Assembly: GCA_002404015.1 (NCBI GenBank)
Contig: DHIW01000098.1
Coordinates: 7,677 to 41,632, forward strand
Length of the DNA: 33,956 bases
Reading direction: 5' to 3'
Source of the DNA: Chloroflexi bacterium UBA4736
GTDB lineage: Bacteria > Chloroflexota > Dormibacteria > Dormibacterales > Dormibacteraceae
The notes under the pieces are model-generated. The model was not told the origin of the DNA. It made no database searches and saw only the letters and a program-made list of their open reading frames with translations. Both the position numbers and the translations under genes were made by a program. Positions 1 through 33,956 of this stretch are shown one piece after another (positions within the stretch are counted from its first letter, which is position 1; every line of letters starts with the position of its first letter).

Positions 1-578
1 TGGGTGACGTAGATGAAGGTCGCGGCAAGGGTCTGGTGCAGCTTCTGGAGGTTGATCCGGGTCTCCACGCGGAGGGCGGCATCGAGGTTGGACAGTGGCT
101 CGTCCAGCAGGAAGACCTGGGGATCGCGCACGATCGCGCGGCCGAGCGCGACGCGCTGGCGCTGGCCGCCAGAGAGCTGGCGCGGCTTGCGCTGGAGCAG
201 GTTGTCGAGGCCCAGGATCTTGGCCGCGTCCGTGACCTTTTTCTCGATCTCTGGCTTCGGCGTGCCGCGCATCTTCAGGCCGAAGGCCATGTTGTCGTAC
301 ACGCTCATGTGCGGGTAGAGGGCATACGACTGAAAGACCATGGCGATGTCGCGGTCGCGCGGGGGGACGTCGTTGACGACCCGGTCGCCGATCTTGATGT
401 CCCCCTCGGTGATCTCCTCCAGGCCCGCCAGCATGCGCAGCGCGGTGGATTTGCCGCAGCCGGAGGGACCGACCAGGACCATGAACTCCGTGTCCTTGAT
501 CTCGAGGCTCAGGTCGCTGACGGCGGCAGATTCGGCCTGGAAGCGCTTGGTGACGTGCTCGTAGGTGACTGATGCCAT
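1..578 (-). CDS. Carbohydrate ABC importer ATP-binding subunit (MalK/UgpC/MsmX-like), 3' end cut by window edge
   Basis: Cytoplasmic ATPase that would drive the sugar permeases encoded just upstream. The first 192 residues are visible. Walker A is GPSGCGKST, the Q-loop region reads [12 protein letters not shown], the ABC signature is LSGGQRQR, and Walker B with D-loop is [13 protein letters not shown]. The H-loop is just reached at the window edge (..TFIYVT then CA-). The C-terminal OB/TOBE regulatory domain expected for the MalK family (about 360 residues) lies outside the window. The ATG at 578 starts 11 nt after the preceding permease stop, so it is the last visible gene of the minus-strand operon that begins at 5503. 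MalK-type ATPases are often shared between several sugar importers, which fits the presence of two permease pairs here. Confidence 0.95.
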
Positions 579-589
579 CGCGGTAAATC

Positions 590-1399
590 CTAATCGATGA
601 AACCGGTGCCCAAGCCGCGCGCGTAGGTGTCGGCGAAGAACGCGCAGAGGAGCGCCACCGGGGCACCGCCGAGCAGGATGGCGGCGAATGTGAATCCGGG
701 GTCCTGGAGGTCGACGTTGAAGGCGCCGATGCCGCCCATCAGCGTGGTGTTCTCCGGGTGTCCGATGAATGTGAACGCGTACAGGAAGTCGTTGAAGACG
801 ACCGCGATCGCGAAGAGGCTCACGGCCGCCACCGCGGGCAGCGCCAGCGGCAACAGCACGTGGCGAAGGGTGGCCACGACGCCGGCCCCTTCCAGGCGGG
901 CGTGGTCGATCAGCTCGGGCGGCAGCGACCTGAAGAACGACCACATGACCCAGGTCGCGAAGGGGATCACCAGGCTCGGGTAAGTGATCATCAGCGCCAC
1001 CGGGGAGTCGATCAGGTGGAGTCGCGCCATCAGCCGCGCCAGGGGGACGAAGAGCACGCCTTGGGGCAGCAGGTAGGTCGCGAAGAAGGCGAGCACGATG
1101 CCCCGGCCCAGGGGAACGTCGAGAAACGCCAGCGCAAAGGCGGCCAGGCAGCTGCAGGCCAGGCTAAGCAGGATCGTCACGCCGGCGACCAGCACCGTGT
1201 TCAGGACCCAGTGGCCGAAGAGCGAGGAGTGGAGGAGGGCGCCGTAGTGGGCCAGGGTGGCGGCCTCCGGCCACCAGGGATTGCCCGACCCGACGGGGTC
1301 CTCGACGCCCTTCAGCGACACGACGAGCTCCCAGTAGATGGGGGCCAGGCAGAACCCCAGCATCGCCACCAGGAAAGCTGCCCGGGCTGCCCTGGTCAC
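590..1399 (-). CDS. Carbohydrate ABC permease, MalG type (second pair)
   Basis: 269-residue inner-membrane protein with about six hydrophobic helices, of the binding-protein-dependent transport permease family (BPD_transp_1). The cytoplasmic EAA-type coupling loop that docks on the ATPase is visible around residues 166-188 (HARLEGAG, then LLPLALP). It departs from the usual EAAxxDGA: the first two positions are D-H. The GTG start at 1399 overlaps the stop of the upstream MalF-like gene by 4 bp (GTGA), so the two are translationally coupled. It is a diverged paralogue of the permease at 2255-3154, and together the operon encodes two permease pairs for a single binding protein. Substrate is not deducible beyond sugar or sugar-like. 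Confidence 0.9.
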
Positions 1400-2253
1400 C
1401 GGCTCCTCAGAAGCCGCAGCACCACGAACAGCGCCGCGACGTAGACGGGAACCAGCGACATGGCGACGGCCGCGCCCACTCCGATGTCGCCCGCGCGGAG
1501 CGCCAGCTCGAACGAGAACGTGCTGACGATCTCGGTACGTCCGATCGGGCCGCCGCCGGTGAGGAGGTCCACGATCGCAAAGTCCCCGAAGGTGCCCAGC
1601 ACCGAGAGGACGGTCGCCAGCAGCAGGGCCGGACGCAGCAGCGGCAGCGTCACGTGCAGGAACCGGCGCAGCGCGGCGGCCTCGACCGAGGCCGCGTCCA
1701 GCACCTCAGCCGGGATCGAGCGCAGCCCGGCCAGGAGGAGCACGCCGAACAGGCCGCTCCCGTGCCACACGTTGACCAGCACGACGCTGGCCATGGGCGC
1801 GGTGCCGAGGAAGTCCACGGGCTGGCGGGTCACGTGCACCCCCTGGAGCAAGTAGTCGAGGGCTCCGTGCACGTTGGTCAGGAGGAAGTACCAGCCGATC
1901 GTCCCCATCACGACCGGGAACATGAAGGGCAGGAAGAGCAGCGCGTACACCAGCCGGCGGCCCGGGAAGGCACTGTTGAGCGCCAGGGCCATCCCGAGCC
2001 CCAGAGCCGCCTTGGCCACGGTGCTGGCCACCGTGTAGACGGCGGTGTTCGCAACCATCTGGTGGTACGTCGTGAGCCCGCCCAGGAACCGGAAGTTGGC
2101 AAGCCCCACGAAGCTGCCGTTCGTTCCCGGCGAGGCGTTGGTCAGGCTGAACCACGCCTCCAGGACGAGTGGGTAGGCCAGCACCCCCAGGCATAGGACG
2201 ACCGCGGGAGCGAGCAGGAGGCCGGCGAGCAGGGGTCGGCGGGCCCCGCCCAA
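1396..2253 (-). CDS. Carbohydrate ABC permease, MalF type (second pair)
   Basis: 285-residue membrane permease with about six helices; the N-terminal helix is at residues 9-30 and is followed by the typical LEAWFSLTNA segment. The coupling loop at about 186-205 reads DAASVEAA then a LHVTLPLLRP segment. The glycine that is nearly invariant in the EAA loop is alanine (A192), unlike the first-pair MalF at 3156-4076, which keeps EAARVDGA. The start is a TTG at 2253, one base after the stop of the preceding gene, with no better ATG or GTG ahead of the first helix. It forms the second transmembrane pair with the gene at 590-1399. Confidence 0.88.
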   Translation of the reverse strand: MGGARRPLLAGLLLAPAVVLCLGVLAYPLVLEAWFSLTNASPGTNGSFVGLANFRFLGGLTTYHQMVANTAVYTVASTVAKAALGLGMALALNSAFPGRRLVYALLFLPFMFPVVMGTIGWYFLLTNVHGALDYLLQGVHVTRQPVDFLGTAPMASVVLVNVWHGSGLFGVLLLAGLRSIPAEVLDAASVEAAALRRFLHVTLPLLRPALLLATVLSVLGTFGDFAIVDLLTGGGPIGRTEIVSTFSFELALRAGDIGVGAAVAMSLVPVYVAALFVVLRLLRSR

Positions 2254-2254
2254 G

Positions 2255-3154
2255 CTATCCCTTGACGGCGCCCGCCGTCATCCCGGCGACGAAGTAGTCG
2301 ACGAAGAACGAGTAGAGGAGCGCCACCGGTATGGAGCCCAGCAGAGCGGCCGCCATCAGCTGGCCCCAGAAGAACTCGTCGCCCTTGATGAGCTCGCTGG
2401 TGACACCCACCGGGATGGTCTTCATGGCGGTGTCGCTCATGAAGATCAGCGAGTAGAGGAACTCGTTCCAGGAGAGGGTGAAGGCGAACATGCCGGCGGA
2501 CAGGATCCCCGGCAGAGCCAGCGGGATCGCGATCCGGACCATCGCCTGCAGGCGGCTGGCGCCGTCCACCAGGGCCGCCTCCTCCAGCTCGCGGGGGATG
2601 CCCCGGAAGTAGCCCATCAGGAGCCAGGTGCAGAAGGGGATCAGGAAGGTCGGGTAGGTCAGGATCAGCGACCAGTAGTTGTTGAAGAGGTGCAGCTGCG
2701 TGATCACGAAGGCCAGCGGCAAGAAGAGCAGCGTCGGCGGCACCAGGTACGTGATGAACACCCCCCAGCCGATGGCCGTCGAGCCCCGGTAACGCAGGCG
2801 GGCGAGCGAGTACCCGGCCAGGATGCTGCACAGCAGCGAGATCGTGGTGGAGACGATCGCCACGATGGCGGTGTTCAGGCTCCAGCGCAGGAAGTTCGTC
2901 TTCCCGAGCAGGTTGCCGTAATGGTCCAGCGTCGGCTGGATGACGAACAGCGGGTTGCGCGTGTGGTCCAGCAACTCGGAGTCGCTCTTGATCGAGGTGA
3001 TCGCCATCCAGTAGAAGGGGAAAAGCGTGATGAAGATGAAGACCAGGACCGGGATGTAGACCCTGAACGTGCGGCCGAGCAGCGTGTCGCCGATCTCGTG
3101 CTTCGACTTCCCGTAGCGCTTGCTGCGCCCGATCACCGCGCGGGTGGCGGCCAC
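2255..3154 (-). CDS. Carbohydrate ABC permease, MalG type (first pair)
   Basis: 299-residue inner-membrane permease. A basic N-terminus (about 30 residues) precedes the first helix (residues 32-50), and about six helices follow. A canonical EAA loop is at 192-199 (EAALVDGA) followed by IAIPLALP, which docks on the MalK-like ATPase. The GTG start at 3154 lies one base from the TGA stop of the MalF-type partner upstream. Being closest to the binding-protein gene and having intact coupling loops, this pair (2255-4076) is the likely primary channel for the lipoprotein at 4103-5503. Confidence 0.92.
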   Translation of the reverse strand: MAATRAVIGRSKRYGKSKHEIGDTLLGRTFRVYIPVLVFIFITLFPFYWMAITSIKSDSELLDHTRNPLFVIQPTLDHYGNLLGKTNFLRWSLNTAIVAIVSTTISLLCSILAGYSLARLRYRGSTAIGWGVFITYLVPPTLLFLPLAFVITQLHLFNNYWSLILTYPTFLIPFCTWLLMGYFRGIPRELEEAALVDGASRLQAMVRIAIPLALPGILSAGMFAFTLSWNEFLYSLIFMSDTAMKTIPVGVTSELIKGDEFFWGQLMAAALLGSIPVALLYSFFVDYFVAGMTAGAVKG

Positions 3155-3155
3155 C

Positions 3156-4076
3156 TCAGTCCTCTCTCCGGAGACCGATCAGCACGCCCGCCACGATGAC
3201 CGCGAGCAGCGGGAACAGGACCAGCGAGATGGCGGCTCCGATCCCGATGTAGCCGCCGTTGACGCCGATCTGAAAAGCCCAGGTGGAGAGCATGCATGTG
3301 CTGTTGTAGGGGGCGCAGTTGGTCAGCACGTAGGGCAGTGTGAAGTCGCCGAACGTGAGGATGGTGGAGAGCAGGAGGACGACCGCCAGGATCGGCCGCA
3401 GCATCGGGACGGTGATCGACCGGAACTGCTGGAATCGGGACGCGCCGTCCACCCTGGCCGCCTCGTAGAGCTCGACGGGGATCGTCTGCAGGCCGGCCAG
3501 GAACGATATCCCGAAGAAGGGGATACCGCGCCAGGTATTGACGATCATGAGGGAGATCAGCGCGCTGTTGGTGGTGCCCAGCCAGTTGACGCCGTTGCTG
3601 TGGAGGTAGTGGACCGAGACCCAGTTCACGACGCTGAACGTGGGGTCGAACATCCACCGCCAGGCCAGCGTGCTCAGCACGCTGGGGATGATGAACGGCA
3701 GCAGCAGTGCCGCCCGCACGAACCGCTGGGCGGGGAACACCTGGTTCAGCAGCAGCGCCATCACGAGGCCGAGGCTGAGCTTGGCGACCGTCGTCACGGC
3801 GGCATAGGACATCGTGTTGATGAAGGACTGGATGAAGACGGTGTCGCTGCGCTCGAAAGCGTAGTTGCGGAGGCCGATGAAGTGGCCGTCGACGCCGATC
3901 TGGGCGTTGGTCACGGAGAGCCAGATCCCAAAGAGAAACGGATAGGCCAGGAAGATGACCAGCAGCAGCAGCATGGGCAAGAGCAGCAGGTAGCCGAGGG
4001 GGGCCTCGCGGTCGAGGATTTTGACGCGAGGCCCCAGCAGGCCCTTGGACTCCAGGTTGCGGATCGCGGCGCCCAC
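3156..4076 (-). CDS. Carbohydrate ABC permease, MalF type (first pair)
   Basis: 306-residue inner-membrane permease. A cytoplasmic N-terminal stretch of about 27 residues leads into a strongly hydrophobic helix (residues 28-50), followed by further helices to about six in total. The EAA loop is canonical at 205-212 (EAARVDGA) and is followed by ITVPMLRP. The GTG at 4076 is the only start close to the first helix. It lies 26 nt downstream of the binding-protein gene and 1 nt upstream of the MalG partner, so the genes form one operon. Family: CUT1 sugar ABC importers; substrate unknown. Confidence 0.92.
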   Translation of the reverse strand: MGAAIRNLESKGLLGPRVKILDREAPLGYLLLLPMLLLLVIFLAYPFLFGIWLSVTNAQIGVDGHFIGLRNYAFERSDTVFIQSFINTMSYAAVTTVAKLSLGLVMALLLNQVFPAQRFVRAALLLPFIIPSVLSTLAWRWMFDPTFSVVNWVSVHYLHSNGVNWLGTTNSALISLMIVNTWRGIPFFGISFLAGLQTIPVELYEAARVDGASRFQQFRSITVPMLRPILAVVLLLSTILTFGDFTLPYVLTNCAPYNSTCMLSTWAFQIGVNGGYIGIGAAISLVLFPLLAVIVAGVLIGLRRED

Positions 4077-4102
4077 TTGTCTCGGCTAGCCCCTACCCGA
4101 GA

Positions 4103-5503
4103 CTACGCGGCAGACTCGTAGATCCTCTTGAGCTTCTGCTCTGCGTCCGCGATGGCGGTCTTGGCGTCACCCGAGGTGCAGGCCTTGGCGAACATGTCCA
4201 CGATCACGAACTGGACCTGGGACTGGGCCGTGGCCTTGCTCGGCTGAGCCGGCCAGCCCGGCCACTTCCCTGTGCCCACCACGTCCTGGAAGGCTTTCAG
4301 CTTCTTGTCGGTGGTGAAGATGTCGGCGCTGGCCAGCTTCGAGAAGGGGCCCGCGTTGTAGCCGACGGAAGCGTTCAGCCACTTGGTGTAGTTCGCCGGC
4401 TGCATCACGTAGTTGAGGAAGGCCTTGCAGGTGTCGGCCTCCTGCGTCCACTTCATGATCGCGTGGTTGAAGATCAGGTTCAGGGTCTCGAGGCCCTGGG
4501 GGCCCTTGGGCATGGGCGCGTTGTCGGTGACCGCCGCGAACTTGTGGTTGGTGTCGTTCTTGTAGACCTCCTTGATGTAGATGGAGGCCCCGTTGAGCGT
4601 CGCGGTGATCAGGCCGGAGTGGTAGGCCTGGTTGTTGTCAGGGTCGAGCCAGCTCAGCGTGTTCTGCGAGATGTACTGGTTCTTGAAGGTGTCGATGGCC
4701 CAGTTGACGGCGGCCAGCGTCTCCTTGGAGTTGATGGTGACCTTCTTGCCGTCAGAGCTGACCTCGCGGCCTCCGAAGTCCCAGAGGACCGGGTACCACA
4801 TCGTGATCGCGTCGCCGTAGGCGTGGCCCAGGCTGACCGCGATCGGAGCCAGGCTCTTGCTCTTCAGCGCCTTGCCGGCTGCGGCCAGCTCGTCCCAGGT
4901 CGTGAAGAACTTGGTCAGCCCGCCCTGCTGCCAGAGGTCGGTGCGGTAGCTCCAGGCGTTGGGCACCTGGCAGTAAGGGATGCCGAGGTACTTGCTGCCC
5001 ACCTTGCAGAAGGCGTCGTTGACCGAGTTGACGGTGCCCAACTGGCTCTTGAGGGTGTTGACGAAGTCCGTCACGTCGAGGATCGCGGTGTCGTAGAGGT
5101 GCGGCCAGCCGTACTGCATCTGGATGATGTCGGGCCCGCTGCCGGACTCGACTGAGGCGGCCGTCTTGGGCTGCAGCTGGTCGCCGCTGACCGTCTGGAT
5201 GGTGACCGTCACGTTGTTGGCCTGCGAGAACTCCGCCGCCTGGCGCTTGAACTCGTCGTCGGCCGCCGGCACGAAGCTCACCCACTGCAGGAGCTGGACC
5301 TTGGCCCCCGCCCGCGCCTTCGGGATGGTGCCGGTGGCGGTCGTCGTGGAGGTTCCGTTACCTGCCGAACTGCCCCCGCAGGCCTCGAGCAGGGCGGGCC
5401 CAACTGCCAAGCTGCCGGCCGCGATGCCGGCCTGCTTGAGGAACTCCCGCCGGTCCCACACCGGCGACCAACCCGACGGCTGCGGCTTGCTTTGATCGGC
5501 CAT
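4103..5503 (-). CDS. Carbohydrate ABC importer solute-binding lipoprotein (Tat-type signal)
   Basis: 466-residue extracellular substrate-binding protein of the SBP_bac_1 family. A twin-arginine-like segment (DRREFLKQ, residues 17-24) precedes a hydrophobic stretch and a lipobox LEAC with Cys42 as the predicted lipidation site, followed by a Ser/Gly/Thr-rich linker to about residue 60. The mature part starts KVQLLQWVSF and continues with a two-lobed sugar-binding fold (for example the DIIQMQYGWP segment). It is the first gene of the minus-strand operon. Unlike most genes here it has a clear Shine-Dalgarno sequence (AGGAGG at 5514-5509, 5 nt from the ATG at 5503), hence a leadered mRNA. It would deliver substrate to one or both permease pairs downstream. 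Confidence 0.93.
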   Translation of the reverse strand: MADQSKPQPSGWSPVWDRREFLKQAGIAAGSLAVGPALLEACGGSSAGNGTSTTTATGTIPKARAGAKVQLLQWVSFVPAADDEFKRQAAEFSQANNVTVTIQTVSGDQLQPKTAASVESGSGPDIIQMQYGWPHLYDTAILDVTDFVNTLKSQLGTVNSVNDAFCKVGSKYLGIPYCQVPNAWSYRTDLWQQGGLTKFFTTWDELAAAGKALKSKSLAPIAVSLGHAYGDAITMWYPVLWDFGGREVSSDGKKVTINSKETLAAVNWAIDTFKNQYISQNTLSWLDPDNNQAYHSGLITATLNGASIYIKEVYKNDTNHKFAAVTDNAPMPKGPQGLETLNLIFNHAIMKWTQEADTCKAFLNYVMQPANYTKWLNASVGYNAGPFSKLASADIFTTDKKLKAFQDVVGTGKWPGWPAQPSKATAQSQVQFVIVDMFAKACTSGDAKTAIADAEQKLKRIYESAA

Positions 5504-5608
5504 CTGGCCCTCCTCTCTCGGGATTCCCTTATCGCATAGGTGAGCGGGAACGCCTGCACCCGGCTGGCGGCAATCCTAACACCGGCTCTGCTAGCCTCCA
5601 AGCCGCGT
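5504..5608. promoter_or_regulatory. Divergent intergenic region between sugar ABC operon and SAF-domain dehydrogenase
   Basis: 105 bp separate the two divergent start codons. On the minus side the binding-protein gene has a purine-rich AGGAGG 5 nt ahead of its ATG. On the plus side TAGCCT (5592-5597) lies 11 nt before the ATG at 5609, with no Shine-Dalgarno sequence, which looks like a -10 box of a nearly leaderless transcript. I see no convincing -35 boxes or operator palindrome. Confidence 0.45.
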
Positions 5609-6952
5609 ATGTACCTGGCCGAGCTGGAGCGGCTCAAGGACAATCCGGCGAAGGTCGGGGTGGTCGGCGTCGGCCGGATGGGCCGGGGCATCGTCGACCA
5701 GATCTCGACCATGACGGGACTCCGGGTCAGGGCGCTGGCCGACGTTGACGCTGAGCGGGCGCTGCTCGGGTTCACAGAGAACGGCTGGGCGCGGGACCAG
5801 GTCATCGTCACCGACAACCTGGCCGACGCCAATGACGCGATCAGCTCAGACCGGGCTGTCGCCACCAGCGACGCCCTCCTGCTGCCCCAGCTGGCGCTGG
5901 ACGCCGTGGTGGAGGCGACCGGGGTGCCCGAGGTCGGGGCTGAGGTCGCCGCCAGCTCCATCGAGCACCGTCACCACACGGTGATGCTGAACGTGGAGGC
6001 CGACGTCGTGATCGGGCCGCTGCTGGCGGAGAGGGCGAGGGAGGCGGGCGTGGTGTACACGCTGGCGGCGGGCGACCAGCCAGGCGCCATCTTCGAGATG
6101 GCGGAGTGGGCGCGCTGTCTCGGATTCGAGATCGTGTGCGCCGGCCGGGGCACGGTCCTCTTCCCCGACGATCACCACGCCACGCCGGAGAAGTACGCGG
6201 AGATCGCGGCCCGGAACCGGATGAACCCCAAGATGTACAACGAGTTCCGCGACGGCACCAAGTCGCAGCTGGAGATGGTCGCGGTCTCCAACGTGCTGGG
6301 GATGCCGCCCGCCAGGCGGGGCATGCACGAGCCCTTCTGCAAGTGGCAGGACCTGGGCAAGGTCTTCGCGCTCAAGGCGGACGGCGGCCTGCTCGCGCGC
6401 TCGGGAGTCGTGGACATGGCCAATGCGGTGGACAAGTCGGGAGAGTACGTCCACGACGACAAGGTCTTTCCCGGCGTCTTCGTGGTGGTCACCTCCCCGC
6501 ACCCCGGTGTGCGCTCCGCGATGTCGGCGCTGTTCGAGCCCGGCTTCGGCGGCACCGCCCAGCAGTGGGGCCCCAACTGGGGGCTGTTCCGCCCCTACCA
6601 CCTGGCCTGTGTCGAGGTGCCCATGTCGGTCGTCCGGGCCATCGTCCAGGGCCGCCCCACCGGCGAGCTGAAGGCCGGCATGGTAGCGGAGCTGGTGGCG
6701 GTGGCCAAGCGCGACCTGGCGCCCGGCGACGAGCTGGACGGCGGCGGCGGCTACACCGTGTACGGCCTCAGCGAGCGCGTGGAGGTGGCGCGCTCGGAGC
6801 GGCTGCTGCCGTTCGGCTTCGCGTACTCGGGGCGCGTCATCCGGCCGGTCAAGGCGGACCAGGCGCTCTCCTGGGAGGACGTGGAGGTGGACACTTCCAC
6901 GCCGCTGTTCGAGATGCGCCAGGAGCAGGACAGGCTGTTCGATCGGGGCTAG
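5609..6952 (+). CDS. NAD(P)-dependent dehydrogenase with C-terminal SAF domain (COG4091-like)
   Basis: 447-residue cytoplasmic protein. The N-terminus holds a Rossmann dinucleotide-binding motif (VGVVGVGRMGRGIV, about residues 15-28), and the middle resembles the homoserine-dehydrogenase/Gfo-Idh-like fold (DAVVEATGVPEVG; MLNVEADVVIGPLL). The last about 110 residues (GELKAGMVAELVAVAKRDLA onward, with GYTVYGL) look like a SAF domain. This architecture is that of COG4091, called predicted homoserine dehydrogenases with SAF domain; real substrates are poorly known and are probably sugar- or polyol-derived acids. An upstream ATG at 5540 would add 23 residues rich in Leu/Ala with no family resemblance, so I chose 5609. 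Divergent from a sugar ABC importer, suggesting a catabolic link (inference). Confidence 0.82.
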   Translation: MYLAELERLKDNPAKVGVVGVGRMGRGIVDQISTMTGLRVRALADVDAERALLGFTENGWARDQVIVTDNLADANDAISSDRAVATSDALLLPQLALDAVVEATGVPEVGAEVAASSIEHRHHTVMLNVEADVVIGPLLAERAREAGVVYTLAAGDQPGAIFEMAEWARCLGFEIVCAGRGTVLFPDDHHATPEKYAEIAARNRMNPKMYNEFRDGTKSQLEMVAVSNVLGMPPARRGMHEPFCKWQDLGKVFALKADGGLLARSGVVDMANAVDKSGEYVHDDKVFPGVFVVVTSPHPGVRSAMSALFEPGFGGTAQQWGPNWGLFRPYHLACVEVPMSVVRAIVQGRPTGELKAGMVAELVAVAKRDLAPGDELDGGGGYTVYGLSERVEVARSERLLPFGFAYSGRVIRPVKADQALSWEDVEVDTSTPLFEMRQEQDRLFDRG

Positions 6953-6973
6953 ACTCCCGCGACGAGACTGCGG

Positions 6974-7342
6974 GTGCCCCTGGTGGCGGTGGGGGTCGTA
7001 GTCCCGCTGTACGCGGCGGCGTTCACGATCGTCTGGGTACGCCGCAAGGTGGACGTTCCTTTCGGCCTGCTGCTTTTCCAAATGATCGGAACCGCGGCCT
7101 TCATAGTGGCGACGTCGAGGAACCCGGCGCTGCGCGGCGCTCGGCTCATCAAGCCCCGCTACCTCCCGATCGTAGTGTCGGCCCTTGTGGCCTGGCTGCT
7201 GGTGATGCTGATATTGCCGCCGTCGCTCGCCTCGCCGCTTGAGCCGGCCGCGGGGTTCGCTCTGCTTGACTTCCCCCTCGTCATCCTCTGTTGCGTAGTG
7301 GTTGCCTCCAGGTCGCGAGGCGCTTTGCAGCAACAGAGCTGA
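6974..7342 (+). CDS. Small membrane protein, unknown function
   Basis: About 122 residues with roughly four hydrophobic segments (residues 3-21, 30-46, 63-82, 92-111) separated by short basic loops (WVRRK, LIKPRY), so a polytopic inner-membrane protein. I do not recognise a family. The start is uncertain. GTG at 6974 is used here, but a TAGACT -10-like hexamer overlaps the stop of the preceding gene at 6950-6955, and the first codon 6 nt after it in this frame is ACG (6962), with CTG at 6968. It lies 21 nt after the dehydrogenase and ends convergent to the acyl-CoA dehydrogenase gene. Confidence 0.6.
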   Translation: MPLVAVGVVVPLYAAAFTIVWVRRKVDVPFGLLLFQMIGTAAFIVATSRNPALRGARLIKPRYLPIVVSALVAWLLVMLILPPSLASPLEPAAGFALLDFPLVILCCVVVASRSRGALQQQS

Positions 7343-7391
7343 GCTCGATGCGCCCTCCGGGCTGAGGCTGTTCAGTGTGTGCGGTCGGGGC

Positions 7392-8513
7392 TCAGCTCCC
7401 GGCCGCCTCGTCGCGGCCCAGCAGCTGGCGGGCGATGATCACCCGCTGGATGTGGGCTGTCCCCTCGTAGATCTGCATCCCCTTGGCGTCCCGCCAGTAC
7501 CGCTCCACCGGGTACTCGTTGGAGTAGCCGCGGCCGCCGTGGATCAGGATCGCCTGGTCGGCGGCGCGCAGCGCCGCCTCGGTACAGAAGAGCTTGGCCA
7601 CCGCCACGGCCAGGGCGTTGTCCTGGCCGCTGTCGCGCAGCCAGGCCGCCTCCCGCACCAGCAGCCGGGCGGCGGCCCCATCGGCGGCCATGTCGGCCAG
7701 GGCAGCCTGGATCATCTGGAAGTCACCGATCCGGCGACCGAACTGGCGCCGCTTGCGGGCGAAGTCCACCGAGGCGTCCAGGCAGGCCTGGAGCACGCCC
7801 AGCGCGCCCGCCGCGACCCCCAGCCGGCCGTGGCCGAGCGCGCCCATAGCGACCTTGAACCCCGCCCCCGGCTCGTCCAGGATGGCCGTCGCCGGCAGCC
7901 GCATGTCCGCGAACTCGAGGAGGGCGTGGTTGGAGCCGCGGTGGCCGAGCTCGCGGCCGGCCATCGGCCGGCGGCCGAACCCGGGCGTGTCGGTGGGCGC
8001 CACGAAGGCCGTGAGGCCTTCCTCCGCCTGCGCGAACAGAAGAGCCACGTCGGCGACGCCCCCGTTGGTGATCCAGTGCTTGGTTCCCGTGATCGCCCAG
8101 CCATCACCGGTGTGGACGGCGCGAGTCTTCAGGGCCTTGGCGTCGGAGCCGGCCTCCGGCTCGGTCAGCGCGTAGCAGCCCAGTGCCTCGGCGCTGGCCA
8201 GGCGGGGCAGCCACTCCCGCTTCTGCGCCGCGGAGCCCCAGTCGACCAGGCACCTGGCGACCAGCCCGACCTGGACGGTGAGGCAGCCGCGCACCGATGA
8301 GTCAACGCGGCCCAGCTCCTCGTAGATGAGCGACATGGGGAGAGCGCCGAGAGAGTGGTCGAGGAGCCCCCGGCGGGCCAGCTCCGCGATTACGTCGCGG
8401 CTGAAGACCCCCTCCTCGTCCGCCCTTCGGGCGAGCGGCGCGACCACCTCCGTCGCTGCCTGCCGGGCTCGGCCCTGGACCTCGAGCAGCCCGGGACCCA
8501 GGGCGAAGTCCAT
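7392..8513 (-). CDS. Acyl-CoA dehydrogenase
   Basis: 373-residue FAD-dependent flavoenzyme that would introduce an alpha,beta double bond into an acyl-CoA and pass electrons to ETF. The three ACAD regions are in order: helical N-domain (FALGPGLLEVQGRARQ), middle beta-domain with CYALTEPEAGSDA and TGTKHWITNGG, and C-terminal helical domain with RRQFGRRIGDFQMIQ. The catalytic glutamate is expected in IYEGTAHIQR near the C-terminus, and it is present. The ATG at 8513 overlaps the stop of the enoyl-CoA hydratase gene by one base (TGATG). Chain specificity cannot be read from the sequence; the neighbouring ligase and hydratase indicate a small beta-oxidation-like route. Confidence 0.93.
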   Translation of the reverse strand: MDFALGPGLLEVQGRARQAATEVVAPLARRADEEGVFSRDVIAELARRGLLDHSLGALPMSLIYEELGRVDSSVRGCLTVQVGLVARCLVDWGSAAQKREWLPRLASAEALGCYALTEPEAGSDAKALKTRAVHTGDGWAITGTKHWITNGGVADVALLFAQAEEGLTAFVAPTDTPGFGRRPMAGRELGHRGSNHALLEFADMRLPATAILDEPGAGFKVAMGALGHGRLGVAAGALGVLQACLDASVDFARKRRQFGRRIGDFQMIQAALADMAADGAAARLLVREAAWLRDSGQDNALAVAVAKLFCTEAALRAADQAILIHGGRGYSNEYPVERYWRDAKGMQIYEGTAHIQRVIIARQLLGRDEAAGS

Positions 8514-9316
8514 CAGCGCCCCGTGAACTTCGGCTTCCGCTTGCCTGTGAACCCGGCGTGGAACTCCCGGAAGTCCTGCGCCGTCATCATCAGCGTCTGC
8601 GTCCAGGCTTCCATCTCGATGGCCGAGGAGTAGTCCATCGAGGCCGCCCGGTTCAGCATCTCCTTCGTCATGGCGAGGCCCCAGGGCGCCACCTCTCGCA
8701 GGCGCCGCGTGTACTCCTCCACCAGCCCGTCGAGCTGGTCGTCCGGCACCACCCGGCCGGCCAGCCCGTACTGGAAGGCGGCCGCCGAGTCGATCTTGTC
8801 CCCCAGCATCAGGATCTCCGTCGCCCGCCCCAGGCCGACGAGCCGGGGCAGCAGCCAGCAGATCCCCATGTCACCGCCTGAGATACCGACCTTCGTGAAG
8901 AGGTAGCGGAAGCTGGCCGACTCGGCCAGCAGCCGGAAGTCGGCGGCCGCGGCGAGCACGGCGCCGGCGCCCGCCGCGATGCCGTTCACCGCGGCGATGA
9001 CCGGCTGCGGCATCTCGCGCAGGTTGCGGACGCAGGCGCCCGTCATGCGGGCGAAGTCGTAGATGCCGCGCGTGTCCAGTTTCAGCAGCTCGCCGATGAT
9101 CTCGTCGACGTCGCCGCCGGAGCAGAAGCCGCGACCCTGGCCCCGGATCACCAGCACGCGAACCTCGTCCATGCGCGGCTTCAGGTCGGCGGAAAGGTCG
9201 CGGATGTCGGCGTAGACCTCGAATGTCAGGGAGTTCAGCCGCTCAGGGCGGTTGAAGGTGACGGTGGCGACGCCGTCCGACTCCGCGTAGTCGAAGTGCT
9301 TCCAACGCCTGGCCAT
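8513..9316 (-). CDS. Enoyl-CoA hydratase/isomerase (crotonase family)
   Basis: 267-residue crotonase-fold enzyme. The family hallmarks are the N-terminal VATVTFNRPERLNSL, the first oxyanion-hole motif GRGFCSGGDVDE, and the second PVIAAVNGIAAGAGAVLAAAADFRLLAE. In the region where hydratases carry the second catalytic glutamate the sequence reads KVGISGGDMGICWLLPRLVG, closer to isomerase-type members, so hydration versus isomerisation is open. It is first in a two-gene minus-strand operon with the acyl-CoA dehydrogenase. The ATG at 9316 has no Shine-Dalgarno sequence but has TAGATT (9331-9326) 9 nt upstream, consistent with a near-leaderless message. Confidence 0.92.
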   Translation of the reverse strand: MARRWKHFDYAESDGVATVTFNRPERLNSLTFEVYADIRDLSADLKPRMDEVRVLVIRGQGRGFCSGGDVDEIIGELLKLDTRGIYDFARMTGACVRNLREMPQPVIAAVNGIAAGAGAVLAAAADFRLLAESASFRYLFTKVGISGGDMGICWLLPRLVGLGRATEILMLGDKIDSAAAFQYGLAGRVVPDDQLDGLVEEYTRRLREVAPWGLAMTKEMLNRAASMDYSSAIEMEAWTQTLMMTAQDFREFHAGFTGKRKPKFTGR

Positions 9317-9335
9317 CGAGCGTTAAATCTATCGC
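9317..9335. promoter_or_regulatory. Ultra-short divergent promoter pair (overlapping -10 boxes)
   Basis: Only 19 bp separate the divergent starts of the crotonase (9316, minus) and the RidA-like gene (9336, plus). Minus strand: TAGATT at 9331-9326, 9 nt before the ATG. Plus strand: TTAAAT at 9323-9328, 7 nt before the GTG. The two hexamers overlap by 3 bp and neither gene has a Shine-Dalgarno sequence, so both transcripts would be essentially leaderless. Confidence 0.55.
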
Positions 9336-9737
9336 GTGCCAGATGTCGAGCTTTTCAACCCCGACCAGCTCGGGCCCCCGGTCGGTTTCTCTCACGCCGC
9401 GGCCGCGGCCGGGCTGGTCGTCCTGGGCGGCCAGATCGGCTGCGACGCCAGCGGGCGGGTGCTGGCGCCCGGCGACATCGCGGCCCAGTTCAGCCAGGCC
9501 ATCCGCAACGTGGCGATCGCCCTCGCCGCCGCCGGCTGCCGGCCGGCCGACGCTATGAAGCTGACCTACTTCGTGACCGACCGCGACGCTTACAAGGCGA
9601 ACCTGAAGGCGATCGGCACAGCCTACCGCGAGGTGTTCGGCAGGCACTACCCGGCCACCAGCCTGTTCGAGGTGAAGGGCCTGTACGACCCCGAGGCCAT
9701 GGTCGAGATCGAGTGCCTGGCGGCGCGGCCGGCGTGA
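9336..9737 (+). CDS. RidA/YjgF-family protein lacking the usual catalytic arginine
   Basis: 133-residue member of the RidA (YER057c/UK114) superfamily, trimeric enamine/imine deaminases. Family features visible: VVLGGQIGCDASG (residues 28-40), DIAAQFSQAIRNVAIAL, and the C-terminal MVEIECLAAR strand. The position of the substrate-binding arginine of canonical RidA (the PAR motif near residue 105) reads HYPATSLF, so Thr108 replaces Arg. This points to a Rid subfamily with another activity or a binding role. The GTG at 9336 is chosen because the -10-like TTAAAT lies 7 nt upstream. Its place between crotonase and acyl-CoA ligase genes suggests a role with a CoA-thioester or amine catabolic route (inference). 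Confidence 0.88.
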   Translation: MPDVELFNPDQLGPPVGFSHAAAAAGLVVLGGQIGCDASGRVLAPGDIAAQFSQAIRNVAIALAAAGCRPADAMKLTYFVTDRDAYKANLKAIGTAYREVFGRHYPATSLFEVKGLYDPEAMVEIECLAARPA

Positions 9738-9769
9738 GCCGCGAGCCCGACGCGCCGATCCGGGCTGTC

Positions 9770-9775
9770 TAAGAT
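9770..9775 (+). promoter_or_regulatory. -10 box TAAGAT of leaderless ligase gene
   Basis: TAAGAT ends 6 nt before the GTG start at 9782. No Shine-Dalgarno sequence is present. The spacing matches a transcript starting at the first base of the start codon. Confidence 0.6.
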
Positions 9776-9781
9776 CACGTC

Positions 9782-11119
9782 GTGAAGGCCAGGCCGGCGA
9801 ACCCGAAGGGTTACTGGAACCCGGTCACCGAGACGATGCCCCGCCCGCAGCTCCGGGAGCTGCAGTGGCGCAAGCTCCAGGTCGCGCTGGGCCACGCGCG
9901 CGCCGGCTCCCAGTTCTGGGGCGGCCGGATCCCCGAGGGAATCGCCTCATTGGACGACTACTTGGCGCGGATGCCGATGCTCACTCGCGAGGAGATCACG
10001 GCAGCTGAGCAGGAGGCGCCTCCTTACGGCAGCCTGCCCTCCTGCGATCCCCGGCTGGCGATCCGCCACCACCAGACCAGCGGCACCAGCGGGCAGCCCC
10101 CGGTCCGCACCTTCGACACCGCCCGCGACTGGGCCTGGGCGGCCGACATGTGGTGCACCGGCCTCTACGGGATGGGGATTCGCGACACGGACCGGGCGGC
10201 GGTCGCCTTCGGTTATGGGCTGTTCATCGGCTTCTGGGGCCTCCACTACGCGCTCGAGAAGATCGGCGCCACCACCATTGCGACGGGCTCCTTCGATTCG
10301 GAGGGACGCGTCCGGCTGATCCTGGAGCAGGGCACCACGGTCGTCGCCTGCACGCCCACCTACGCCATGCGCCTGGCACTGACCGCCAAGCAGATGGGGG
10401 TGGACCTGGCCCGGGAGTCCCAGGTCAGGATCGTGGTCTGCTCCGGCGAGCCCCGACCGGAGGCGACCAAGCGCGCGATCGCAGAATCGTTCGGTGCCTT
10501 CGTGGGCGACACGGCCGGGATGACCGAGGCGGCCACCATCTTCATGTTCGAGTGCACCGATGAGCCGGGCGGCTGCCACATCATCGAGACGGACTACCTC
10601 GAGGAGGTCATCGATCCCGACACGATGCGGCCGGCCGAGTACGGCCAGCCGGGCGTGCGGGTGATGACCAGCCTGGGCCGCGAGGGGATCCAGATGTTCC
10701 GCTACTGGACCAACGACCTGGTGATCCGGAGGCCCGCGGCGGACTGCACCTGCGGCCGTAGCTGGGACTGGTACGAGGGCGGGATCCGCGGCCGCCACGA
10801 CGACATGCGCAAGATCCGCGGCGTCTTCTTCATGCCCGTGATGGTGGAGGACGTCGTGCGCAACTTCCCCGACGTGGACGAGTTCCAGACCACGCTCCGG
10901 ACGATCGAGGAGCTCGACACACTGGTCGTCCAGATCGAGCCCCGGCCGGGCCTGGCCGACGCGGAGCGGGCGGGGCTGGCCGAACGGGTCAAGGGGGAGA
11001 TCAAGCGCCAGCTCTCGCTGACGCCCATCGTGGAGGTGGCCGCGACCGGCAGCCTGCCCCGTTTCGAGATGAAGGCGAAGAGGTTCAAGGATGAGCGAGG
11101 TCTCGCGGTTAAGCCCTGA
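9782..11119 (+). CDS. Phenylacetate-CoA ligase family (PaaK-like) acyl-CoA ligase
   Basis: 445-residue adenylate-forming enzyme that activates a carboxylic acid, often aromatic, to its CoA thioester with ATP. The phosphate-binding loop is TSGTSGQPP (residues 99-107). GDTAGMTEA is the adenine/aryl-pocket region, and GRHDDMRKIRG near residue 339 is the hinge Asp motif between the domains. An ADCTCGRSW segment just before the hinge resembles the Cys-containing region of PaaK-type enzymes. The C-terminal small domain ends with LPRFEMKAKRFKD, holding the lysines expected near the active site. The length is typical of PaaK (about 430-440). The substrate is not certain: the neighbours (acyl-CoA dehydrogenase, crotonase, RidA) suggest an aromatic or alicyclic acid rather than classical phenylacetate, since paaABCDE and paaZ are absent. 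Confidence 0.9.
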   Translation: MKARPANPKGYWNPVTETMPRPQLRELQWRKLQVALGHARAGSQFWGGRIPEGIASLDDYLARMPMLTREEITAAEQEAPPYGSLPSCDPRLAIRHHQTSGTSGQPPVRTFDTARDWAWAADMWCTGLYGMGIRDTDRAAVAFGYGLFIGFWGLHYALEKIGATTIATGSFDSEGRVRLILEQGTTVVACTPTYAMRLALTAKQMGVDLARESQVRIVVCSGEPRPEATKRAIAESFGAFVGDTAGMTEAATIFMFECTDEPGGCHIIETDYLEEVIDPDTMRPAEYGQPGVRVMTSLGREGIQMFRYWTNDLVIRRPAADCTCGRSWDWYEGGIRGRHDDMRKIRGVFFMPVMVEDVVRNFPDVDEFQTTLRTIEELDTLVVQIEPRPGLADAERAGLAERVKGEIKRQLSLTPIVEVAATGSLPRFEMKAKRFKDERGLAVKP

Positions 11120-11303
11120 CGAGCAGGAGCGGCTGGAGCGGGCCTTCGCCGATCTGAAGGTGCTGGCGCTCAGCGAGGTGCCGTCGGTGCGCGCCGCCGC
11201 GCGGGCCGCGCTGGCCCAGGTCCACACCGCACTCAACGGCCAGGGCCTGGCCTACGAGCTCTACTCATCGGAGTGGGCGGGGCCGCTTAACAAGAACTCT
11301 TGA
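11091..11303 (+). CDS. Small hypothetical protein coupled to the acyl-CoA ligase
   Basis: 70-residue soluble protein. Its ATG at 11091 lies 29 bp inside the 3' end of the ligase gene in another frame. Residues 8-50 are charged and helical (SPDEQERLERAFADLKVLAL, then AARAALAQVHTAL), followed by a GLAYELYSSEW segment. I recognise no family. The long overlap makes translation dependent on the ligase, suggesting a partner or accessory protein. Codon use (G/C at third positions) is consistent with real coding. Confidence 0.6.
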   Translation: MSEVSRLSPDEQERLERAFADLKVLALSEVPSVRAAARAALAQVHTALNGQGLAYELYSSEWAGPLNKNS

Positions 11304-11333
11304 GACCGCCCGGGGCGGGCGTTAGGGCGCCTT

Positions 11334-11339
11334 TAGATT
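11334..11339 (+). promoter_or_regulatory. -10 box TAGATT of leaderless membrane-protein gene
   Basis: TAGATT ends 8 nt before the ATG at 11348, which supports this ATG over the upstream ATG at 11300. No Shine-Dalgarno sequence. Confidence 0.6.
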
Positions 11340-11347
11340 CGCCCCAC

Positions 11348-11650
11348 ATGCGCACGCACCCAGCCTGGATCCTGATCCTCGTGGCGGGCCAGGCCGGTGA
11401 CCTCTTCACCACCTGGCTGGGCCTTCACAGTGGCGTCCCCGAGGGCAACCCCATGGTGCGGGCCGCGCTCGCCAGCGGCGACTTCGCGCTCTTCGGCGCC
11501 GTCAAGGTCGCCCTGGTCGCGGCCGTCATCCTCCTGGCCCTCCGGAGCAAGAGCCGATCCACCTGGCTGGTCGTCCAGGTCCTGGGGATCGGCTTCCTGG
11601 GCGTGTCGGCGCTGAACGGCGCCGGGATCGTGGCCCACCTCAGCGGCTAA
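11348..11650 (+). CDS. Small membrane protein, DUF5658-like
   Basis: 100 residues with about three transmembrane segments (residues 6-24, 46-66, 74-95). The pattern D-L-F-T-T-W-L-G-L-H-x-G-V-P-E-G-N-P resembles the conserved start of DUF5658 proteins (D..tT...l..G..E.NP), whose function is unknown. The start at 11348 is fixed by the -10-like TAGATT 8 nt upstream. Its TAA stop interleaves with the TAG stop of the convergent SDR gene (4 bp overlap, 11647-11650). Confidence 0.7.
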   Translation: MRTHPAWILILVAGQAGDLFTTWLGLHSGVPEGNPMVRAALASGDFALFGAVKVALVAAVILLALRSKSRSTWLVVQVLGIGFLGVSALNGAGIVAHLSG

Positions 11651-12465
11651 AGACCCAGGCCGAGTCGGGCCAGGCGGTCCTTCACCTCTGCCGGCAGCAG
11701 GCGGTCGTACATGGCGATGGCCTGGGCGTCCAGGCCCACCAGGTAGCGCGGCCGCGGCCGCTTCGAGGCCATCGCGTTCGCCACCACCCTGGCGACGGCG
11801 CTGGGGTGGCCCATCAGGGGCCGGCTGAGCCGGATGCCGGACTGGACCCGGCCGTAGGCGGCGGCGTACCGGGAAGCGGCCCGGTTGGCGATCTCGCTCT
11901 CCGTCTCGGCCCAGATCCCGGTGTCGAAGCCGCCCGGCTCGACCAGAACCACCTTCACCCCGCTCCCCGCCACCTCCATCCGCAGCGCGTCGGACAGCGC
12001 TTCCAGCGCGTGCTTGGAGCCCTGGTACCAGCCCGTCAGCGGGGTGCTGGTGCGCCCGTAGATGGAGCTCATGTTGACTATCCGGCCCTCCCCCCGCTCC
12101 CGCATGTGCGGCACGGCCAGGCGGGCCAGCCGCATCGGCGCCACCACCATGACCGCCAGCGCCGCCAGGGCCTCGTCGTCCCTGACGTCCTCCACCGCCC
12201 CTGACGCCGGGTAACCGGCGTTGTTGACCAGGCCGAACGGCCGGAGCCGGGCGATGACCCGGGCGCAGTCGGCGGCCCGGGAGACGTCGAGCTGAACCGT
12301 CCGGACCTTGACCCCGGCGTCCCGGGCGGCCTGCTGGACCTGGCGGGCCTTGGCGGGCGAGCGCACCGAGCCGACGGCGTCGAACCCGCGGCGGGCGAGC
12401 TCCAGCACCGACGCCAGCCCGATCCCGGAGTTGGCGCCGGTCACGAGCACCGTCCGAGCCGCCAC
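11647..12465 (-). CDS. Short-chain dehydrogenase/reductase (SDR)
   Basis: 272-residue NAD(P)(H)-dependent oxidoreductase of the classical SDR family. The cofactor motif TGANSGIG is at residues 9-16, followed by a basic residue pattern (SVRSPAK) suggesting NADP preference. NNAGYPASG is the NNAG motif, a serine sits in IVNMSSIYGR, and the active-site YxxxK is in GWYQGSKHALEAL. LVEPGGFDTG follows. The start is placed at GTG 12465, because TACGTT lies 6 nt upstream on this strand. An ATG at 12498 would reach past the divergent neighbour's start and add residues that fit no SDR N-terminus. Substrate unknown; neighbours are alpha/beta hydrolases and a WS/DGAT, so lipid-related reduction is plausible. 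Confidence 0.9.
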   Translation of the reverse strand: MAARTVLVTGANSGIGLASVLELARRGFDAVGSVRSPAKARQVQQAARDAGVKVRTVQLDVSRAADCARVIARLRPFGLVNNAGYPASGAVEDVRDDEALAALAVMVVAPMRLARLAVPHMRERGEGRIVNMSSIYGRTSTPLTGWYQGSKHALEALSDALRMEVAGSGVKVVLVEPGGFDTGIWAETESEIANRAASRYAAAYGRVQSGIRLSRPLMGHPSAVARVVANAMASKRPRPRYLVGLDAQAIAMYDRLLPAEVKDRLARLGLGL

Positions 12466-12471
12466 GCGTTC

Positions 12472-12481
12472 AACGTAGCAT
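12472..12481. promoter_or_regulatory. Overlapping divergent leaderless -10 boxes
   Basis: The two divergent starts (GTG 12465 minus, ATG 12489 plus) are 23 bp apart. The plus-strand TAGCAT (12476-12481) is 7 nt before its ATG. The minus-strand TACGTT (12477-12472) is 6 nt before its GTG. The hexamers share bases 12476-12477, so polymerases could hardly occupy both at once. Confidence 0.65.
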
Positions 12482-12488
12482 GTGACGC

Positions 12489-13367
12489 ATGGAGTCAAAG
12501 ACCATCGACGTGGACGGCCTGGGTGTCCACTACCTCGACTTCGGGGGCTCGGGGGAGCCGATGGTGCTGGTCCACGGCCTGGGCGGGTCAGCCATCAACT
12601 GGCTGGCCGTCGGCGACCGGCTGGCCCAGACCGGCCACCGGGTGCTGGCCCTCGACCTGGCCGGCTTCGGGCGCACGCCCGTGGCGGGACGGAAGTCCAG
12701 TGTGAAGAACAACGTGGCCCTGCTGGACAGCTTCCTTGAGAAGGTGGCGGGCGGCCCCGCGGTGCTGGTCGGCAACTCCATGGGAGGGCTGATCTCAGTG
12801 GTCGAAACGGCGGACCACCCGCAGCGGGTGAGCCGGCTGGTCCTGGTCGACCCCGCTCTGCCGGGGAGCCGGCGGCGCCGGTTCGACCTGACAGTGTGGA
12901 TGTTCTTCGCCTTCCTGCTGACGCCGCTCGGCACGGAAGCCTACCTCCGCCGGCGCGGCCGCCGGCTGGGGGCCGAGGGCGTCGTCGCCCGAACTCTGAA
13001 GGTCTGCTGCACCAACCCGGCGGCGGTCCCCGCCGAGATCGTCCGGGCCCACGTGGAGCTGGTGCGGGAGCGAGAGTCGATGCCTGGGAGCGAGCGGGCC
13101 CTCATCCAGGCGGCCAGGTCCCTCCTCGCCCTCCTGGCCAGGGGCCGGTTCGACTCCCAGCTCGACCGGGTCAGGTGCCCCGTTCTGCTGATCCAGGGTC
13201 GGGACGACAGGTTGGTGCCGGTCGAAGCCTCGCTGGCGGTGGCCCAGGGCCGCGCAAGCTGGCGGGTGGAGGTGCTCGACGGCGTCGGCCACGTTCCCAT
13301 GCTGGAGGCCCCCGACCGCTTCCTCAAGCTCGTTTACGGCTTCCTCAGCCCGGCCGAGGCAGCGTAG
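12489..13367 (+). CDS. Alpha/beta hydrolase
   Basis: 292-residue hydrolase of the alpha/beta fold. The oxyanion region is LVHGLGGSAINW and the nucleophile elbow is GNSMGG (Ser about 97). The acid is in GRDDRLVPV and the catalytic His in GVGHVPMLEAP near the C-terminus. A lid insertion around residues 125-190 is helical and rich in Arg/Leu. Likely an esterase or a C-C/epoxide-type hydrolase; the substrate cannot be told. The ATG at 12489 is supported by TAGCAT 7 nt upstream. It sits 24 nt ahead of a second alpha/beta hydrolase. Confidence 0.9.
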   Translation: MESKTIDVDGLGVHYLDFGGSGEPMVLVHGLGGSAINWLAVGDRLAQTGHRVLALDLAGFGRTPVAGRKSSVKNNVALLDSFLEKVAGGPAVLVGNSMGGLISVVETADHPQRVSRLVLVDPALPGSRRRRFDLTVWMFFAFLLTPLGTEAYLRRRGRRLGAEGVVARTLKVCCTNPAAVPAEIVRAHVELVRERESMPGSERALIQAARSLLALLARGRFDSQLDRVRCPVLLIQGRDDRLVPVEASLAVAQGRASWRVEVLDGVGHVPMLEAPDRFLKLVYGFLSPAEAA

Positions 13368-13391
13368 AATCCGGCGAGCTTAAACAACGCT

Positions 13392-14201
13392 GTGGCAACC
13401 GTCCCAGAACAGTCTCCCAGCGGCCGGGCGCGCTCCGCCGAGCGCGGCTTCCCTCCGCTGAACTATCTCGGGCGGTGGGCCCACCAGCCGCCGGTCTGGC
13501 GCGAGGGCCGGGCCGCAACCGAATACATGCGGCTCCTGCGCGACCCCATCTTCCGGGGCAAGGGCGTGCCTCGCGGCCATGGCCGCCCGATCCTCCTGAT
13601 CCCCGGCTTCCTGGCGGGGGACTCCTCGCTGTCAGTCATGAACGACTGGCTGCACCGTGTGGACTACCACTCCGAGCTGCCGGGCATCACCCTCAACGTC
13701 CGCTACTCCGAGATCGTGCTGAAAAGCCTCACCCTTCGGCTGGTGGACCTGTATGCCTGGATGGGGATGCGGGTCACGCTGGTCGGCCACAGCCGGGGCG
13801 GGATCCTGGCCAAGGTCCTCTCCCACCGCCACCCCCAGATGGTTGAGCGCGTGGTGACCCTGGGCTCGCCCCTCGGCGACCCCTTCGACCTCCACCCGCT
13901 CACGCTGGCGGGCGTCCGGATCGCGCAGGCCGTCAACCTCTTCCGCTACGCGCGGACCGCCAGCGTCGAGAAGCGCTTCCTGCGGGACCTGGCGGCGGAC
14001 GCCGCGGTGCCGATCACCTCGATCTACTCGAAGAGCGACGGCATCGTGCACTGGGAGGCCTGCCTGCGGCCCGACGTCGAGGCTGTCGAGGTGGACGGCA
14101 GCCACGTCGGCCTGGGCGTCAACCGCGAGGTGTACGCAGTGCTGGCCCGGCTGCTGGCCGAGCGCGCTTCGAGGCGGAGGAAGCCCGCGCCCGTCCATTA
14201 G
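13392..14201 (+). CDS. Alpha/beta hydrolase, esterase/lipase-like
   Basis: 269 residues. The alpha/beta-hydrolase strand-turn PILLIPGFLAGDSSL (about 65-80) leads to the nucleophile elbow GHSRGG, then SKSDGIVHW (catalytic Asp) and GSHVGLGVNREVY (catalytic His). PGF and GHSRGG motifs are seen in triacylglycerol-lipase-like and PGAP1-like hydrolases. The GTG at 13392 is 24 nt after the preceding gene, with TTAAAC about 6 nt upstream as a possible weak -10. Its last 83 bp overlap antisense with the 3' end of the WS/DGAT gene. A lipase next to an acyltransferase suggests storage-lipid turnover (inference). Confidence 0.87.
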   Translation: MATVPEQSPSGRARSAERGFPPLNYLGRWAHQPPVWREGRAATEYMRLLRDPIFRGKGVPRGHGRPILLIPGFLAGDSSLSVMNDWLHRVDYHSELPGITLNVRYSEIVLKSLTLRLVDLYAWMGMRVTLVGHSRGGILAKVLSHRHPQMVERVVTLGSPLGDPFDLHPLTLAGVRIAQAVNLFRYARTASVEKRFLRDLAADAAVPITSIYSKSDGIVHWEACLRPDVEAVEVDGSHVGLGVNREVYAVLARLLAERASRRRKPAPVH

Positions 14202-15699
14202 TCGCCGGCTTGGCGGCCTCGGCCCGCCTGGCCGCCACCGCCGACCGCCTGGCGCCGGGGGTCGCCGAAAGCCGCCTTGCCAGGCTCCGGTAGTCATGGG
14301 CGGCCCGCTCCAGGTGCCTGGCGAAGCGGTCGAGGTCGGGGACCAGGTCGCGGTCGGACACCAGGCCGAAGTGGACGCTCCCGTTGTACGAGAAGAGCGC
14401 CAGGCTGAGCCCCAGCGAGTGGTAGACGGGCAGGAAGGGCCAGACCTCCAGCATCTCGGCCCCGCCCGTGTAGAAGGGGACCTGTGGGCCGGGCACGTTG
14501 GTGACCACCATGTTCACGACCGTCTGCAGCTGGGTCTGGGGCATGGACGCCATGCGGCCGCCGAGCGTGTGCAGCGTGGCCGGCGCCCAGTTGCTGAGCG
14601 CCGAGAGCGTCTGTGCCGCGATCGCCTGCCGTGACCGCTTCAGGTCGCCTGTCACCGCCGAGACCCGGGCCAGGCGGGTCAAGGGCGGCATCGGGGCCAG
14701 CGGCAGCTCCACCACCATGCCGCTGACCCGGTTGCCGAGGGCGTAGCGCTGGGTGTCGTCGCGGACGCTCACCGGTGCGAACACGCGGAACGTGTCGGGC
14801 ACCGGCTCGCCGCGATCCAGGAGCAGGCTCCGCATCGCCTCGGCCACGATGGCGAGGATCACGTCGTTGACCGTGCCCCCGAACGCGTTCTTGATCTCCT
14901 TGATCTCGGACAGCGGAACCGTGAGGTGCTGGACCCGCCGGTGGGGGCCGATCATGCGGTTGAAGAACAGCTGGCGCCCGGGGCGGAGGAACGACATGGC
15001 CAGCGAGGCGGCGCCCGCCCACGGCGAGCTCATGACTGCGCCCGCCACCTGCTGGACCAGGGTGGGCAGAGCCGCCGGGTTGAGGGATCGGATCGAGCGT
15101 AAGACGGCCAGTGGGTTCAGCGAGGGCAGCTCCTTCAGGATCAGGCTCCGCTCGGCCGGCTCGGGGCGGGGCTTCCAGCGCCGTGGCGCCGGCAGCGCGT
15201 CCGGCCTCGCCTCCATGTCGAAGAGCAGCGTCCCGATGTCGACGGTCGAGATGCCGTCCACCATCGCGTGGTGGACCTTGTTGACCATGGCCACCCGCCC
15301 GCCCTGGAGGCCCTCGATCACGTACATCTCCCAGAGCGGCTTGCGGAGGTCGAGGGGCCGGGCGAACACCCGGGCCGCGTAGTCGCGGAGCTGGGCCTCG
15401 TCACCCGGGCTGGGGAGGGCGGCCCGCCGCACGTGGTAGCTGAGGTCGAAGTCAGGGTCGTCCACCCAGACCGGGTGGCCGAGGTTGAAGGGCCGGAAGC
15501 GCACCTTCTGCCGGTAGCGAGGAACCAGGTGGAGCCTCTCCTCGAGGGTCTTCGCGATCCCGAGCGCCCCCCGCGCCCCCGGGAACTTGGGCTGGCCCTC
15601 GAATATGTAGACGCCCCCGATGTGGAGCGGCGCCTCGTGGCGCTCGGCATAGAGAAACCAGGCGTCGAGCGGGCTCAGCTCCTCGTAGAAGGCGGTCAC
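14119..15699 (-). CDS. Wax ester synthase/diacylglycerol acyltransferase (WS/DGAT)
   Basis: 526-residue acyltransferase of the bacterial WS/DGAT family, which esterifies fatty alcohols or diacylglycerol with acyl-CoA to make storage lipid. The catalytic HHxxxDG motif is HHAMVDG at residues 143-149, and the family's second conserved region appears as GTVNDVILAIVAEAMR. The start GTG 15699 (protein begins V/M-TAFYEELSPLDAWFL, the usual SPLD N-terminus) is supported by TACTGT 6 nt upstream. The ATG at 15741 would add an Arg/Pro-rich stretch absent from the family. The C-terminal about 55 residues are Arg/Ala-rich and low in complexity, and they include the 83-bp antisense overlap with the lipase-like gene. 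Confidence 0.92.
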   Translation of the reverse strand: MTAFYEELSPLDAWFLYAERHEAPLHIGGVYIFEGQPKFPGARGALGIAKTLEERLHLVPRYRQKVRFRPFNLGHPVWVDDPDFDLSYHVRRAALPSPGDEAQLRDYAARVFARPLDLRKPLWEMYVIEGLQGGRVAMVNKVHHAMVDGISTVDIGTLLFDMEARPDALPAPRRWKPRPEPAERSLILKELPSLNPLAVLRSIRSLNPAALPTLVQQVAGAVMSSPWAGAASLAMSFLRPGRQLFFNRMIGPHRRVQHLTVPLSEIKEIKNAFGGTVNDVILAIVAEAMRSLLLDRGEPVPDTFRVFAPVSVRDDTQRYALGNRVSGMVVELPLAPMPPLTRLARVSAVTGDLKRSRQAIAAQTLSALSNWAPATLHTLGGRMASMPQTQLQTVVNMVVTNVPGPQVPFYTGGAEMLEVWPFLPVYHSLGLSLALFSYNGSVHFGLVSDRDLVPDLDRFARHLERAAHDYRSLARRLSATPGARRSAVAARRAEAAKPATNGRARASSASKRARPAAGPALRTPRG

Positions 15700-15705
15700 C
15701 CAATC

Positions 15706-15711
15706 ACAGTA
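15706..15711 (-). promoter_or_regulatory. -10 box TACTGT of leaderless WS/DGAT gene
   Basis: On the minus strand TACTGT ends 6 nt before the GTG at 15699, with no Shine-Dalgarno sequence. It is the main reason for preferring this start. Confidence 0.6.
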
Positions 15712-15827
15712 GCGAGGAATCGGCGCGGCGCGGCGCGGCATGAACTCCTCGGGCCGCTCGTCGTTCGAGACAGGGCGGCACCCCGGGATCGCGTAGGCCA
15801 GGCGGAGTCGTTCACTTCGGGACGGGA

Positions 15828-15870
15828 TATCATCCCTGCAACTCGCGTCACACGAGAGAGAGGAAAGCCA
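15828..15870 (+). promoter_or_regulatory. -10 box TATCAT and Shine-Dalgarno of Liv-type binding protein
   Basis: TATCAT (15828-15833) would give a 5' leader of about 30 nt. The leader carries a purine-rich AGAGAGGA stretch ending 6 nt before the ATG at 15871. No good -35 is visible. This contrasts with the leaderless arrangement of livH downstream. Confidence 0.5.
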
Positions 15871-17127
15871 ATGTCAGAAGACCTGGAGGGGTACCTAGCC
15901 TTCAAGCTCGGCGACGAGCTCGGGAGGCGCGACTTCCTTAAGCTCGGCGCCGGCTCAGCCGCCCTGCTCGCCCTGGCGGCCTGCGGCGGCGGCAGCTCCT
16001 CGCCCTCGACGTCGACCAGCGCGGCCACCGGTCCCGAGTTCAAAGTGGGCGCCGTGCTGCCCTCGTCGGGGACTTACTCCGACCTGGGCGACTCGATCAC
16101 CAAGGGCATGCAGCTGTACTTCAAGAAGTCCGGCAACCAGGCGGGCGGGCGCAAGCTCACGCTGCTGCTGGAAGACGAGGGCGCGGGCGACACGACGATC
16201 CCGCTGACCAAGGTCCGAAAGCTCGTCGAGCAGGACAACGTGGACATGATCGCCGGGATCGTGGCCAGCCCCAACGCCGCCGCGATCCGCAATTACGTGG
16301 ACCAGAACAAGGTGCCGACGCTGATCGCAAACGCGGGCGTCAACTCGCTGAGCCGGGCCGCCAAGTCCCCCTACATCTTTCGGACGTCGTTCTCCAACTG
16401 GCAGCCCAGCCAGCCGATGGGCAAGGTGCTGAACGACGCCGGCATCAAGAACCTGACCCTCGTGTACTCGAACTACGGGGCCGGGATCGAGACTGCGGCC
16501 GCCACCAAGGAAACGTACTCGGGCAAGGTGGTGGCGGAGGTCAAGCCGCCGTTCCCCAACACGAGCGGCGACTTCTCGGCCTTCATCACGCAGATCAACA
16601 ACTCCAAGCCGGACGGCATCTACGTGTTCATGTCCGGCCAGGACGCGATCAACTTCCTGAAGCAGGCCAAGACCCAGATGGACAAGAGCATCAAGGTCTA
16701 CGGCTCGGGCTTCTTCGTCGAGCAGGACGTGCTGGGCGCCATCGCCGACGCCGCCCCCGTGGGCGCCGTCACCGGCCTGCACTGGGCCCTGACGCTGGAC
16801 AACAAGGAGAACCAGGACTTCACGGCCGCCTACAAGAAGGCGTACAACAAGACGGCCGACGTGTTCGCCGTCCAGGGCTACGACACCGGCCGCGTGATCG
16901 TGGACACACTGAACGCGCTGAAGGGCAAGACCGACGACAAGACGGCCTTCATGCACGCTGTCGCGGCGGTCGCCTTCAAGAGCCCCCGCGGCGACTTCAA
17001 GTTCGACGCCAACAGCAACAACGTGGTCAACACGATCTACGTGCGCACCCTCGTCAACGACTCCAAGCTGGGCTACACGAACAAGGTGACCAGCTCGGTC
17101 CCCAACGTCACCGACCCCGGCAAATAG
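15871..17127 (+). CDS. Branched-chain amino-acid type ABC transporter substrate-binding lipoprotein (Tat-type signal)
   Basis: 418-residue periplasmic-binding-protein type I (LivJ/LivK-like, Peripla_BP_6). A twin-arginine segment GRRDFLKLG (18-26) precedes a hydrophobic stretch and the lipobox LAAC with Cys38, then a Gly/Ser/Thr linker. The mature domain begins FKVGAVLPSSGTYSDLGDS, the typical ligand-pocket start, and later reads FRTSFSNWQPSQPMG and GSGFFVEQDVLGA. Ligands of this family range from Leu/Ile/Val to amides, urea and aromatic acids, so the substrate is open. It has its own leadered promoter and is followed by a hairpin, which would allow higher expression than the membrane components livHMGF. 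Confidence 0.93.
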   Translation: MSEDLEGYLAFKLGDELGRRDFLKLGAGSAALLALAACGGGSSSPSTSTSAATGPEFKVGAVLPSSGTYSDLGDSITKGMQLYFKKSGNQAGGRKLTLLLEDEGAGDTTIPLTKVRKLVEQDNVDMIAGIVASPNAAAIRNYVDQNKVPTLIANAGVNSLSRAAKSPYIFRTSFSNWQPSQPMGKVLNDAGIKNLTLVYSNYGAGIETAAATKETYSGKVVAEVKPPFPNTSGDFSAFITQINNSKPDGIYVFMSGQDAINFLKQAKTQMDKSIKVYGSGFFVEQDVLGAIADAAPVGAVTGLHWALTLDNKENQDFTAAYKKAYNKTADVFAVQGYDTGRVIVDTLNALKGKTDDKTAFMHAVAAVAFKSPRGDFKFDANSNNVVNTIYVRTLVNDSKLGYTNKVTSSVPNVTDPGK

Positions 17128-17134
17128 CGACCCA

Positions 17135-17153
17135 GGAAGGGGCGGCCCCTTCC
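17135..17153 (+). terminator. Hairpin after the Liv-type binding-protein gene
   Basis: GGAAGGGG (17135-17142), loop CGG, CCCCTTCC (17146-17153): a perfect 8-bp GC-rich stem 7 nt after the stop codon. No T-tract follows, so it may be a partial terminator or an mRNA 3'-end stabiliser rather than a full stop. Confidence 0.6.
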
Positions 17154-17159
17154 CGCCGA

Positions 17160-17165
17160 TAGACT
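17160..17165 (+). promoter_or_regulatory. -10 box TAGACT of leaderless livH
   Basis: TAGACT ends 6 nt before the GTG at 17172 and lies just after the intergenic hairpin, giving livHMGF its own promoter. Confidence 0.6.
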
Positions 17166-17171
17166 TCCGCC

Positions 17172-18032
17172 GTGGCGCTGGGAATTCAGCTCACGCTCAA
17201 CGGGCTCGCCTTCGGGGGCCTGGTCTTCCTGCTGGCTGCCGGCCTCTCCGTGATCTTCGGCCTGATGGACGTCCTGAACCTCGCCCACGGCTCCTTCTAC
17301 ATGCTCGGCGCCTATGTCGGAGTGAGCGTCCTGCGAACGGTGGGCAACTTCTGGCTGGCCCTCCTGCTGGCCCCGATCCTGCTGGCGCTGCTGGGCGCGG
17401 CCATGGAGGTCGTCTTCTTCAGGCGCCTGCACGGCCGCGGCCACCTTCTCCAGGTGCTGCTCACGTTCGGCTTCTCGCTGGTCTTCGTAGACCTGGTGCG
17501 CTGGCGGTTCGGACCCCAGAACCAGCCGTTCCCACGCCCTCCTGAGCTGCGCGGCGCCTTCGTGATCGGCGAGGTCCACGTCGAGGTATACCGGCTTTTC
17601 GTGATCGCGGTGGCGTTCCTGGTGGCAGCCGGGCTGCTGCTTGCGTGGCGCCGGCTGAAGGTCGGGGCCATCCTTCGCGCGGGTGTCGCGGACAAGGAGA
17701 TGGTGGGTCTGCTGGGGATCGACCTGGACATTGTCTTCACGCTGACGTTCGCTTTCGGCGCGGCCCTGGCCGGCTTTGCCGGAGTGATCGCGGGGCCCTA
17801 CCTGGCGACTTACCCGGGCATGGATGAGAACGTGCTCATCCTGGCCCTGGTCGTGGTCGTGATCGGCGGCCTGGGCTCCATCGAGGGCGCGATCGTGGGT
17901 GCCCTCTTGATCGGGCTCGCCAACCAGTTCGGCGCGTTCCTCCGCCAGGACCTGGCAGTGGCCCTTGTGTTCGGCCTGATGGCGGCCGTCCTGCTGGTGC
18001 GGCCGCGCGGACTGTTCGGGCTCGGGGCGTGA
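17172..18032 (+). CDS. livH: Branched-chain amino-acid type ABC permease LivH
   Basis: 286-residue inner-membrane permease (BPD_transp_2 family) with about eight hydrophobic segments. Family signature at the N-terminus: QLTLNGLAFGGLVFLLAAGLSVIFGLMDVLNLAHGSFYMLGAY is clearly LivH-like (key parts LSVIFGLMDVLNLAHG). The coupling region near 210-245 contains GVIAGPYLATYPGMDEN and VVIGGLGSIEGAIVGALLIG. It forms the channel with LivM. Leaderless GTG start; its stop overlaps the livM GTG by 4 bp. Confidence 0.94.
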   Translation: MALGIQLTLNGLAFGGLVFLLAAGLSVIFGLMDVLNLAHGSFYMLGAYVGVSVLRTVGNFWLALLLAPILLALLGAAMEVVFFRRLHGRGHLLQVLLTFGFSLVFVDLVRWRFGPQNQPFPRPPELRGAFVIGEVHVEVYRLFVIAVAFLVAAGLLLAWRRLKVGAILRAGVADKEMVGLLGIDLDIVFTLTFAFGAALAGFAGVIAGPYLATYPGMDENVLILALVVVVIGGLGSIEGAIVGALLIGLANQFGAFLRQDLAVALVFGLMAAVLLVRPRGLFGLGA

Positions 18033-19030
18033 GGCCGGCGCGGCTGGGCCTGGTCGCCGCGGCCTTCCTCGCGCTCGGCTCGCTGACGTTCTGGGCGCCC
18101 ACCTTCTGGGTCTCGATCGCGACGCAGGCCCTGATCTTCGCGATCTTCGCGATGTCGCTTGACCTCCTCCTCGGCTACGGCGGCATGCCCAGCTTCGGGC
18201 ACGCGGCGTTCTATGGCGCCGGCGCCTTCGCGGCGGCGTTCGCCTACCTGCACAACCAGTCCATCGGCCTGTTTCCGATCCTCGGCCTGGCCGTGCTGGC
18301 GGCGGCCGTGCTGGCAGCCCCCATCGGCGCCCTCGCCCTGCGTGTGCGCGGGATCTACTTCCTGATGCTGACGCTGGCCTTCGCGCAGATGATCTGGGGC
18401 TACGTCCTGCAGGCGCCGCGCGAGGTGCTGGGCGGCAGCGACGGACTGATCGGTGTCGGCCGGCCCCCCCTCGACATCCTGGAGAACCTGGATGCCGCCC
18501 TCTGGCAGCTGGCCGGCGTCAGCCTGCGGGCGATCGGCTCCCGGCACTTCTACAACCTGGTCCTGATCGCGACGGCCTTCAGCCTGGCCCTGCTGGCGCT
18601 CCTGGTCAGCTCTCCCTTCGGACGGACCCTGGAGGGTATCCGCGAGAACGAACACCGGATGCGGGCTCTAGGCGTTCCCACCTACCGCTACCGCCTGGCC
18701 GCGTTCATCGTGGCCGGGGCGGTGGCCGGCCTGGCCGGGGCGCTGGCCACCCTCTTCAATGGCTTCGCCAACGCCGGCGAGCTGTACTGGACCAACTCGG
18801 GGTTGGTCCTGGTCGCCGCAATCGTGGGGGGCACCCGCTCGCTGGTCGGCCCAGCCATCGGCGCCTTCCTGGTCCTGATCGTCCAGGACGCGCTGTCCTC
18901 CTACTCCCAGCGCTGGCCGCTCCTCCTGGGGGGGATCTTCATCGCCTTCGTCCTGTTCCTGCCCGGCGGCCTGGTCAGCCTGGGCCGGCGCCCGGCCTGG
19001 ACCCGGGCGGCTCTCCTGCAGCGGCGGTGA
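18029..19030 (+). CDS. livM: Branched-chain amino-acid type ABC permease LivM
   Basis: 333-residue inner-membrane permease partner of LivH. Typical LivM segments: IFAMSLDLLLGYGGMPSFGHAAFYGAGAFAAA near the N-terminus (key residues LDLLLGYGGMPSFGHAAFYG), YFLMLTLAFAQMIWG, GRTLEGIRENEHRMRALGVPTYRYR (the ATPase-coupling loop with REN.. and ALG), and VGGTRSLVGPAIGAF. The length fits the family. The GTG at 18029 and the livG GTG at 19027 both overlap neighbouring stops (GTGA), so translation of livHMG is coupled. Confidence 0.94.
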   Translation: MRPARLGLVAAAFLALGSLTFWAPTFWVSIATQALIFAIFAMSLDLLLGYGGMPSFGHAAFYGAGAFAAAFAYLHNQSIGLFPILGLAVLAAAVLAAPIGALALRVRGIYFLMLTLAFAQMIWGYVLQAPREVLGGSDGLIGVGRPPLDILENLDAALWQLAGVSLRAIGSRHFYNLVLIATAFSLALLALLVSSPFGRTLEGIRENEHRMRALGVPTYRYRLAAFIVAGAVAGLAGALATLFNGFANAGELYWTNSGLVLVAAIVGGTRSLVGPAIGAFLVLIVQDALSSYSQRWPLLLGGIFIAFVLFLPGGLVSLGRRPAWTRAALLQRR

Positions 19031-19761
19031 GGATCTCCACCGAGGGCCTGACCGTTCGCTTCGGCGCCGTTGCGGCGCTGAGCCAGGTCAGCCTGGAGGT
19101 CGCCAGCGGCGAGCGGCGGGGGGTCATCGGTCCCAACGGCGCCGGCAAGACGACGCTCTTCAATGCCATCACGGGCGACCTGGCGCCCAGCGACGGCCGG
19201 GTCCGCCTCGACGGCCGCGACGTCTCCCGCCTGCCGTCCTGGCGGCGGGCTCGGCTGGGCCTCTCCCGCACGTTCCAGCGCTCGACCCTGTTCCCGGAGC
19301 TCACGATCGCGGAGAACCTGGCGCTGGCGGTGCGGAGCCGGGGCGGGGCCTGGCGCTTCTGGCCCTCGCGGCTGGAGCGGGCGGTCCGCCTCGAAGTGGC
19401 TGAGCGGCTGGCGGCCACCGGCCTCGCGGCCGTCGCCCGAAGGCGGGCTGCCGACATCTCGCACGGCGAGCAGCGGGCGCTGGAGATCGAGCTGGCGCTG
19501 GCCGCCCGGCCCCGCGCCCTGCTCCTGGACGAGCCGATGGCCGGGCTCTCGGGGGGCGAGCGCAAGGCGGCGCTGGAGCGCTTGCGCTCGCTGCCGGCCG
19601 AGGTCACGCTCGTGATCGTCGAGCACGACCTCGACGCTGTTTTCGCTATCGCCGGGCGGATCTCCGTCCTCGACCACGGTGTGCTGATCGCCGACGGCTC
19701 CCCGGCCGAGGTCCGCGCCGACCCCCGGGTGCAGGAGGTCTACCTGGGCCATGCCGGCTGA
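19027..19761 (+). CDS. livG: Branched-chain amino-acid type ABC ATPase LivG
   Basis: 244-residue cytoplasmic ATPase. Walker A is GPNGAGKTT, the Q-loop region is LSRTFQRSTLFPELT (typical of LivG), the signature is SHGEQRALE (the family's SHGEQ variant of SGGQ), and Walker B is ALLLDEPMAGL. The H-loop is VIVEHDLDAVF. The C-terminus ends GSPAEVRADPRVQEVYLG, a hallmark of LivG. It forms a heterodimer with LivF to power LivHM. Confidence 0.95.
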   Translation: MRISTEGLTVRFGAVAALSQVSLEVASGERRGVIGPNGAGKTTLFNAITGDLAPSDGRVRLDGRDVSRLPSWRRARLGLSRTFQRSTLFPELTIAENLALAVRSRGGAWRFWPSRLERAVRLEVAERLAATGLAAVARRRAADISHGEQRALEIELALAARPRALLLDEPMAGLSGGERKAALERLRSLPAEVTLVIVEHDLDAVFAIAGRISVLDHGVLIADGSPAEVRADPRVQEVYLGHAG

Positions 19762-20449
19762 GGTTGACCGGCTGGCGGTCCGCGGCCTCACTGCCGGCTA
19801 CGGCGGCATCCAGGCGATCCGCGAGGTCGGGCTGCGGGTGGGGGCCGGCGAGGCGGTCGCGCTCCTGGGCCGAAACGGGGCGGGCAAGACCACCACCCTG
19901 ATGGCCATTGCGGGGGCGCTGCCACGGCGGGCCGGCGAGGTCCTTGTGGACGGCAGCCCGGCCGGGGCGCGCTCGTTCCAGGTGAGCCGGCAGGGCGTCG
20001 CGCTGGTGCCCCAGGGCCGGCGCATCTTCCCCAACCTGACCGTTCAGGAGAACCTGGCACTGGGCGACCGCGGCGGCGACCTGGAGCTGATCCACACGCT
20101 GTTCCCGGTCCTCCGCGAGCGGGCGGCGGCGAAGGGCAGCGCGCTCTCAGGCGGCGAGCAGCAGATGCTGGCGGTCGGGCGGGCCCTCATGACGCGGCCC
20201 CGGGTCCTGCTCATGGACGAGCCCTCCGAGGGGCTGGCGCCGCAGGTCGTGCGGCTGATCGGGGAGCTGATAGGCCGGCTCCGCCGCGAGCGGGACCTCT
20301 CGATCCTGATCGCGGAGCAGAACCTGGCTCTGGCGCTGGAGGTGGCGGACCGGGTGTACGTCCTCGAGCGCGGCGAGATCGTCCACGAGGCAGATGCGGC
20401 TGGGTTCCGCGACGACCGCGAAACTCAGCGCCGCTTCCTTGGGGTGTAA
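19751..20449 (+). CDS. livF: Branched-chain amino-acid type ABC ATPase LivF
   Basis: 232-residue cytoplasmic ATPase. Walker A GRNGAGKTT, Q-loop ALVPQGRRIFPNLTVQENL (the LivF-typical GRRIFP), signature LSGGEQQMLAVGRAL, Walker B VLLMDEPSEGLAP, and H-region ILIAEQNLALALEVADR (the LivF-type EQN in place of EHD). The ATG at 19751 overlaps livG by 11 bp. It is the last gene of the operon; a strong hairpin begins 5 nt after its stop. Confidence 0.95.
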   Translation: MPAEVDRLAVRGLTAGYGGIQAIREVGLRVGAGEAVALLGRNGAGKTTTLMAIAGALPRRAGEVLVDGSPAGARSFQVSRQGVALVPQGRRIFPNLTVQENLALGDRGGDLELIHTLFPVLRERAAAKGSALSGGEQQMLAVGRALMTRPRVLLMDEPSEGLAPQVVRLIGELIGRLRRERDLSILIAEQNLALALEVADRVYVLERGEIVHEADAAGFRDDRETQRRFLGV

Positions 20450-20453
20450 ACGA

Positions 20454-20483
20454 CCTGGAGGGAACCTGGCGGTTCCCTCCAGG
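20454..20483 (+). terminator. Strong 13-bp hairpin, terminator of the liv operon
   Basis: CCTGGAGGGAACC (20454-20466), loop TGGC, GGTTCCCTCCAGG (20471-20483): a perfect 13-bp inverted repeat starting 5 nt after the livF TAA. It is followed by a pyrimidine-richer stretch (CCCTCTTCCATTTGG) rather than a clean U-run. Confidence 0.8.
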
Positions 20484-20585
20484 GGACCCTCTTCCATTTG
20501 GTTTCGGGCGGTGTTGGTGCGCGATTCGATTTTTCAACTCAACCGGCCTGGCGGAGCCAGGGCTTACGACGGCGCTGGGTCTGTG

Positions 20586-20591
20586 TTTAAT
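20586..20591 (+). promoter_or_regulatory. -10-like TTTAAT of the carboxyltransferase gene
   Basis: TTTAAT ends 6 nt before the GTG at 20598. Second position is T instead of A, so it is weaker than the TANNNT boxes elsewhere, but it stands out in GC-rich surroundings and no Shine-Dalgarno sequence is present. Confidence 0.45.
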
Positions 20592-20597
20592 TGGCCG

Positions 20598-22154
20598 GTG
20601 ACCTGGGAGCCCGAGCTTGAGGAGATGCGGCGGCGGGAGGAGCTGGGGCGGCGGATGGGCGGTGAGGAGAGGATCGCGCGGGCCCGGGCGGCCGGGCGGC
20701 TGACCGTCCGCGAGCGCATCGCCCTCCTGCTCGACGACGGCTCGTTCGAGGAGTACGGGGGCCTGGCGGGCTTCGCCCAGTACGAGGGCGCCGAGCTGAC
20801 GGAGTTCCTGCCAGCCAACAGCGTGCTCGGCACCGGCCGGATCGGCGGTCGCCGGGTCGTTGTCTGCGGCGACGACTTCACGGTCCGCGGCGGCGCGGCA
20901 GACGCCGCGATCCACGAGAAGCAGGTCTACGCCGAGCGCATGGCTAACGAGCTGCGCCTGCCGATCGTGCGCCTGGTGGATGGGACTGGAGGCGGCGGCA
21001 GCGTCAAGTCCTACGAGCAGATCGGGCGAACCTACGTGCCGGCCAATCCGGGCTGGGACCTGGTCGTCGACAACCTGGCCAAGGTGCCGGTGGCCGCCGC
21101 CTGTCTGGGACCGGTGGCCGGGCTGGGCGCTGCCCGCGTAGTCAGCGCCCACTTCTCCGTCATGGTCCGCGACACCTCACAGCTGTTCGTGGCCGGGCCC
21201 CCGGTCGTCCTCCACGGCATGCGCCAGGAGGTGAGCAAGGAGGAGCTTGGCGGCTGGGAGATCCATACCAGGCAGTCGGGTGCGGTCGACAACCTGGCGG
21301 AGACCGAGGCCGAGGCGCTCGAGCAGTGCCGCCGCTTCCTGGCCTACCTGCCTCAGAACGTCTGGTCGGTCCCACCCCGCTGCCAGCCCTCCGACGACCC
21401 GGCGCGTGCCGAGGCAGCGCTGCGCTCGGTCGTGCCCCGCAGCCGGCGCCAGCCCTACGACATGCGCCAGGTGCTGGAGCTCGTGTTCGACACCCACTCG
21501 GTCTTCGAGATGGGCCGCGGCTTCGGCGGCTCCGCGATCACCGCCCTGGCCCGGCTGGACGGCTACCCGGTCGGCGTGCTGGCCTCGGACCCCCTGGTCT
21601 ACGGCGGCGGCCTGACCGCCGCCGCGTCGGACAAGGTGGCGCGCTTCGCGGACCTCGCCGACACCTTCCACCTGCCAGTTGTCAACCTGGTCGACCAGCC
21701 CGGCTTCGTGATCGGCGTCGACGCCGAGCGGGCGGGCACGATCCGGCGCGGAGCCCGGGCACTGGCCGCGATCTACCAGGCCTCGGTGCCCTGGGTGTCG
21801 GTGATCGTGCGCAAGGTCTTCGGGGTCGCCGGCGCCGCGCACGGCAACGCCCAGGCGCTGAACCTGCGGTACGCGTGGCCGTCGGCGGATTGGGGATCGC
21901 TCCCAGTCGAGGGCGGCCTCGAGGCGGCGTATCGGCGCGAGCTGGAAGCCTCGGCCGACCCCGAGGCGCTGAAGGCCGAGATCCTCAGCCGGCTGGATGC
22001 GGTGCGCTCGCCCTTCCGGACCGCCGAGGCTTTCGGGGTCGAGAAGATCATCGACCCCGCGGACACCCGGCGCCTGCTCTGCGAGTGGGTCGCAACCGCT
22101 TACGAGCTGCTGCCGTCCCGGCTGGGACCGCACAGCCGGGGACCCCGGCCCTGA
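20598..22154 (+). CDS. Acyl-CoA carboxylase carboxyltransferase (beta) subunit
   Basis: 518-residue carboxyltransferase of the PccB/AccD5/MccB family, which moves CO2 from carboxybiotin to an acyl-CoA such as propionyl- or methylcrotonyl-CoA. Crotonase-like N-half: RLTVRERIALLLDDGSFEEYG (around residues 35-55), then VRLVDGTGGGGSVKSYE. C-half: GGGLTAAASDK, LPVVNLVDQPGFVIG, and a segment SVIVRKVFGVAGAAHGN resembling the acyl-CoA oxyanion region. The GTG at 20598 gives a family-like N-terminus (WEPELEEMRRREELGRRMGG). The frame is open further upstream to 20394, but that part crosses the liv terminator. No biotin carboxylase or BCCP gene is in the window, so its partner must be encoded elsewhere. 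Confidence 0.92.
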   Translation: MTWEPELEEMRRREELGRRMGGEERIARARAAGRLTVRERIALLLDDGSFEEYGGLAGFAQYEGAELTEFLPANSVLGTGRIGGRRVVVCGDDFTVRGGAADAAIHEKQVYAERMANELRLPIVRLVDGTGGGGSVKSYEQIGRTYVPANPGWDLVVDNLAKVPVAAACLGPVAGLGAARVVSAHFSVMVRDTSQLFVAGPPVVLHGMRQEVSKEELGGWEIHTRQSGAVDNLAETEAEALEQCRRFLAYLPQNVWSVPPRCQPSDDPARAEAALRSVVPRSRRQPYDMRQVLELVFDTHSVFEMGRGFGGSAITALARLDGYPVGVLASDPLVYGGGLTAAASDKVARFADLADTFHLPVVNLVDQPGFVIGVDAERAGTIRRGARALAAIYQASVPWVSVIVRKVFGVAGAAHGNAQALNLRYAWPSADWGSLPVEGGLEAAYRRELEASADPEALKAEILSRLDAVRSPFRTAEAFGVEKIIDPADTRRLLCEWVATAYELLPSRLGPHSRGPRP

Positions 22155-22352
22155 CTCGGAACCCGACGCCGATCAGACTATTCGCCTTGTCGGTTACGGG
22201 GTCGGCCACCGTCTGAACCTGGCCGCCGGCCGGCGGCTTCTGTACTCGAAACGGCCGGCCCAGGGGGCCACGAACCGGGAGGCTTGCAATCTGATACCAC
22301 CCCCGTACTATGCGTGATCACTATAGCCAAACTATACATAGGGAGTACCTGA
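22155..22352. other. 198-bp intergenic region with GC palindrome and promoter
   Basis: No gene seen. It contains a perfect 16-nt palindrome GCCGCCGGCCGGCGGC (22222-22237) followed by TTCTG, a possible hairpin terminator for the carboxyltransferase. Downstream is a sigma-70-like promoter (separate entry). The last 50 bp are unusually AT-rich for this window. Confidence 0.5.
22284..22311 (+). promoter_or_regulatory. Sigma-70-like promoter of the secreted EXORDIUM-like protein gene
   Basis: TTGCAA (22284-22289), 16-nt spacer, TACTAT (22306-22311): the only place in the window where I see a good -35 and -10 pair. It gives a leader of about 35 nt with AGGGAG (22340-22345) 7 nt before the TTG start. 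Confidence 0.6.
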
Positions 22353-23354
22353 TTGCGTTATTCTGTCGTTGGTGGTATTCTTGGCGCCGCACTTCTCCTC
22401 GCGGCCGGCCCGTCGAACGCGCTCGCGGGCGACCTGCCGACCACCGTGGGCGCCGCCCACATCCTGTGGGGGCAGGGCCACTACAACTCCGACGCCCAGT
22501 TCAACCAGGACCAGATGATCTACCACGGAGGCGCGGTCGAGACCACCCAGGCGGTCTACCTCGTCTACTGGGGCCCCAAGTGGAAGGACGGCTTCTCGGC
22601 CACGGCCGGCGGTTTCACCTACACCCAGGCCACGGCTCAGCGCTACATCCAGGGCTTCTTCGCCAACGTCGGCGGCAGCGCCTGGAACGGCGTCCAGACC
22701 CAGTACTGCCAGGGCGCCGCGATCGGCGCGGTCAACTGCAACGGCTACCTGGGCGCCCAGTTCGTCCAGAACTCGACCCATGTCCTGAAGGGCGTCTGGG
22801 TTGATCCCAGCCCGGTGCCATCCAACATCGTGACCACCGGACTGGTGGAGAACGAGACCAACGACCCCATCGCCCAGGAGGCCCTGAGGGCGGTGAGCCA
22901 CTTCGGATACAACGTCAACGCGACCTACTTCGTGATGGCCCAGCCGGGTACCACCGCGACCGCCTACGGATCGGTCTACTGCGCGTATCACAGCGAGACC
23001 AGCCACGCCCTCGGGGCCCGCGGCGCCCGCTACGCCTTCATGCCCTACGTCCCCGAGCAGGGCGCGGGCTGCGGCGTGAACTCGGTGAACAAGACCAACG
23101 ACGCGTTCGGCCACGGCTACCTCGACGGTTACAGCATCGTGGCGGGCCACGAGTACGCCGAAGCCGTCACGGACCCTGACAATTACAACGGCACCCAGGA
23201 CGGCTGGAACGACCCCCAGACCAACGAGAACGGCGACAAGTGCGCCTGGTCGGGCCTCCAGAACATAGCGCTGGCCGGCCAGAGCTACGCCGTGCAGCCG
23301 ATGTGGAGCAACGCCGCCAAGGGCGGCAAGGGAGGCTGCGCGGTCAGCCTCTAG
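22353..23354 (+). CDS. Secreted EXORDIUM-like protein with HExxE...TDP motif
   Basis: 333-residue exported protein. Signal peptide at residues 1-25 (hydrophobic GGILGAALLLAAG, likely cleavage after NALA). The YHGGAVETTQAVYLVYWGP segment (57-75) and the C-terminal GHEYAEAVTDPDNYNG (265-280) with NENGDKCAW (291-299) resemble the plant phosphate-induced/EXORDIUM family (PF04674), where HELAE..TNP and a following Cys occur. HExxE could bind zinc, so a metallopeptidase-like role is possible but unproven. Six cysteines in the mature part (119, 129, 210, 240, 297, 329) suggest disulfides. The start is TTG at 22353 with a good Shine-Dalgarno sequence. Monocistronic. Confidence 0.75.
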   Translation: MRYSVVGGILGAALLLAAGPSNALAGDLPTTVGAAHILWGQGHYNSDAQFNQDQMIYHGGAVETTQAVYLVYWGPKWKDGFSATAGGFTYTQATAQRYIQGFFANVGGSAWNGVQTQYCQGAAIGAVNCNGYLGAQFVQNSTHVLKGVWVDPSPVPSNIVTTGLVENETNDPIAQEALRAVSHFGYNVNATYFVMAQPGTTATAYGSVYCAYHSETSHALGARGARYAFMPYVPEQGAGCGVNSVNKTNDAFGHGYLDGYSIVAGHEYAEAVTDPDNYNGTQDGWNDPQTNENGDKCAWSGLQNIALAGQSYAVQPMWSNAAKGGKGGCAVSL

Positions 23355-23385
23355 GCAACTGCCAAGGCGGCATGGCCGGGTGGCT

Positions 23386-23391
23386 TAAGCT
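23386..23391 (+). promoter_or_regulatory. -10 box TAAGCT of leaderless hyuA operon
   Basis: TAAGCT ends 8 nt before the ATG at 23400, no Shine-Dalgarno sequence. It would drive the six-gene operon to 30390. Confidence 0.6.
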
Positions 23392-23399
23392 GCCCGGTT

Positions 23400-25388
23400 A
23401 TGCCTGTCCGCGTCGGGATAGACACCGGGGGGACCTTCACGGATCTCGTGCTGCTCGAGGAATCGGGCCGCGCGACCCAGCTGAAGGTCCCCTCCACGCC
23501 CGACGACCCGGCCCGCGCGCTGGTTGAAGGACTGGCCCGGATCGCCGCCGCCCACACCGTCGCCTCCGTGGCGCACGGCACCACCGTCGCCACCAACGCG
23601 ATGCTCGAGGAGCGCTTCCACTCCCTGGCGCTGCTCACCACCCGGGGCTTCCGGCACGTCCTGGAGATCGCCCGCCAGAGCGTCCCCAGCGGTTACGGGA
23701 ACTCCTATTTCTGGGTCAAGCCGGAGCGGATCGTCCCCCTCGAACGCGTTCGCGAGGTCAGCGAGCGACTGAGCTTCCAGGGCGAGATCCTCATCCCGCT
23801 CGACGAGGCGGACGCCAGGGCCGCGGCCCGCTGGCTCAGGGAGACCGGCATCCGGGCGGTCGGCGTCTGCTTCCTGCACTCCTACGCGAACCCCGTCCAC
23901 GAGCGGCGGATGCGCGACATCCTCCTGGAGGAGCACCCGGACGCGGTCGTCTCCATCTCGAGCGAGGTCTGGCCCGAGTACCGCGAGTACGAGCGCACGG
24001 TGACGACCCTGGTGGACGCCTTCGTCAAGCCGCACGTCACCGGTTATGTGGAGCGCGCGGTGGCCGGCGTCCAGCGCATCGCCCCGGGGGCGCCGCTGCT
24101 GATCATGAAGTCGAACGGCGGCGTGCTGCCGGCGGCCGCGGTAGCCCGCAAGCCCATCTCGACCGCGCTCTCTGGCCCGGCGGCCGGCGCTCTCGGCGCC
24201 TCGTGGCTGGCCCGCCAGGCCGGCTTCGAGCGCGTCATCACCATCGACACCGGGGGCACCTCCACCGACGTCTGCCTGGTCGAGGGGGCCGAGCCCCATC
24301 TCACAAAGGAGGGCCGCATCGGCAGGTTCCCAGTCCGCGTGCCGATGATCGACATCGTCTCGGTCGGGACCGGCGGCGGCTCGATCGCCTGGGTCGGCCC
24401 TGAGGGCGGACTTCGCGTGGGCCCCCGCAGCGCGGGCGCCCTGCCGGGACCGATGGCCTACGGGCGGGGCGGTGAGCTACCGACCGTGACCGACGCCCAC
24501 CTGGTGCTCGGCCGCCTGCCCGAGAGCCTCGCGGGTGGCGAGGTCACCCTCCGTCGCGACCTCGCCCAGGCCGGCGTCGCCCGCATCGGGGAGGGGCTCG
24601 GCCTCAGCCTGGAGCGGGCCGCTGCCGGAATCCTGGAGCTCTCGGCCCACAACCAGGCCAACGCCGTGCTCCAGCTCACCGTGAAGCGGGGCATCGATCC
24701 CAGCGGCGACACCCTGGTCGCCTTCGGCGGGGCCGGCCCGCTGCAGGCCAGCCGCATCGCCCAGCTGCTGGGCCTGCGCACCGTCCTGGTGCCACCCAGC
24801 CCGGGCAACGTGTCCGCCTTCGGCCTGCTTGCCGTCGACCTTAAGGACGACTACGTGCAGACGCTGGTGATGCGTCACGACGCCGTGGACGCAGACGCCG
24901 TGGCACAGCTGTTCAGCGGGCTGGCGGAGCAGGCGCGCAGCTCGCTGAGCGCGCAGGGTGTGGCGGAGGACCGGATGGAGCTCCGGCGCTCGGTCGAAGC
25001 CCGCTACCTGGGCGAGGCGCACGAGATCTCGATTCCGATCGCCGATCGCTTCGTCCCGGCCGCTGCCGAAGCAGCGTTCCACGCCGCCCACGAGCGCCTG
25101 TACGGCTACGCCTACCGGACCGGGGAGGTGGTGGAGTTCGTGAACTGGAAGGTCACCGGCGTGGGCCGGATCGAGCGCCCGCGGCTCGCGCCGGCGCCAC
25201 CGGAAGGTTCCGGCCTGCCCTCCGGCGAGCGCGCCGGCTTCACCCTCTACCGGCGCTCCGACCTGCCCGCCGGCTTCCAGGCGCCCGGGCCCGCGATCGT
25301 CGAGGAGTACGGCTCCACGACCGTCGTCGAGGAGGGCTTTGAGCTGGCGGTGGACCGCTTCGCGAACCTGGTGCTGAGCGCCCGATGA
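23400..25388 (+). CDS. hyuA: Hydantoinase A / oxoprolinase-family ATPase subunit
   Basis: 662-residue cytoplasmic protein of the HyuA/5-oxoprolinase/acetone-carboxylase beta family. The ASKHA-type nucleotide-binding motif DTGGTFTD is at residues 8-15, AHGTTVATNA at 58-67, and a second phosphate motif DTGGTSTD near 283-290 with SGPAAGALGAS before it. The C-terminal domain contains LVAFGGAGPLQASRIAQLLG. With HyuB it would cleave a cyclic amide (hydantoin, N-methylhydantoin or 5-oxoproline type) or carboxylate a ketone, using ATP. The operon's later Rieske oxygenase and methyltransferases do not reveal the substrate. Leaderless ATG; ends in an ATGA overlap with hyuB. Confidence 0.92.
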   Translation: MPVRVGIDTGGTFTDLVLLEESGRATQLKVPSTPDDPARALVEGLARIAAAHTVASVAHGTTVATNAMLEERFHSLALLTTRGFRHVLEIARQSVPSGYGNSYFWVKPERIVPLERVREVSERLSFQGEILIPLDEADARAAARWLRETGIRAVGVCFLHSYANPVHERRMRDILLEEHPDAVVSISSEVWPEYREYERTVTTLVDAFVKPHVTGYVERAVAGVQRIAPGAPLLIMKSNGGVLPAAAVARKPISTALSGPAAGALGASWLARQAGFERVITIDTGGTSTDVCLVEGAEPHLTKEGRIGRFPVRVPMIDIVSVGTGGGSIAWVGPEGGLRVGPRSAGALPGPMAYGRGGELPTVTDAHLVLGRLPESLAGGEVTLRRDLAQAGVARIGEGLGLSLERAAAGILELSAHNQANAVLQLTVKRGIDPSGDTLVAFGGAGPLQASRIAQLLGLRTVLVPPSPGNVSAFGLLAVDLKDDYVQTLVMRHDAVDADAVAQLFSGLAEQARSSLSAQGVAEDRMELRRSVEARYLGEAHEISIPIADRFVPAAAEAAFHAAHERLYGYAYRTGEVVEFVNWKVTGVGRIERPRLAPAPPEGSGLPSGERAGFTLYRRSDLPAGFQAPGPAIVEEYGSTTVVEEGFELAVDRFANLVLSAR

Positions 25389-27154
25389 TCAGCGAGGTCG
25401 ATCCCATCGTCCTTCAGGTCGTGGAGGGCACCCTGCATTCGATCGAGGTCGAGGTCGAGGCGGCCATCGAGCGGACGGCCCGCTCGCCGATGATCCGCGA
25501 CCAGCATGACTACCGGGCGGGCATCCACGACCGCCGCTGCCGCAAGCTGACCGGCCGCTCCTACTCGGCCATGGTCCAGCCGGTGGTGCGCGACTTTCCA
25601 CTCGAGGCGATGCGGGAGGGCGACGTCTACTACCACAACGACGTCTACCTCTCAGAGGGCTCCGTCGGCCACTTGCCCGACCTTACGACCACCGTGCCCG
25701 TCTTTCACGAGGGCCGCGTCGTGGCCTTCGTCCAGGCCTTCGGCCACCACGACGACATCGGCGGCATGGTCCCCGGGTCGATGCCGGCCCACGCCACCAG
25801 CGCCTACCAGGAAGGCCTGATGGTGCCCCCCATCCGGCTCTTCGCGGCGGGGGTCCGCAACGAGGACGTGTATCGCGTCATCGTGCGCAACTCGCGCACC
25901 CCGGAATCGTTCGCCGGCGATCTGGATTCCGAGGTCGCCGCCTGCCAGATGGGCGCGCGCCGCCTGACACGGCTGTTCGAGAGCCACGGCAGCGACGTGA
26001 TCGACGCCTGTTTTGACGCGCTGGTCGAGCGCTGCGCGGACGTCTTCCGGCGCGAGATCCTGCCCCGGATCCCGGACGGCACCTACGAGTTCGAGGACTA
26101 CATCGAGCACGACGGTGTCGAAGAACCCCGCCTGCACGTGCTCAAGATGACCATGACCAAGACGCCGGAGCGGATCGTCTGCGATCTGGCCGGGACCGGC
26201 CCTCAGGCCCGGGGACCGATCAACCACGCCGGTGACTACGCCGACGGGCTCTTTCTCCGGAAGTGGATGGCCTGCATCCTGCGCAACCTGGCGGACTCCC
26301 CGGAGCGCGCGGCCGAGCTGGACATCAACGAGGGCGTCTGCGACATCCTCGAGCTGCGCTTCCCGGCCAAGGGCACGCTCGTCACGCCGGAGTTCCCGGC
26401 GCCCACCAACGCCCGCTCCTTCCTCATCCTGCGCCTGCTCGGCGTCTTCGCCGGCTGCCTGGCCCAGGCCGTCGGCGGCCGGATGCCGGCCGACCAGGAG
26501 ACGATCCGCTACTGGGGCATCCACGGCAGCGACCGGTACGGCCGCTGGTACCTCCTCCGGGAGGTGCTGGGCGGCGGCTCGGGCGGCCGCTTCTACGCGG
26601 ACGGGTCGGACGCCATCCACATCGTCCCGGACTCCAAGAACCTGCCGGCCGAGTTTGCGGAGACCAGGTTCCCGGTGGTCATCGAGAAGCTCGGCCTGGC
26701 CACCGACTCCGGCGGTCCGGGCAAGCGGCGGGGTGGGCTCGGCTACGACAAGCACATCCGGCTGCTCCGCGACGCCTGGTTCGTCTCCACCGCCGACCGC
26801 GGCTTCCTCGGCTGCTACGGTCTGGCCGGAGGCCAGGCCGGGCTGCCCTACCTGGCCTCGGTGGACGGTGCCCCCCTGCCCGGCATGAACGACGACGTGG
26901 CGCTGCCGGCCGGCACCCTGCTCCGCCTGCGCACAACGGGTGGCGGGGGCTGGGGCGATCCCTTCGAGCGGGAGCCGGAGCTGGTCCTGGAAGACGTGCT
27001 GCGCGGCCTGGTCTCCGTGGAGTCGGCCGAGCGCGATTATGGCGTCGTGGTCAGGGACGGCCAGGTCGCCGAGCTGCGCCGCGAGCCTCGACCGCGGCCC
27101 TTCTTCGACCGCGGCCCCGGATACGAGGTCCTGCGCGACCGGACCCCGCCATAG
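25385..27154 (+). CDS. hyuB: Hydantoinase B / oxoprolinase-family subunit
   Basis: 589-residue partner of HyuA (PF02538 family). Near the N-terminus: VDPIVLQVVEGTLHSIEVEVEAA and a RSPMIRDQHDYRAGI segment; then GDVYYHNDVYLSEGSVGHLPD, FGHHDDIGGMVPGSMP (His/Asp-rich metal-binding-like signature), GPQARGPINHAGDYADG, and the hallmark C-terminal TTGGGGWGDPFERE followed by VLEDVLRGLVSVESA. All these are conserved in HyuB. Its ATG overlaps hyuA by 4 bp. Its TAG stop (27152-27154) is followed within 18 nt by the EamA gene. Confidence 0.92.
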   Translation: MISEVDPIVLQVVEGTLHSIEVEVEAAIERTARSPMIRDQHDYRAGIHDRRCRKLTGRSYSAMVQPVVRDFPLEAMREGDVYYHNDVYLSEGSVGHLPDLTTTVPVFHEGRVVAFVQAFGHHDDIGGMVPGSMPAHATSAYQEGLMVPPIRLFAAGVRNEDVYRVIVRNSRTPESFAGDLDSEVAACQMGARRLTRLFESHGSDVIDACFDALVERCADVFRREILPRIPDGTYEFEDYIEHDGVEEPRLHVLKMTMTKTPERIVCDLAGTGPQARGPINHAGDYADGLFLRKWMACILRNLADSPERAAELDINEGVCDILELRFPAKGTLVTPEFPAPTNARSFLILRLLGVFAGCLAQAVGGRMPADQETIRYWGIHGSDRYGRWYLLREVLGGGSGGRFYADGSDAIHIVPDSKNLPAEFAETRFPVVIEKLGLATDSGGPGKRRGGLGYDKHIRLLRDAWFVSTADRGFLGCYGLAGGQAGLPYLASVDGAPLPGMNDDVALPAGTLLRLRTTGGGGWGDPFEREPELVLEDVLRGLVSVESAERDYGVVVRDGQVAELRREPRPRPFFDRGPGYEVLRDRTPP

Positions 27155-27171
27155 CCGGCCCCAGGAGCGCC

Positions 27172-28065
27172 CTGGTCTGGCCGGCGCTGCTCATCGTCTA
27201 CCTCCTCTGGGGGTCCACCTACCTCGGCATCCGGCTCACCGTTCTCACGCTGCCCCCGCTGCTGACGGCCGGGGTCCGGTTCCTGATCGCGGGACTGATC
27301 CTGGTCGCGATCGCGGCGGTCAGGGGCGAGCTTCGGCACTGGCCGGAGCGGAGCCGGGTGGCCGGCGCCGCCGGCGTCGGCCTCCTCCTCGGCACCGGCG
27401 GCAACGGGGGCGTGGTGCTGGCCGAGACCCGGATCCCGAGCGGCATCGCCTCCCTGCTGATCGCGGTCTCGCCCCTGCTCGTGGCACTGATCAGCCTGGC
27501 CCTCTTCAGGGTCGCGATCCGGCGTGTCCAGGCCGCCGGCATGGTGCTCGGCTTCGTGGGCCTGGCGGTCCTCGCCCAGCTGAGCGGTCCTGGCGGCCTG
27601 GACCCGATCGGGCTGGCGTTCGGGTTGGCGGGGGCAGTGCTCTGGTCAGCCGGGTCCGTCTACGGCAGCCGCGCCCAGCTGCCCGAGTCCGACCTGGTCA
27701 ACACCGGCATCCAGCTGCTGGCCGGCGGCCTCGGCCTGTTGCTGGCAGGGCTGATCGCGGGGGAGCCCGCCCGGATGCGGCTCGATCACGCCTCCGCGCA
27801 GTCGGTGGGTGGGCTGATCTACCTGATCGTGTTCGGCTCGGTGATCGCCTACTCCGCATTCACCTGGCTGCTGCGGAACGGGCCGCTGCCGCTCGTCTTC
27901 ACGTACGTCTACGTCAACCCGGTCGTCGCCGTGGGCCTCGGCGCGCTGATCCTGGGCGAGCACATCGGGCTGCGGGAGTTACTGGGCGGGGCCATAATCC
28001 TGGCGGGGGTGGCGACCATTGTGACCGGCCGCGCGATCAGCGAGCGCCTGAGGCCGGCGGCGTGA
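27172..28065 (+). CDS. EamA/DMT-family transporter (probable CTG start)
   Basis: About 297-residue inner-membrane protein with ten predicted helices in two EamA repeats. The first starts VYLLWGSTYLGIRLTVLTLPP with the family's WGSTY, followed by AGVRFLIAGLIL. The second repeat contains GAVLWSAGSVYGSRA and ends FTYVYVNPVVAVGLGALILGEHIGLRELLGGAIILAG, a classic EamA ending (key part YVNPVVAV..LGE). No ATG, GTG or TTG exists before about 27357, which would delete two helices. The best candidate is CTG 27172, with AGGAG at 27163-27167. An ATA at 27151 overlapping the hyuB stop is the alternative. Ends in a GTGA overlap with the next gene. Likely exports or imports a metabolite of this operon. Confidence 0.85.
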   Translation: MVWPALLIVYLLWGSTYLGIRLTVLTLPPLLTAGVRFLIAGLILVAIAAVRGELRHWPERSRVAGAAGVGLLLGTGGNGGVVLAETRIPSGIASLLIAVSPLLVALISLALFRVAIRRVQAAGMVLGFVGLAVLAQLSGPGGLDPIGLAFGLAGAVLWSAGSVYGSRAQLPESDLVNTGIQLLAGGLGLLLAGLIAGEPARMRLDHASAQSVGGLIYLIVFGSVIAYSAFTWLLRNGPLPLVFTYVYVNPVVAVGLGALILGEHIGLRELLGGAIILAGVATIVTGRAISERLRPAA

Positions 28066-28841
28066 GCGAGCAGTGGACCGCGGGCGACCTCTACGAGCCC
28101 TACGTCGGCCGCTGGAGCCGGCTGGTGGCGCGCGAGTTCGTGCCCTGGCTGCGCGTGCGCCGCGACTGTGCGTGGCTCGACGTGGGCTGCGGCACCGGGG
28201 CACTCTGCCAGGCGATCCTCGACCTGGCCTGGCCGGGTTCGGTGTCGGGAGTGGATCCATCGGAGGCGTTCGTCGCCCGGGCGCGCGAGAGGGTCAAGGG
28301 TGCCGACTTCGAGATCGGCACGGCGGTTGACCTGCCCTTCCCGGCCGGTTCGTTCGAGTCGGTGGTGTCGGGCCTGGTCCTGAACTTCGTGCCCGACCAC
28401 TCCCGGATGGCCGAGGAGATGCGGCGGGCGGCCAAGCCGGGCGGGACGGTGGCGCTGTATGTCTGGGACTACGCCGGGGAGATGCAGCTGATGCGGAGGT
28501 TCTGGGACGCCGCCGGGGAGCTCGACCCGGCCGCCCGGGATCTGGACGAGGGCGCCCGGTTTCCGATCTGCAACCCCGAGCGGCTGGCGGCCCTGTTTCG
28601 GGCGGCCGGGCTGCAGGACGTGCAGTCGCGGCCGATCGAGGTCCCCACCGTGTTCCGCGACTTCGACGACTACTGGACCCCCTTTCTCTCCGGGCAGGCG
28701 CCGGCGCCCGCCTACTGCGTCTCCCTCCCGGAGGCGGGCCGCGCGCGCCTTCGCGAGCGGCTGCGGGAGACGCTGCCCTTCGAGACCGACGGCTCGCTGC
28801 GCTTGAAAGCACGGGCCTGGGCCGTGCGGGGCCGAACATGA
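28062..28841 (+). CDS. SAM-dependent methyltransferase, class I
   Basis: 259-residue methyltransferase. SAM-binding motif I is WLDVGCGTGAL (residues 38-48), the acidic end of beta-2 is GVDPSEAFVARA, motif II region is AVDLPFPAGSFESVVSGLVLNFV, and motif III is RAAKPGGTVALYVWDYAG. It resembles the UbiE/COQ5-like Methyltransf_11 group. The GTG at 28062 overlaps the EamA stop and its own stop overlaps the next ATG (ATGA), so it is co-translated with transporter and oxygenase genes. The methyl acceptor is unknown; a small-molecule substrate shared with the Rieske oxygenase is plausible. Confidence 0.88.
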   Translation: MSEQWTAGDLYEPYVGRWSRLVAREFVPWLRVRRDCAWLDVGCGTGALCQAILDLAWPGSVSGVDPSEAFVARARERVKGADFEIGTAVDLPFPAGSFESVVSGLVLNFVPDHSRMAEEMRRAAKPGGTVALYVWDYAGEMQLMRRFWDAAGELDPAARDLDEGARFPICNPERLAALFRAAGLQDVQSRPIEVPTVFRDFDDYWTPFLSGQAPAPAYCVSLPEAGRARLRERLRETLPFETDGSLRLKARAWAVRGRT

Positions 28842-29842
28842 TCGGCGCGCCCGCTCCCGATGCCGTCGCCGCCTACAACGCCGCGCTCGCGCCCTACTGG
28901 CACCCCGTGCTGGCCGCCTCGGAGCTCGGCTCCTCGCCCCACTACGCCGAGCTGCTGGGCCGGCCATTGGTCGTAAGCCGGCTGGACGGCGGTCTGGCCT
29001 GCTTCGACGACGTGTGCCGCCACTTCGGGGCGTCGCTCTCGCTGGGCGAGGTCATCCCGGCCGGGCTGCGCTGCCGCTATCACGGCTGGACGTACGACCG
29101 CGAGGGCCGCTGTGTCGACATCCCGGCCCGGCGCGCGGCCCCCATCCCACGGGAGGCGCGGGTAGGCGCCTACGGTGTCGAGGAGCGGTACGGCCTGGTG
29201 TGGGACTCCCTGGCGGCCGGGCCGGGCGCGGCCATCCCCGAGTTTCCCGAGGCCGCGGACGACCGGTTCCGGGTAACGCCGCTCCGGACCTATCCGGCCT
29301 GGACCGCCAGTGCCCCTCGGATCGTGATGGCCGCGCTGGACGACACCCACTTCCCCTGGGTCCACCCCGGCCTGCTCGGAGACCGCGACCACCCCGAGCC
29401 GCCCGACCACGAGGTGCGCCGGGAGGGGGACGCGCTGGTCTGCAGCTACTCGATACTGCAGCCGGCCAACGAGAGCATCGGCGGCGCGGCGCTGGAGACC
29501 GTCGAGTACCTGAACCGCGTCACGCCGACCACGGTCCGGCTTACAAAGCGCGGGCCGGCCGGCTCCTACGTGCTCTTCCAGGCAATGTGCCCGGTCGCCC
29601 ACAACCGCTCCCTGGTCTTTCTGCAGACCGCCCGGGACTTCGACCTGGAGCCGGCCCGCGACCAGCTGTACACCGACTTCGAGGACGTCATCCAGTCCCA
29701 GGACCGCCCGGTCGTGGAGAGCCAGCGGCCCTGGCTGCTACCGCCGCTGGCATCGCGGCTGATGCTCTACGTGCGGCCCGCGGACCTGCCGCTGATCGCC
29801 TTCCAGCGCTGGCTGGAAGAGCTCGGCATACCTCAGGTCTAG
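28838..29842 (+). CDS. Rieske [2Fe-2S] non-heme iron oxygenase, alpha-subunit type
   Basis: 334-residue oxygenase of the vanillate O-demethylase/pheophorbide a oxygenase-like group. The Rieske ligands are C60-x-H62 (VCRHFGASLSLGE) and C79-x2-H82 (CRYHGWTYD). The mononuclear iron site has DDTHFPWVH with H171 and H176, preceded by the bridging Asp168 (DxxHxxxxH). A distal acidic ligand is probably in EDVIQSQDRPVVESQ. Such enzymes hydroxylate or O/N-demethylate aromatic or heterocyclic substrates and need a reductase, which is not encoded here. It sits between two methyltransferase genes and downstream of a hydantoinase pair, so oxidative demethylation or hydroxylation of an N-heterocycle is a reasonable but unproven guess. 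Confidence 0.9.
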   Translation: MIGAPAPDAVAAYNAALAPYWHPVLAASELGSSPHYAELLGRPLVVSRLDGGLACFDDVCRHFGASLSLGEVIPAGLRCRYHGWTYDREGRCVDIPARRAAPIPREARVGAYGVEERYGLVWDSLAAGPGAAIPEFPEAADDRFRVTPLRTYPAWTASAPRIVMAALDDTHFPWVHPGLLGDRDHPEPPDHEVRREGDALVCSYSILQPANESIGGAALETVEYLNRVTPTTVRLTKRGPAGSYVLFQAMCPVAHNRSLVFLQTARDFDLEPARDQLYTDFEDVIQSQDRPVVESQRPWLLPPLASRLMLYVRPADLPLIAFQRWLEELGIPQV

Positions 29843-29844
29843 AA

Positions 29845-30390
29845 CTGAAGGAGTCCGACCTCGTCCGCCTGGTCCGGGGCGGGGTCGAGGCTGGCGGCCG
29901 AGACTGGGCCGACCTCGGCTCGGGAGACGGCGCCTTCACGCTGGCGCTGGCCTCCCTCCTGGCAGACGGCGCCCGGATCTGGTCGGTCGACCGCGACGCC
30001 GGCTCGATCGAGCGCCAGCGGCGGCGGTTCGGCCAGCGCTATCCCCAGCTGGAGGTCGACTACCGGGTCGCGGATTTCCAGCGGCCGCTTGACCTGCCTG
30101 ACCTGGACGGAATCGTCATGGCCAACTCCCTTCATTTCGTCCGCGATAAGAAGCCGGTTCTCGACCTGGTCCGCGGCCACCTCAAACCCGGGGGACGGCT
30201 GGTCCTCGTTGAGTACAATGCGGACCGCGGCAACCCCTGGGTGCCCCACCCCCTCTCCTACCCGACCTGGGAGCGGCTGGCGGCGGACAGCGGCTTTGCG
30301 GAGACCCGGCTCCTGGAGCGGGTGCCCAGCCGCTTCCTGGGCGAGATCTTCTCGGCGCTCAGCCTTCGTCCCAGGGAATCAACGGCGTGA
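29845..30390 (+). CDS. SAM-dependent methyltransferase, small (probable CTG start)
   Basis: About 181-residue class I methyltransferase. Motif I is WADLGSGDGAFTLALA, the beta-2 acidic region is IWSVDRDAGSIERQ, then DGIVMANSLHFVRDKK and the post-I segment HLKPGGRLVLVEYN. The fold-defining start (KESDLVRLVRGGVEAG) comes directly after the Rieske stop at 29842, and no ATG, GTG or TTG precedes motif I in this frame. CTG 29845, two bases after the stop, is the most likely initiator. The 3' end overlaps the convergent sppA gene by 32 bp. It is the last gene of the plus-strand operon. Confidence 0.78.
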   Translation: MKESDLVRLVRGGVEAGGRDWADLGSGDGAFTLALASLLADGARIWSVDRDAGSIERQRRRFGQRYPQLEVDYRVADFQRPLDLPDLDGIVMANSLHFVRDKKPVLDLVRGHLKPGGRLVLVEYNADRGNPWVPHPLSYPTWERLAADSGFAETRLLERVPSRFLGEIFSALSLRPRESTA

Positions 30391-32026
30391 GCAGCTTGGC
30401 GCCCGGCCCGCCGAGCAGCCGGGCCGACTCCAGGGCGTAGCTCAGGGGCGGGCTGGGCGCCGCCGGAGCCAGCTCGCGCCGGCTTGGCTTCAGCTCGCGG
30501 GCGGGCGCTTCGGGCGGCAGCCCGGCCAGCTCCCGGGCGGCCGCGATCGCCTTCTCGAGCCCGCCCAGCTCGTCGACCAGCCCGCGCTCGAGGGCCTGCC
30601 GCCCGGTCCAAACCCGGCCGCCGGCGATCGTGTCGACTTCCTGGGCCGACTTGCCGCGGGCTTCGGCGACCCGCCCCACGAAGACCTCGTAGCCACGCTC
30701 GATCCCGTCGCGCACCTTGCGCCTCTCCTCCTCGCTCCAGGGCCGGTCCGAGCTGTTGATCGCCGCGTGCTCGCCGCGGGAGATCAGCTCTCGATGGAAA
30801 TCGAGGCGGTCCAGCAGGGGGCCGCTGACCAGCTTCAGGTTGATGACGCCGATCGAGCCGGTCAGGGTGCCCGGCTGGGCGAAGATCCGGCGGGCCGGGG
30901 TGGCCACGTAGTAGCCGCCCGACGCCGCCAGTTGGCCCATCGCCGCCACCACCGGCTTGCGCTCCGCCAACTTGACCAGGGCGGCGGCCATCGCCTCCGA
31001 AGCGCTGCCCGAGCCGCCGCCCGAGTCGATCCAGACCACGACCGCCGCCACTCGCCGGCTGGCCGCCAGGCGGCGCGCCTCCTGGACCACCGTGAGGTCG
31101 CCGGCCCGGTCGTCCAGCAGGAGCGGCACCCGGACCGGCACGGGGCGCGGCGCCCGGCCGCTGCGGCCGTCCACGATGCTGCCCTCGATCCGCAGCACGG
31201 CCACGTAGCGACCCGGGGGGACCGGCGCCGGCCCCCCGACGCGGTTGCGCGCCGACCGCCACGGCGCCACCCCGCCCTTCAGGTAGGTGGGCAGCTCCTC
31301 CTCGCCCAGGACGTTGTCCACCGCGCGCGCGGCGACGGCCTGGAGGTCGGTGTAGGGCGAGCCGTCGACCAGCGCCTGGGCGCCCGCCTCGTCCAGGCCC
31401 CGACCGCCGCCCACCGCCTGCAGCAGCTCGCCGAACTGGGCGTCGATCAGCCATTCCGCCATCTGCCGGGCCTCGGCGGACATCTCGCTGCGGCCGAGGA
31501 CGTCGAACGCCGTCTTGAACGGCGTGATCTGGACCACGTCCGCCGCCAACCCGGCCCGGTTGAGCGCGTCGGCCAGGAACAGGTAGCGGGTGCTGTAGCC
31601 GAGCGCGAGTACCTCGCCCGCCTGCTGGATGAGGATCTCGTCGGCAGCGCACGCCACGTAGTACGTGGAGGGGGTGTAGAGGGCCGACCAGCAGACGACG
31701 CGCTTGCCGGCCTGCCGCAGGTCCGCCATCAGCTCGCGGAACGTCTCCGCCGATGCCGCGGACAGCGCCAGAGGGCGAAGGTGGATGACGACGCCTTTGA
31801 CGCGGGCGTCCGCGGCGATCGCGGCGAACGCCGCGGCCAGGTCGCGCAGCGTCATCGCCGGCCGGCCCAGGAAGGGTCGCTGCCAGAAGGGACCCGAGGG
31901 CGGCGCCAGCTGCGGGAAAGCCTCGTCGACGAGGAACGAGACGTACTCGGGCGGGGGCCGGAAGCGGCGGCGGATGCCCGCCAGCGCCCAGAGCAGCCAG
32001 CGCACCCCGAAGCTCAGGTACGCCAC
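30359..32026 (-). CDS. sppA: Signal peptide peptidase SppA-like S49 protease
   Basis: 555-residue membrane-associated serine protease of family S49, two-domain SppA type. The putative catalytic lysine is Lys171 in TPFKTAFD (first domain) and the nucleophile Ser369 in AASGGYY (second domain), with IDSGGGSGSASEAMAAAL and TLTGSIGVI around it as in SppA. An N-terminal hydrophobic segment (residues 1-18, VRWLLWALAG) could anchor it. It cleaves residual signal peptides or membrane-associated peptides. The GTG at 32026 is 2 nt after the stop of the thioredoxin-fold selenoprotein candidate, so the two genes form an operon. The 3' end overlaps the opposing methyltransferase by 32 bp. Confidence 0.9.
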   Translation of the reverse strand: MAYLSFGVRWLLWALAGIRRRFRPPPEYVSFLVDEAFPQLAPPSGPFWQRPFLGRPAMTLRDLAAAFAAIAADARVKGVVIHLRPLALSAASAETFRELMADLRQAGKRVVCWSALYTPSTYYVACAADEILIQQAGEVLALGYSTRYLFLADALNRAGLAADVVQITPFKTAFDVLGRSEMSAEARQMAEWLIDAQFGELLQAVGGGRGLDEAGAQALVDGSPYTDLQAVAARAVDNVLGEEELPTYLKGGVAPWRSARNRVGGPAPVPPGRYVAVLRIEGSIVDGRSGRAPRPVPVRVPLLLDDRAGDLTVVQEARRLAASRRVAAVVVWIDSGGGSGSASEAMAAALVKLAERKPVVAAMGQLAASGGYYVATPARRIFAQPGTLTGSIGVINLKLVSGPLLDRLDFHRELISRGEHAAINSSDRPWSEEERRKVRDGIERGYEVFVGRVAEARGKSAQEVDTIAGGRVWTGRQALERGLVDELGGLEKAIAAARELAGLPPEAPARELKPSRRELAPAAPSPPLSYALESARLLGGPGAKLLTPLIPWDEG

Positions 32027-32028
32027 GG

Positions 32029-33066
32029 CTACATGTCCAGCGGCTGGTAGTAGTTCTCGGCGCCGACCTGGCGGACGTCGTCCAACCAGTTGCCGGGATA
32101 GACCGCGGTCGGACCCTGGGCCCGATCGACGAGCGCCCAGGCCTGGCGCTTGTACGTCCAGTTGTCCGGCTGCAGGCGGTGGGCCTCCCGGAAGTGGGCC
32201 CGGGCCCCGCCCTCCAGGCCGGCCCGCTGCAGGTGCTGGCCGAGCTCGAAGTGGGCGGCGGCTCGCGCCGTCTCCGGCGAGCGCTGCCGGGAGCGCGCCA
32301 GCACCTGCTCGGGAGTAAGCGCGTAGCGAGAGGCGGCACCCTGCCGGGCCCAGTCGCGTAGGGCCTCCAGGTAGCGCTCCGGCTGGATGCGGATCTTGCG
32401 CGCCTCCAGCATCACCTCGCGCAGCCGGCCCTCGGCCGGCAGCTCCCCGCCCGAGAACCGGGCGACGCCCGGAAAGGCCGTCTCGGGCGGCCGCACGATC
32501 CGGCCGGCCTCGTCGATCCAGATCCCGCTGGGCACATTGACCACCCCGTACAGCTCATCGAGAAGGTGCGCCTCGTCGATCAGCGAGGGGTGCTGAGGGG
32601 CGGCGGCCTCGATCCAGCGCGCCGCCTCGCCGGCGCCTCGGGTCTCCAGCGCGACCGTCACCACCTCGACGCCCTGGGGGTGGAGCTCCTCCCGAACCTG
32701 CTGCCACACGGGCAGATCCAGCCGGCAGCCTCACCAGGGGGCCCATGCGACGACCAGGACTTTCTGGCCGCGCAGCCCGCTCAGGGTGTGGGGAGCGCCG
32801 CGCCAGTCGGGCAACGTGAAGTCGGGCGCCTCGGCGCTGGCCAGGACCCGCCCCGATTCGGGCCCCAGCGCCCACAGCCCGGCGGCCTCGTCCGCGACGA
32901 GCGGCATGCCGAGCCGCTCGGCCAGCATGCGAACGTCGAAGAGCATTTCGTCGGGCGCCGGGAGCGGGACGCACAGGTCGCCCTTGCAGGCCCCTTCCGG
33001 CTTGATCTCCCAGCCGGATCGGCGCTCGAACTCGGCCGGGCCGACCAGCAAGCGATCCAGGATCAT
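32029..33066 (-). CDS. Candidate selenoprotein: redoxin/TlpA-like thioredoxin-fold protein with in-frame TGA (Sec112) and TPR-like C-terminus
   Basis: 345 codons in one frame with a single TGA at 32733-32731 (residue 112). Domains: N-terminal about 80 residues with EGACKGDLCVPLP (Cys pair); then thioredoxin fold from EAPDFTLPDWRG (about 86) with VLVVAWAPW-U-GCRLDLPVW, that is Sec in the redox-active Cys slot and Cys114 two residues later, the cis-Pro-like segment NVPSGIWIDEAGRIV, and a helical TPR-like end (HFELGQHLQRAGLEGGARAHF). Reading continues in frame on both sides with family-like sequence, so a simple pseudogene or start elsewhere is less likely. A bSECIS-like hairpin follows the TGA. 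The ATG at 33066 is chosen because upstream extension would run across the divergent zinc-ribbon gene. Co-transcribed with sppA. Alternative: point-mutated pseudogene or sequencing error. Confidence 0.78.
32680..32733 (-). promoter_or_regulatory. Putative Sec-UGA codon with bSECIS-like hairpin
   Basis: On the minus strand, counting from the base after TGA (32731-32733): positions 24-27 pair with 48-51 and 29-31 pair with 45-47, with base 28 (C) bulged. The 13-nt apical loop AGGUUCGGGAGGA has G at its second position. UGA-to-loop distance is 31 nt. A mutually exclusive stem pairs positions 2-7 with 26-31. Folded by hand only. Confidence 0.5.
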
Positions 33067-33072
33067 CAGGCA

Positions 33073-33101
33073 TATGCTGGAGCATTGGAGGAGGTGGCAG
33101 C
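33073..33101 (+). promoter_or_regulatory. -10 box TATGCT and Shine-Dalgarno of the zinc-ribbon gene
   Basis: TATGCT (33073-33078), then AGGAGG (33089-33094) 7 nt before the ATG at 33102. The -10 lies in the 35-bp divergent gap with the selenoprotein candidate. Confidence 0.5.
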
Positions 33102-33269
33102 ATGACAGCCGAGCTGGAGCTGGAACCTGAGCTTCCCGTCCCCTGCCCGTCCTGCGGGCAGCCGCCCGAGAGCTGGACGGAGAACGGCGGCAAGGGCTAC
33201 GCCGCGTCGGAAGGCAGGTACTGCTCGCAGGCCTGCGTCGCGCGAGACCAGGCCGACAACTCCGACTAG
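33102..33269 (+). CDS. Small zinc-ribbon/TRASH-like protein
   Basis: 55-residue protein with four cysteines in CPSC (C15, C18) and YCSQAC (C41, C45). This spacing, with an aromatic residue before the second pair, resembles TRASH/MYM-type zinc-binding ribbons. An acidic N-terminus (ELELEPELP) precedes the first pair. A strong Shine-Dalgarno sequence supports the ATG at 33102. Function unknown; it is divergent from the selenoprotein candidate and 47 bp upstream of a membrane-protein gene. Confidence 0.75.
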   Translation: MTAELELEPELPVPCPSCGQPPESWTENGGKGYAASEGRYCSQACVARDQADNSD

Positions 33270-33303
33270 GGGTTCGGGTCGGGCTGAGGAACCCCGACTG
33301 AGA

Positions 33304-33309
33304 TAGAGT
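33304..33309 (+). promoter_or_regulatory. -10 box TAGAGT of leaderless membrane-protein gene
   Basis: TAGAGT ends 7 nt before the ATG at 33317; no Shine-Dalgarno sequence. Confidence 0.6.
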
Positions 33310-33316
33310 CGCCGCG

Positions 33317-33913
33317 ATGAGGCGGCGCATCGACGGCCCCGTGGTCCTGGGGGCGATCCTAGTCCTGCTGGGAGCGCTCTTCCTGGTCGGCCAGCTGGTG
33401 CCCGTGAGCTTCGACCTGGGCCACTACGGCTGGCCGGTGTTCGTCATCCTGCCCGGGCTGGCCTTCCTGGCCTTCGGACTCCTCCTGGAGGGGGCGTCCG
33501 GCCTTGTCATCCCCGGCTGCATCATCACGGTGACCGGGATCGTGCTGGCGGTCCAGAACACCTTCGACCTCTTCGCCACCATGGCCTACACCTGGGCCCT
33601 GATCGCGCCGGGCGGAGTGGGCCTGGGCATCGCCCTCCAGGGCGTCATGCGCCACAGCCCGGAGGAGACGCGCGCCGGGCTGCGGGTGGCCACCATCGGC
33701 CTGGTGCTCTTCCTGGTCTTCGGCGCCTTCTTCGAGGGCATGCTCCACATCAGCGGCCGCGACCTGGGCATCGTGGGCAAGCTCGGGGTGCCGCTGCTGT
33801 TGATCGGGGCCGGGATCTGGCTGGTCGTGGGCCGGGCTCGAACGCCCCTCCCTCCGCCTGCGGGGGAGGTAGGGAGGGGGGCGGAGCCGCCTCTTAGCGG
33901 AGCCGACTCTTAA
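33317..33913 (+). CDS. Membrane protein with LiaF/DUF5668-like transmembrane region
   Basis: 198 residues with about five to six hydrophobic segments. The start (PVVLGAILVLLGALFLVGQL, then YGWPVFVILPGLAFLAFG) resembles the LiaI/LiaF-type transmembrane module (short helical hairpin with W-P before the second helix) found in envelope-stress proteins; this is a weak family link. The module seems partly repeated (WALIAPGGVGLGIALQG; LGVPLLLIGAGIWLVVG). The last about 24 residues (RTPLPPPAGEVGRGAEPPLSGADS) are encoded by a G/C-rich inverted repeat and are probably not part of the ancestral protein. Leaderless ATG. Confidence 0.75.
   Translation: MRRRIDGPVVLGAILVLLGALFLVGQLVPVSFDLGHYGWPVFVILPGLAFLAFGLLLEGASGLVIPGCIITVTGIVLAVQNTFDLFATMAYTWALIAPGGVGLGIALQGVMRHSPEETRAGLRVATIGLVLFLVFGAFFEGMLHISGRDLGIVGKLGVPLLLIGAGIWLVVGRARTPLPPPAGEVGRGAEPPLSGADS
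33845..33879. repeat. GC-rich imperfect inverted repeat at the gene 3' end
   Basis: CCCCTCCCT (33845-33853) pairs with AGGGAGGGG (33871-33879), extended inward by CC/GG past a bulged T and by CC/GG around a TGCGGG loop. It lies inside the last codons of the membrane-protein gene. It looks like a REP-type or terminator-like element; I see only one copy in the window. Confidence 0.55.
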
Positions 33914-33956
33914 CCGAACCAGCCGCCCTCATGCCCCCACCCAGCCTGAGTGTCAA

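Follow-up and report, generated by a model that had tools for sequence, protein, structure and literature searches.

The window, that is the whole stretch of 33,956 nt analysed here, carries on its minus strand a frame of 345 residues (translation from 33066 to 32029) that contains a single internal stop, a TGA at codon 112 lying between VVAWAPW and GCRLDLPVWQ, and that closes with a terminal TAG. An earlier reading made from the letters only (hereafter the sequence-only reading) had described this frame as open except for the TGA, and our translation confirms it. The same reading had held that TGA is used as an ordinary stop elsewhere in the window. Consistently, TGA terminates 12 of the 21 chosen window ORFs, sppA and the hyuA-like gene included, the 21 ORFs comprising also the tail of the selenoprotein gene itself, which ends in TAG. 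TGA is therefore a normal stop in the source organism. The break at codon 112 is common to a second record, since protein P0001 (226 aa, 99% identical, from another record) starts shortly past the TGA, with the GTG of residue 120 as its first codon. The features of the locus are collected in Table 1.

Table 1. Features of the probable selenoprotein locus and of related loci. Coordinates are those of the window, except for the last row, where each is preceded by the locus to which it refers.
Feature	Position	Strand	Basis or remark
Probable WAxxUGC selenoprotein CDS	32029..33066	-	345 residues with Sec at position 112, ending in TAG; translation and domain/family matches
In-frame TGA, most likely read as selenocysteine (U112)	32731..32733	-	translation and comparison with related loci
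Cys27 codon (first Cys of CKGDLC)	32986..32988	-	conserved in alignments
Cys32 codon (second Cys of CKGDLC)	32971..32973	-	conserved in alignments
Redoxin/AhpC-TSA (ResA-like) thioredoxin-fold domain, residues 78-191	32494..32835	-	Pfam matches, alignment, structure comparison
Cys114 codon (U-G-C motif), proposed resolving Cys	32725..32727	-	invariant in family alignment
Putative bacterial SECIS hairpin	32700..32716	-	20 nt from the TGA to the apical loop CGUGU (32706-32710); family comparison
TPR-like helical C-terminal part, residues 269-302	32161..32262	-	PF07719 20.3 bits (cut-off 27); helices in model
S49 peptidase (SppA-like), directly downstream	30359..32026	-	starts 2 nt past the selenoprotein stop
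SnoaL/LEH-like genes of Cys-type loci	L015:415-852, L026:5529-5996, L027/L029/L031/L032/L033:5561-6004, L030:1805-2215		

The read-through protein matches the NCBIfam model NF041054 (WAxxUGC_long) from end to end, residues 1-345 being aligned to positions 1-354 of the model with 523.9 bits and an E-value of 2.2e-157. This model, an equivalog named 'ResA-like WAxxUGC motif-containing protein', has a curated cut-off of 300 bits. Its W-A-x-x-U/C-G-C motif is present in the window protein as WAPW-TGA-GC, where WASW or WAPY are common in relatives. With the match over the whole length and the motif alike, no essential difference was seen between the window protein and NF041054. Since the name of the model already contains the Sec motif, the family is known: it is catalogued as predicted selenoproteins, to which the window gene adds one member. 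The sequence-only reading had considered the architecture unusual; the layout is that of NF041054 and its rarity had been overestimated.

With the TGA read as U, the AhpC-TSA (PF00578) and Redoxin (PF08534) domains continue through codon 112. These two domains and NF041054 span the codon, and homologues have Cys in that column, in agreement with the earlier claims that the placement of the TGA is beyond chance and that it occupies the redox Cys position of a thioredoxin-fold protein, the domain being ResA/TlpA-like. The motif that had been put forward, W-x-x-W-C-x-C-R, was right as to the redox position and has to be corrected to W-x-x-W-U-G-C. In the alignment, the window protein exhibits a UxC, one residue shorter than the CxxC that defines the active site of ResA/TlpA/DsbE thiol-disulfide oxidoreductases (3gl3, 1st9, 4nmu). 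It also differs from these enzymes by additional N- and C-terminal parts, and no signal peptide was evident by inspection. The AlphaFold2 model of the read-through protein has a mean pLDDT of 92.9, and its thioredoxin domain was found to have a ResA-like fold by structure comparison, the VIA-align comparison covering mainly residues 70-247. As to the TPR-like C-terminal extension noted earlier, its Pfam score stays under the cut-off, and helices are present in the model (Table 1). Modelled alone (AlphaFold2 pLDDT of 86.3), the N-terminal domain retrieved no PDB match at E <= 0.001, a result that does not establish a new fold.

Protein homologues were collected as the best 120 of 7998 scored candidates, using the read-through protein as query. 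Most of these 120 proteins are full-length and contain W-x-x-W-C-G-C. Among the matches listed, P0001, P0046, P0071, P0072 and P0076 are pieces of 210-226 residues that start downstream of the stop (at residue 120 in four cases, later in the fifth), and they include the closest relatives among the matches listed (80-99% identity over the piece). A contig scan of genomes returned 74 related loci, distributed among Chloroflexota and Actinomycetota, plus a small number of proteobacterial genomes and metagenome bins. The 6 loci that end short of codon 112 (L068-L073) were left out of the codon counts, as was the locus of Rubrobacter marinus (L038), which is frameshifted around the codon with a TGA visible in another frame. 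The 67 remaining loci and the window provided 75 plus-strand copies, with TGA in 61, TAG in 1, TGC in 10 and TGT in 3. One TGA row, corresponding to a 29.6%-identical paralogue in L009, was set aside. So was a further TGA copy of L014, which lies on the minus strand, has 51% identity and carries the same hairpin. The counted copies are thus 61 Sec-type, window included (60 TGA and 1 TAG), and 13 Cys-type, 10 of the latter being tandem pairs in five Frankia and hence not independent.

The sequence-only reading had expected supportive relatives to present either Cys or TGA at codon 112, and stops at random other positions in the case of a pseudogene. Besides the window, 60 counted copies have TGA or TAG at this codon and 13 have Cys, and no second stop was detected in any matched stretch of the related loci; L040, L064 and L066 appear frameshifted elsewhere. 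A search through 400 genomes of the phylum to which the relative G001 belongs, limited to five scored candidates per genome, gave 13 matches with an E-value under 1e-60, every one of them with exactly one TGA; the loci counted above already include 5 of these 13 genomes.

Some loci exhibit further copies. The second paralogue of L009 (6454-7095), 29.6% identical, has an in-frame TGA between GSW and RCR, and the first gene lies about 3.3 kb upstream of it. Three Sec-type copies are found in L014:3143-8100, two in tandem on the plus strand and one on the minus strand, and the five Frankia loci L027, L029 and L031-L033 have two Cys-type copies each, about 2.5 kb apart. The search of the 400 genomes also returned several weaker matches with one TGA, in frames of about 260-320 aa. 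In the complete genome of Rubrobacter marinus (L038:5900-7150), the TGA stretch is in a different frame from the rest and is therefore flanked by frameshifts, which may reflect either real decay or an assembly error.

A putative SECIS hairpin follows the codon throughout the Sec-type copies. In the family it occupies nucleotides 18-34 counted from the first codon base, with a loop NG[G/U]NU located 20 nt after the codon. The inner five pairs and the loop NG[G/U] are present in 61 of 61 Sec copies versus 0 of 13 Cys copies. All six pairs form in 60 of the 61 Sec copies, the exception being the window, in which the outermost pair (32716/32700) is a U-C and the other 5 of the 6 consensus pairs form. 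When applied to the other codons of the Sec genes, the same stem-loop test was satisfied at 30 of 17210. In one Cys locus, L015, all six pairs of the stem are retained and close a different loop (GCUGU). A looser test, accepting any spacing of 16-37 nt and six or more pairs, proves little alone; it was satisfied at 60 of 61 Sec sites, and also at 2 of the 13 Cys sites and at 12% of the remaining codons. RNAalifold returned the same six pairs unprompted. Covariation is modest, with three cells changed on both sides, in 2 of the 6 pairs, and none of 500 shuffles scored as high.

Folded by itself, the window hairpin did no better than shuffled sequence, and this held for each of four stretches around the TGA; a 46-nt fold of the window (-17 kcal/mol) is shifted in register from the consensus, with a loop that also starts with G-U. 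Rfam retrieved nothing above gathering scores in the window; the five matches obtained around the TGA with a limit of E <= 10 scored low, far under the gathering scores. The rules for bacterial SECIS elements, as they appear in excerpts of PMC13188914, are a loop of 3-9 nt with a G in its first two positions, mostly followed by G/U, a stem of 4-16 bp, a loop located 16-37 nt after the UGA and an MFE <= -7.5. The window, with its 5-nt loop CGUGU, 5 bp and a spacing of 20 nt, agrees with these rules.

The hairpin spans codons 117-123, so that residue 120 falls in its loop. This residue is Val in 32 and Gly in 29 of the 61 Sec genes, and Leu in 12 and Ile in 1 of the 13 Cys copies. In a set of 122 full-length proteins, almost all of them Cys-type, the same position holds Gly in 57, Leu in 35, Ile in 11, Val in 9 and another residue in 10. 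Because Val or Gly occurs in 66 of these 122 proteins, the constraint on residue 120 is weaker than the 13 Cys loci suggest, and it takes the form of other residues being absent from Sec genes only. Codon choice at positions 118-120 is skewed as the hairpin demands: the Leu118 codon CTC is never used (38% in Sec genes overall), the Pro119 codon CCG is used in 1 of 58 cases (45% overall) and the Val120 codon GTC in 2 of 32 (47% overall), the binomial figures for this skew being too generous owing to the kinship of the genes.

The search for the selenium machinery covered the genomes of 18 of the 59 Sec-type loci and 6 of the 8 Cys-type ones, with 14 further genomes as controls. Among the relatives, selB was over the cut-off in 17 of 18 Sec-type versus 0 of 6 Cys-type genomes, and selD in 17 of 18 versus 2 of 6; SelD also serves tRNA selenouridine. 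For selA, 13 of the 17 genomes of TGA-type relatives were over the cut-off. The corresponding numbers in the 14 controls were 1 for selA, 2 for selB and 2 for selD. The Rfam model RF01852 alone is a poor test of tRNA-Sec because it matches all genomes and controls (with loose E-values, a signal in all 14 control genomes, over the cut-off in 5), and we therefore relied on ARAGORN, which confirmed a tRNA-Sec in 14 of the 18 Sec-type genomes, 13 with anticodon UCA and 1 with CUA. The best candidate of G017 is a tRNA-Ser, and G007, G011 and G015 have no strong candidate. In G007, a Sec-type relative, tRNA-Sec was thus unconfirmed and none of selA, selB and selD was over the cut-off.

The CUA anticodon was found in Geodermatophilus sp. 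TF02-6 (G018, the genome of L047), in a tRNA-Sec (L091) which ARAGORN labels Pyl and which adjoins selD and selB on contig C18. The sole TAG copy of the family, at L047:6334-6336, belongs to this same genome. At the level of sequence, such a matched codon/anticodon swap ranks among the strongest arguments for codon 112 meaning Sec. Excerpts of PMC5330540 report UAG-Sec in Geodermatophilaceae, with a Blastococcus AhpC selenoprotein using TAG; the Geodermatophilus TAG copy of the present family was not found as a published UAG-Sec example in the literature searched.

From these data, the TGA at codon 112 most likely encodes selenocysteine and the gene a selenoprotein of NF041054, with a probability that we put at roughly 0.93, a figure covering the selenoprotein part and excluding the redox steps considered below. 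The candidate selenoprotein of the sequence-only reading is in this respect sustained by relatives with TGA or Cys at exactly codon 112, by the conserved SECIS hairpin and by the TAG/CUA swap. SelB with Sec-tRNA-Sec, recruited by the downstream hairpin, would insert Sec at UGA codon 112, and synthesis would run to residue 345; the support by comparison covers the codon, the hairpin, the sel genes of relatives and the fold.

The neighbourhood of the gene was analysed by ORF clustering. No cluster was present in more than 15 related loci, and no neighbour shared by the Sec-type loci emerged. The largest neighbour clusters were uninformative: they correspond to widespread families, labelled by eye as SDR, crotonase and acyl-CoA dehydrogenase, or to shadow ORFs of closely related Frankia. 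In the window, the SppA-like gene is perhaps co-transcribed with the selenoprotein gene. None of the neighbour clusters reported for related loci is an SppA cluster. P0072 and P0153 each lie on a contig of 2516 bases, a coincidence that may hint at an identical gene pair in a close relative. Among the 120 relatives listed for the SppA-like protein, two have 71-73% identity, and those bearing a taxon name come from Dormibacteraeota, Anaerolineae and Acetothermia; against 61 relatives of G001, 17 had a match, with at most 43% identity. A Chloroflexota-like host is conjectural. The one informative cluster concerns the Cys-type loci, all 8 of which carry a SnoaL/LEH-like gene beside the Cys-type gene. 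It is located at most 10 nt upstream in 7 of them, with a 4-nt overlap in six, and directly downstream in L030. Both PF07858 (LEH) and PF12680 (SnoaL_2) were over the cut-off in the three tested copies (L015, L026 and L027). At E <= 1e-3, such a gene was absent from the Sec-type loci and the window, within flanks of up to 6 kb, shorter in many. Since 5 of the 8 SnoaL-bearing loci are Frankia, this adjacency represents about four lineages. The SnoaL/LEH-like protein may be a candidate partner of the selenium-free Cys form.

The N-terminal CxxxxC pair is conserved to the same degree as the UGC. Of 74 locus proteins, 73 have both C27 and C32, and the remaining one is frameshifted in that part. 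Only 2 of the 122 full-length proteins are without Cys at 112 (P0092 and P0104), and these also lack C27 and C32, so that the co-loss of the three cysteines is that of two related proteins; the pair is otherwise missing only in one truncated and one frameshifted record. We infer a thiol/selenol oxidoreductase or a peroxidase that would be soluble and cytosolic. The attack on a peroxide or a disulfide would come from U112, at the N-terminal edge of the thioredoxin-fold helix 113-131, and C114, two residues further on, would make a selenenylsulfide with U112. The CxxxxC pair and/or thioredoxin would then reduce the U112-C114 selenenylsulfide, and the TPR-like tail would hold a partner. A relay from CxxxxC to UGC is suggested by the conservation of the pair and by its co-loss in the two related proteins.

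A broader proposal combines a self-contained selenol relay, in which CxxxxC reduces U112-C114, with help from the SnoaL/LEH-like protein for the Cys form and with a shaping of residue 120 by the SECIS; we consider it tentative and, as a whole, rather unlikely. Were it true, a single polypeptide would unite a peroxidase/reductase centre and its own reductant shuttle, the Cys version, having given up selenium, would need help and be coupled to the SnoaL/LEH-like partner gene, and residue 120 would be confined to Val/Gly under UGA and freer after the Sec-to-Cys exchange. We give even odds to another explanation, according to which the protein is a real selenoprotein whose CxxxxC is unrelated to UGC and has a metal-binding or fold role, thioredoxin alone regenerating the enzyme. 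The N-terminal domain model, for which the PDB offered nothing at E <= 0.001 to point to a role, is compatible with this explanation, against which stand the retention of C27 and C32 in all but the frameshifted locus protein and their loss together with C112 in P0092 and P0104.

Two further explanations compete with selenocysteine at codon 112 itself. A pseudogene or sequencing error, that is a nonsense change in a Cys-type gene, would fit the existence of Cys homologues and the fact that gene finders record only the downstream 226-aa piece in the near-identical record (P0001), and is made very unlikely by conservation: 59 other counted copies also have TGA as codon 112, a second stop is absent from every matched stretch, a 99% identical record has the same break and the SECIS hairpin is conserved. 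Just as improbable is the reading of UGA as an ordinary amino acid, by code reassignment or generic readthrough, which the frame remaining open beyond the TGA would fit and which is opposed by the termination of 12 of 21 chosen window ORFs with TGA, by the sel machinery of most relatives, by Cys as the counterpart residue in homologues and by the sole TAG copy lying in a genome whose tRNA-Sec reads UAG.

Selenoproteins of this kind were already encountered in a 2008 ocean survey, with 46 'Prx-like (UGC-containing)' sequences that were commoner in non-marine samples (PMC2398784), and were later named 'UGC-containing Prx-like protein' (PMC9312934) and 'UGC-containing TlpA disulfide reductase family protein' (PMC13188914). 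As presented in excerpts of these three papers, they have a UGC motif in a Prx/TlpA-like fold, as here; an N-terminal CxxxxC and a TPR-like tail such as those of the window protein are not described for UGC-containing Prx-like proteins in these excerpts. Their likening to NF041054 is by name and motif, not by accession. The term 'WAxxUGC' occurs in no paper of the literature searched, in which, with few subscription papers covered, no experimental study of the family was found. The present case indicates that the reading of raw sequence can detect a likely selenoprotein which gene finders shorten. With a single site that occurs as TGA, as TAG or as Cys, the family offers a natural experiment on Sec-to-Cys exchange and on the recoding of the Sec codon, and would also be useful for studying the constraint exerted by the SECIS on the amino acids it overlaps.

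Other genes of the window were observed in passing. A 55-residue zinc-ribbon-like ORF (CPSCG...CSQAC) at 33102-33269 on the plus strand is divergent from the selenoprotein gene, and a purine-rich GGAGGAGG stretch immediately precedes its ATG. Further away on the plus strand, 15268-20449 and 20394-29842 contain genes of a Urt/Liv-like ABC transporter and, after these, genes for a carboxyltransferase and two hydantoinase-like subunits, the same stretch (15268-29842) also encoding a methyltransferase-domain protein and a Rieske oxygenase. This gene group looks like an uptake and catabolism cluster.
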